A DNA stretch of 44,990 nt from positions 1 through 44,990 of the forward strand of contig CAJXUN010000035.1 of assembly GCA_913061475.1 (NCBI GenBank). Direction: 5' to 3'. The notes below the pieces were generated by a model. That model was not told the DNA's origin. It ran no database searches and saw only the letters and a program-made list of their open reading frames with translations. The position numbers and the translations under genes were made by a program. Below, in pieces: positions 1-44,990 of this stretch; the first letter of the stretch is position 1, and the number at the start of each line of letters is the position of its first letter. The stretch is from an uncultured Colwellia sp. (GTDB lineage: Bacteria > Pseudomonadota > Gammaproteobacteria > Enterobacterales > Alteromonadaceae).

Positions 1-48
1 AAAATAACAGTTGGCCATCGCTCCGCGACTATAGCCAACCATTATTTT
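1..48. terminator. Imperfect inverted repeat at the window edge
   Basis: Arms AAAATAACAGTTGGC (1-15) and GCCAACCATTATTTT (34-48) are complementary except for two adjacent positions. The loop carries a small inner hairpin (TCGC/GCGA). An A-rich start and T-rich end on both strands fit a bidirectional terminator of an upstream gene that lies outside the window, but a small repeat element is also possible. The rest of 49-272 shows no gene or clear site. Confidence 0.4.
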
Positions 49-272
49 CCGCTTAGCAAGGAGTTATCGATACGAAAACTAATCCGAATTCAATATTATC
101 CCATCACAGCTAACGTCTTCTTTGTGGCATTAGTGAACATACGAGAGGTTTATTTCAAAGATTAAGGACAATCACAAAACGTCACTAATATGTTGAATTT
201 TCTTATTCGGTGACGCGCTTCTCATTATTTATGACGTTCGACTTAATAAAGCTGATTTAACTTGAGCATAGG

Positions 273-1148
273 TTACTTGGCAATATGCTTGATGATCTCA
301 TTGCTGATAAAGCTAATACGCTGCGCTTTATGTGAATATTGGTTATGACAAATATAAAGTGGCTCATCAATCGTCTCAGCTAGATGATGAATGTTAATTA
401 ACCCTTGCTGATGAAAGGCCAAAGCAGCATATAGCGGTAATACCGTAAAGCCTAACCCTAAGCTTACTGGCGCTAAAATTAAGCTTATTTGATTAGAAAA
501 GCCTTTATGTTGAAACTGGCTAATATGACTAAACTCGGTAAAGTTTTTCTGGAACAATAAATTAGCGTGATGAGCGGCATCAGGGTGATTAATAAAGCCT
601 AGTTCGTTCAACACTGGCCAAGTTATCTGGCTAACAGTGGCTGGCGTTACTAATACTAAAGGCTCAACGCCAATAGCTGTGCTATTGATACGATGATCTT
701 GTGGCTTTTTAGTCACTAAACCGATATCGATATTACGTTCAATTAACGCCAGCTCAATACTGTGATTGGGCGCAAAGGTATAATCCAGTGATAATTTCGG
801 CTGCGTTTGTTGAATAGCGATTAACTGTGGATAAAGCTTAAGACCGATACTGCCGGGCGAAGAAACCCGTATATTGCCAATGTGGGCGTCATCTTGTTTG
901 ATTGACTGTGCAAGATCATCACTTTTTTCCCGTAACAACTTTCCCTGCTGATATAACCGTAAGCCTTCATCGCTTAAGGTAAAAGATTTACCCTCCCTGA
1001 GCAAAAGCGTCACCGCTAATTGTTGCTCAAGCTTTTTAATATGCTGGCTGACTCCTGATTGTGTCATAAACAAAACCTCAGCTGTTTTGGTGAAGTGACC
1101 AACCTCAGCCAAGGTACAAAATGTTTTTAACCAATTTAGATTTATCAT
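273..1148 (-). CDS. LysR-family transcriptional regulator
   Basis: A 291-residue protein of typical LysR length. Residues about 1-65 form the winged helix-turn-helix; the recognition-helix region reads TKTAEVLFMTQSGVSQHIKKLE, in the usual place. Residues about 90-290 would be the effector-binding periplasmic-binding-protein fold. The gene is divergent from the VOC gene starting at 1242, with a 93-bp AT-rich gap between the two starts, the classic arrangement in which a LysR protein controls its neighbour and itself. The effector cannot be read from the sequence. Family assignment is firm; the target gene is inference. Confidence 0.9.
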   Translation of the reverse strand: MINLNWLKTFCTLAEVGHFTKTAEVLFMTQSGVSQHIKKLEQQLAVTLLLREGKSFTLSDEGLRLYQQGKLLREKSDDLAQSIKQDDAHIGNIRVSSPGSIGLKLYPQLIAIQQTQPKLSLDYTFAPNHSIELALIERNIDIGLVTKKPQDHRINSTAIGVEPLVLVTPATVSQITWPVLNELGFINHPDAAHHANLLFQKNFTEFSHISQFQHKGFSNQISLILAPVSLGLGFTVLPLYAALAFHQQGLINIHHLAETIDEPLYICHNQYSHKAQRISFISNEIIKHIAK

Positions 1149-1241
1149 AACAAAGCGTACTCATATCGATAATAAATGATAATTTTTTGTATCTTATCAG
1201 TGGCGCTATACTTTGCCTATCAACTTTAGTGAGGAATGAAC

Positions 1242-1745
1242 ATGAGCAAAGCATACCCAAGAACATTTTCACATATCGGCATATCAGTACCGAACGTAGA
1301 AAAAGCTGTTAAGTTTTATACCGAAGTACTTGGTTGGTATTTAATTATGGAGCCAACTGAGGTCGTTGAAGACGACAGTGCCATAGGCGTGATGTGCACC
1401 GACGTATTTGGTGCTAATTGGGACAAATTTAAAATCGCTCATATGTCGACAGGTGATCGTGTTGGTGTGGAATTATTTGAATTTAAAAACCAAGAAAATC
1501 CAGAAAACAATTTTGAATATTGGAAAACCGGTGTATTTCACTTTTGTGTGCAAGATCCAAATCTAGAAGAATTAGTCGAAAAAATTGTTGCCGCCGGTGG
1601 TAAAAAACGTATGGCTGAGCCACGTTATTATTATCCAGGTGAAAAGCCTTACCGTATGATTTACATGGAAGACCCGTTTGGTAATATTTTAGAAATTTAT
1701 AGCCATAGCTATGAACTAACCTATGCCGCTGGCGCATACCAATAA
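1242..1745 (+). CDS. VOC superfamily (glyoxalase/dioxygenase-like) protein
   Basis: A 167-residue vicinal-oxygen-chelate protein. It opens with FSHIGISVPNVEKAVKFYTEVLGW, the first beta-alpha-beta module, and a second module begins at GVFHFCVQDPN. Likely metal ligands are the His of FSHIGI, the Glu of VGVELFEF, the His of VFHFCV and the Glu of NILEIYSH. The substrate is unknown; related proteins are annotated loosely as lactoylglutathione lyase or bleomycin resistance, and neither is shown here. I chose ATG 1242 because GAGG at 1231-1234 is 7 nt upstream; ATG 1236 would be only 1 nt from it. Possibly controlled by the divergent LysR gene. Confidence 0.85.
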   Translation: MSKAYPRTFSHIGISVPNVEKAVKFYTEVLGWYLIMEPTEVVEDDSAIGVMCTDVFGANWDKFKIAHMSTGDRVGVELFEFKNQENPENNFEYWKTGVFHFCVQDPNLEELVEKIVAAGGKKRMAEPRYYYPGEKPYRMIYMEDPFGNILEIYSHSYELTYAAGAYQ

Positions 1746-1832
1746 GTTGATGGTGATAGGTTACCAGTGCTAGATTCTCTGCGCTATATTCTCAGCCCTA
1801 TTGTATGGACTTTAGGCAGTACATGAAATAAA

Positions 1833-1925
1833 GTGATCGAGGAACAGCTTGTTAAAGACCTCGGTCATAAAGAAGAGATATTTGAGTTAACCCATAAAGG
1901 CTGGGAATTGGTAACTGCGTTTTAA
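1833..1925 (+). pseudogene. Fragment of a decayed gene (C-terminal remnant)
   Basis: From GTG 1833 an open frame of 30 codons encodes a soluble tail with LTHKGWEL near the end, the kind of sequence that closes winged-helix or small hypothetical proteins. There is no ribosome binding site, and the frame upstream is broken. It reads like the 3' remnant of a deleted gene, but a chance ORF cannot be excluded. Confidence 0.3.
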
Positions 1926-1944
1926 CAACGCGTCCAAACAAAGA

Positions 1945-1985
1945 ATAGTTGGCTTTTGTTACTTGTGACTAACTTAGCCAACATT
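1945..1985. repeat. Inverted repeat with GTTGGC/GCCAAC arms
   Basis: GTTGGC (1948-1953) faces GCCAAC (1977-1982), and the flanks AATA and CATT extend the pairing imperfectly. The same arm sequence occurs in the hairpin at 1-48. No T-tract follows, so it is not an obvious terminator. Confidence 0.3.
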
Positions 1986-2031
1986 AACTTTCAGCTTACG
2001 ACATTAATTTTTTCATTGCATGGAGGCTCAT

Positions 2032-2328
2032 ATGAATAAACGGATGATGAATAAAAGAATTTTCATGCTAAGTTTCTTACCTGTTCTGGGTTTACTTATT
2101 ACCTTTCTTTTAAATTTTATTGCTGGGCCTGGATAGACCAACACGATAAATCAAGGTGCACTTTACCTATTTACTAAGGGCGCTTTTGTTTGGTCCGTAG
2201 TGGCATTTTTTACCGGTATATTTATGTATTCAAAATGTAGTTCAATGAATCACTTGAAATTTATTCTTGGCGTTTTTTCTGTTACTTTAGGTGTTGCTAT
2301 GCCGTGGATCATCGGCATGTCATCGTAA
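2032..2328 (+). pseudogene. Small membrane protein gene broken by an in-frame TAG
   Basis: ATG 2032 has GGAGG at about 2021-2025 as ribosome binding site. The frame runs 34 codons to GPG, meets TAG at 2134-2136, then continues open in the same frame for 63 more codons to TAA 2326-2328. The part before the stop holds one hydrophobic helix (FLPVLGLLITFLLNFIAG) and the part after it two more (AFVWSVVAFFTGIFMY and FILGVFSVTLGVAMPWIIG). Without the stop it would be a three-helix protein of about 97 residues. A single C-to-T change of a CAG codon would explain the TAG. I do not recognise the family. A sequencing error or a stop-codon readthrough is possible but less likely. Confidence 0.6.
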
Positions 2329-2439
2329 TAAACCACATACATTAACTACCACCCGAACGGTTTGTCGGTTTCGATTTACTGCAGTATTTAAGCAATATCT
2401 ATTCAGGCTGTTATTCGGCAGAGACATAACGAGGAATAC

Positions 2440-2832
2440 ATGAGAACACTACTAATATTATCGCTATTTACATCATCAATATTTGCAGAAAAGCCAGATC
2501 TAGCTACTTATTCTACCGCTTTAGATTTCGCTCAGGTTACTGATGTGCTTGCGACGCAAAAATCTGATGGTAGCTGGTGTTTTGGCACGTCAGTTCGACA
2601 TAATGACCAAGGTTGGGACCACTACGCTGATGGTTGGCAGGTGACTGATCTTGACGGCAATGAAATGGCTTTTCGTTTACTGGGTCATCCTCATGATAAT
2701 GAGCAACCATTTACCCGCAGCCAGTGTAATATCAATATACCATCAGAAATTTCTCAGGTAATTGTCCGGGCCAAGTGCAATAAACATGGCTACGGCGGTA
2801 AGCCATTTGTGGTTAACTTAAACAAGCGTTAG
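2440..2832 (+). CDS. Small secreted protein of unknown function
   Basis: A 130-residue protein with a short signal peptide (MRTLLILSLFTSSIFA, cleavage expected after residue 16). The mature part has three Cys (SWCFG, SQCNI, RAKCNK), so at least one disulphide is possible, and a Trp/His/Asp-rich middle (NDQGWDHYADGWQV). I recognise no domain. ACGAGG about 10 nt before ATG serves as the ribosome binding site. It stands alone on the plus strand, with no operon partner. Likely periplasmic or released; function unknown. Confidence 0.75.
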   Translation: MRTLLILSLFTSSIFAEKPDLATYSTALDFAQVTDVLATQKSDGSWCFGTSVRHNDQGWDHYADGWQVTDLDGNEMAFRLLGHPHDNEQPFTRSQCNINIPSEISQVIVRAKCNKHGYGGKPFVVNLNKR

Positions 2833-2960
2833 CGCACTACTGTTTTTGCTAATTAAGATAATTTACGCACTCATCTAACATCATGAGGTGAGATCGCTAG
2901 CGCTTGCTTTCACCTTGCAATATCTGTTTGTTAACTCGTTGCTATCTTCATCACATTATG

Positions 2961-2980
2961 GATGAAATAATTATTTCATC
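2961..2980. promoter_or_regulatory. Perfect 20-bp palindrome next to the stress promoter
   Basis: GATGAAATAATTATTTCATC is a perfect 10+10 palindrome without spacer. It ends 4 bp before the -35 element at 2985. Its size and position fit a dimeric regulator's operator; there is no T-tract, so it is not a terminator. No regulator can be named. Confidence 0.45.
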
Positions 2981-2984
2981 AGAC

Positions 2985-3012
2985 TAATCCAAATTCCTAT
3001 TACTTACGTATT
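2985..3012 (+). promoter_or_regulatory. RpoE (ChrR-type) promoter of the DUF2878 operon
   Basis: TAATCC, 16 bp, CGTATT. This matches the bipartite sites before the fasciclin, LON and rpoE genes in spacing and in the CGTA box; the -35 differs from TGATC by one base. Transcription would start near 3019. Confidence 0.6.
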
Positions 3013-3071
3013 GACGGTTAACATGCAACATCTTTGTGACAAAAAACGTGACCAAACCGAGTTTAAGCCTA

Positions 3072-3584
3072 ATGAATAACCCAACCTTAGTTAACCTACT
3101 TGGCTTTAATGCCATTTGGTTCGGGCTTATTTTACTTGGCAATTTTTTTATACCTATTGCAGCGGTTATGCTGCTGCTTCATCTGTACTACCAAGCAGAT
3201 AAAAATGAGTTGGTGCTTATTTTGATTGTTGCGGGTGTTGGAGTGCTATTAGATAGTACTTTAATTTATTTTGGTATTTTTGTGTTTCCCGATTCTGCCC
3301 AGCTGCCATTTTGGCTAATTACTCTCTGGTTTTGCTTTGCTGCTACGGTGCGTCACAGCTTAGGTTTTTTGGCAAATTCTAAAATATTACAATGCTTGAT
3401 AGGTGCTATTTTTGCGCCGTTAAGTTACTTGGCTGGAGCAAAGTTTTCTGTGGTGTATATCACACCATCGTTTGAGTTGAGCTACCTATTACTTGCGTGT
3501 TTATGGGGGCCGTTAATGGTGCTTATTTTTGCCATCAGTGGTTGGCTTCAAATTGAGGAGAAAAACCATGTCACGCAACTTTAG
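3072..3584 (+). CDS. DUF2878 integral membrane protein
   Basis: A very hydrophobic protein of 170 residues with about five to six membrane helices, matching my memory of the DUF2878 family (opening NLLGFNAIWFGLILLGN, acidic/aromatic loop after the second helix). I chose ATG 3072, which starts just before the first helix; in-frame GTG codons at 3036 and 3048 are alternatives, and no start has a strong ribosome binding site. It overlaps the next gene by 17 bp. Members commonly sit beside DUF3833 and chalcone-isomerase-like genes and a cyclopropane-synthase-like gene, as here. Molecular function is unknown; the stress promoter at 2985 suggests induction by singlet oxygen or related stress. Confidence 0.8.
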   Translation: MNNPTLVNLLGFNAIWFGLILLGNFFIPIAAVMLLLHLYYQADKNELVLILIVAGVGVLLDSTLIYFGIFVFPDSAQLPFWLITLWFCFAATVRHSLGFLANSKILQCLIGAIFAPLSYLAGAKFSVVYITPSFELSYLLLACLWGPLMVLIFAISGWLQIEEKNHVTQL

Positions 3585-4179
3585 TTACGGTGTTTTTTTG
3601 ATGATGATGCTTGGCACACTGTGTTCAAGCGCCCAAGCAAGTAACGATATTGCAGCTGACAATGATAAGCGCATGACCCAATGCCGAGCGACTGAGCAAA
3701 CTCCCGTAGCAACAGATGAATTAGTGCCGTCGATTACCAAGCAACATTTTCAGTTGCTAGGTAGCGCTAAATTCTCGGTATTGTTCTGGGATATCTACCA
3801 AAGCACATTATTAACCAGTGATGGGCAAGCACCGTTTAGTAATGCTTGTCAGCATGCGCTGTTTGAAATACGTTACCTGCGTGATATTAGTAAAAAAGAA
3901 TTGCTAGACAACACTATTGAGCAATGGCGACATTTATCGCTGAAAGAACAAGATTATCAAACGTTCGTCCCTATGCTAGAAAATATTTGGCCTGATATCC
4001 AAGCGGGTGATCAATTGTCAATGTTGAGTCAAGCAAACAAAACAATATTTTATTTAAACCGACAAAGCATTGGTGAAATTGACAGTGCCACTTTCGCTCA
4101 GCTATTTCTTGCTATTTGGCTCGATGAAAACACTAGCGAGCCGAAATTGCGTCAGCAACTACTTGGAGAGTTAATATGA
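3568..4179 (+). CDS. Chalcone-isomerase-like secreted protein
   Basis: A 203-residue protein with a signal peptide (YGVFLMMMLGTLCSSAQA). The mature part matches the bacterial chalcone-isomerase-like fold family: LLGSAKFSVLFWDIYQSTLL near the start, then FEIRYLRDISKKELLDNTIEQW, and a late LAIWLDEN segment. The plant enzyme's chemistry should not be assumed; bacterial members probably bind fatty acid or another lipid. ATG 3568 is supported by GAGGAG at 3555-3560, 7 nt upstream; the frame is open further upstream but lies inside the previous gene. Its stop overlaps the DUF3833 start by 4 nt (ATGA), so the two are translationally coupled. Confidence 0.8.
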   Translation: MSRNFSYGVFLMMMLGTLCSSAQASNDIAADNDKRMTQCRATEQTPVATDELVPSITKQHFQLLGSAKFSVLFWDIYQSTLLTSDGQAPFSNACQHALFEIRYLRDISKKELLDNTIEQWRHLSLKEQDYQTFVPMLENIWPDIQAGDQLSMLSQANKTIFYLNRQSIGEIDSATFAQLFLAIWLDENTSEPKLRQQLLGELI

Positions 4180-4727
4180 AATGGCTTTATAAACTCAGTG
4201 CTTTTGCCGCGCTGATATTGTTGTTATCTAGCTGCACAACTCAGTTAAAAGATTATCAAGCAAGCTCACCAGAACTTGATATTCAGCAGTACTTCTCGGG
4301 CAACCTTATTGCCTGGGGTATGGTGCAAGATTATACCGACAATGTTACTCGCCGATTTTGTGTGGAGATTGATGGCCAATGGCAGGGTGATAATGGCCTG
4401 TTAAAAGAAGTGTTTTATTTTGCTGATGGTGAAATAAGCTATCGTAATTGGCAGCTTAAAAAGCTCCCACAAGGTAAATATCAAGGTAGTGCGGAAGATG
4501 TTGTTGGCGAAGCTTTTGGCCAGCAAGTCGGTTTTGCCTTTCAATGGCAATATGATTTGCTAGTGCCAATTGACGGCGACACCATAGAATTTTCGCTTGA
4601 CGATTGGATGTATCAAATAGATGAATATCGGGTTTTTAATCGCACAAAAATGAAAAAATTAGGCGTTACTCTGGCAGAAGTAACCTTGTTTTTTGACAAA
4701 CAAACACCCGGAAAAACTTGTCGATAA
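4176..4727 (+). CDS. DUF3833 lipoprotein (lipocalin-like)
   Basis: A 183-residue predicted lipoprotein: signal MKWLYKLSAFAALILLLSSC with lipobox LSSC, Cys 20 as the lipidated residue. The mature part matches DUF3833: QQYFSGNLIAWGMVQDYTDNVTRRF at the N-terminus and DDWMYQIDEYRVFNRTKMKKLGV late in the chain. The fold is expected to be a lipid-binding beta barrel in the periplasm, which fits a partner of the chalcone-isomerase-like protein and of the fatty-acid-modifying genes downstream. That link is inference. It is the last gene of the three-gene unit and is followed by a strong terminator. Confidence 0.82.
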   Translation: MKWLYKLSAFAALILLLSSCTTQLKDYQASSPELDIQQYFSGNLIAWGMVQDYTDNVTRRFCVEIDGQWQGDNGLLKEVFYFADGEISYRNWQLKKLPQGKYQGSAEDVVGEAFGQQVGFAFQWQYDLLVPIDGDTIEFSLDDWMYQIDEYRVFNRTKMKKLGVTLAEVTLFFDKQTPGKTCR

Positions 4728-4799
4728 AGCGCTGAAATTTTTAGAGAAATACCCTGCTGTGTGAAAAGAGAATTTACTAATACTAGCTGTGTGTCCTTT

Positions 4800-4840
4800 G
4801 CCCCTATTACGCAATAAATTAGCTGTAGGGGCTTTTTTTT
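4800..4840 (+). terminator. Rho-independent terminator of the DUF2878 operon
   Basis: Stem GCCCCTA (4800-4806) with TAGGGGC (4826-4832), 19-nt loop, then eight T. The stem is the same as in the terminators at 7344 and 7472, and the 15 nt before it are also similar to those before 7472. The rest of 4841-5038 shows no gene or clear site. Confidence 0.85.
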
Positions 4841-5038
4841 GTCTGCTTTTTGAACGTTTTTCAATCACTACTTAATTTCATCATTGGCTTACTAAAACCC
4901 TCTAGTAGATTTATGCCTTAAATTAACGTCACAGAAGTTATTGTAACCATTACTTTTCGTTAGTCCAATTTATTCATTACGGTGATTAATGCCCCAAGGA
5001 TCAGGTAAAAAAATAAAAAAAATAATTAACATAATTTG

Positions 5039-5066
5039 TGATCTGTAGATATTTTAGCCTCGTAGA
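5039..5066 (+). promoter_or_regulatory. RpoE (ChrR-type) promoter of the fasciclin gene
   Basis: TGATCT, 16 bp, CGTAGA. Spacing and both boxes match the rpoE promoter at 8181-8208. The leader to the GTG start is about 55 nt and holds GAGAGG at 5115-5120. Confidence 0.7.
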
Positions 5067-5128
5067 TTTATCTGTAATTCAAACGCGAAGCAGTCCAAAG
5101 AGAAAAATTCAAACGAGAGGATATACAG

Positions 5129-7312
5129 GTGAAAAATTTAAAACTCATAGGCTTAAGCTTAGTCAGCTTGTTATTTTTACAAGCGTGTAACGATGATGAT
5201 AAAAAAGAGGTCGTTGTTACGACACCACCGCCAGTAGTAAACACGATAGTTGATGTCGCGGTAGCTGATGGTAATTTCACGACACTTGTTGCTGCGCTTC
5301 AAGCGACAGGGCTAGATCAAACGCTAGCCGATACTAATGCTAGTTTTACGGTATTTGCTCCAACAGACGATGCCTTCGCGATGCTTGGGCAAGACACTAT
5401 TGATGCCTTGTTAGCCGACACTGATACTTTGTCTAATATTTTAACTTACCATGTTATTAGCAGCGAAGTTAATGCCGCAGCAGCAGTCGCCAGTGCAGGA
5501 ACCACGGTTGAAGTGGTTAACGGTGATAGTATTGCTCTATCACTTGACGGTGATAATTTATTGATTAATACAGCCACAGTTATCATGACTGATATCCAAA
5601 CGGATAACGGTATAATTCATGTTATTGATGCGGTGTTAATGCCACCTAAAGCTAAAGGCGAGCCAACAATGAATATTGTTGAAACAGCTGTTGCTGCAGG
5701 TAACTTCACTACTTTGGTGGCGGCATTACAAGCCGCAGACTTGGACGGTGCACTTGCTGATGAAACAAAAACCTATACCGTGTTTGCTCCAACCGATGCG
5801 GCTTTTTCTACCATAGGTTCACAGACAATTAACGCGTTGCTAGCTGATACACAAGCGCTGAGCAATTTGCTATTACAACATGTTGTTGCTGGTGAAGTAC
5901 CCGCTGTTGCAGCTTATACGCTAAATGGTCAGTCGGCTGAGACTTTATCGGGCGCAGAAATAGCAATTAGCATCAACAGCACTAACGATAGCCTGCACTT
6001 CGGCGGTGCCAATGTTGTTGTTAAAGATTTATATACAACTAATGGCATCATTCATGTTATTGATATGGTGATTGTTGGCGATGCAACGCTACCAACACCA
6101 GCAGAAAATATAGTTGATATCGCTGTTGCTAGTGACAGTTTCACCACTTTGGTTGCAGCATTACAAGCAACAGGTTTAGACACGGTATTAGCCAATGCTG
6201 ATAATGACTTTACTGTTTTTGCACCAACAGATGCTGCCTTTTCCTTATTAGGTCAAGACACGATTAATGCACTACTAGCTGATACGGATACTTTACGTAA
6301 TATCTTGTTATATCATGTGGTTTCAGGTGCAACTGTGCTACAAGATGCTGCTGCTGTGATTGCCCAGTCTGATAATAGCATGGTCACTATGGCCAATGAG
6401 CAGATGGCAAGCTTATCACGAGCTGATGCGGATTTGTTAATCAATAAGTCTTCGATATCAACGACTAATATTATGGCCAGTAATGGTGTTATTCATGTTG
6501 TTGACCAAGTGATTCTTCCCCCTACCGTTAAAGTTGACTCTAACCTGACAATTGTTGATGTTGCCGTTGCAGATGATAATTTCTCTACTTTAGTTGCCGC
6601 ACTTACTGCTGCTGACTTAGTTGAAACTTTAGCAAATGAAGACGCCACATTTACTGTTTTTGCACCGACAAATAATGCCTTCGCAAAAATTGAATCGTCA
6701 GCATTGCAAGCTTTGTTGGCAGATACTGCAGCCTTGAGTAATGTACTGTTAAAACATGTTATTAGTGATGTAGAAGTTAATGCGTTATCGAGCTACGCGG
6801 CCAATGGCACTAATGTTGAGGCTGCGAATGGCGACGAGCTTAATATCGCTTTAGTTAATTTTACTCATACCACCAATGCCAGTAATGATGAAGTTGCCTA
6901 TGATAGTGCTGCCCAATTACTGGTTGGCGGGATGAACTCTGCTAGTAATGGTCATACCTTGTATGTTTTTGATAATGACTTAGGTACGGCTGGTAGTATG
7001 TGTAATGATGCGTGTGCCAATACTTGGCCTCCAGTACTTGTTACCGACAGCGAAGTTAGCAATATTAAAGGTTTAGGTATGGTGATGCGTGACGATGAGA
7101 CTATGCAAGTGACTTACCTTGGCCGCCCACTTTACTTCTATAGCGGTGATGCTCAGCCTGGTGATATGAACGGACAAGGTGTTGGCAACTTATGGTGGAA
7201 AGTAGACCAAGAACAAGTTGCGCTGCAAGTTCAAGGCTCAAACGTAATCATGACTGATATTTACACTAAAAATGGTGTGATTCATGTTATTGATACGGTT
7301 ATTACTGACTAA
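5129..7312 (+). CDS. Four-domain fasciclin (FAS1) lipoprotein with inserted COG4315-like module
   Basis: A 727-residue lipoprotein: lipobox LQAC, Cys 20, followed by an Asp/Lys-rich and Pro linker. Four FAS1 domains follow, each starting with a copy of IVDVAVADGNFTTLVAALQ and carrying TVFAPTDDAF and the closing NGIIHVIDxV box (domains near residues 38-172, 180-315, 327-460 and 476-727). The fourth is split: after about residue 585 an insert resembling the COG4315 lipoprotein repeat (HTLYVFDNDLG, CNDACANTWPP, RPLYFYSGDAQPGD, LWWKV) intervenes, then FAS1 resumes with VIMTDIYTKNGVIHVIDTVI. FAS1 domains mediate cell adhesion or matrix binding. GTG start, ribosome binding site GAGAGG 8 nt upstream. 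The upstream promoter places it under RpoE-ChrR. Confidence 0.88.
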   Translation: MKNLKLIGLSLVSLLFLQACNDDDKKEVVVTTPPPVVNTIVDVAVADGNFTTLVAALQATGLDQTLADTNASFTVFAPTDDAFAMLGQDTIDALLADTDTLSNILTYHVISSEVNAAAAVASAGTTVEVVNGDSIALSLDGDNLLINTATVIMTDIQTDNGIIHVIDAVLMPPKAKGEPTMNIVETAVAAGNFTTLVAALQAADLDGALADETKTYTVFAPTDAAFSTIGSQTINALLADTQALSNLLLQHVVAGEVPAVAAYTLNGQSAETLSGAEIAISINSTNDSLHFGGANVVVKDLYTTNGIIHVIDMVIVGDATLPTPAENIVDIAVASDSFTTLVAALQATGLDTVLANADNDFTVFAPTDAAFSLLGQDTINALLADTDTLRNILLYHVVSGATVLQDAAAVIAQSDNSMVTMANEQMASLSRADADLLINKSSISTTNIMASNGVIHVVDQVILPPTVKVDSNLTIVDVAVADDNFSTLVAALTAADLVETLANEDATFTVFAPTNNAFAKIESSALQALLADTAALSNVLLKHVISDVEVNALSSYAANGTNVEAANGDELNIALVNFTHTTNASNDEVAYDSAAQLLVGGMNSASNGHTLYVFDNDLGTAGSMCNDACANTWPPVLVTDSEVSNIKGLGMVMRDDETMQVTYLGRPLYFYSGDAQPGDMNGQGVGNLWWKVDQEQVALQVQGSNVIMTDIYTKNGVIHVIDTVITD

Positions 7313-7343
7313 TTACCGACGATTTACTCCCAAGCAGTTCTTT

Positions 7344-7368
7344 GCCCCTACATTAGGGGCATTTTTTT
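7344..7368 (+). terminator. Terminator of the fasciclin gene
   Basis: Perfect 7-bp stem GCCCCTA/TAGGGGC with a 3-nt loop, followed by seven T. It lies 31 bp after the fasciclin stop. Confidence 0.85.
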
Positions 7369-7395
7369 GATCGTTTTTTGCCTTTGCAGCGTATA
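7368..7395 (+). promoter_or_regulatory. RpoE-type promoter, upstream copy
   Basis: TGATCG, 16 bp, CGTATA. Any transcript from here would meet the second terminator at 7472 before reaching the LON gene, so this copy may be an inactive duplicate or make a short RNA of about 90 nt. Confidence 0.5.
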
Positions 7396-7470
7396 ACAAG
7401 TATTAATGCTTAAACTTGTTTTCACTCATCCTGTATAGGTAAATTATTTTCAAAATAGCTGTGCGTCATT

Positions 7471-7535
7471 TGCCTCTATATTAGGGGCATTTTTTTGATC
7501 GTTTTTTGCCTTTGCAACGTATAACAAGTATTAAT
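7471..7535 (+). repeat. Terminator-plus-promoter cassette, copy 2
   Basis: Second copy of the 7343-7407 repeat. The hairpin arm has changed to GCCTCTA, which keeps the stem with one G-T wobble, and the spacer of the promoter differs by one base. Its upstream 15 nt resemble those before the 4800 terminator instead of those before copy 1. Confidence 0.8.
7496..7523 (+). promoter_or_regulatory. RpoE-type promoter of the LON-domain gene
   Basis: TGATCG, 16 bp, CGTATA, 38 bp before the start codon at 7562. Same architecture as the other sites of this island. Confidence 0.6.
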
Positions 7536-7561
7536 CCATTAATCTTATTTGTTATAACGCT

Positions 7562-8128
7562 ATGCCAACGATTAACTTACCTATCTTTCCGCTGTCGATA
7601 TTTTTGTTACCTGACGGGGTCACACGCTTACGTATATTTGAAGCTCGCTATTTGAAAATGGTATCAATGGCAATGAAAAATAACGGCTTTGTAGTACTCC
7701 CGATAGCTAATGAAGAGCAAGTCGAAGACAAATTAACCGGTAGTTGGGTGGAAATTATTAATTTTGACCAAAGTGACGATGGCTTACTGCTAATTGATGT
7801 GCGCTGTAAAGAGTTAGTTGAGGTTAAAGACATGAGCCAGGACAAAGATAACCTGCATCATGCGAATGTCAGCCCTAAAAGCCACTGGCCAGAGGTTAGT
7901 GTTGATGAAAGCACCAATAAATTTTCTCGTTCACTCAATAAGCTTTTTATTGAAAACACTGAACTCAGTGCGCTCTACAAAGACAAGCACCTCGAACAAG
8001 CAAGCTGGGTGGTGGCACGTTGGCTAGAGCTACTGCCGGTGAATATCAATGAGAAACGCTTATTTGTCGAGTCAGGCTCATTTGATGCCGCGAAAGAGTT
8101 TTTACAAGGAATCATTTTAGCCGAGTAA
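7562..8128 (+). CDS. LON peptidase substrate-binding domain protein
   Basis: A 188-residue stand-alone LON N-terminal (substrate-binding) domain: INLPIFPLSIFLLPDGVTRLRIFEARYLKMV, then FVVLP and VEIINFDQSDDGLLLIDVRC, and a helical C-terminal third with WVVARWLELLPV. There is no AAA+ or protease domain, so it is not a Lon protease; stand-alone members are of unknown role and may bind unfolded proteins or act as adaptors. ATG 7562 has no strong ribosome binding site and follows an RpoE-type promoter closely. Sitting between the fasciclin and rpoE genes and sharing their promoter, it is likely part of the stress response. Confidence 0.85.
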   Translation: MPTINLPIFPLSIFLLPDGVTRLRIFEARYLKMVSMAMKNNGFVVLPIANEEQVEDKLTGSWVEIINFDQSDDGLLLIDVRCKELVEVKDMSQDKDNLHHANVSPKSHWPEVSVDESTNKFSRSLNKLFIENTELSALYKDKHLEQASWVVARWLELLPVNINEKRLFVESGSFDAAKEFLQGIILAE

Positions 8129-8180
8129 TAACTGTTTTAAATGAACCATAACTGTTGTTGAAAAATAAAATGAAAAAAAG

Positions 8181-8208
8181 TGATCTCAAGCTACTTTTGC
8201 TGCGTATA
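8181..8208 (+). promoter_or_regulatory. RpoE-ChrR autoregulated promoter
   Basis: TGATCT, 16 bp, CGTATA, 32 bp before rpoE. The boxes agree with the recognition sequence known for ChrR-controlled group ECF11 sigma factors (TGATC and CGTA-type elements), so it is read as the autoregulated promoter of the long operon 8241-16606. Confidence 0.7.
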
Positions 8209-8240
8209 AGTTAATATCAGTGAAATAATGGGTAAGAATT

Positions 8241-8867
8241 ATGCAGTCTGTTCATTCAGAGTTGCCAAGTCATCAAGCAGCTGTTACATCTAGTAGCATG
8301 ACTAATAAAATCGATCATTCCCAACTTTGTCAATGGCTTAAATCAATAGCGGTTGATAGAGACAAACAAGCCTTTACTGGCGTGTTTAAATTTTTTGCAC
8401 CTAAAATTCAGCGCATTGCTCAAAGTAAACTGAACAATGAAGCACTTGCCGCTGAAGTTTTGCAAGACACTATGAGCAATGTTTGGCGTAAAGCACATTT
8501 ATTTGATGACAGTAAAGGTGCCGCCACAACGTGGGTATATACCATCATGCGTAACGTTACCTTCGATCTATTGCGCAAAATGAAAGCCAATAAAGAAGAC
8601 AACCTCAGTGATGATATTTGGCCATTGGCTGAAGCATTAAACACCGAAGATGATAGCTTTAGTGACCATATTCAAAGTCGTAACTTACTCGGTGTTATTG
8701 AAACTTTACCTGAGAACCAGCAACAAGTTGTTAAAGGGTTTTATTTTATGGAGATGTCGCAAGAGCAACTTGCAGTACATCTCAATTTACCACTTGGCAC
8801 GATAAAATCACGGCTTCGACTTGCCCTTGGCAAACTAAAGTTGAAACTTGGAGAACATCATGATTAA
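8241..8867 (+). CDS. rpoE: ECF sigma factor RpoE, ChrR-type
   Basis: A 208-residue ECF sigma factor. Region 2 spans about residues 40-110 (NNEALAAEVLQDTMSNVWRKAHLFD, then AATTWVYTIMRNVTFDLLRK) and region 4 about 145-203, ending in the helix-turn-helix EQLAVHLNLPLGTIKSRLRLALGKL. The ~30 residues before region 2 are variable. Its stop overlaps the chrR start by 8 bp, the usual coupling of a sigma factor with its anti-sigma. In Rhodobacter sphaeroides this pair answers singlet oxygen; the photolyase and fatty-acid genes downstream support the same role here. Not the heat/envelope-stress RpoE of E. coli, in spite of the shared symbol. Confidence 0.92.
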   Translation: MQSVHSELPSHQAAVTSSSMTNKIDHSQLCQWLKSIAVDRDKQAFTGVFKFFAPKIQRIAQSKLNNEALAAEVLQDTMSNVWRKAHLFDDSKGAATTWVYTIMRNVTFDLLRKMKANKEDNLSDDIWPLAEALNTEDDSFSDHIQSRNLLGVIETLPENQQQVVKGFYFMEMSQEQLAVHLNLPLGTIKSRLRLALGKLKLKLGEHHD

Positions 8868-9543
8868 ACACCACCCTACATTTTCCATGTTACAAAATTT
8901 TGTTGATGGTGACTTACCGGCTTCACTGGCTGCAGGTGTAGCAATGCACGCGGGCATGTGCCCTATGTGCCAACAGAAAATAATACAGTTAACTGAACAA
9001 GTGGCTGAGGCAAATTTTGAAGAAAGCAGCGACCTTGACTTGTTTACCAATGATGCAGACATGAAAACTGCTGAATTAGATTTTGACGATATCATTGGAG
9101 AAATTACCGCATCAGATGATGTTGAGCCAATGAAAGCCGCTAGCATTGAGCGCTCGGTTAGCTTTAAAGGCACACAGTATGTTTTACCCAATGTGCTACG
9201 TAATATGTCGTTAGGAAAAACCGCTCAAATTGGTAAATTATCGCGAGCACGCATCTTATTAGATGAAGGCGAAATTCATACCAATTTACTACATATTGGT
9301 GCTGGTGGCTCAATACCGGAACACACACACAAAGGTTTTGAGCTAACCTTACTATTAGCAGGGACCTTTGCTGATGAACAAGGTGAGTATGTGCCAGGTG
9401 ATTTTATCATGTTGGATAAACGCCACCAACATCAGCCAGCTACTGAGTTAGGCTGTCTTTGCTATACTGTAGCCAACGATGCGCTACATTTTACCCAAGG
9501 TATCAATAAGTTACTTAATCCTATTGGCTCTTTCATTTATTAA
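8860..9543 (+). CDS. chrR: Anti-sigma factor ChrR (zinc anti-sigma plus cupin)
   Basis: A 227-residue anti-sigma factor. The N-terminal zinc anti-sigma domain has His 4/5 and the H-x3-C-x2-C motif HAGMCPMC (His 30, Cys 34, Cys 37), the zinc ligands known from R. sphaeroides ChrR. The C-terminal cupin carries PEHTHKGFE (H-x-H-x3-E) and a later His in DKRHQHQP, the second zinc site that senses singlet oxygen or hydroperoxides. ATG 8860 is preferred over the TTG at 8848: GGAG lies at 8850-8853 and the domain starts at MIKHHP. It would hold RpoE inactive until stress. Confidence 0.93.
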   Translation: MIKHHPTFSMLQNFVDGDLPASLAAGVAMHAGMCPMCQQKIIQLTEQVAEANFEESSDLDLFTNDADMKTAELDFDDIIGEITASDDVEPMKAASIERSVSFKGTQYVLPNVLRNMSLGKTAQIGKLSRARILLDEGEIHTNLLHIGAGGSIPEHTHKGFELTLLLAGTFADEQGEYVPGDFIMLDKRHQHQPATELGCLCYTVANDALHFTQGINKLLNPIGSFIY

Positions 9544-9554
9544 TTGAGATGACT

Positions 9555-10514
9555 ATGCATAAAAATTTCACCAAAGAAGATATTCATATCGGTATCAGTG
9601 CTTGCCTAATTGGCGAAAAAGTTCGATTTGATGCGAGTAATAAGCCGTCAACTTTTTGTATACATGAGTTAGGTCAGCACGTAACTTTCAAAGGTTATTG
9701 CCCGGAAGTGGCTGTAGGCTTGCCAATACCTCGACCGACGATACGGTTGATTAAAGACGATCAGATGATCAAAGTATCGCGCCCTGACGGTTCCGGTGAC
9801 GTAACAAGTGCCATCAAAGCTTATGGTAAAAAAGTCGCGTCGATGTCGAAAAATCTTAGTGGCTATGTGTTTTGCGCTAAAAGCCCAAGCTGTGGTATGG
9901 AGCGGGTTAAAGTGTACTCGCCGACGGGTGACCCTTTACAAGCAAAGGGTATTGGTGTGTTTTCACGAGAAATTATGAAAGCCAATCCATTACTGCCATG
10001 TGAAGAGAATGGCCGTTTAAATGATCCTATTCTGCGTGAAAATTTTGTTGCCCGTGTTTACGCTTATCGTCATTGGCAAGCGTTGGTTGAGTCAGGTATT
10101 AGCAAACATAAACTGACCAGTTTTCATGCGCAATATAAGTATACCGTTATGAGTCATAATCTGATTGCTTATAAAGAGTTAGGGAGATTATTAGCGCGTG
10201 CAGATTTAGCAGTTGAGGATATGGCGGAACAATATATTAGTGGTTTGATGAGGGCGTTAACGATAAGAGCAACGCGGAAAAACCATTCTAATACCCTGTC
10301 ACATATTCAAGGTTATTTCTCAAAGTACTTAAATAAAGAACAACGAAAAGAGTTATTAGCACAAGTTGATGCTTATCGTAAAGGCATAGTGCCTTTGATG
10401 GTGCCACTGACCTTGGTTAATCATTATTTGTTAGCTCATCCTAATGATTACTTAGCTCGACAAGCGTATTTAAATCCTTATCCTGAATCGTTAAAACTGA
10501 GATACGGTTATTAA
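9555..10514 (+). CDS. DUF523-DUF1722 fusion protein (YbgA-like)
   Basis: A 319-residue two-domain protein. DUF523 (about 1-150) has the family's cysteines: ISACLIGEKVRFD, GYCPEVAVGLPIPRP and CAKSPSCGMERVKVY. DUF1722 (about 170-319) has YKYTVMSHNLIAYKELGRLLA and PYPESLKLRYGY. E. coli ybgA, a DUF1722 protein, also sits directly before phr, so the linkage to photolyase is ancient. Function unproven; the clustered Cys suggest metal or Fe-S binding. Start ATG 9555 has TGAG six nt upstream; ATG 9549 in the same frame is possible. It is 11 bp after chrR and part of the stress operon. Confidence 0.88.
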   Translation: MHKNFTKEDIHIGISACLIGEKVRFDASNKPSTFCIHELGQHVTFKGYCPEVAVGLPIPRPTIRLIKDDQMIKVSRPDGSGDVTSAIKAYGKKVASMSKNLSGYVFCAKSPSCGMERVKVYSPTGDPLQAKGIGVFSREIMKANPLLPCEENGRLNDPILRENFVARVYAYRHWQALVESGISKHKLTSFHAQYKYTVMSHNLIAYKELGRLLARADLAVEDMAEQYISGLMRALTIRATRKNHSNTLSHIQGYFSKYLNKEQRKELLAQVDAYRKGIVPLMVPLTLVNHYLLAHPNDYLARQAYLNPYPESLKLRYGY

Positions 10515-10539
10515 CCCACTTTATTATTAAGGAATATCC

Positions 10540-11937
10540 TTGTTACTTTGGTTTCGCAACGATATTAGAACACACGACAATCCGGCTTTAGATTATTTTC
10601 TGGCACAAAGAAACGGCTTACTTCCGAGTAAAGCTGTTTTTTTTGTCAGCGAAAAGCAATGGCTAACTCATGATTGGTCGACGATAAAAATCGATTTTAT
10701 CAAGCGCCATGTTAATGCTCTTGCGCAGCAGTTGTTGGCATTCAATATTAGCTTAGAGGTTGTGCATTGTGATGATTTTGCTGAGCAAATTTCATTTTTA
10801 CAGCACTATTGTCAGCAGCATAATATTATGCAAGTGGTGGCGAACCAAGAGCTTGAAGTTAATGAAACTCAACGCGATAAACTTTGCTTGGAAAAGGGCA
10901 TTCCCTTATGTCTATTTGAAAGTGATGTCATTGTTGCAAAAGGCAAAGTGCTCAACAAAACGGGTGAAATGTATAAGGTATTCACCCCGTACAAGCGGGC
11001 TTGGCTAACGTACGTGCGACAGCATGGTTTTGACTACCTTGGTAAGCCAAACTCAGTTGCGGCAACCGTGTTAACAGAGCAAGAAAGCGCTAAGTTAATG
11101 CCACTTTTAGTTTGTACCGGAGAGTCGGATCTATGGCCGCTAGCTGAGCAGGTTGAACAACAGGTTATTCCTGAGTTTTATGAAAATAAAGTTGCAAGTT
11201 ATGGAGAGAAACGTGACTTTCCTGCTATTAAAGCAACGTCTGGCTTATCACCTTATTTAGCGATAGGTGCGATTAGCCCACGTTATTTATTGCTGTTATT
11301 TCTACAACGCTTTCCTGATATTTTAGTCGCATCTGACAGCCCAGAATTTACTTGGTTAAATGAACTCATCTGGCGTGAATTTTACCGTAATCTGCTTTTC
11401 CATCAGCCAGAATTATCAAAACATCAATGTTTTAATCCGAAGTATCGCTCGATAATTTGGCCTAATAACCACGCGCACTTTAATGCTTGGTGTGAAGGGA
11501 AAACGGGTTATCCTTTGGTGGATGCCGCGATGAGACAGCTTAATCAAACGGGTTGGATGCATAATCGATTGCGTATGGTGGTGGCGAGCTTTTTAACCAA
11601 GCATCTGTTGATTGATTGGCGCTGGGGCGAAAAATACTTTATGCAGCGACTTATCGATGGTGACCTAGCGGCTAATAACGGCGGTTGGCAGTGGGCGGCG
11701 AGTACCGGCTGTGATGCTCAACCTTACTTTCGAGTATTTAATCCGATAAGGCAAAGCGAAAGATTTGATCCAAAAGGACAGTTTATTCGTAAATATATTC
11801 CAGAGTTAGCGCAATTGCCGGATAAAGAAATTCATTTTCCACATGTCTATCTTGCTAAGCATAATTTAAAAAATTATTGGCCGGCAATCGTAGATCATAA
11901 ACAAGCGAGATTGGCTGCTCTTGATTTTTATCGTTAG
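10540..11937 (+). CDS. phrB: Deoxyribodipyrimidine photolyase
   Basis: A 465-residue class I CPD photolyase, close to the usual 470. It repairs UV-induced cyclobutane pyrimidine dimers using blue light, FADH- and an antenna. The N-terminal photolyase domain starts LLWFRNDIRTHDNPAL; the FAD-binding helical domain has WLNELIWREFYRNLLF, TGYPLVDAAMRQL, GWMHNRLRMVVASFL and the signature GDLAANNGGWQWAASTGCD. The start is TTG 10540, with AAGGA (10529-10533) 6 nt upstream and no ATG that keeps the N-terminus. It follows the YbgA-like gene by 25 bp. Membership in the RpoE-ChrR operon agrees with phrA in the R. sphaeroides regulon. Confidence 0.95.
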   Translation: MLLWFRNDIRTHDNPALDYFLAQRNGLLPSKAVFFVSEKQWLTHDWSTIKIDFIKRHVNALAQQLLAFNISLEVVHCDDFAEQISFLQHYCQQHNIMQVVANQELEVNETQRDKLCLEKGIPLCLFESDVIVAKGKVLNKTGEMYKVFTPYKRAWLTYVRQHGFDYLGKPNSVAATVLTEQESAKLMPLLVCTGESDLWPLAEQVEQQVIPEFYENKVASYGEKRDFPAIKATSGLSPYLAIGAISPRYLLLLFLQRFPDILVASDSPEFTWLNELIWREFYRNLLFHQPELSKHQCFNPKYRSIIWPNNHAHFNAWCEGKTGYPLVDAAMRQLNQTGWMHNRLRMVVASFLTKHLLIDWRWGEKYFMQRLIDGDLAANNGGWQWAASTGCDAQPYFRVFNPIRQSERFDPKGQFIRKYIPELAQLPDKEIHFPHVYLAKHNLKNYWPAIVDHKQARLAALDFYR

Positions 11938-12016
11938 GCGGTAACCGTGAAATAACTATCACGAAATAAGTGAACGGATACGCTATTCCCTTTAAATTGC
12001 AAAATGAAGAGTTCTT

Positions 12017-12493
12017 ATGTCAAAGCAAGTAACAAACAGCACTGATGAAGTAAGTGAGTCAAGCGCGCATGCTGCCTGGTTGACTAATTTTATCGAAATA
12101 TATCAACAGCTTTCAGTCAATAATTTACACTTGCTTGGCGATATTTATCATCAGAATATTATTTTTATTGACCCAATGCATCAATTAAGTGGTTTTGAGC
12201 ATTTACGTGACTATTTCAGCAAGCTTTTTCAGCAGTTGAGTTATTGTGAATTTAAAATTGAACAAGTAATAGCGCAAGAATCAGAAGCCGCCATTTATTG
12301 GCAAATGAGCTACCAGCATCCACGCTTAAACTCTGGCGAAGTCGTTTTTGTTCAGGGTAGTTCGCACATTAGAGGCGAGGGTGATAAAGTCATTTTTCAT
12401 CGCGATTATCTAGACTTAGGTGCTATGCTTTATGAGCAGTTACCCTTGTTTGGGCGCATTATATCTTGGCTTAAACACCGAGCATCAGCATAA
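12017..12493 (+). CDS. SnoaL/NTF2-like protein of the photolyase operon
   Basis: A 158-residue NTF2-fold protein: helical start WLTNFIEIYQQLS, then the strand IIFIDPMHQLSGFEHLRDYF, typical of SnoaL-like polyketide-cyclase family proteins, and a sheet with AAIYWQMSYQHP. Catalytic activity is not evident; many members bind small hydrophobic ligands. GAAGAG upstream of ATG 12017. The 79-bp gap after phrB has no RpoE-type site or terminator, so it is probably read from 8181. Its stop overlaps the next ATG (TAATG), showing coupling to the SDR gene. Confidence 0.8.
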   Translation: MSKQVTNSTDEVSESSAHAAWLTNFIEIYQQLSVNNLHLLGDIYHQNIIFIDPMHQLSGFEHLRDYFSKLFQQLSYCEFKIEQVIAQESEAAIYWQMSYQHPRLNSGEVVFVQGSSHIRGEGDKVIFHRDYLDLGAMLYEQLPLFGRIISWLKHRASA

Positions 12494-13233
12494 TGAGTAC
12501 GCAAAATACTGTGCTGATCACAGGCGCTACCTCAGGTATTGGAGAGGCATTATTACAGCAATATTTAGCTAACGGCTATCGCGTTATTGCTTGTGGTCGT
12601 AATAAAGAAAAATTGACCCAATATGAGCAAGACAATAGCAATGTCATTGCTTTAGCGTTTGATATCACCGACAGTGAGCAAATTCATCAAGCGGCTAGTA
12701 AGCTAGCTGAAATAGAACGTATTGATATTCTTCTCCTCAACGCGGGTGATTGTCGTTACATTGATGATGTAAAGGCATTTGATGGGCAATTATTTGCAGA
12801 TGTTATTGCGACAAACTTACAATCGCTTGGTTATTTATTGCAGTACTTTTTACCTAAGGTTGGTGCTGGTGGACAAGTAGTTTTTGTTAGCTCGAGTGCA
12901 ACGTTATTGCCTTTTCCGCGAGCCGAGGCTTATGGCGCATCTAAAGCGGGTATCGACTACCTAGCGAATAGTTTGCGGATAGATTTAGCCGCACAAAATA
13001 TTGCTGTTACTTTAGTGCACCCAGGGTTTATTAAAACACCATTAACTGACAAAAATGATTTTCCTATGCCATTTTTACTTTCTAGTCAGCAAGCTTCTAG
13101 CCGTATTTATAACGGTGTTAAAGCGAAAAAATCTTATCTACATTTCCCAAAAAGGTTAACGTTGCTGATGAAATTATTGGCATTATTACCCGATGCTGTT
13201 TGGCAAAAATTGATTTTAAAGAGTGAAAAATAA
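12493..13233 (+). CDS. Short-chain dehydrogenase/reductase
   Basis: A 246-residue classical SDR. Cofactor motif TGATSGIGEAL near residue 11, NAGD after the fourth strand, catalytic Ser in FVSSSATLLPF and YGASKAG (Tyr-x3-Lys). The Arg in ACGRNKEK after strand 2 favours NADP(H). Substrate unknown; its place between SnoaL-like and FAD oxidoreductase genes that always travel with a cyclopropane-synthase-like gene suggests an acyl-lipid intermediate (inference). It overlaps both neighbours by 1 nt (TAATG). Confidence 0.88.
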   Translation: MSTQNTVLITGATSGIGEALLQQYLANGYRVIACGRNKEKLTQYEQDNSNVIALAFDITDSEQIHQAASKLAEIERIDILLLNAGDCRYIDDVKAFDGQLFADVIATNLQSLGYLLQYFLPKVGAGGQVVFVSSSATLLPFPRAEAYGASKAGIDYLANSLRIDLAAQNIAVTLVHPGFIKTPLTDKNDFPMPFLLSSQQASSRIYNGVKAKKSYLHFPKRLTLLMKLLALLPDAVWQKLILKSEK

Positions 13234-14504
13234 TGAAAAATATTGCGGTAATTGGTACCGGTATATCGGGTTTAACGTCGGCTTATTTATTGGCTAAGAA
13301 GCATCGAGTAACTGTTTTCGAAAAAGCGGCGATCATTGGTGGTCATACTGCAACGGTTGATGTTGAACTTGATAATAAAAGCTATGCCATTGATACCGGT
13401 TTTATAGTTTTTAATAATAAAACTTATCCCAACTATTTAGCGTTATTGGCTGAGATCGGTGTTGGAAAGCAAGAAACTGAAATGAGTTTTTCAGTGCATA
13501 ATACAAGCACGGGCATGGAATATAATGGCCATAATTTAGACACATTATTTGCTCAGCGACGTAATGTTTTCAAGCCAAAATTTTGGTTACTAATTAGTGA
13601 CATTCTTAAATTTAATAAATTGTGCAAACAAAGCTTTCAAACCAAAAACTATACCGAGCAATTAACATTAGGTGAGTTTTTAAACGAACATCAATTTAGT
13701 GATTATTTTTCCGAACATTATATTTTGCCAATGGCGGCCGCTATTTGGTCGAGCTCTTTGGCAGAAATGGCACAGTTGCAGTTTCATTTTTTTGTTCAAT
13801 TTTTTCATCACCACGGCTTATTGAATATAGCCGACAGGCCACAATGGTATGTTGTGCCGGGGGGCTCAAGGAGTTATTTGGCACCTTTGTCTGCATCGTT
13901 TGCTGATAATATTCATCTTAATGCTGATATTAGTGCGGTTACCCGTGGCAACGACAAGGTTGAATTGCATTTTGCTAGTGGCGATGTACAGACTTTTGAC
14001 GACGTCGTTTTAGCGTGTCATTCAGATCAAGCATTAGCTTTACTGGGCGATGCTAGCCCTAAAGAACAAGCGATTTTGGCGGCAATACCGTACAGTGAAA
14101 ACTCTGTTGTTTTACATACGGATACTAATCTATTGCCGAAAAGAAAAAAGGCATGGGCGAGTTGGAACTACCAATTAAGCGAAAATAGAACTAAGCCAGC
14201 TAGCGTTACTTACAATATGAATATCTTGCAAGGATTAAGCTCTGAGCAAACTTTTTGTGTCACGTTGAATCAGCGTGAAGATATTGACCCGAGTAAAATA
14301 TTGCGAGAATTTACTTACCATCATCCCGTATTTTCAATAGCGTCTATTACCGCGCAGCGTCAACGTTTACAAATATGTGGAAAGCAAAATACGCATTTTG
14401 TTGGTGCATATTGGTATAGCGGCTTTCATGAAGATGGTGTTAGAAGCGCTGTTGATGTCGCGCAGCGATTTGATTGCTATTTACAAGCTAGCGCACCGAA
14501 GTAA
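13233..14504 (+). CDS. FAD-dependent amine-oxidase-like oxidoreductase (COG2907 type)
   Basis: A 423-residue flavoprotein with the N-terminal Rossmann motif IGTGISGLTSAYLLAKKHRVTVFEKAAIIGG, then the DTGFIVFNNKTYPNY segment characteristic of the COG2907 group, and a C-terminal FAD-contacting VGAYWYSGFHEDGVRSAVDVA. The group is normally encoded beside DUF1365 and cyclopropane-synthase-like genes, as here, and related genes belong to the singlet-oxygen regulon of R. sphaeroides, where furan fatty acids are made. A role in desaturation or oxidation of a methylated acyl chain is plausible but inferred. Confidence 0.88.
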   Translation: MKNIAVIGTGISGLTSAYLLAKKHRVTVFEKAAIIGGHTATVDVELDNKSYAIDTGFIVFNNKTYPNYLALLAEIGVGKQETEMSFSVHNTSTGMEYNGHNLDTLFAQRRNVFKPKFWLLISDILKFNKLCKQSFQTKNYTEQLTLGEFLNEHQFSDYFSEHYILPMAAAIWSSSLAEMAQLQFHFFVQFFHHHGLLNIADRPQWYVVPGGSRSYLAPLSASFADNIHLNADISAVTRGNDKVELHFASGDVQTFDDVVLACHSDQALALLGDASPKEQAILAAIPYSENSVVLHTDTNLLPKRKKAWASWNYQLSENRTKPASVTYNMNILQGLSSEQTFCVTLNQREDIDPSKILREFTYHHPVFSIASITAQRQRLQICGKQNTHFVGAYWYSGFHEDGVRSAVDVAQRFDCYLQASAPK

Positions 14505-14509
14505 TATTC

Positions 14510-15331
14510 ATGGCGATGCATTCACCTTATAGTCATATTTATCGCGGGCAAATAAGCCATAGACGATTTTCTCCCAAAGCACATAATTTTAGTTATCAGC
14601 TCTATATGCTGGCGCTTGATGCTGATGAAATGCAAAAAAAACAAGCACCGAAAGGTATTTTTGGCTTTGCTTGGTTTAATTTGTTGAGATTTGAGCAAAA
14701 TGATTATTTAAAAGGTGAACCAGGATCTCTTAAGCAGCGTATAAAGAATAAAGTAGCCGTTTTAACGGCGAGTGATGATGTTGCTGACCAGATAGCTCGT
14801 ATCACTATGTTAGTTCAGGTAAGGTGCTTCGGGCTTTATTTTAGCCCAGCAAATTTTTATTTTTGTTATGACAGTAATGAAATTTGCCAGCAAGTGTTAG
14901 TTGAAGTGAGTAATACACCGTGGAATGAACGACATTATTATTTAGTGCCGTTAAGCCATGATGAAAATAGTGAATTTGATGGCAAGCCTCATGTTACTGA
15001 GAAAGATTTTCATGTTTCACCTTTTATGGATCTGGACATGAACTACCAATGGCGCATTAAGCCGCCGATGGGCAACAGCGATAAATTGTTAGTTCATATC
15101 GAAAACCACAAAAAAGGTGAAAATGAAGCCAGTGAGAATGGCAAGGCTGAACAAAAAATATTTGCAGCAACAATGAATTTAACCAAAGCGCCATTTACCC
15201 GTTCCTCGTTATGGAAATTATGGTGCAATTTGCCGGTAATGACATTGAAGATAGTGCTAGGTATATATTGGCAGGCAGTGAAAATTTTTTGTAAACGTAT
15301 CCCTTTTATTGGCTATCAAAAATCTAAGTAA
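14510..15331 (+). CDS. DUF1365 protein
   Basis: A 273-residue protein recognised as DUF1365 by SHIYRGQISHRRFSPKAHNFSYQLYMLALDADE at the start, CFGLYFSPANFYFCYD and VEVSNTPWNERHYYLV in the middle, and KDFHVSPFMDLDMNYQWRI. No enzyme activity is established. The family almost always follows a COG2907 oxidoreductase and precedes a cyclopropane-fatty-acid-synthase-like methyltransferase, so it probably acts in the same lipid modification. It is 5 bp after the oxidoreductase and has a weak ribosome binding site. Confidence 0.88.
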   Translation: MAMHSPYSHIYRGQISHRRFSPKAHNFSYQLYMLALDADEMQKKQAPKGIFGFAWFNLLRFEQNDYLKGEPGSLKQRIKNKVAVLTASDDVADQIARITMLVQVRCFGLYFSPANFYFCYDSNEICQQVLVEVSNTPWNERHYYLVPLSHDENSEFDGKPHVTEKDFHVSPFMDLDMNYQWRIKPPMGNSDKLLVHIENHKKGENEASENGKAEQKIFAATMNLTKAPFTRSSLWKLWCNLPVMTLKIVLGIYWQAVKIFCKRIPFIGYQKSK

Positions 15332-15373
15332 TTGCTTTAACGTTAGGTCAAAAGGTTTTAATTAAGGAGTTTA

Positions 15374-16606
15374 GTGGTGGAACAAGCGTCAGGCTTAAAA
15401 ATAAGCAAACAAGCCAATTGGCTAGATAAGCGTTGTCGGAGCTTAGTATTTTCAGTGTTAGCAAAAATTGACTATGGTCAGATTGAATTAGTTGACCATA
15501 GTGAGCGTTTTCTCTTTCCTGAATTTGCGGAAAATAAATCCTTACTTGGGCGCATTAATATCCATGACCGCAGTGTTTATCGCGATTTTGTTAAGGGTGG
15601 CAGCATAGGTGCTGCAGAGGCCTTCATTGCAGGAAAATGGAGTAGCCCTAATTTAACCACAGTTATTAGAATATTTGCTCGGGCTCAGCAGCAAACCGAT
15701 GCACTAGAGCAGCAAAGACCTTGGTTAACAAAACTTAAATACGCCTTGTTACATCGTGGAAATCGTAATAGCCAAGCAGGCTCAAAGAAGAATATTCTTG
15801 CCCACTATGATTTGGGTAACGAGCTTTATAGTCGATTTCTTGATCCAGAAATGATGTATTCGTCAGCAATTTATCCACAAGAAGATGCAAGCTTAGCCCA
15901 AGCACAATTACATAAATTGTCGACTATCTGTCAGCGTTTGGAGTTAAAAGCAAGTGATCACTTATTGGAAATTGGTACAGGTTGGGGTGGCTTAGCTATT
16001 TATGCAGCTCAGGAATATGGCTGTAAGGTGACCACAACGACAATTTCTGATGCGCAACATGCTTATGCGAAAAGTCGTATTGAACAGCTAGGACTAGGTG
16101 ACAAAATAACCTTACTGAAAAGGGATTACCGTGAATTAACCGGTGAATATGACAAATTAGTGTCGATTGAAATGATTGAAGCGGTTGGCTTTGAATATTT
16201 ACCGAGCTTTTTTAAGCAATGTAATCAACGCTTGAAGCCGGGCGGTAAGCTATTAATACAGTCAATCACCATTGCCGATCAACGTTTTGACTATTACAAA
16301 CGCAGTGTTGATTTTATCCAGCGTTATATTTTTCCTGGCGGTTTTTTGCCCTCTATTACGGTGTTAGCTCAGAACCTTACCCAGCATACTGAACTCGTAA
16401 CCGAGTCGATTGATGACATAGGTCTAGATTATGCAAAAACCTTAGCCCATTGGCGTGACGCATTTTTAAGCTCTTGGTCTGAATTGACTCAATTTGGTTA
16501 TGATGAACAGTTTAAACGTTTGTGGCTGTATTATTTTGCGTATTGTGAAGGGGCATTTTTAGAGCGTTCAACTAGCACGGTACATATGGTTGCGAGGAAG
16601 CAGTAA
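15374..16606 (+). CDS. Cyclopropane-fatty-acid synthase-like methyltransferase
   Basis: About 410 residues. The SAM-binding core has LEIGTGWGGLAIYAAQEYGCKVTTTTIS, followed by VSIEMIEAVGFEYLPSFF and RYIFPGGFLPS, all signatures of the CFA synthase family, which methylates double bonds of membrane phospholipid acyl chains. AAGGAG at 15364-15369 precedes two adjacent GTG codons (15374, 15377); either could start. In this gene context the enzyme may be a homologue of the methyltransferases used in furan or other branched fatty acid synthesis and need not make a cyclopropane ring. Last gene of the RpoE-ChrR operon. Confidence 0.9.
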   Translation: MVEQASGLKISKQANWLDKRCRSLVFSVLAKIDYGQIELVDHSERFLFPEFAENKSLLGRINIHDRSVYRDFVKGGSIGAAEAFIAGKWSSPNLTTVIRIFARAQQQTDALEQQRPWLTKLKYALLHRGNRNSQAGSKKNILAHYDLGNELYSRFLDPEMMYSSAIYPQEDASLAQAQLHKLSTICQRLELKASDHLLEIGTGWGGLAIYAAQEYGCKVTTTTISDAQHAYAKSRIEQLGLGDKITLLKRDYRELTGEYDKLVSIEMIEAVGFEYLPSFFKQCNQRLKPGGKLLIQSITIADQRFDYYKRSVDFIQRYIFPGGFLPSITVLAQNLTQHTELVTESIDDIGLDYAKTLAHWRDAFLSSWSELTQFGYDEQFKRLWLYYFAYCEGAFLERSTSTVHMVARKQ

Positions 16607-16623
16607 GGCTAGCCGTATTACTT

Positions 16624-16673
16624 TAGAGGGCCTGGACTTATCATGATTTAAGTGTCGGATAAGGCCTTTTCTA
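16624..16673. terminator. Candidate terminator between convergent genes
   Basis: AGGGCCTGGACTTATC pairs imperfectly with GATAAGGCCT about 14 nt on, followed by TTTTCT. It would end the CFA-like transcript and may also serve the convergent GGDEF-EAL gene. Pairing has an internal bulge. Confidence 0.45.
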
Positions 16674-16677
16674 GTTG

Positions 16678-18828
16678 TTAGTTTATGTTTTTTTGCTCGT
16701 TAAGCAACTTGATGAAATAAGCCAATTGAACGGGTCGACTAAACATATAGCCTTGTACTGAGTTACATGAGTTATCGACGAGAAAACTTAATTGCTCGGG
16801 TGTTTCCACACCCTCTGCAATAACACATAAATTTAAGTTATGTGCCATGGCAATAACGGCGCGTACGATTGCTTTGTCGTTATCATCAGTGACAATTTCA
16901 TTAATAAAGGAACGATCAATTTTTAAGTAATCTAAAGGCAGTTTTTTTAAATAAGACAATGAACTGTAGCCAGTGCCAAAGTCATCGACAGAAACACTCA
17001 TGCCAATCATTCTAGCTTTACTTAATAGTTTTTCTGCGACGGAGTAGTCATCCACTAATACGTCTTCTGTTACTTCCAATTCCAATAAACTAGGATTTAT
17101 CTGGCTATCATGAATACAGGTGCGTAGGTAAGAGAATAAGTTGGCATCTGCGACTTGCGACGGAGAAAGGTTGATTGATATTTTAATATCAAAGCCTTTT
17201 AAATCGAGTTCTCTAGCAATTTGGCAAGCCCGGTTAATAACCCACTCACCAATGCTAATAATTAAACCACTTTTTTCAGCGATGGCAATAAAGCCATCGG
17301 GTGAAACGATACCTCGATCAGGATGATTCCAGCGGATCAATGCTTCAGCTTTATTAATGCTGTTGTCTTTTATATCAATAATAGGTTGTAGATATAACTC
17401 AAACTCGTTATTTTTTATTGCTTGTCGCAATTCTTGCTCTATTTTAAGCAAATCGTGCGAGGCATCTTTCATCGATTTTGAGTAGAATAACACGGAATTT
17501 TTTTTCGTGGCTTTGCCGTTATAAGCACTCAAATCAACAAACTTCATTAATTCTTCAGCACTTTCTGCGTCATTCGGGAAATTGGCTGCACCAATACTGA
17601 CACTGACATGAAAGTGCTCTGCTTTGTTGGTATAAAACGGCTTGCTTATATTATTTACCATACCTTGAATCGCCGATGAACAGGCTGCTTTGTTATCAAC
17701 ATTACTAAGAATTATGGCAAACTCATCGCCGCCTACTCTAGCGATAAAGTCAGATGTTTTAACCACATGTTTGATACGTTGAGCAAACTCGATTAACAGT
17801 TTATCGCCTTCATCATGCCCGTAAAATTCGTTGTGCTGCCTAAAGTCATTGATGTCAACGTACAGTAAATAAAACGGCTGGTTCGACGCTACATGCTTTT
17901 CTAGCACTTGTAAAAAAGAAAAACGATTAGGCAGCTCAGTGAGCATATCTTGCAGTGCAAGTTGTTCGTTGCGCTGTGTTAAGTGCTTTATAGTACTGAT
18001 ATCGTTAGCAAATACAATCCAATTCTCTACATCGTTAAATTTATTTTTAACTGGATATAAACCAATTTTCAACCACTTAAGTGTGGATGGAGGTAAAATC
18101 CAGCACAATTCACCATCCCAACTTGAGTTGGTTGTTAATATGCGCTCGTATTCGGGCAATTGGTTCTTCATCAATTTAATGATGATATCAATAGCTCTAG
18201 GCGTTGATGTATTCTTCAATGTACCTTGTTCAAAGAGGGTGAGCGCTGCTGAATTTTCAATACAGGTGCTAAAGTCATTACTCGCCACTAAAACGGCAAA
18301 TTCTGCATTTTCAATAACTTTTGCGAGCGTTGCTAATATATTACTTTGTTCAACCGGCTGCTTTAAGATGGACAGTAAGCGGGTGTGCAAGTATTCATTT
18401 TTTAGAAAAAGTCGATCGTAAGATAATAAAACTTCACGGGCTAATTGTTTAGTATTTTGCTGATGGGTAAAATTTTCTAATTGATTGGAAATCACCAGTA
18501 GATTGCGTTGCTCTTGTTTGATGGCGATAGCTTCTAAGTGCAACTCTTTATTGTTTTGAGTTATTTCGGTCCATAAGCCTGAACGTAATTTACAATTTTC
18601 AGATTTATCCCATATCTGCCTTGCATCAATAAGAAAGTCCAGTAAGAACGGACTTTCTTGGTTAATCACAAATGTTTTTTGGCTATCTAATTTCGGAAAC
18701 AAGTTGTTTGTCCATTCACTGTCACCTTCAAGCCATTTTACTGTGCCAGTATCAGTATCTGTGACTTCTAGAACAATTTGCTCTAACGCGCTTAAAACGG
18801 TATTAAGTAGTGATGTCATTTTTTTCAC
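16678..18828 (-). CDS. GGDEF-EAL protein with PAS-like region
   Basis: A 716-residue cytoplasmic protein without membrane helices. Residues about 1-130 are unassigned, about 165-275 look PAS-like, then GGDEF (about 285-440) with intact RVGGDEFAIIL near residue 363, and EAL (about 460-705) with AEALIRWNHPDRG near residue 493 and DDFGTGYSSLSYLKKLP. Both catalytic signatures are intact, so it may make and degrade c-di-GMP. Its start overlaps the GTPase gene upstream by 26 bp, so it is the last gene of a coupled four-gene operon and a candidate output of the GTPase. No regulator site is visible. Confidence 0.92.
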   Translation of the reverse strand: MKKMTSLLNTVLSALEQIVLEVTDTDTGTVKWLEGDSEWTNNLFPKLDSQKTFVINQESPFLLDFLIDARQIWDKSENCKLRSGLWTEITQNNKELHLEAIAIKQEQRNLLVISNQLENFTHQQNTKQLAREVLLSYDRLFLKNEYLHTRLLSILKQPVEQSNILATLAKVIENAEFAVLVASNDFSTCIENSAALTLFEQGTLKNTSTPRAIDIIIKLMKNQLPEYERILTTNSSWDGELCWILPPSTLKWLKIGLYPVKNKFNDVENWIVFANDISTIKHLTQRNEQLALQDMLTELPNRFSFLQVLEKHVASNQPFYLLYVDINDFRQHNEFYGHDEGDKLLIEFAQRIKHVVKTSDFIARVGGDEFAIILSNVDNKAACSSAIQGMVNNISKPFYTNKAEHFHVSVSIGAANFPNDAESAEELMKFVDLSAYNGKATKKNSVLFYSKSMKDASHDLLKIEQELRQAIKNNEFELYLQPIIDIKDNSINKAEALIRWNHPDRGIVSPDGFIAIAEKSGLIISIGEWVINRACQIARELDLKGFDIKISINLSPSQVADANLFSYLRTCIHDSQINPSLLELEVTEDVLVDDYSVAEKLLSKARMIGMSVSVDDFGTGYSSLSYLKKLPLDYLKIDRSFINEIVTDDNDKAIVRAVIAMAHNLNLCVIAEGVETPEQLSFLVDNSCNSVQGYMFSRPVQLAYFIKLLNEQKNIN

Positions 18829-19318
18829 ACTTTAATAATAGTTCAGCTAATGAAGAAAACATTTGCTCAACATTCTTACCGGTTTTAGCGCTGGTTAAAA
18901 ACTCGAGGTCAAATATGTTCTGATAGGCTTGGTGTTCACTATCATCTAAATGCCATGTGGCCAGTAAATCGCTTTTATTGATAGCGAGTATCGCTGGGCA
19001 GTTAGTGACTTGACGCGCAAGAGTATGAATGTCGATACCTTCAAGTAATGATGATGCTCGGGTTTGATCAACGACAATAATATAGCCGGCAGCTCCGCGT
19101 AAGTAACGCTCTTGAAAAACGTTATAACTATCATTACCTTCCATGTCCCATAACAGCAGGTTCATTTCTTTGTTTGCTATCGATAGCGTCTTTTTGTCAA
19201 TTTTAACACCAATGGTGGTGAGATATTTTTCACTAAAAATACCTTCGACAAAGCGTTTAACTAAGCTGGTTTTGCCAACACTAGACGCCCCTAATAGGCA
19301 GATTTTTTTTTGAATCAA
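18803..19318 (-). CDS. Ras/Rab-like small GTPase
   Basis: A 171-residue stand-alone small GTPase. G1 is GASSVGKT (residues 10-17), switch I has TTIG (34-37), G3 is DMEGN (58-62), G4 NKSD (114-117) and G5 SAK (143-145). The usual DxxGQ glutamine is Asn 62, and the Ras Gly 12/13 equivalents are Ser, which suggests slow intrinsic hydrolysis and need for a GAP. It has no lipidation motif. It belongs to the prokaryotic Ras-like GTPases; unlike MglA, no MglB gene is adjacent, but the protein encoded upstream may take that role. It is 90 bp downstream of the OmpA-like gene and overlaps the GGDEF-EAL gene. Confidence 0.9.
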   Translation of the reverse strand: MIQKKICLLGASSVGKTSLVKRFVEGIFSEKYLTTIGVKIDKKTLSIANKEMNLLLWDMEGNDSYNVFQERYLRGAAGYIIVVDQTRASSLLEGIDIHTLARQVTNCPAILAINKSDLLATWHLDDSEHQAYQNIFDLEFLTSAKTGKNVEQMFSSLAELLLKCEKNDITT

Positions 19319-19408
19319 AGCGTCAGCTCCCTTTTAGACCGCTTGTTGGTTTCTTGATACCAATTAAAATACTACGCTTATTTACAACACTGTCACCTTA
19401 TTATTTTC

Positions 19409-21169
19409 CTAATGGTGATTGGTGTAAATCACGTTGAACATAACACTTCTTGATGTACTGCTAATGTTTACAATATCTATTTGCCCTAAGCCTACAACAT
19501 ATATTTTGTCTTTAGCTATGCCTTTGCTCAGTAATATGTCCGCGGTATTATTGGCTCTGTTCATACTGAGAATATCATTAGCCGCTTTGTTACCTGTGTT
19601 GTCGCTACTGCCTATGATTAGCAAGCCAAAATCAATACCAAGGTCATCAGCTATTGGGGCTAGTTGCTTAATATATTGATAAAGTCGATTTAAGGACCTT
19701 TGCATTTTCGCCGTGATATCCCCACTCGCCACTGAAAAATTGAGTTGAATCGATGCTATTCGGCCAATGAGCTGGTTAAATAATTGCTGTTTAATTTGCT
19801 GACTTGTCGCTATGTGCTCTGTTGATGTTAATTGCAATTGTGCTGTTGTTAGGTTTTCGCCTTGGGTGAGTCCCGCAATGGCTAAGGCGTTAATGAGCTG
19901 CTCTGTTTTTATTAGATCTAATGTGCCCGCTAGTGCCAGGCTATTGTTTTGCCAAGTTGAGCTAATACTTGGATATGCCGAAATAATGCGCTGCGCTCGT
20001 TGTTGTAATATTTTTTGGTCAAGCGAATGATAGCTGCGCTCTACGATAGTGAATGTTGATGGCTGTAATTCATTACTGTTAAGCCAGTCAGTAATATTTA
20101 CCGCATCAGGGTCGCGTAAAATATCGAGTTTGATATTATCCAGCTGATTTATTTTTAGTTGCTTGATAATGACACCAGGTTGGCTATCTAAGCGCATTAT
20201 TTTTTTATGGAGTTGTGTGCTTTTTACCCAATCAAATGTTTGGTACGTGGTGTAGCACAAAGCCAATAGGACTATTGACCAAGCAAACCACGGGATTTTT
20301 TTCTTATGGCTTGGCTTTATTTTTTCTTCAGATAAAAGACAGTCTCGTAAGATGTTATCAGCGGTATCAAAATGTTGATTGTCACCATTAAAATTGTTGA
20401 GTTCATCAAAATATAAGCTATGAATGCGCTCTAGTGTCAGTTGTAATTGGTTGCTGATACTTTGCGGGGGATTGCCACTAACCGCAGCCACAACAAGCGC
20501 GCTTGGCCCTGGTTTGATCAGCAAGTTAAAATTGTCGGTACTGACGGATTGTAGTTGTTCTTTTGGACCTTCTTGAGCGGACAAAAATGAATCGCCAACA
20601 AAATCATTAATGGCGGTTAGCATCGCTGAGACAATATCAGCGTCGCTTTTGTTTTCATTGTCTAGTGCGACGGCATTGAGTAGTAGACCGGTTTCCCGAT
20701 GAATAAGAAAAACATGTTCAACACGATAAACAAAGGTTTGAGATGCGGCATATTGCGCATAGCTAACACCGCTTTGTCGAGCTTTAAAGCGCCATTTTAA
20801 TCCTTTGATGGTTAAACTATTTTCTAATAATTGGTTGGTTTTTTCCATAAAGTCACTGAGAAAAGCAGCGACAGATTTCCTTACTAAGCTACCGACAAGT
20901 GGGTATAAAGAACTCACCATTTGTTCGCTATTGTGTGCAACAGAATGTTTGACAGAGTCTTCGATAAAAGGTTGTAGTACTTTATTGACAGAGTTATCTT
21001 TTTGTTGTCTGTCGTGCAGTGCCTCAGTAATAACCTCTGCCACAATACTGCGAGCATCTTTTTGTATGCTGGCGGTTATTCTGCTGTTCTCTTTACCCAG
21101 TAGTAACTCACGTACTTTTTCTAATTGTTGCTCTGACTCAGTATGTTCTGTTGCGGCATCGGTCGGCAT
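19409..21169 (-). CDS. Membrane protein with OmpA-like C-terminal domain, GTPase operon
   Basis: A 586-residue protein. Residues about 1-105 are helical (ESEQQLEKVRELLLGKE, MVSSLYPLVGSLVRKSVAAF). About 120-270 form a globular cytoplasmic domain with YRVEHVFLIHRETGLLL and IVSAMLTAINDFVGDSF; this pattern recalls the longin/roadblock-like region of a known uncharacterised OmpA family. One membrane helix follows (IPWFAWSIVLLALCYTTYQ, about 293-311), then a BON-like stretch and a C-terminal OmpA domain with IIGSSDNTGNKAANDILSMNRA. So the N-terminus would be cytoplasmic, near the GTPase, and the OmpA end periplasmic, binding peptidoglycan. Start overlaps the coiled-coil gene by 1 nt. Confidence 0.85.
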   Translation of the reverse strand: MPTDAATEHTESEQQLEKVRELLLGKENSRITASIQKDARSIVAEVITEALHDRQQKDNSVNKVLQPFIEDSVKHSVAHNSEQMVSSLYPLVGSLVRKSVAAFLSDFMEKTNQLLENSLTIKGLKWRFKARQSGVSYAQYAASQTFVYRVEHVFLIHRETGLLLNAVALDNENKSDADIVSAMLTAINDFVGDSFLSAQEGPKEQLQSVSTDNFNLLIKPGPSALVVAAVSGNPPQSISNQLQLTLERIHSLYFDELNNFNGDNQHFDTADNILRDCLLSEEKIKPSHKKKIPWFAWSIVLLALCYTTYQTFDWVKSTQLHKKIMRLDSQPGVIIKQLKINQLDNIKLDILRDPDAVNITDWLNSNELQPSTFTIVERSYHSLDQKILQQRAQRIISAYPSISSTWQNNSLALAGTLDLIKTEQLINALAIAGLTQGENLTTAQLQLTSTEHIATSQQIKQQLFNQLIGRIASIQLNFSVASGDITAKMQRSLNRLYQYIKQLAPIADDLGIDFGLLIIGSSDNTGNKAANDILSMNRANNTADILLSKGIAKDKIYVVGLGQIDIVNISSTSRSVMFNVIYTNHH

Positions 21170-21705
21170 TATATTAGATCGTCTTCTAAATTAGTTGCCA
21201 TGGTTGCGAGTAATTTAGCCAGCGTTTTTCTATCGGTTTTCGATGAACTAAGTTCATTTGATACGGATTCTAGATGGCTTTTTAATTGCTCTAGCTGATC
21301 GTTGAAATTACGGCTAAGCGACTGACTTTCTTTATCAAGTGCTTGTTCTATATTTTTAAAGTCTTGTTGAGTGGCACTGGCAAGCATTTCATGCTCGGAT
21401 GATAAACTGGCAAGGTTTTTCTCGATTGACGCTTCGTTATCGTCATGGCTTTTATCTGCAAGTTGTAATTGTTGCTCTAAATTAGAAAATCGTTGGTTAA
21501 TACTTTCCTGCATTTGCGCTAGTTGATCGTTAAAGCTGGAATTTTGTTTGCTTAACGCGTGTTCGATATCACTGCGTGTTGAGGAAATTTGCTGTTTTAA
21601 TTGTTGTTCTGCTACGCCAAAAACAATTTGCCGGAGCTGATCAAGTTCGTTTACTTGAGCGGCTTCTTGCTGCTGCTCTTTTTTGATATCTTTATTATTT
21701 GGCAT
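21169..21705 (-). CDS. Coiled-coil protein, first gene of the GTPase operon
   Basis: A 178-residue, highly charged, almost wholly helical protein with long Gln/Ser/Glu heptad segments (LAQMQESINQRFSNLEQQL and similar). Its N-terminal NELDQLRQIVFGVAEQQL resembles the QLEKVRELLLGKENSRI of the next protein, so the two may share an interaction motif. The C-terminal DRKTLAKLLATMATNLEDD is set apart from the coils. No enzyme domain. TAATG overlap with the OmpA-like gene. Probably a scaffold or adaptor; function unknown. Confidence 0.8.
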   Translation of the reverse strand: MPNNKDIKKEQQQEAAQVNELDQLRQIVFGVAEQQLKQQISSTRSDIEHALSKQNSSFNDQLAQMQESINQRFSNLEQQLQLADKSHDDNEASIEKNLASLSSEHEMLASATQQDFKNIEQALDKESQSLSRNFNDQLEQLKSHLESVSNELSSSKTDRKTLAKLLATMATNLEDDLI

Positions 21706-21958
21706 CTATTACATTCCATTTATTAGACTTTTCTCTTTAATTCAGTGTAACTCAAAATTATAAAATAACCTGTTTTTGCCTATTTAGTTATTAAAAACCA
21801 AGCTCTTGTCAGGTTATTACACTTGCTAAGGGTTGTCTATAATTTGAACGGAATGTGGTGTTTTATTATCAATAAGGTAGATTTTACTCAATAAAAAGCC
21901 ATTAAAAATTTTTACATTAGTGACTCAAGTAATGAGATGTTGTAGGTGTGAGATAATC

Positions 21959-21994
21959 CAGTAAAGGCCGCAACGCTTGTTGCGGCCTTTACTG
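21959..21994. terminator. Perfect 16-bp hairpin downstream of the CobN-like gene
   Basis: CAGTAAAGGCCGCAAC and its exact complement, separated by GCTT. It lies 50 bp past the CobN-like stop on the minus strand. No T-run follows on either strand, so it may stabilise the 3' end or be a Rho-assisted stop. The remaining 21706-21958 holds only the AT-rich region expected for the coiled-coil gene's promoter. Confidence 0.55.
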
Positions 21995-22044
21995 AAGAAA
22001 ATTAAGCCAAATATAGCGTAATTATGTCAGGTATTTCATGCTGT

Positions 22045-25000
22045 TTAGCTGTTTTTAGTTAAGGTAAATAGCTGGTTTTTATTATGTTTGCTATTTCGGG
22101 TTTGCCAACCGGCACCGCAGCCAATCAACAATAATATGCCCGCCAAGCTATAGTAGATAAAGTCGTTTGGCTCTACAGTTTGGGCGTTTTGTTTATCAAG
22201 TTTTTGGCCTTCAACTTGCTGTTCTGGTTTAGTTTCTGCTGAAGAGTCATCTTTTTTCTCTACATTTTTTTCGGCAAGTTGTTGGTTGTTCTTCGCTTGC
22301 TGGGCTTTTGCGCTAGCGGCCATGGCTTCTAGGGTTTTTGCTACCAGTGGCGCTAAACCAAAACCTTCGGCTAGTTCATTGACATGCGCTTTTACCGCGT
22401 CATTTAAAATCACTAAGTCATTGTTATTAACCACGGCAACATATTGTTCAACGAGTTGTTTCAAACGTTCAGGGTCTGCTTGCCAATAGTCTTTACGCTC
22501 TGCTTCAAGCATGCGTTCCATCATACGGGCGAAGGCGGCAGGATTAATATCTTTAAACCATTCGTTGAGCTTCAGGTCGAGTTTGTCATTAACATAAATG
22601 TCTAGGTACTCATCCCATTGATCGTTTCTGATCAGGTTAGGATCAACGACTTGCCAGCCAAAAAAGTTATCTATTTTTGAGGCTAACGACACGGCACCTG
22701 AATAACCTTCTTTTTGTAGCTCTTTTATCCAGCGAGGATGAAACATGCGAGTACGTAATTCTTTGGCGAGGAATAAACCGGCATCTTCGGCTTTGGCATT
22801 TTTAGCGTCACGTAAGTTGGTTATTACCATGTCAGGACTTTTACCATCAATGTTACGTACCGCTAAACTGAGTGCGCCAAAGTATTCAAACGGGTCATCA
22901 GTACTTAGCATACCAAATAGATTTGAAGAACGAGCAAACATGGCGATGTCAGTGCCTGATAATTGTTTGGCGTAAAGTTGTATTTCTTTACCGTCAGTAT
23001 TTGCCGCTTTTTTTCCCCAGCGGCTATTGTCAGCACCGAAGAAATAGCCCATTTTTCCTAAGTAGTTATCAGAGATTTTTTTATCATCTTTCCAGGTATC
23101 GCTGGCCCAAGCAGCGTCGTCTACGCCGGTACCATAATCTCCTGATTGATTTGAAAAAATTCGAATAGTTGATAAATACTCTGCTTCTTTTTCATCAACA
23201 CCTTCGGCCAGTAAGTCTGCTTTTACTTTTTCACTATTTTGCCAAATCGAGTTGTTGTCTTCTTTTAGTGCCGCGACCTGATTGACCGCTTTTGCTAGCA
23301 TTTGCATGACATTAGGAAAAGCGTCACGGTATAAACCTGTGGCTGACACCACGACATCTATACGTGGACGCTTTAATTCGCTGTAAGGAATGATTTCTGT
23401 GCCAATAACGCGGCCGCTTGCACTCCATTTTGGCTTAACACCCATGGCATAAAGTACTTGAGATTCAAGTACGCCGTAGTGACGCATGGTTTCAATTGAC
23501 CATAATGAGAAGGCCATTTTGTCAGGGTAACGTTGATGCTTTTGATAGTAATTAGCGATCATTTGTTCTGTCAGTTCTTTGCCTTGCTCGAAAGCTGCTT
23601 GGGTTGGAACGCGACCAGGATTAAAACCAAATAAGTTATAGCCAGTAGCTAAAGATTCGGGGTGGCGTATTGGATCGCCACCTGATTTTACTGGAATATA
23701 CTTAGCACTCAAGAAGTCGACCATGGCATCGAGTTCGTGGATACTTGCCATGCTTTTATATAGTGCTTTACCACGTTCGATATCTGCTTGTAGCTCTCTT
23801 GTTAGCTCGGGAATTGGCACCGGGCGTTCGACTGATTGATCGACAGCATCAATGATATAATTTTTAACGGTTAAGTAACCTGATAAACGGCTGACATCAT
23901 TTTCTTCAACTGTTTCAGTACGGGTGATATTATCTTTTTCATGCCTTTTTTCATGCCTTTTTTCATGGTAAGTATGGCTATGAGCAACACTTTCGTCACT
24001 TTCGTTAGTGCCGCCGCCGTGATGCTCACCAATTAAGCTTTCACCGTAGTTATCATGTTCAAACTCACTAGCCCTTGCAGTAAAGTCGTTGCCCAGCATT
24101 TGTACTAAGGTTGATATCGTTAAGGCTTGTTCTGGAATATAACCAAAAGTATGTAAACCTAGTGGCTGATTAGCGGTTGCTAACGCTTCTAAGTGAATAT
24201 GTAAGGCGTCGATAAACTCATCAAACGCTTGGTCAATTTGTGCTTGTTCCCACGCTAAGTCTTTACAGATATTGGTATCAAAACATAACTGAGTTAATTG
24301 CACGGCCGTTTTTTGTTTTACGCCACCTTGATCGAGTTGTTTATATTGATGCATCAATTCATGCAAATTTCGAATCTCGCCTTCTAACCCGGCAGCAGCA
24401 AATGGTGGTGTCATGTGTGAGATAACAGTAGCGCGGCCACGGCGTTTGGTTTGCATCGCTTCACCAACATCATCGACAATAAATGGGTATACCACGGGCG
24501 TATCCCAAACCGCTAAATTACCTTGGTCATAAATAGATAAACCCCGTTCTTTGCCGCCTAAATACTCTTGTGAGCCATGGGTACCTAAATGAACAATAGC
24601 GTCGGATTGCCAATACTCGCGGGCATAATAATAAGCGGCAAGGTAGAAATGATTGATAGGCACTAAACCTTGGTGATAAATCATGTTTTCGTCATTTTTA
24701 TCATCAGAGCGCGGTGGTTGGCGCATGATCAGCATATTGCCGTTGCGAATACGTGGCAGGATAAAAAAGTGCTTACCGTTTTTTTCTACCGCCATAAAGT
24801 TGTCTTGCGGCTTGCCCCAATGATCCGTTATTTTTTGCGTTAGTTCAGTCGGCAGGGCATTAAACCAGCTTAAATAGTCATCAATCGGCATTAACTCGGC
24901 TAAGTCATGATCTAACAATTCGGTTAATTGATAATTACGATAGAAAGGGTCGAGAATTTTCTTGGCGTTGGCAACAAAATATTCTGCATCACGTTCTGCG

Positions 25001-26337
25001 GTGTTGTAGCCTTCATTAGCTAAGCGCTGACTAATGGCTTCAATACTTTTAGGGATATTCATAAATGAAGCACCAACATCTTTGTCGCCCCAAACAAATA
25101 GGGTGAGCTTTTTATCTTTATTGGCTTTGTATTTTAAATTAACCACATTAATGGCTTTGTTCACTAGGTGCTCTAGTTGGTAGTCGATAACTTCAACTTT
25201 TTGATCTGTCATGTTCATTGCTGCCACGATCATCGGATCAATTACGCCGGCGTTTTCTGGTAACACTAAAGTGAATGACATCATATTGGCGCTGACGCCT
25301 TGCATATCAGCTTCCCATGTTTCTTTATCACCAGAATAATAAGTCATTGCTTGCATGACAGGCACATTGAATTTTTCAAACTCGACTTTACGTTGATTAG
25401 CCCAATGAATGTTACGAAAGTTGATGATCAAGTCAACATCGGTTTCTTGACCAACAACCTGGCCATCTTTAGTGATTGGCAGTTGTAGCAAATGGCTATA
25501 GTCGCTGGTAACAGGACTTAGTTTAAAAAAGAAGGGTACAACGTAAGCACCTTTGGCTTCTAGCTGGGCTATGGTGGCATCAATTAATTGCGTTTGCTCA
25601 GACTCTATTAATGCGCGTTGTAGCAATATCGCTATTTTAGGTTGTTGAGGTTTTACCGGACGGCGTTTTTTATATTCGGCTAAATCTTTGATAATCAAGT
25701 CTGGCAATGCCGGGTGATAAATGCCCTGTTGCGGAAAAATAATTGGAGCAGGTACTTTGCTAACCGTAGGAGTTGCTGACATTGCTAGCGTTGAGCTTGC
25801 TTGCTTAGCGTTGCTAACATTTTCTGCAATATAGGACAGCATATTATCGAGATTGCGACGGCCAGCGTTCATCCAATAATCTTCTAAAGTACTGGCATTA
25901 TCAGCGCTTAACGCTTTATTGAGTTTAGCGTTTTGTAAATATTTAAAAGCAACGACGGCAGAATTTACTTGGCTGATTGCCTCGGCGTAATTATCGAAAG
26001 CGGCACTGGCTTCTCGTACTGACACCGCGTCGAGAATGACTAAATCATATTGATTAAACAAGGTGACTAGTGTGCTTGTTTGGTTAGCTGCGTCGAGTAA
26101 TGACTTCGCCGACTTTTGTTGGATATGCCAAGTCGAAGCCACTCTTTCTTCCGCGACTTCTTTTAATAAGGCTATTTTTGCAGTATTGGCATGAGCGGTA
26201 CTAATAAATAATACGCTATGCGCTTTACCTGTCGGTGCTTGCTCTTGTTTGACACTCGGTGCTTGGGCAAAAACATTACTGATAACTGTAATGCAGGAAA
26301 ATAATAAGATGGAAATTTTAATTAAAGGATTTTTCAT
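22045..26337 (-). CDS. Periplasmic CobN-like chelatase (HmuS type)
   Basis: A 1430-residue CobN/magnesium-chelatase large-subunit homologue. Unlike cytoplasmic CobN it has a signal peptide (cleavage after about residue 24, SNVFA) and a C-terminal membrane helix (YYSLAGILLLIGCGAGW) after a Lys/Glu/Gln-rich linker, so it is a membrane-tethered periplasmic protein. Conserved chelatase text includes IVHLGTHGSQEYLGGKERGLS, PFIVDDVGEAMQTKRRGRA and NLFGFNPGRVPT. A His-rich insert (GEHHGGG, HSHTYHEKRHEKRHEKD) lies near residues 772-804. Context with HmuY-like, TonB receptor, ExbB-like and DUF2149 genes matches hmuS of Bacteroidetes hmu operons, linked to removing iron from heme. No CobS/CobT partners or cobalamin genes are nearby. 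Confidence 0.88.
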   Translation of the reverse strand: MKNPLIKISILLFSCITVISNVFAQAPSVKQEQAPTGKAHSVLFISTAHANTAKIALLKEVAEERVASTWHIQQKSAKSLLDAANQTSTLVTLFNQYDLVILDAVSVREASAAFDNYAEAISQVNSAVVAFKYLQNAKLNKALSADNASTLEDYWMNAGRRNLDNMLSYIAENVSNAKQASSTLAMSATPTVSKVPAPIIFPQQGIYHPALPDLIIKDLAEYKKRRPVKPQQPKIAILLQRALIESEQTQLIDATIAQLEAKGAYVVPFFFKLSPVTSDYSHLLQLPITKDGQVVGQETDVDLIINFRNIHWANQRKVEFEKFNVPVMQAMTYYSGDKETWEADMQGVSANMMSFTLVLPENAGVIDPMIVAAMNMTDQKVEVIDYQLEHLVNKAINVVNLKYKANKDKKLTLFVWGDKDVGASFMNIPKSIEAISQRLANEGYNTAERDAEYFVANAKKILDPFYRNYQLTELLDHDLAELMPIDDYLSWFNALPTELTQKITDHWGKPQDNFMAVEKNGKHFFILPRIRNGNMLIMRQPPRSDDKNDENMIYHQGLVPINHFYLAAYYYAREYWQSDAIVHLGTHGSQEYLGGKERGLSIYDQGNLAVWDTPVVYPFIVDDVGEAMQTKRRGRATVISHMTPPFAAAGLEGEIRNLHELMHQYKQLDQGGVKQKTAVQLTQLCFDTNICKDLAWEQAQIDQAFDEFIDALHIHLEALATANQPLGLHTFGYIPEQALTISTLVQMLGNDFTARASEFEHDNYGESLIGEHHGGGTNESDESVAHSHTYHEKRHEKRHEKDNITRTETVEENDVSRLSGYLTVKNYIIDAVDQSVERPVPIPELTRELQADIERGKALYKSMASIHELDAMVDFLSAKYIPVKSGGDPIRHPESLATGYNLFGFNPGRVPTQAAFEQGKELTEQMIANYYQKHQRYPDKMAFSLWSIETMRHYGVLESQVLYAMGVKPKWSASGRVIGTEIIPYSELKRPRIDVVVSATGLYRDAFPNVMQMLAKAVNQVAALKEDNNSIWQNSEKVKADLLAEGVDEKEAEYLSTIRIFSNQSGDYGTGVDDAAWASDTWKDDKKISDNYLGKMGYFFGADNSRWGKKAANTDGKEIQLYAKQLSGTDIAMFARSSNLFGMLSTDDPFEYFGALSLAVRNIDGKSPDMVITNLRDAKNAKAEDAGLFLAKELRTRMFHPRWIKELQKEGYSGAVSLASKIDNFFGWQVVDPNLIRNDQWDEYLDIYVNDKLDLKLNEWFKDINPAAFARMMERMLEAERKDYWQADPERLKQLVEQYVAVVNNNDLVILNDAVKAHVNELAEGFGLAPLVAKTLEAMAASAKAQQAKNNQQLAEKNVEKKDDSSAETKPEQQVEGQKLDKQNAQTVEPNDFIYYSLAGILLLIGCGAGWQTRNSKHNKNQLFTLTKNS

Positions 26338-26350
26338 GTGATAAATATCG

Positions 26351-26656
26351 CTACTCTTTTACGTAAATCATGCTGCCATCGGCCATTTCATAAGCAGTAC
26401 CTGCTTTCTTACCTGTGCCTGCGCCCGTTTTGCCATCACTTTTAAAACTCTCGATGGTATTACCTTTTTTAACGATAATTTCCATATTATCTTTACCGGC
26501 ATTTTTAATAACGGTGACATCTTCGGCTAAAAAGGGATTCAATGGGTTTTGTGCAATAGCAATCAATAATGCGGCCACTAACACTAAAAATACATCGACT
26601 AAGTTGACGACTGATAATGCAGGGTTAATGCCTTCATCTTCATCAAGCAACCTCAT
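26351..26656 (-). CDS. DUF2149 protein (ExbD-like, HmuU type)
   Basis: A 101-residue protein with one N-terminal membrane helix (VDVFLVLVAALLIAIAQ) preceded by the acidic LLDEDEGINPALSVVNL motif characteristic of DUF2149, and a small periplasmic domain. It resembles ExbD/TolR in layout and would pair with the MotA/TolQ/ExbB-like protein whose gene overlaps it by 14 bp. In hmu operons the same pair precedes the CobN-like gene; together they may form a proton-driven motor energising the chelatase or the receptor. Confidence 0.85.
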   Translation of the reverse strand: MRLLDEDEGINPALSVVNLVDVFLVLVAALLIAIAQNPLNPFLAEDVTVIKNAGKDNMEIIVKKGNTIESFKSDGKTGAGTGKKAGTAYEMADGSMIYVKE

Positions 26657-27251
26657 AGTCTTGCTCCACAGCTTTTACAGGTAAGGTAAGTGTTTGCTGA
26701 TTAATTACCGGCGCTTTGTTGTTGATCAGCGGCATTAGGGCTACGAGTTCTTCGACCATCCAACGCTTTTTAACTGAGGCGATCCAAAAGGTAATTGAGG
26801 CGATTATCAAACCAAAAATAACCGCGGAAAATGCAACAATTAAGTTTTCACTAATGCCTTGTATATTGCCATCGGCTAAGCTTTTTAAAGCAGGTCCCAT
26901 TGGGATCATCGTGGCGATTAAACCTAACATAGGGGCTAAACGGCTGACATTACGCACGCCTTCCAGCTCTTTTAGTGCCGCGACATCAAGTTGGTCTTGA
27001 CTGATGTTGGGAATTTCATTTGCCAAAGATGCCATTGGGTAGCCGTTCAGCATTAAGTCAGGCTTATTGCCTAATCTGCTGTTAAGTAATTGTATGAAAG
27101 ACTTATAATGACGACGACGTTGCAGGGTTTGACTAAAAAATTGTCCGCTAGCAAATAAAGAGTAAATAAACAGTAATGCAATAAGACAAAGCACAGGAGC
27201 CATAAAGAAATCAGACAGCTGGTACATGGTTTGTTCGATCAGGGCGATCAT
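26643..27251 (-). CDS. MotA/TolQ/ExbB-family proton channel protein (HmuT type)
   Basis: A 202-residue protein with three membrane helices: FFMAPVLCLIALLFIYSLFA near residues 15-35, a second beginning around APMLGLIATMIPMGPALKSL and a third around IVAFSAVIFGLIIASITFWI. The second segment is the conserved MotA/TolQ/ExbB signature. With the DUF2149 protein it would form an inner-membrane ion-channel complex. It lies 105 bp after the HmuY-like gene, with a hairpin in the gap. Confidence 0.87.
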   Translation of the reverse strand: MIALIEQTMYQLSDFFMAPVLCLIALLFIYSLFASGQFFSQTLQRRRHYKSFIQLLNSRLGNKPDLMLNGYPMASLANEIPNISQDQLDVAALKELEGVRNVSRLAPMLGLIATMIPMGPALKSLADGNIQGISENLIVAFSAVIFGLIIASITFWIASVKKRWMVEELVALMPLINNKAPVINQQTLTLPVKAVEQDYEVA

Positions 27252-27306
27252 AATATTTCCTAACAGGTAGTTAATTTAAGTGATAAACAATGAAGATGAG
27301 TCAGGG

Positions 27307-27339
27307 ACTCAAGGCGCAGGAGAGGTTTACGCCTTGAGT
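27307..27339. terminator. Intercistronic hairpin in the hmu-type operon
   Basis: ACTCAAGGCG (27307-27316) and CGCCTTGAGT (27330-27339), perfect 10-bp arms with a 13-nt loop, between the HmuY-like and ExbB-like genes. No T-tract on the minus strand; probably an mRNA processing or stabilising element that lets receptor and HmuY mRNA outnumber the downstream part. Confidence 0.55.
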
Positions 27340-27356
27340 ATGAGGTTTACTCGGGT

Positions 27357-28544
27357 TTACTCATTAGCGGCTTCGCCAACAAGTTCGGTTACTTCGTCAG
27401 CTCTGAAGCTATAGTTACCAGAGGTAACGCTTTCATCGTAGTAGCTGGTTATTTGTAGTTTATGAGTGGCTGTCGGTGTTTTAATTAAATAAATGTCGAA
27501 TTGCGACCATAATAAATGGCCACCATTAAGTGCGTATTGGTACCAATTATGGGTAAACGATTTGAAAGCGTTTTCCGAATAACTACTGCTTTTAAAAGCT
27601 AAAAACTCGGCTGAAGCAGGATCAATAGCGTTATAGCTGTTTTCGAAATCTTGTAATGCTGTGGCATCATCAGCAAGCTTAATTTCGAAACTTGCGCCAG
27701 TCTTATCTTCAGCACAAGGTAGGCTAATATCCCAAGCATCAGCTTCGGTTACTTCTTGATTGCTATCAAAATCAACATACACTGCGGTTACGTCGCCAGA
27801 ACAAGTTAATGCGGCGTCTATAACAAGCGCTTGCTCAGTGGTAAAGGCAACGTCACTGCTACCTTGATAAGCGGTCTGTAAAGTTATTTGGCCTATGCCT
27901 CGACCTGCAGTGGTAATGCTTGTTGCTCTAAATTTAGTAAAGGCACCGTCTGAATCAGTAATGAAGTATTTGGTATCAGCGGCACTAACCACATGTGTTG
28001 TCGAATTGTAGTCGTAGAACCCTGCAATAATATTTGCGGTAACATCAGCGATGAATAAGGTTTCATCGGTTGGTATATCGCTAGTTTTTACCGCTAAATA
28101 ATCATCTAACTCAGTGTCAGCATTGGCGGCAATGAAACTTGCAGCGATAGGGTCGCCATTGGCATCAAAAAAGTCACTATTATTGCCCATGGCATAGGCC
28201 GTAATGGCATTATCGCTGTTTTGATTAAGATAAATATTGGTACGTTTAAAGGCAATATCCCAAACGGTGTTCGCTGCGGCTTCTTCTTCTGTCGCTAATT
28301 CAACAACGGCTTTAGCGTCTAAATCGTAATATACAAATACCGACTCGCTAGTACTGCCAGTGCTATGTGGCCCAATAATATCACCTTGCGTTGGTGCTGT
28401 TGGAGTCGTCGGTGTTGTTGGTGTCGTTGGTTCAGGTGTGATTTCCTTACTTGAACTACCGCCACCACCACAAGCTGTTAGTAAAACGCACAGTGCTAAG
28501 CTGGTTAATTTGAATGTTGGGTTTAAATTTTTGTTAAGTCTCAT
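27357..28544 (-). CDS. HmuY-family heme-binding lipoprotein
   Basis: A 395-residue lipoprotein: lipobox LTAC with Cys 25, then a Gly/Ser and Thr-Pro repeat linker. The folded part has HmuY hallmarks: ESVFVYYDLDAKAVVELA, NTVWDIAFKRTNIYLN, a second similar WDISLPCAED strand region, and the C-terminal HKLQITSYYDESVTSGNYSFR. HmuY proteins capture heme from host or environmental proteins and pass it to the TonB receptor. The protein is longer than Porphyromonas HmuY (about 216 residues) owing to the linker and a central insertion. It lies 18 bp after the receptor gene, in one operon. Heme ligands cannot be assigned by eye. Confidence 0.82.
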   Translation of the reverse strand: MRLNKNLNPTFKLTSLALCVLLTACGGGGSSSKEITPEPTTPTTPTTPTAPTQGDIIGPHSTGSTSESVFVYYDLDAKAVVELATEEEAAANTVWDIAFKRTNIYLNQNSDNAITAYAMGNNSDFFDANGDPIAASFIAANADTELDDYLAVKTSDIPTDETLFIADVTANIIAGFYDYNSTTHVVSAADTKYFITDSDGAFTKFRATSITTAGRGIGQITLQTAYQGSSDVAFTTEQALVIDAALTCSGDVTAVYVDFDSNQEVTEADAWDISLPCAEDKTGASFEIKLADDATALQDFENSYNAIDPASAEFLAFKSSSYSENAFKSFTHNWYQYALNGGHLLWSQFDIYLIKTPTATHKLQITSYYDESVTSGNYSFRADEVTELVGEAANE

Positions 28545-28562
28545 GTTGTTTTCCTATATTCC

Positions 28563-30521
28563 CTAAAATTTATAGCTAATGCCAGCACTTATGGTGCGGC
28601 TACTAACAGGTCTTGCATCAAATAAATTTTGACTGTTTGCAGTCGGTTTTTTGTGTTTATCAAAGATATTGTCAACACTTATTCGCCACGACAGTTTGTC
28701 TGTTATGGCTTGATTAAATACCGTGTTAAAGGTGGTATATTCGTTATTTTCGACGCCTTGGTAGCTATCAGGCACAGCTTCTCCTGCTTGATAAACGGCG
28801 TAGGCGATAATTTCGATATCATAAGCGTCGATATCATAATTAATGTTGAATTTTATTTGATGACGCGGACGGGAAAGTAGGCGTTGGTTATTTTCATCTT
28901 CGCTGGTTAAGTAGCTGTAATTTAATTGTGTTTTCCATTGGCTAAAGGTCAGTTGCGTACTGATATCAAAACCATGAATTTTCGCTTCACTAATATTTTG
29001 ATACTGATAAATAGATAAGCCTGTTTCTTGTGATTGTTCAACATCAATGATCGAGTCAATTAGGTTGTCAGTTTTTGAGTAATGCACACTAATATCACTA
29101 CGTAAGTCGACTTTGTTATCCGCCAAAGTGGTGTTAAAAGTTAAACTTGAGTTAAATGAATCTGCTGTTTCTGGTTCAAGGTCTTTGTTGCCTAATACCA
29201 TGTAGCCTAAAGCGCTATGATCGAAAACATAGAAACGCTCTTTTAAGTTTGGCACGCGATAGCTTTGACCTATGCCTGCGCGCCATTGCAATTTACCTTC
29301 AGCTAAAGCAAAGTTTTTCATTGTGCTAAGACGTAAGGCGTTATGCCAACCAAAATCTGAGTCGTATTGGCTACGCATACCGGCAAGGATTTGATAGTCT
29401 GATTTTACCCAGTTGCCTTGTACAAATACTTCAACGCTTTCACGGCTTTCATCATCAACTTCAATAACGTTTTCAGCGGGCTTATCTTGTGTCAGTTTGT
29501 CAGCATGAACAACCGCACCGGTAACTAACTCAATATTGTTGAATTGAAAAACTTTTTGACCATTAATTTCGGACAGAATAATATGGGTGTCACGTAAGCT
29601 ATTTGATTGGCCACTGGTTTCTTGGTGATTAATGTAGCGAGCGTTAAGTTGCCAAGGTGATTTTGGATGTTTAGCACTTTTTAAGCCCAGATCTATTTGC
29701 TGTTGATCTACATCTGTTCTATAGAAAATTACTTCGCTTTGTCCAGGGATTATCGAACTATCACGAAGCTTTTCATCACTTAACCATTGGTACTTAATGC
29801 TTGTGGCGAGATCTTCAAAGGCTTTATTCGTGCTTAAGGTAATAAATTTTTTATCAACACTCGCCGCATCTTGGCTGACGGTATTGCTGTCGTAATCATA
29901 ACCTTGGTCATCAATGATGAGCGCGTTAAGCTGAGTACGCCAGCCGGAGAAATTTTCCACCGCGTTTATTTTTAGCGTGTGGTTTAAGTCGCCATCTTCA
30001 AAGGTATTACCTTGATATTGACTGACATCATAATCAAGCTTGAGTGCCGGTTCGTCAGATTTATGAGTGATAATATTAATCACGCCACCCATGGCTGAAC
30101 TGCCATACATAACCGAAGCCGCACCGCGAATAATTTCAATTTGGGCAATATTACTGGCGGGAACTTGGTCTAGATCCGCGGATGAGCCAGTAGGACTTAT
30201 AATGGGTTGACCGTCAATCAAGACTAAAACATGGTCACCATCAAAGCCTTGCATTTGAATGTTATAGCCGTCTTTTACGCTACGTTTCACGACGACACCC
30301 GGAATATAATTCAGTGCTTGCGCTAACGTGCCATGACTAATTTTGGCAATAGTTTCACCATTAATAACATCGACTAATACTGGAGAGTCACTTAAAAGCT
30401 TTGCGGTACGGGTACCAGTGACAACAATGCGCTCAGTTTGGCTTTTGTCTGCAGTTGTTTGCGCTATAGCACCTATAGGCAAGGCCAAAATCAGAGCCGA
30501 TAGGCTAGCTTTAATATACAT
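28563..30521 (-). CDS. TonB-dependent receptor, heme type (HmuR-like)
   Basis: A 652-residue outer-membrane receptor. Signal peptide to about residue 20 (IGAIAQ), TonB box near TERIVVTGTR, plug domain (about 35-145) with PGVVVKRSVKDGYNIQMQGFDGDHVLVLIDGQP and IEIIRGAASVMYGSSAMGGVINIIT, then a 22-strand barrel ending SRTISAGISYKF with a terminal Phe. Substrate is inferred from the neighbouring HmuY and CobN-like genes; the plug style also fits cobalamin or catecholate receptors. First gene of the operon, behind a Fur-like site. Confidence 0.9.
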   Translation of the reverse strand: MYIKASLSALILALPIGAIAQTTADKSQTERIVVTGTRTAKLLSDSPVLVDVINGETIAKISHGTLAQALNYIPGVVVKRSVKDGYNIQMQGFDGDHVLVLIDGQPIISPTGSSADLDQVPASNIAQIEIIRGAASVMYGSSAMGGVINIITHKSDEPALKLDYDVSQYQGNTFEDGDLNHTLKINAVENFSGWRTQLNALIIDDQGYDYDSNTVSQDAASVDKKFITLSTNKAFEDLATSIKYQWLSDEKLRDSSIIPGQSEVIFYRTDVDQQQIDLGLKSAKHPKSPWQLNARYINHQETSGQSNSLRDTHIILSEINGQKVFQFNNIELVTGAVVHADKLTQDKPAENVIEVDDESRESVEVFVQGNWVKSDYQILAGMRSQYDSDFGWHNALRLSTMKNFALAEGKLQWRAGIGQSYRVPNLKERFYVFDHSALGYMVLGNKDLEPETADSFNSSLTFNTTLADNKVDLRSDISVHYSKTDNLIDSIIDVEQSQETGLSIYQYQNISEAKIHGFDISTQLTFSQWKTQLNYSYLTSEDENNQRLLSRPRHQIKFNINYDIDAYDIEIIAYAVYQAGEAVPDSYQGVENNEYTTFNTVFNQAITDKLSWRISVDNIFDKHKKPTANSQNLFDARPVSSRTISAGISYKF

Positions 30522-30550
30522 GTTAATTATTTACCAATAAGAATCTAAAT

Positions 30551-30569
30551 GCGAATGATTATCGATTGC
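30551..30569 (-). promoter_or_regulatory. Candidate Fur box before the heme receptor gene
   Basis: On the minus strand the window reads GATAATCATT in its core, ten consecutive matches to the centre of the 19-bp Fur consensus; by my count 13 of 19 positions agree. A further half-site-like AATGATA lies at about 30576. It sits 30 bp before the receptor start, as expected for iron repression. Confidence 0.55.
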
Positions 30570-30867
30570 GATCGTAATGATAAGATGAAGGAATAGCAAG
30601 CTAATTTACTCCTCATTAGGGATTAATTTGTATTTTGGTTATTTGATGGGGCTAAAAATGTATCAATAAGGCTATTTTATAGTGTCCGAAAGTAACAATG
30701 TTTCACGTTTCTTTGCTGTACTTTTGTTAAGGAGTACTCGCTATAATCAAGCATAGAGTAATGACGCTAATTTAATCGCAATGTAAGAAAGCGTAAAGAT
30801 TTGAACTTAGTCTGTTATCGAGGGCTCTATAGTATTACTTAAGAATAAGCCTACAACGGAGTTACTT

Positions 30868-30969
30868 ATGCAAGATGATAATCAACTAACGAGAGCAAAC
30901 CCGATCACTAATCAAGTACATATTGTCGCGGTATTTATGCTATTAGTGGCAATTTCACTGGTAGCATAA
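30868..30969 (+). CDS. Possible 33-residue single-helix membrane protein
   Basis: ATG 30868 has CGGAG 6 nt upstream. The product has a polar N-terminal half (about 20 residues, with QDDNQLTRANP) and a C-terminal hydrophobic helix HIVAVFMLLVAISLVA ending at the stop. The layout is that of small inner-membrane regulators, and it sits in an otherwise non-coding 700-bp region between the heme and phosphatase loci. Too short to identify; no homologue known to me. Confidence 0.4.
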   Translation: MQDDNQLTRANPITNQVHIVAVFMLLVAISLVA

Positions 30970-31084
30970 TCTAGCTCTTCTCAGCAGTATTAATCCAATA
31001 TTGGCTTGTTACATTCAGTTTTTATGCCCAGGCTACAAACTTTGCTGCAGTTAAATAATAGCAAGCACCACATCATGATAGCGT

Positions 31085-31146
31085 TTGTCATATTTATGTT
31101 ATAAAGCTTTCATCGTTCGTTCATTTTTCTTTTACCTTACTGTCAT
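31085..31146 (+). promoter_or_regulatory. Tandem Pho boxes before the alkaline phosphatase genes
   Basis: Six CTGTCAT-like heptamers with exact 11-bp spacing: TTGTCAT (31085), ATGTTAT (31096), CTTTCAT (31107), CGTTCAT (31118), CTTTTAC (31129) and CTGTCAT (31140). PhoB binds two such half-sites per dimer, so this would be three adjacent Pho boxes. It lies 84 bp before the first phosphatase start codon. Confidence 0.7.
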
Positions 31147-31230
31147 TTTTAGTGATTAGCATGCTCGTGATGTTAGTGCATGTGCATTAGCAAAACTTAC
31201 TTCACTAAAAACAACACTAAAGGAAGCATT

Positions 31231-32814
31231 ATGAACTCGACCTGGGTTTCACTTTCAGCTTTGTCATCTTTTTTACTCTCTAGCGTTGCTGTCGCTGGCG
31301 TTTTACCTAATGTGCAAAAAGACAGCCAGTGGTTTGTTGATGGTCAACAAGCCGTTATGGCTAAAACTAAACTAACAACACGTAATAAAGCAAAAAATGT
31401 CATTTTATTTGTTGGTGACGGTATGGGGCTTTCGACCTTAACCGCAGCACGTATTTTAGATGGACAAAATAAAGGCCAGTCAGGTGAAGAGGGCTATTTA
31501 AGCTTTGAAGAGTTTCCTTATTCTGCACAAGTAAAAACCTACAACGTTGATGCACAAACGCCCGATTCTGCCGGTACAATGACGGCAATGATGTCAGGTG
31601 TTAAAACCGATGTTGGTGTGATTGGCGTTGACGAAGATATTGAGCGTGGTGATTGTGCAACCGTCAGTGGTAATGAATTAGTCACATCTTTAGAAGTTGC
31701 TGAGATTAAAGGCTTGTCGACGGGCATCATCTCAACGGCACGTATAACCCATGCAACACCTGCGGCCACTTATGCAAAATCAGCTGATCGTAATTGGGAA
31801 GATGTTTCTGATATGCCAGAAGCTGCTGTAACTGCAGGCTGTGTTGATATTGCAACCCAGCTTATTGATTTTGAAAAAAATCTCGAACAACGTTTTCCTG
31901 GCGTTGATGTTGACGGGATTGAAGTAGCATTTGGTGGCGGTCGTCGTCATTTTTTACCTAAAGATGCCAGCTTTAATAGCGCCGATGCTGTCAGTGCTAT
32001 TGAAGGCGATCGTACTGATGGCATAGATTTAACGGCTAAATGGCAAGAACAATATCAAAATGGTAAATATATTATCGACCAAGCAGGCTTTGATGCAATT
32101 GATGCTAGCAGCACAGAACGGGTGTTGGGCTTATTTAATGAATCACATATGCAATATGAAGCTGACCGTAGTAATGATATTGCCGGTGAGCCATCGTTAA
32201 CCGAACTTACCAGTAAAGCCATTGATATTCTTGATAATAATGACAAAGGCTACTTTCTTGTTGTTGAGTCTGGACGTATTGATCATGGTCACCATGCTGG
32301 CTCTGCGTATAACGCTTTAACAGATACCATCGAATTCTCGAACGCCGTACAAGCGGCTATCGATAACACTAACCCAGAAGAAACCTTAATCTTAGTGACG
32401 GCTGATCATAGTCATGTTTTCACTATTGCTGGCTATCCGAAACGCGGTAATCCTATTCTAGGTAAAGTGTTTAATGTTGGCGCAACTGAGCCTGCTTTAG
32501 CGGGTGATGGCATGCCATACACCACCGTCGGTTATACCAATGGTAAAGGCTTTAGAAACTTAGTAAATGAAACTAATGCTGACCTTAGCTATAACGATGA
32601 TGCGTTAGCCGGTCGCCAAAACTTAACAACGGTTGACACGACAACAACGGGTTTTCATCAAGAAACAACCGTACCACTTAGTTCTGAAACCCATGCGGGC
32701 GAAGATATCAGTTTACATGCCTCGGGACCTGGTGCGCATTTAGCGCAAGGTGTTATTGAGCAAAGTGTCGTGTTTCATCTCATCAATCAATCTCTTGGCT
32801 TAATTGCTAAATAA
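31231..32814 (+). CDS. Alkaline phosphatase (PhoA family), paralogue 1
   Basis: A 527-residue secreted phosphomonoesterase. Signal peptide ends about residue 23 (SSVAVAG). Active-site text: FVGDGMG (metal Asp), TPDSAGTMTAMMSG with the nucleophile Ser after Asp, ITHATPA, ESGRIDHGHHAG (metal ligands Glu, Asp, His), TADHSH (Asp-His) and THAGEDISLHASGPGAH (final His). Where E. coli PhoA has Asp 153 and Lys 328, both positions appear to be His, as in animal and some marine enzymes. I chose ATG 31231 (AAAGGA 31220-31225) because it starts the signal peptide; the frame is open upstream to 31180. Releases phosphate from organic esters in the periplasm; PhoB control is likely. Confidence 0.93.
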   Translation: MNSTWVSLSALSSFLLSSVAVAGVLPNVQKDSQWFVDGQQAVMAKTKLTTRNKAKNVILFVGDGMGLSTLTAARILDGQNKGQSGEEGYLSFEEFPYSAQVKTYNVDAQTPDSAGTMTAMMSGVKTDVGVIGVDEDIERGDCATVSGNELVTSLEVAEIKGLSTGIISTARITHATPAATYAKSADRNWEDVSDMPEAAVTAGCVDIATQLIDFEKNLEQRFPGVDVDGIEVAFGGGRRHFLPKDASFNSADAVSAIEGDRTDGIDLTAKWQEQYQNGKYIIDQAGFDAIDASSTERVLGLFNESHMQYEADRSNDIAGEPSLTELTSKAIDILDNNDKGYFLVVESGRIDHGHHAGSAYNALTDTIEFSNAVQAAIDNTNPEETLILVTADHSHVFTIAGYPKRGNPILGKVFNVGATEPALAGDGMPYTTVGYTNGKGFRNLVNETNADLSYNDDALAGRQNLTTVDTTTTGFHQETTVPLSSETHAGEDISLHASGPGAHLAQGVIEQSVVFHLINQSLGLIAK

Positions 32815-32837
32815 CCTGCCAATCGAAAGGAATTAAC

Positions 32838-34670
32838 ATGAAAACAGTAAAACTTTTATCTTTAGCCGTGTTGGCTGGGCTAGCCGGTTGTGGTGGTGAC
32901 GATGGTAAAAATGGTGCAAACGGCGCTAATGGTGTTAACGGTAATAGCGGTATCAATAGCCTGATCAGCCAAACACTATTAAATGTTGGTCATGCGCAAT
33001 GTCTTAATGGTGGTGTACAAATTGATTCTGGCCTAGATGATGATGGCTCTGGTGTATTAGATGCTGGTGAGATTGATGCGACTGAATTTGTTTGCTCACC
33101 CACCTTAACACAAGCACAAGGTTCAGCATTGGCGGCGACAACAAATAACCTCTGGTATGAGCAAGGACAAAGTGTTTTAGCGCAAGCAGAGCTTAATGCT
33201 CAATATTTAGTGAATACTAAAGGTAAAGCGAAAAATATTATTCTCTTTGTTGGTGACGGCATGGGAATTTCTACCGTAACCGCAACGCGTATTTTAGCCG
33301 GACAAAAGTTAGGTAAAATGGGCGAAGAGCATCAACTGAGTTTCGATAAACTGCCTTTTTCTGGTTTTGCAAAAACCTATAATGTCGATGCTCAAACGCC
33401 GGACTCTGCGGGCACGATGACTGCGATGATGTCAGGAGTGAAAACCGACGTTGGTGTCATTGGTGTCAGTGAAGCGATTAGCCGAGGTGATTGTTCTACG
33501 GTATCAGGCAACGAGTTAGTCACCGCCTTAGAATTAGCTGAAATAGCGGGTAAATCAACAGGCATTATTTCTACTGCACGTATTACTCATGCTACGCCGG
33601 CGGCAACCTACGCCAAATCAGCGGACCGAAACTGGGAAGATATTTCTGATATGCCATCAGCAGCAATCACGGCTGGTTGCGTTGATATTGCTTCACAGTT
33701 AATCAGTTTTGAAAGTGATATGGAAAGCAAGTTTGCTGGCGCTAATGTTGATGGTATCGAAGTAGTATTAGGTGGCGGAAGACGACACTTTTTACCAAAA
33801 GATGCAGCATTTAACAGTGCTGATGCGGTAAGTGCCATTGAAGGTGATAGAACCGATGGCCGAGATTTAACTGCAGAATGGAAAGCACAGTATCCGGCAG
33901 GTAGCTATGTTATCGACCAAGCAGGCTTTGACGCTGTTGATGCCAATACTACATCGCGTTTATTTGGTTTGTTCAATGAATCACATATGCAATATGAAGC
34001 CGACCGAGGTAATGATATTGCCGGAGAGCCTTCTTTAAAGGAGATGACCAGTAAAGCGATTGATGTACTTGATAACAACGAAGAAGGTTTTTTCTTGATG
34101 GTTGAAGCGGGCAGAATTGATCACGGTCATCATGCCGGTAGTGCTCATGGCGCATTAACTGACGCTATGGCTTTTGCTGATGCGGTACAAGCGGCTGTTG
34201 ATGCCACTGACCCTGAAGAGACGCTAATTATTGTTACTGCCGATCATAGTCATGTGTTTACCATGGCTGGCTACCCTAAACGTGGTAATCCTATTTTAGG
34301 TAAAGTGGTTAGTGTTGGTAGTACTGAGCCAAGTCTAGCAAGTGATGGCATGCCATATACCACTTTAGGTTATACCAACGGTAAAGGTTATAGAGATTTA
34401 GGGACAGAAACGAATGCTGATGTTGGCTATAGCGGTGATGCAGTCACAGGACGTGTGGATTTAAGTGCTGTTGATACTACTTCTACTGGTTTTCATCAAG
34501 AAGCCTTAGTACCCATGGGCTCTGAAACGCACGCGGGTGAAGATGTTGGTATTTATGCCTCAGGGCCGGGGGCACATTTAGTTACTGGCACGAATGAACA
34601 AAGTGTGATTTTTCATGCTATGGATTATGCTGCTGATTTAGTCACCAAGGCTGAGCAAGCACTTAACTAG
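32838..34670 (+). CDS. Alkaline phosphatase (PhoA family), lipoprotein paralogue 2
   Basis: A 610-residue paralogue of the preceding enzyme, closely similar from about residue 95 to the end, with all catalytic motifs intact (FVGDGMG, TPDSAGTMTAMMSG, ITHATPA, EAGRIDHGHHAG, TADHSH, THAGEDVGIYASGPGAH). The N-terminus differs: lipobox LAGC with Cys 18, a short collagen-like Gly-x-y run (GKNGANGANGVNG, from about residue 24), then a Cys-bounded module with DSGLDDDGSGVLDAGEIDATEFVC that resembles DUF7151-type repeats. It would therefore be anchored at the outer membrane while paralogue 1 is soluble. Spacing of 23 bp with AAAGGA implies one operon. Confidence 0.92.
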   Translation: MKTVKLLSLAVLAGLAGCGGDDGKNGANGANGVNGNSGINSLISQTLLNVGHAQCLNGGVQIDSGLDDDGSGVLDAGEIDATEFVCSPTLTQAQGSALAATTNNLWYEQGQSVLAQAELNAQYLVNTKGKAKNIILFVGDGMGISTVTATRILAGQKLGKMGEEHQLSFDKLPFSGFAKTYNVDAQTPDSAGTMTAMMSGVKTDVGVIGVSEAISRGDCSTVSGNELVTALELAEIAGKSTGIISTARITHATPAATYAKSADRNWEDISDMPSAAITAGCVDIASQLISFESDMESKFAGANVDGIEVVLGGGRRHFLPKDAAFNSADAVSAIEGDRTDGRDLTAEWKAQYPAGSYVIDQAGFDAVDANTTSRLFGLFNESHMQYEADRGNDIAGEPSLKEMTSKAIDVLDNNEEGFFLMVEAGRIDHGHHAGSAHGALTDAMAFADAVQAAVDATDPEETLIIVTADHSHVFTMAGYPKRGNPILGKVVSVGSTEPSLASDGMPYTTLGYTNGKGYRDLGTETNADVGYSGDAVTGRVDLSAVDTTSTGFHQEALVPMGSETHAGEDVGIYASGPGAHLVTGTNEQSVIFHAMDYAADLVTKAEQALN

Positions 34671-34712
34671 CTAAGCGCTTAATTAGCAAGTCGTAAGTTA
34701 TCTTTGAACATG

Positions 34713-34746
34713 GAAAGTTGTCTTTTTGCAAGGCGACTTTCTTTTT
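34713..34746 (+). terminator. Terminator after the phosphatase operon
   Basis: GAAAGTTGTC (34713-34722) pairs with GGCGACTTTC (34732-34741), ten pairs including two G-T wobbles, followed by five T. Confidence 0.7.
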
Positions 34747-34782
34747 CTCTGGTATTTATTCTCTGTATTTATGGGATTTAAA

Positions 34783-35493
34783 ATGAAAACTTTCTTTGCA
34801 ATACTATGGCTAGTTTCGAGCAATATCAGTGCGAATGAGTGTGATATACCGGCTGAAACGCTCAGTGCTTATTACCAACTAAGTCATCAGGCTTCAGGAA
34901 GTGAGCAACAGCAAAAAACCAGCCCGCAATTATTTCAATTGCATCGCGATAATCACCGAGTACTTCAACGTAATGTCAGTAAAGGCATTAATGATATTTG
35001 GTCACAGCATAGAGGACGTTTATCGTTAACTAGAGCATTTGACGAGTACCAGCATGCTATTGAATATCAACCCAACGAACTGGCATATCAGCCATCATGG
35101 CGAGATGTATTCCAGTTAGTGGCTATACCTGAGCTGAGAAAAATGCAGCTTGTGGAGCAAAAGCATGCGGGTTGTTTTGTTGAACAGCACTATGTATTAA
35201 CAGATAACGGCATGGAGTATCAATTGGTTTGGTTACCTCATTTACGTTTGGCAAAATTTTTACAGGTAAAAAATGCTAAGTTAACGCAACAATGGCAATT
35301 AACTAATTATCAGTATGATAAGCAAGAAATAACCTCGTTGTTTGAGCAATATAGCCAGTATCAAAGTACTGATTATGCTGATATTGGCGATAATGAAGGT
35401 ATTCCATTTTTAGCGACAATGATTAATCAAGGCTTTGCACTACCAACGCATCGCGCGAAGGCTTCAGCATCGCAGCATAATCATCAACACTAA
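34783..35493 (+). CDS. Secreted protein of unknown function
   Basis: A 236-residue protein with a signal peptide (MKTFFAILWLVSSNISANE, cleavage about residue 16-18). The mature chain is Gln/His/Tyr-rich, has two Cys (ECDIP, AGCFVEQ) that could pair, and a repeated LFEQYSQYQ-like polar end. I recognise no domain. ATG 34783 is chosen over upstream in-frame ATGs because it begins the signal peptide and the upstream part overlaps the terminator hairpin. It lies after the phosphatase terminator, so may have its own promoter or low read-through expression. A role in phosphate acquisition is only suggested by position. Confidence 0.7.
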   Translation: MKTFFAILWLVSSNISANECDIPAETLSAYYQLSHQASGSEQQQKTSPQLFQLHRDNHRVLQRNVSKGINDIWSQHRGRLSLTRAFDEYQHAIEYQPNELAYQPSWRDVFQLVAIPELRKMQLVEQKHAGCFVEQHYVLTDNGMEYQLVWLPHLRLAKFLQVKNAKLTQQWQLTNYQYDKQEITSLFEQYSQYQSTDYADIGDNEGIPFLATMINQGFALPTHRAKASASQHNHQH

Positions 35494-35522
35494 GCCTTAA
35501 AGTGAATTAAGTAAAATTCACC

Positions 35523-36488
35523 TTAACTACCGCTATAAATATGCTTTTTAGTAATGGTGCTTTCAGCTAAAGTTTTATTGCTCGGTAGTTCTAATGTGCC
35601 ATTAAGCAAATAAATAACTTTTTCGCCTTGCTCGGCTAAATCGAGTGCGTGTTGAACATTGATTAAAATGCTTGATGATATATCTTGAGGGAACTTGCTG
35701 GCGTCTCGCCTGATGTATTCAATGATATCAGTATTGACTTCTTGGTCATAAAAAACCGCATCAGCAAATTGCATTTCTCGATGTGCGCTAAGTGTTAAAT
35801 TATCAGGGTTACCATCACCGGTATGAATAAAAACTATTTCACCTTCGGGTGGTGGAGTTTGTTGTTGTAAACTGGCGATGAGCTGCTGCTCAGCCTGAGT
35901 AGTGTTGCCTGCTAAAATTGCTTGCCCGATACTGCCACGTAACGTGCGCTCCCAAAAAGTACGACGGTCACGAATGCTTTTCACTCGTGCTTTCACGTGA
36001 TCTCTAAATTTAAAAGAGAAGTCGGCTAACTTGCCATAACCGTTAGGGAGTGTTTTTTCGATTTGCTCTCGTAACATTCGCAGTAAAATAGGCGCGCTAC
36101 CGGAACTCGACATAGCAATAATCATTGGAGCGCGGTCAATAATCGCTGGCGTTATATAGTTGCAAAGCTCTGGCTGGTCGACAACATTGGTTAATATTTT
36201 TAACTGGTTACTTTCTGCTGCGACAGCACCATTAACTTCATTACTGTCAGTTGCCGCAATAACGATGTTGTAATGATTGAGATGCCCCGGTTGATAGTTA
36301 TGCTTGAGCCAAGTTAACTGATGTAAATTCACCAAACGCTCAACACTACTATTAAGCGTTTCAGACATAATGGTAATGTTTGTTGTCGACTTTAATAACA
36401 AGTCTATTTTACGGGCGGCAACTTCGCCACCACCTATTATCATGGCGTTGATATAATTGGCATCTAGATAAATAGGAAAATACTTCAT
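35523..36488 (-). CDS. Siroheme-synthase-like protein (CysG N-terminal type with degenerate tail)
   Basis: A 321-residue protein. Residues 1-115 form the NAD-binding domain of precorrin-2 dehydrogenase/sirohydrochlorin ferrochelatase (MIIGGGEVAARKIDLLL, IVIAATDSNEVNGAVA), 116-215 the CysG dimerisation region (APMIIAMSSSGSAPILLRMLREQIEKTLP). From about 220 the text imitates the start of the SUMT methyltransferase domain (GEIVFIHTGDGNPDNLTLSAHREMQFADAVFYD), but the glycine-rich loop is altered and the domain stops after about 100 residues, against about 240 in full CysG. So the methylase step must be done by another protein. It shares the strand and perhaps an operon with rraA, 68 bp upstream. 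Confidence 0.82.
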   Translation of the reverse strand: MKYFPIYLDANYINAMIIGGGEVAARKIDLLLKSTTNITIMSETLNSSVERLVNLHQLTWLKHNYQPGHLNHYNIVIAATDSNEVNGAVAAESNQLKILTNVVDQPELCNYITPAIIDRAPMIIAMSSSGSAPILLRMLREQIEKTLPNGYGKLADFSFKFRDHVKARVKSIRDRRTFWERTLRGSIGQAILAGNTTQAEQQLIASLQQQTPPPEGEIVFIHTGDGNPDNLTLSAHREMQFADAVFYDQEVNTDIIEYIRRDASKFPQDISSSILINVQHALDLAEQGEKVIYLLNGTLELPSNKTLAESTITKKHIYSGS

Positions 36489-36556
36489 TGTTATAATACT
36501 CTAAGGTTTAGCTTTATTTATAATCTCAGTAATAGGCTTATTACGCAGATTTTTTC

Positions 36557-37039
36557 TTAAAAAGATAATAGTGCTTTACTGATCGCTAAGCCATTACTAT
36601 CACCATAAATATATTGACCTGGATTAAAGGTTAGGTCGGCAAAGCTAATAATGTTGTTAATTTCACCTTTACCTAGCTTTTCGGTTTTTATCGGACAACA
36701 ACCTAGGGCTTTAACGGCAAGGGGTAATGTGGCGATAGTGCCTGCATCACGAATACAGCCATTGATGATAATTGCTTGCCAACCATTTTTTACTGCTTGC
36801 TCGGCGAGCATATCACCGAGTAAAGCATGGGTTAGGCTCGCTTTGCCATCAACCACCATTACTTTATTGCGGCCGTCAGTGGCCACCAGTTCTTTAACTT
36901 TTGAGTTGTCGTTAAAGCAACTGACAGTAACTATTTCACCAAAGAAAATTTTTTTACCACCGTAGTCGTTAAAAATAGCTTGAGCTAAAGAGAGTTGATC
37001 AGCATGGTTATCAAATAAGTCAGGCAGTAAATCTAGCAT
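36557..37039 (-). CDS. rraA: Ribonuclease E activity regulator RraA
   Basis: A 160-residue protein, matching the 161 of E. coli RraA. Diagnostic text: FFGEIVTVSCFNDNSKVKELV, GRNKVMVVDGKASLTHALLGDMLAEQAVKNGWQAIIINGCIRDAG and YIYGDSNGLAIS at the C-terminus. It would bind RNase E and inhibit RNA processing. The GDMLAE and INGCIRDAG motifs are also shared with HMG/CHA aldolase relatives, but the length and C-terminus favour RraA. Confidence 0.92.
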   Translation of the reverse strand: MLDLLPDLFDNHADQLSLAQAIFNDYGGKKIFFGEIVTVSCFNDNSKVKELVATDGRNKVMVVDGKASLTHALLGDMLAEQAVKNGWQAIIINGCIRDAGTIATLPLAVKALGCCPIKTEKLGKGEINNIISFADLTFNPGQYIYGDSNGLAISKALLSF

Positions 37040-37256
37040 AAGTATCCTTAATAATGAATGAGTGCAATATCACTTTATCAGAACATTGAACTAGGATCTG
37101 TTAACAGACGCAATAGTGAGTATTACGCTTATTTATTTTACTAGCGTCTACGATTTAACTCATGAAAGCTTTTGAACCGATAGTATCTAGTTAAAGTGGC
37201 TATTCTGTCTCGATATAGAATGATAAACTAGCAAAAATTTTTTGATGAGAGTAAAC

Positions 37257-38138
37257 ATGCCTTGGATCCAGCTTAGATTAAGTGCCAATGAAGAGACGGC
37301 AGAAAAATATAGTGATTGGCTAAGTGCTTGTGGCGCACAAGCGGTCACCTTTATTGATGCTAAAGACACACCTATATATGAGCCTCTTCCAGGTGATGAA
37401 GTGATCTATTGGAATAACACCGTTGTTATGGGGTTATATGATGCTAGCCATGATATGGATAAAGTATTGAATTACTTGAAAGGCATTCATCCAGATAAAG
37501 ATAAAATGGCCTACAAGCTAGAGCAACTTGAAGATAAAGATTGGGAAAGAGAGTGGATGGATAATTTTCATCCGATGAAATTTGGCCAACGTTTGTGGAT
37601 TTGCCCAAGCTGGCGTGATGTGCCAGATCCAACGGCGGTTAATGTTATGCTTGACCCAGGCTTAGCATTTGGCACTGGTACCCATCCAACAACGGCATTA
37701 TGCTTAACATGGCTTGATGGTTTAGACCTTGAAGGTAAAACCGTGGTCGATTTTGGTTGTGGCTCGGGTATTTTGTCACTTGCCGCGCTTAAATTAGGCG
37801 CCAAGAAAGTTATTGGTATTGATATCGACCCGCAAGCATTGCAAGCGAGTTTAGAAAACGCTAAACGTAATCAATGTGAAGACCGCTTAGCGTTATTCTT
37901 ACCTAAGGATCAGCCTGAATTTAAAGCCGATGTGGTAGTCGCAAATATTTTGGCAGGGCCATTACGTGAACTTGCTCCGGTGATCATTGAGTATGTAGCC
38001 AGCAATGGTGTACTTGCATTATCAGGTGTTTTGGAAGAGCAAGCACAACAATTACAAACTATTTATGGCGAATATTGTCAGATGGATGCGATAACTGTGC
38101 AAGATGAGTGGGTGCGTTTATCAGGTGTACGTAAATAG
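37257..38138 (+). CDS. prmA: Ribosomal protein L11 methyltransferase
   Basis: A 293-residue protein, the same length as E. coli PrmA, beginning [13 protein letters not shown]. The N-terminal substrate domain is followed by the SAM core: [52 protein letters not shown] and [11 protein letters not shown]. It trimethylates L11. ATG 37257 matches the family start; in-frame TTG 37242 and ATG 37245 are upstream. Divergent from rraA. The gap 37040-37256 shows no other gene. Confidence 0.95.
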
Positions 38139-38268
38139 TTGTTGGTAAATGTCTTAAAAAATGAGCAGCTTCTGTTACCAATTTGTACAAAATCTGCTCA
38201 CATCAACACTTTAGAAAAAGTCAATATAAAAAACGTGAAAAAAAGCGCTTTTTGTTCAATTTATATCC

Positions 38269-38305
38269 TTTTCAATCCTAAAAAAAACGCGTAAACTTAG
38301 CGCCC
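38269..38305 (+). promoter_or_regulatory. Growth-rate-type promoter of dusB-fis
   Basis: TTTTCA, 17 bp, TAAACT, then a GC-rich discriminator TAGCGCCC, 31 bp before the dusB GTG. The GC-rich discriminator is typical of stringently controlled fis promoters. Poly-A stretches upstream could act as UP elements. Confidence 0.55.
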
Positions 38306-38335
38306 TTTTGACTAGTAGCTCAAAAAAACAACAGC

Positions 38336-39313
38336 GTGAAGATAGGTCCATACACATTAGCAAGCAATACTATGCTTGCACCCATGGCGGGAATTACCGA
38401 CCAACCATTTAGACAGTTATGTTGTCAGATGGGGGCAGGTTTAGCTGTATCAGAAATGATGTCATCTAACCCTAAAGTGTGGAATACCGGTAAATCTCAG
38501 CGTCGTATGTTGCATAGCGAAGAAGCAGGTATCCGTTCCGTGCAAATTGCCGGCTCTGATCCTGAAGAATTGGCGTTTGCTGCTAAGTTTAATGCTGATA
38601 ATGGCGCACAAATTATTGATATTAATATGGGCTGCCCAGCAAAAAAGGTAAATAAAAAATTAGCAGGTTCAGCGTTATTGAAAGAACCCGCATTAGTCGA
38701 GCAAATTGTTAAAGCTGTGGTTAATGCGGTTGATATTCCTGTAACGTTGAAAATTCGAACTGGCTGGTGTGAAAACACTCGCAACGGTATTGAAATAGCC
38801 AATATCGCTGAACATAACGGTATACAATCACTTGCTGTTCATGGCCGTACTCGTAATGACTTTTATAAAGGGCATGCCGAGTACGACACCATAAAAGCAA
38901 TTAAGCAAAGTGTGACTATTCCTGTTGTTGCTAACGGTGATATTACTTGTGCGGAAAAAGCGGAACAAGTGCTGAATTACACCGGGGCTGATGCCATTAT
39001 GGTTGGTCGCGGTGCCCAGGGGAGACCTTGGATTTTTCGAGAAATTAATCATTTTTTGAAAACAGGTAGGCATTTGCCTGCTCCTTTGAAGGAAGAAGTA
39101 CGTTCAATTTTAATTGAGCATGTAATGGAATTACACAAATTTTACGGTGACTTTATGGGTTTACGTTTTGCCCGTAAACATGTTTCTTGGTACATGCAAA
39201 CGCATGAACAAGGAAAATCGTTTCGTTCTATTTTTAATGCACTCGAGTCAGTTCCTGAACAACTTGACGCATTAACTATGTATTTTGATAATTTAACTTT
39301 AGAAAGAGTCTGA
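38336..39313 (+). CDS. dusB: tRNA-dihydrouridine synthase B
   Basis: A 325-residue FMN TIM-barrel enzyme that reduces uridine 17 of the tRNA D-loop. Text: [38 protein letters not shown] with the catalytic Cys, [22 protein letters not shown] and [20 protein letters not shown] start at 38336, as is common in this family. It precedes fis by 5 bp, the conserved dusB-fis operon of Gammaproteobacteria. Confidence 0.96.
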
Positions 39314-39318
39314 ACTTT

Positions 39319-39606
39319 ATGTTTGAACAAAATATTTCCTCTCCATTTATTACCGGTGATCTACAAACTCAGACAAAGGCCTCGCCTTTACGCACACAAG
39401 CAAAAGTAGCTATTAAAAACTACTTGTCTCAGTTAAACGGTAATGACGTTGATGATATGTACGACCTTGTACTTTCAGAAATTGAAGCGCCAATGCTTGA
39501 AGAAGTCATGCAATATACACGTGGTAACCAAACCCGTGCGGCAAACTTATTAGGCATTAACCGTGGTACTTTACGTAAAAAGTTAAAAAAATACGGTATG
39601 AACTAA
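39319..39606 (+). CDS. fis: DNA-binding protein Fis
   Basis: A 95-residue nucleoid protein (E. coli 98). The C-terminal helix-turn-helix [28 protein letters not shown] is nearly canonical. Fis bends DNA, activates rRNA promoters such as the one at the end of this window, and represses its own operon. Confidence 0.97.
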
Positions 39607-39613
39607 GAAATAC

Positions 39614-39658
39614 GACAGGCTAGCCTGTCAATTAAAAGCACCCTCGGGTGCTTTTTTG
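39614..39658 (+). terminator. Terminator of dusB-fis, with preceding palindrome
   Basis: AAAAGCACCC (39634-39643) and GGGTGCTTTT (39646-39655) form a perfect stem with a T-run. Just before it lies the perfect 16-bp palindrome GACAGGCTAGCCTGTC (39614-39629), a second hairpin. Confidence 0.9.
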
Positions 39659-39721
39659 TTTTTAGGGATATAAAAGTTATCCAGTTAGTCAACTTTTAGT
39701 CCCATTTAATATATATCGCAT

Positions 39722-39741
39722 ATTAATCCCTCGGGATTAAT
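39722..39741. promoter_or_regulatory. Inverted repeat upstream of purH
   Basis: ATTAATCCC and GGGATTAAT separated by TC, arms perfect, no T-tract. Position, 93 bp before purH, fits an operator. It does not resemble the E. coli PurR box. Confidence 0.45.
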
Positions 39742-39833
39742 GATAATGGACGCGATGTAGAGCAAAGCTCAATGCCATGGACATGTGTCATAGGCCAGAC
39801 AACCATTATAATTTATAGGTAATTAGAAAAACC

Positions 39834-41429
39834 ATGAATACACCACGCCCAATCAAACGCGCACTGTTAAGTGTTTCAGATAAAACCGGTATTGTTGAAT
39901 TTGCTCGCTCGTTATCAGAAAAAGGTGTCGACCTTTTATCAACAGGTGGTACCGCTAAGTTATTGGCAGAAAATGGCATAAAAGTAACTGAAGTATCTGA
40001 TTACACTGGTCACCCAGAAATTATGGATGGCCGAGTTAAAACGCTGCATCCAAAAATTCATGGTGGTATTTTAGCGCGTCGTGAAATGGACGAAGCGGTG
40101 ATGGTTGAAAACAATATCAATGCCATTGACTTAGTTGTCGTCAATCTTTATCCATTCGCTAATGCGGTTGCTGATGAAAATTGTTCATTAGAAAATGCCA
40201 TTGAAAATATCGATATTGGCGGACCAACTATGGTACGCGCTGCAGCTAAAAACCATAAAGACGTTACTATTGTGGTTAATGCTCATGATTACGAGCGTGT
40301 TTTAGCTGAAATGGCTGATAATAATGGTTCTTTGGTTTATCAAACGCGCTTTGATTTAGCGATAGCTGCGTATGAACATACCGCGGCATATGATGGTATG
40401 ATTGCTAATTACTTTGGTAAAATGTTACCTGCATACGGTAGCGATAATGCTAAAAGTGAAGATAAGCAAAAGTTTCCTCGTACTTTTAATAGTCAGTTCA
40501 TTAAAGCACAAGATTTGCGTTACGGTGAAAATTCACATCAAGATGCGGCGTTTTATGTTGAAGCTAATCCAGAAGAAGCATCGGTTTCAACAGCGAAGCA
40601 AATCCAAGGTAAGGCATTATCATATAACAACATTGCTGATACCGATGCGGCGTTAGAGTGTGTTAAAGAATTTGATGAAGCTGCATGCGTTATCGTAAAA
40701 CACGCAAACCCATGTGGTGTTGCTATCGGTGACAATATTTTAGCCGCTTATGATAGTGCTTATAAAACTGACCCAACATCGGCATTTGGCGGCATTATAG
40801 CTTTTAACCGTGAATTAGATGCAGAAACTGCTGAAGCAATCGTTTCTCGTCAATTTGTTGAAGTGATTATTGCACCAAGTGTTTCTGACGCGGCAGCACA
40901 AATTGTTGCCGCTAAACCGAATGTACGCTTGTTAGTTTGTGGCTTATGGTCGACTAAAACTACCGGTTTAGATTATAAACGCGTTAATGGCGGTTTATTA
41001 GTTCAAGACAGGGATCAAGGTAAAGTCACTGCAGATGAATTAAAAGTCGTAACCAAGCGTCAACCAACAGACGCTGAAATGCGCGATTTACAATTTTGTT
41101 GGAAAGTCGCGAAATACGTGAAATCAAATGCCATTGTTTATGTTAAAAACAGCATGACTATCGGTGTTGGCGCTGGTCAAATGAGTCGTGTGTACTCAGC
41201 AAAAGTTGCGGGTATTAAGGCCGCTGATGAAAATTTAGAAGTGGCGGGTTCGGTTATGGCTTCTGATGCTTTCTTCCCATTCCGCGATGGTTTAGATGCT
41301 GCCGCTGCTGCCGGTATCACTGCGGTGATTCAGCCTGGTGGTTCTATGCGTGACAATGAAGTTATTGCCGCTGCCGATGAACATAACATCGCTATGGTAT
41401 TCACAGGTATGCGTCACTTCCGTCATTAA
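39834..41429 (+). CDS. purH: Bifunctional AICAR transformylase/IMP cyclohydrolase
   Basis: A 531-residue bifunctional enzyme for the last two steps of IMP synthesis. The N-terminal IMP cyclohydrolase (about 1-200) begins [19 protein letters not shown] with [12 protein letters not shown] and [13 protein letters not shown]; the C-terminal AICAR transformylase has [40 protein letters not shown] and the closing [11 protein letters not shown]. Length equals the family norm (529). Separated from purD by one unrelated gene. Confidence 0.97.
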
Positions 41430-41443
41430 TGGTTAAAATGAAT

Positions 41444-41471
41444 AAGAAAAGTGCTCGTTAGCGCTTTTCTT
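41444..41471. terminator. Terminator of purH
   Basis: AAGAAAAGTGC and GCGCTTTTCTT form an 11-bp stem with one wobble pair and a 6-nt loop. It lies 15 bp after the purH stop. The following 41472-41697 shows only AT-rich promoter-like sequence. Confidence 0.75.
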
Positions 41472-41697
41472 ATAAGCACGATAGTTAGCGTATGGCTAAG
41501 GCAATTAATATTTAGACATACGCGATTAAGCTAGGATGCCGCTTTTCGTCGATAAGATGAAGCAATCTGCACTGAACATCTGAAAGAAATCTGTTATAAA
41601 TAGTGTCTGTTTAACATTCGGTTCATAGTTCTGTTAGCTTTAAAAAGTTTAACAGCCACTAACCACTATAATATTTACTCGTTAATGGAAGATAACA

Positions 41698-42525
41698 ATG
41701 CATACAACAGCTCAAACGATAAAAAAAGTTTTTACTACGTCAATTATCTCTGCCACTTTATTATGTTCTGGCTTGGTCAGTGCTCATCAAGACGCTGAAC
41801 ATCAAAGTCAGCTTGAACAAGCCATTGCCGGCGAACATCGTTCAGAGAAAAATAAAGCACGTGATGAGTTTCGCCATCCGAAAGAAACCTTAGCGTTTTT
41901 TGGCTTCAAGCCATCAATGACCGTTGTTGAAATTACCCCAGGTGGCGGTTGGTATACTGAAATTTTGGCTCCTGCTCTAAAAGGTAAAGGCAAGCTTTAT
42001 GGTGCTCATTACCCTGATACCGGTGAAGATAATTACTACAGTAACTCACGGAAGAAGTTAGTTGAAAAGTTAGCTAGCGATCCCGTGTTTAGCGAGGTAG
42101 AGCTAACTAACTTTATTCCACGTGAGGAAAGTGAGCTTGCACCAGCAGGTACAGCAGATTTAGTTTTGACGTTTCGTAACTTACACAATTGGCGCGATGC
42201 AGGAGTAGAGCAAGCATTTAAAGATGCCTATAAAGCTTTAAAAAAAGGTGGCGTGTTAGGTGTAGTTGAACATCGCTTGCCTAAGGGTGTTGATGCAAAA
42301 GTAGCCATGGGTTATGTCTCGCAAGAGAAAACTATTGCACAAGCAAAAGCGGCTGGATTTACCTTAGCGGCAAGCAGTGAAATAAATGCTAACCCTAAAG
42401 ATATGGCTGTCTATCCGAAAGGTGTTTGGACGTTACCCCCAGTATTGCGTTTAGGTGAGCAAGATAAAGCAAAATATATTGCGATTGGCGAAAGTGATCG
42501 CATGACATTAAAATTTGTAAAATAA
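41698..42525 (+). CDS. Predicted exported SAM-methyltransferase-like protein
   Basis: A 275-residue protein with a signal peptide (TSIISATLLCSGLVSAH, cleavage near residue 29). The mature part is a class I methyltransferase fold: motif I VVEITPGGGWYTEILAP, then DLVLTFRNLHNW (motif IV-like) and ALKKGGVLGVVEHRLP, the post-motif strand. Periplasmic SAM is not expected, so the protein may bind another ligand or be a non-catalytic relative; similar exported proteins are found across Alteromonadales. It sits between purH and purD but has its own upstream gap after a terminator, so is probably transcribed alone. Confidence 0.82.
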   Translation: MHTTAQTIKKVFTTSIISATLLCSGLVSAHQDAEHQSQLEQAIAGEHRSEKNKARDEFRHPKETLAFFGFKPSMTVVEITPGGGWYTEILAPALKGKGKLYGAHYPDTGEDNYYSNSRKKLVEKLASDPVFSEVELTNFIPREESELAPAGTADLVLTFRNLHNWRDAGVEQAFKDAYKALKKGGVLGVVEHRLPKGVDAKVAMGYVSQEKTIAQAKAAGFTLAASSEINANPKDMAVYPKGVWTLPPVLRLGEQDKAKYIAIGESDRMTLKFVK

Positions 42526-42530
42526 CATCA

Positions 42531-42570
42531 TTAAGCCGTTATAACTGACCTCGACAGTTTGGCGGCTTAA
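42531..42570. repeat. Inverted repeat between the methyltransferase-like gene and purD
   Basis: TTAAGCCG (42531-42538) and CGGCTTAA (42563-42570), with inner ACTG/CAGT, form a hairpin without a T-tract directly upstream of purD. Weak terminator or leader structure. Confidence 0.4.
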
Positions 42571-42592
42571 CATACATTAGGAATTTAAGTAC

Positions 42593-43879
42593 ATGAATGT
42601 TTTGGTAATTGGTAGTGGCGGTCGTGAACATGCATTGGCATGGAAAGCAGCACAATCATCTACAGTAACAAAAGTATTTGTCGCGCCAGGTAATGCAGGA
42701 ACGGCTACAGAAGCAAAGTTAGAAAACGTGAATATTTCTGTTGGCGATATTCCAACGTTAATTAATTTTGCTAAGACTAATGAGGTGGCCTTAACTATTG
42801 TTGGACCTGAACAACCACTTGTTGATGGTATAGTAGATGCTTTTCAAGCTGAAGGGTTAATGATCTTTGGCCCAAGTGCTAAAGCCGCGCAGCTTGAAGG
42901 TTCAAAGTCTTTTACCAAAGATTTCTTAGCTCGTAATAAAATTCCAACCGGTACATATCAGAACTTCACTGAAATTGAACCCGCAATTGCCTATGTTCGA
43001 GAGCAGGGCGCTCCTATTGTTGTGAAAGCTGACGGGCTTGCAGCAGGTAAAGGCGTTATTGTTGCCATGACATTGGAAGAAGCAGAAGAAGCTATCAAAG
43101 ATATGTTAGCCGGTAATGCTTTTGGTGATGCAGGCCATCGCGTTGTGGTTGAGGAATTTCTTGAAGGTGAAGAAGCGAGCTTTATTGTGATGGTTGATGG
43201 TAAGAATGTTTTAGCATTTGCTACCAGTCAAGATCATAAACGCGCCTATGATGGTGATCAAGGACCAAATACTGGTGGTATGGGGGCATATTCACCAGCG
43301 CCAGTTGTGACGCCTGAAATTCATCAACGTGCTATGAACGAAGTTATTATGCCAACCGTAGAAGGTATGGCAAGAGAAGGAGCTCCATATTCAGGCTTTC
43401 TTTACGCAGGTTTGATGATTGATAGTGACGGTACTCCAAAAGTTATCGAATATAATTGTCGTTTCGGTGACCCTGAAACTCAACCGATCATGATGCGCTT
43501 AAATTCAGATTTAGTAGAACTGTGCATGATGGCCTGTCGTGGTGAATTGGATCAAGCAACGATTGATTTTGATCCGCGTCCTGCGGTAGGTGTAGTTTTA
43601 GCAGCAGCAGGATATCCAGGTAACTATCCGAAAGGAGATGTGATTTCTGGTTTAGATACCAATAGCCAGTCAGATCGGAAAACATTTCATGCTGGCACTA
43701 GTGAAAAAGATGGTGCAATTGTCACCGCAGGTGGTCGTGTTCTATGTGCAACAGCATTAGGTAATAATGTCACTCAAGCACAACAAGCGGCCTATGAATT
43801 GTTACATCAGCTTTCATGGCCGGGTGTTGAATACCGCACTGATATTGCATATCGAGCTATTGAACGCGAAAAATTATAA
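42593..43879 (+). CDS. purD: Phosphoribosylamine-glycine ligase
   Basis: A 428-residue ATP-grasp enzyme, the second step of de novo purine synthesis. Text: [33 protein letters not shown], the ATP-grasp [42 protein letters not shown] and [16 protein letters not shown]. Length matches E. coli PurD (429). No second fused domain. Spacing of 67 bp from the gene before it. Confidence 0.97.
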
Positions 43880-43903
43880 ATGAAGTTTATGTCAATTTAA
43901 AAT

Positions 43904-43934
43904 AAAAAGCCCAGTGTTATCACTGGGCTTTTTT
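43904..43934. terminator. Bidirectional terminator between purD and the repeat protein
   Basis: AAAAAGCCCAGTG (43904-43916) and CACTGGGCTTTTT (43921-43933), a perfect 13-bp stem with a TTAT loop. The A-run and T-run make it functional on both strands for the two convergent genes. Confidence 0.92.
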
Positions 43935-43964
43935 ATACAGGGTATATTTGCAGAGTCTTCATTA

Positions 43965-44708
43965 TTAGTTATGCAATTGAACTAAAGTCTCTTTTTTCGC
44001 ACCACCAGCTATCGCCGCTGCTATTGCAGAATCTTTATCAAAGCCAGAATCAATAGCGGCATTAACAATATCGTTATTGTGGCTGTCATTACTCTGATTA
44101 ACCGCAGTTGTTACAACCGTATCGGCTTGTCCTGGAAAGAGTAATAGTATTTCTTTGACGATGTTTGTTGCTTGATCAGGAATAGCTGTTATCGCAGCCG
44201 TAAGAATATTCAACATCTTGCTAGGATAATTTGACGCGGTATTGTTTACTATATTACTGGTGTCATATGGCTCTGTACGTATAGCGACACGAACAATATT
44301 TTCAATTTCACTCGGATTAAATTGCACAGCGGTATTAACAATCTCTTGAGCATAAGCAGGCTCAGCTTTAATAGCGATTTCTACTAATTCACTACTCGGG
44401 GCGACATTAGCTTTAATTACAATTTCTATAACATCGCATGCTAATACAGGTTCGGCTGCTAAAGCACCAAGCATTATATCGCGATACTTTTCAGGATATC
44501 TCGTTAAAGCTACTTTTAAAACCACATCAACTTTTTCAGGGTAACGAGAAAGCAATGAATGAACACTACTTTTAATACTTCTTTGCTTTTTAACCTGTTG
44601 GTTTAATATTTTTGCAATTAAACGTTCTTGTTTATACTCAGCAATATCCTTTGCCATGACTGCACTACTAATTCCAGCAAGCATCAACAACATGATAAGT
44701 TTTTTCAT
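43965..44708 (-). CDS. Secreted protein of ten tandem 15-residue helical repeats
   Basis: A 247-residue protein with a signal peptide (about residues 1-19, ISSAVMA). Residues 56-205 divide exactly into ten units of 15 residues, for example YPEKVDVVLKVALTR, EPAYAQEIVNTAVQF and FPGQADTVVTTAVNQ. The pattern is aromatic/acidic-Pro, five mixed residues, then IVxxAI and two more. Proline at the second position should break helices at each boundary, so an alpha-solenoid of short helices is expected. The C-terminus repeats IVNAAID and AIAAAIAGG imperfectly. I know of no function; short-helix repeats usually bind proteins or peptides. Convergent with purD, and it precedes the rRNA promoter. Confidence 0.85.
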   Translation of the reverse strand: MKKLIMLLMLAGISSAVMAKDIAEYKQERLIAKILNQQVKKQRSIKSSVHSLLSRYPEKVDVVLKVALTRYPEKYRDIMLGALAAEPVLACDVIEIVIKANVAPSSELVEIAIKAEPAYAQEIVNTAVQFNPSEIENIVRVAIRTEPYDTSNIVNNTASNYPSKMLNILTAAITAIPDQATNIVKEILLLFPGQADTVVTTAVNQSNDSHNNDIVNAAIDSGFDKDSAIAAAIAGGAKKETLVQLHN

Positions 44709-44958
44709 TTGTTATGCTCTCTATATACATCTCATGGTAAAACCACGTTATTTATTTCGTGTTCTTATTATGTGCAAACCAATATAGTGCATAAATCTCT
44801 TTATATCTCCTGTGTTTTTATACATGGTATTGCCACTTTTTATAGTAAGGAATTAAGCCGTTTTTACTTAATCTATTGCTGTTTAGTTTTTAAAATAAAC
44901 GATTAGTTCAATAAAAAAGCAAACAAACGCTTTTCTGCAATTTAATTGCAATTAGCGG

Positions 44959-44990
44959 TTGACGCGGGGCGAGAAATCTCTAAAATGCGC
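44959..44990 (+). promoter_or_regulatory. rRNA-operon P1-type promoter
   Basis: TTGACG (44959-44964), 16 bp, TAAAAT (44981-44986), then the GC-rich discriminator GCGC at the window end. The 16-bp spacing with GC discriminator and an A/T-rich upstream tract (44860-44958, UP-element-like) are the marks of bacterial rRNA P1 promoters. An rRNA operon would follow outside the window. The region 44709-44958 holds no convincing gene. Confidence 0.65.

Follow-up and report, generated by a model that had tools for sequence, protein, structure and literature searches.

A probable Group 1 Rup locus of Colwellia with a predicted roadblock-like element order in its OmpA-domain membrane protein

What kind of signalling system is encoded where a Rab-like small GTPase, an OmpA-domain membrane protein and a c-di-GMP enzyme are neighbours? 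The question is raised by four closely linked genes in the window, the whole stretch of 44,990 nucleotides of an uncultured marine Colwellia sp. (contig CAJXUN010000035.1) that was analysed. The four ORFs read by a first-pass annotation of this DNA are all present on the minus strand (Table 1), in the order coiled-coil protein, OmpA-domain membrane protein, Rab-like GTPase and GGDEF-EAL output protein. The overlapping starts that it described are also found: the first two genes have one base in common (TAATG), and the GTPase and output genes overlap by 26 bp when counted from the GTG, or by 17 bp from an in-frame ATG (position 18819), close to the point where several homologues start. A 90-bp gap (19319-19408), absent from that annotation, separates the OmpA-like gene from the GTPase gene. 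Promoter-like sites number 11, against a shuffled mean of 16.3, and the four genes probably form a single transcript.

Table 1. Genes and protein features of the locus, in window coordinates
Feature	Position	Strand	Basis
Coiled-coil protein, first gene, 178 aa	21169..21705	(-)	ORF, Pfam, relatives' loci
OmpA-like membrane protein, 586 aa	19409..21169	(-)	ORF, Pfam, AlphaFold2 model
Putative roadblock-like domain, residues 137-252, alpha-beta-beta-alpha-beta-beta-beta-alpha	20414..20761	(-)	AlphaFold2 secondary structure, weak sequence signals
Membrane helix, residues 294-329	20183..20290	(-)	AlphaFold2 model
OmpA domain, residues 478-573	19451..19738	(-)	Pfam OmpA E 1.9e-9
Rab-like small GTPase (Rup), 171 aa, TTG start	18803..19318	(-)	ORF, Pfam Ras
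G3 motif DMEGN, without catalytic glutamine	19133..19147	(-)	Sequence, alignment of relatives
Output protein, 716 aa from GTG: N-terminal domain, PAS, GGDEF, EAL	16678..18828	(-)	
Output N-terminal region, residues 1-140, ends KQLAREV	18409..18828	(-)	Invariant Gln128, Ala130, Arg131
GGDEF domain, RVGGDEF motif intact	17497..17958	(-)	Pfam E 2.8e-38
EAL domain; EALIRW, DDFGTGYSSL, LKID, AEGVET, QGY present	16732..17436	(-)	Pfam E 3.7e-77

The novelty that the first-pass annotation implied for this design is not supported, since Wuichet and Sogaard-Andersen (2014, PMC4316618) had already reported the same architecture, on the basis of genome sequences, under the name Group 1 Rup system. According to the main text of that paper, Group 1 Rup comprises a coiled-coil protein; a protein with an unknown domain, a membrane helix and an OmpA domain; the GTPase; and an output protein, typically a DGC/PDE fusion or a kinase, whose N-terminal region harbors an invariant Gln. 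All four parts match the Colwellia set, down to a G3 motif without glutamine and an invariant output glutamine (Gln128 is taken as the Gln of the published logo, their identity being assumed), and no architectural difference emerges from that description. The Colwellia set likewise exhibits Ras-like G1-G5 motifs with the G3 Asp, adjacent coiled-coil and OmpA genes, and no MglB association. New beyond the main text of PMC4316618 are the roadblock-like reading, the HD-GYP and cyclase outputs, the LxxLRxLLxG segment and further phyla: that text holds no HD-GYP, no nucleotide cyclase except diguanylate cyclase, and six "roadblock" passages, none of them on Rup. It reports no experimentally characterised Rup member as of 2014, and a literature search covering few subscription journals found none since.

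The GTPase matches Pfam Ras (E 6.7e-30) and carries the motifs G1 GASSVGKT, G3 WDMEGND, G4 NKSD and G5 SAK. Across 37 diverse rows the residues of G1, G4 and G5 vary little or not at all, and Asp58, the G3 Asp, is kept here and invariant. The position of Ras Gln61 is occupied by an Asn, and Gln is absent there in all 75 GTPases with a readable motif (of 77).

The first-pass annotation had called for a neighbourhood survey of the four genes. Such a survey supports a conserved set: it is complete in 69 of 80 related loci, and the linkage is more than chance. An ORF of fitting length ends beside the OmpA-like gene in 78 of the 80 loci, and the coiled-coil protein is matched by phmmer in 72. Among 369 gammaproteobacterial genomes, 29 possess both the GTPase and the OmpA protein, 335 neither, and 5 one of the two alone (1 and 4); the Fisher value of 1.2e-37 for this co-occurrence ignores kinship. 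The GTPase gene adjoins an OmpA-protein ORF in 152 of the 164 cases with at least 600 nt downstream (the surveys overlap), and all 12 genomes chosen for encoding the OmpA protein also have a Rup-type GTPase, including cases where it is not adjacent. Such adjacency, together with an almost one-to-one co-occurrence, suggests that the two proteins are a dedicated pair. Covariation between them (149 unique pairs from 180, Neff 119) provided no usable interface: inter-protein scores exceed in bulk those of permuted pairings, yet they fall on scattered, often buried-looking positions, a pattern expected from shared descent, and they are not counted as evidence.

The coiled-coil protein, whose coiled coil was judged by eye and from low-complexity helical Pfam matches below the cut-off, displays an N-terminal LDQLRQIVFG segment and a conserved C-terminal SSSKTDRKTLAKLLATMATNLE. 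Pattern counts reveal that an N-terminal LxxLRxLLxG segment is common to the coiled-coil and OmpA proteins; hhalign of the coiled-coil protein with the N-terminus of the OmpA protein gives a probability of 5.4%.

From its N-terminus, the OmpA-like protein is composed of an LEKVRELLLG segment, long helices of low confidence, the putative roadblock-like domain, the membrane helix, a periplasmic region and the OmpA domain. Pfam and the AlphaFold2 model support the large cytoplasmic region, membrane helix and periplasmic OmpA domain claimed by the first-pass annotation. The alignment used for the model contained 63 of 70 OmpA-type proteins and the window copy, 10 of the pool of 80 having been excluded for length or incompleteness. 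The hydrophobic stretch begins at about residue 292, after KKK. In 61 of 64 aligned rows the protein-wide peak of hydropathy falls within 280-330, and the Colwellia protein is weakly hydrophobic there. In a Foldseek search with the full-length model, the best 50 of 947 matches cover the OmpA end only and, by title, appear to be OmpA-family domains; YfiB structures are among the matches listed to this end. YfiBNR, too, couples an OmpA-domain protein to a c-di-GMP enzyme, YfiN, a cyclase controlled through YfiR; to our knowledge it comprises no GTPase, unlike the Colwellia set.

No Pfam family matched residues 1-290 of the OmpA-like protein. The first-pass annotation had pointed to a longin/roadblock-like motif in this part (VFLIHRETGLLL, IVSAMLTAINDFV), and the AlphaFold2 model shows there, with moderate confidence, that the "domain of unknown function" of 2014 has the element order of a roadblock: strands 146-157 and 163-168 are preceded by a helix, and another helix, at a low block pLDDT (49-57), spans 171-195. 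The sequence signals are weak. The domain profile A3 has a roadblock protein, in register, as its top PDB match (E 0.21, not significant), and hhalign of the domain with roadblock gives a probability of 2.9%. The roadblock scores of 19.8 (A3) and 18.3 (A5) exceed every one of the 300 column shuffles of each alignment, by a small margin (shuffle tops 17.6 and 17.9); control profiles reached 17.3 over 22 columns for the GTPase, 12.5 for the reversed domain and 8.9 to 14.9 for five other regions. A larger profile, A10 (92 rows: 91 of 110 listed stretches and the window copy), brought no gain, with no roadblock match at E up to 10. Robl_LC7 is not among the Pfam families listed for 16 members, nor among the 25 of 44 families listed for 30 members. 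The N-terminal and PAS regions of the output protein do not match roadblock either (9.3 and 14.9; 0.5%).

In the output protein, Gln128, Ala130 and Arg131 are invariant in 41 of 41 rows; Gln128, which sits in the segment following the N-terminal domain, is at least 90% conserved in 36 diverse outputs, and the cyclase outputs, by eye, are without the Arg. The five EAL signatures searched for are all found in 42 of 47 relatives and, judging from sequence, the EAL half looks active. At 75 loci (5 of the 80 were dropped, no complete output ORF having been picked), the outputs are 47 GGDEF-EAL proteins, 12 HD-GYP proteins, 10 cyclases, 3 kinases and 3 without an assigned class; the slot is occupied by more than one enzyme class, including HD-GYP and nucleotide cyclase. 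One locus, L119, where a cyclase and a GGDEF-EAL protein are neighbours, was scored as cyclase. On the GTPase tree (70 rows) the class changes 6 times by parsimony; its well-supported branches force at most one origin per class, and repeated swapping is therefore not proven. To note, one of the three outputs without a class (L127) is a PP2C-type protein that, by eye, is without the N-terminal domain.

We favor, with some confidence, the view that the Colwellia set is a Group 1 Rup system, in which an envelope-anchored small-G-protein switch would determine how active a second-messenger enzyme is. The OmpA-like protein would cross the inner membrane with its OmpA domain on the peptidoglycan side. 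Its cytoplasmic roadblock-like domain, which is likely to be a dimer, would hold and regulate the Rab-like GTPase, the coiled-coil protein with its LxxLRxLLxG segment serving as co-scaffold. Once loaded with GTP, the GTPase would contact the output protein at its N-terminal domain; the EAL domain would thereby be activated or silenced, and c-di-GMP near the envelope would change. Since the GTPase has no catalytic glutamine of its own, GTP hydrolysis would need help in trans, for which the main text of PMC4316618 names the invariant glutamine of the output N-terminal region as a candidate. To this 2014 proposal we add that the roadblock-like domain may orient the GTPase switch. Every binding step, every catalytic step and the signal sensed are what we infer. 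A segment behind the N-terminal domain is not an established site for a GAP residue, which speaks against the in-trans glutamine, as does the Arg missing, by eye, from the cyclase outputs.

A more specific version, tentative and on the doubtful side, is a G-protein relay: the roadblock regulator would be welded to the wall via the membrane helix and OmpA domain, and the missing glutamine would be supplied by the second-messenger enzyme in the fourth position, be it c-di-GMP phosphodiesterase, HD-GYP, class III cyclase or kinase. With the effector acting as GAP, each signalling act would end itself, and the Rab-like GTPase with its roadblock would be a bacterial counterpart of eukaryotic GTPase-roadblock pairs. 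If the roadblock reading holds, these loci would offer a directly testable envelope-tethered GTPase regulator that controls second messengers across several phyla, and a reference for comparing the earliest teaming of Rab-type switches with roadblock/longin partners.

Other explanations take a different view of the domain or of the switch. Roadblock proteins can act as platforms, and the domain might be a membrane scaffold only, localising the GTPase and output and leaving the nucleotide cycle untouched, with an unlinked GEF or GAP running the switch. The missing covariation interface is in line with this, as are loci L122 and L128, where the OmpA protein lies beside the output and the GTPase is elsewhere in the genome; we consider it unlikely in view of the GTPase-OmpA adjacency and nearly one-to-one co-occurrence. 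Residues 137-252 might also adopt another alpha/beta fold (longin, PAS- or profilin-like) that resembles roadblock in element order only, consistent with the lack of a significant Pfam or PDB profile match. A weak Fuz/MON1 longin match, with a best E of 0.015 and seen in 2 of 16 rows, also points this way, but it dropped to 1 of 30 more diverse rows (E 0.075), and the longin form of the idea was set aside. The helix ahead of the first strand, the complete element order in the model and the top, though not significant, A3 match in register all argue for a roadblock, and a different fold appears to have a rather small chance. Least probable, and in our opinion improbable, is that the GTPase switches slowly or not at all and serves as a structural subunit, beside an output enzyme that follows its own PAS domain. 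The absence of a Gln61 equivalent and the PAS match in the output family would fit, but near-invariant G1, G4 and G5 are expected for nucleotide binding, and the main text of PMC4316618 describes the Rup G motifs as otherwise like those of eukaryotic switches.

The preferred reading, an envelope-anchored switch, invites comparison with other prokaryotic GTPase systems. As in the MglA-MglB polarity switch of Myxococcus, a Ras-family GTPase is accompanied by what may be a roadblock-type partner; the parts differ, as the first-pass annotation had stated. The Colwellia roadblock-like domain shares one polypeptide with the membrane helix and OmpA domain. A separate Robl_LC7-family MglB gene (PF03259) has no match in this Colwellia genome, and the GTPase retains the G3 Asp that, according to the main text of PMC4316618, is conserved in all but MglA. 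The authors of that paper likened Group 1 Rup to the conservons (CvnA-D) of Actinomycetota. From their account and other literature, these are also conserved four-gene GTPase operons with a signalling enzyme, but with an MglA-family GTPase, a histidine kinase and a roadblock protein that has its own gene; none of the four encodes an OmpA protein.

The putative operon is present on the minus strand much as the first-pass annotation described it, with four linked ORFs at the reported coordinates, the TAATG junction and the 26-bp overlap counted from the GTG start; that annotation omitted the 90-bp gap separating the OmpA-like gene from the GTPase gene. Pfam identifies the GTPase (Ras, E 6.7e-30), the OmpA domain (E 1.9e-9) and the output protein (GGDEF, E 2.8e-38; EAL, E 3.7e-77). 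The coiled-coil protein matches no Pfam family above its cut-off, and no family is matched by residues 1-290 of the OmpA-like protein.

This four-gene architecture is already published. A survey of Ras-family GTPases in prokaryotes, published in 2014 (PMC4316618), established the Rup family and, within it, a Group 1 whose GTPase gene is accompanied by three others. One of these encodes a cytoplasmic coiled-coil protein, another a protein that combines a domain of unknown function, a membrane helix and an OmpA domain, and the third an output module. A DGC/PDE fusion or a histidine kinase usually serves as this output module, whose N-terminal region harbors an invariant glutamine; the GTPases lack the G3 glutamine, which the authors speculated to be supplied in trans. 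The window operon displays each of these Group 1 features and thus belongs to a described kind.

Coordinates of the features, in nucleotides of the window or residues of the protein named
Feature	Position	Strand	Description
Putative four-gene operon	16678-21705	minus	coiled-coil, OmpA-like, GTPase and output genes
Coiled-coil/OmpA-like junction	21169	minus	TAATG, one base in common
Output gene, GTG start	18828	minus	26-bp overlap with GTPase gene
Output gene, ATG start	18819	minus	17-bp overlap with GTPase gene
OmpA-like protein, putative roadblock-like domain, first half (model)	137-195		helix 137-145, strands 146-157 and 163-168, helix 171-195
OmpA-like protein, putative roadblock-like domain, second half (model)	208-252		strands 208-210, 215-220 and 224-232, helix 236-252
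OmpA-like protein, alpha/beta region (model)	333-447		confident; OmpA domain C-terminal to it
Output protein, end of N-terminal region	128-131		Gln128, Ala130, Arg131
Output protein, PAS domain	about 150-290		after the N-terminal region
CobN/magnesium-chelatase family locus	22045-30521	minus	protein of 1430 aa, Pfam E 3.7e-286
Fasciclin protein	5129-7312	plus	four Fasciclin stretches and Lipoprotein_15 repeats

Conservation of the linkage, which the first-pass annotation had proposed to survey, is borne out among relatives. When one genome per species was searched with the cytoplasmic region of the OmpA-like protein, at least 513 encoded relatives were found, led by Colwellia and Cognaticolwellia records. 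The best 80 loci were retained, 69 of which hold four genes, eight three, two two and one a single gene, the coiled-coil gene being scored by position and length. The GTPase is present in 77 of them and immediately downstream in 75. Assigned by record title, the 80 loci cover nine phylum-level groups: Pseudomonadota (57 Gammaproteobacteria, 8 Mariprofundia) and, with one to three loci each, Acidobacteriota, Gemmatimonadota, Myxococcota, Cyanobacteriota, Thermodesulfobacteriota, Latescibacterota, Coatesbacteria and CSSED10-310; some groups show no complete set in the loci seen. In drawn genome sets, the region occurs in 30/369 gammaproteobacterial genomes, 25/194 from the phylum to which the genome of a cyanobacterial record belongs, 12/247 and 13/200 in the sets drawn for an acidobacterial and a gemmatimonadal record, and 31/78 (two of the 31 weak) from the class of a Ghiorsea record. 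Among the 369, with the GTPase counted at E <= 1e-25, 29 genomes encode both, one the region alone, four the GTPase alone (three close to the threshold) and 335 neither (Fisher 1.2e-37, uncorrected for kinship). Over the combined surveys, whose loci overlap, the GTPase adjoins 152 of the 164 OmpA-protein ORFs that are followed by 600 nt or more of sequence. Two loci devoid of an adjacent GTPase, L122 and L128, have one elsewhere in the genome. The cyanobacterial set also contains a second, longer OmpA-like subfamily (L190-L213, about 720-1040 aa), with an adjacent GTPase in 21 of 24 loci.

The best 60 of 725 solved-structure matches to the GTPase are Rab proteins or near them (top E 6.2e-23). 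Its G1, G4 and G5 motifs are retained, and the position of the Ras catalytic Gln61 is occupied by Asn. Glutamine is found there in none of the 75 readable motifs from 77 GTPases (Glu 24, Ile 23, Val 8, Asn 5, Thr 5, others 10). In the output proteins, the three residues closing the N-terminal region are invariant in 41 rows, and 36 diverse outputs conserve the Gln to 90% or more; by eye, cyclase outputs retain the Gln and not the Arg. Loci L122 and L128 carry coiled-coil, OmpA-like and GGDEF-EAL genes without a neighboring GTPase, a Rup-type GTPase lying elsewhere in both genomes; their glutamine segment looks shifted by eye (KQSRE/KQARE).

Complete output ORFs were obtained from 75 of the 80 loci and fall into several classes: GGDEF-EAL (47), HD-GYP (12), class III cyclase (10), kinase (3) and unassigned (3). 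A word search of the main text of PMC4316618 returns neither HD-GYP nor adenylate/guanylate cyclase. The classes are strongly clustered on the GTPase tree (70 rows), with six parsimony changes against a shuffled mean of 23.3 and a floor of three for four classes. Outputs were thus swapped at least three times and otherwise inherited alongside the GTPase; well-supported branches force no further exchange. Of the 47 GGDEF-EAL outputs, 42 have the full set of EAL signatures while 21 lack GG[DE]EF or GADEF, which suggests that the module works mainly as a c-di-GMP phosphodiesterase. In the window protein, the GGDEF and EAL motifs are both intact. By eye, four outputs (loci L107, L133, L134 and L140) bear a tandem pair of N-terminal sensor-like domains, the cyclase-output type preceding the GGDEF/HD-GYP-output type.

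The first-pass annotation also proposed a longin/roadblock-like motif in the cytoplasmic domain, and residues 137-252 probably do adopt a roadblock-like fold. In an AlphaFold2 model of the full OmpA-like protein (64 alignment rows, mean pLDDT 79.7), they follow the element order of the roadblock fold. Over the strands, ten-residue blocks reach pLDDT 76-90, with 64 for the short strand 208-210 and 49-57 for the middle helix. Compared with 17 Robl_LC7 domains, the domain aligns weakly but in register over 74 columns (P 0.015, probability 2.9%). Once cropped, it scores 19.8, as compared to at most 17.6 for 300 column-shuffled versions and 12.5 for the reversed domain; a second alignment gives 18.3 (shuffled top 17.9). 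The top PDB match of one profile is a roadblock protein (9jue_D) at a non-significant E of 0.21. Counting against the reading, other sequence searches with this domain returned no roadblock match and the score of the largest domain profile was 17.9. The best 50 of 947 Foldseek matches to the whole model concern, by title, the OmpA end and have no bearing on this reading. The modeled domain arrangement is unreliable because pTM is 0.43.

Further along, 61 of the 64 aligned rows have their hydropathy maximum within residues 280-330, with one of the weaker peaks in the window protein itself. We suspect that the alpha/beta region is BON-like, since the Foldseek matches include Rv0899 (two separated domains). 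Both the coiled-coil and OmpA-like proteins start with an LxxLRxLLxG segment, which a strict pattern recovers in 75/78 and 51/78 sequences, respectively; when each set was shuffled 200 times, the count never exceeded 1. Comparing the two proteins by profile reveals no homology outside this segment (probability 5.4%), which goes unmentioned in the accessible part of PMC4316618. The segments may dock on one common partner or on each other.

The operon would most likely form an envelope-tethered GTPase switch acting on a c-di-GMP phosphodiesterase, a scheme in which we infer binding, catalysis, direction of control and signal. Covariation between the GTPase and the OmpA-like protein yielded no usable interface.

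Elsewhere in the window, the CobN/magnesium-chelatase family protein exhibits, by eye, a signal peptide and, at its C-terminus, a membrane helix. Upstream of it are encoded a MotA/TolQ/ExbB-type protein, an HmuY-like protein and a TonB-dependent receptor, so that a chelatase-like protein sits in what looks like a gene cluster for metal or haem uptake.
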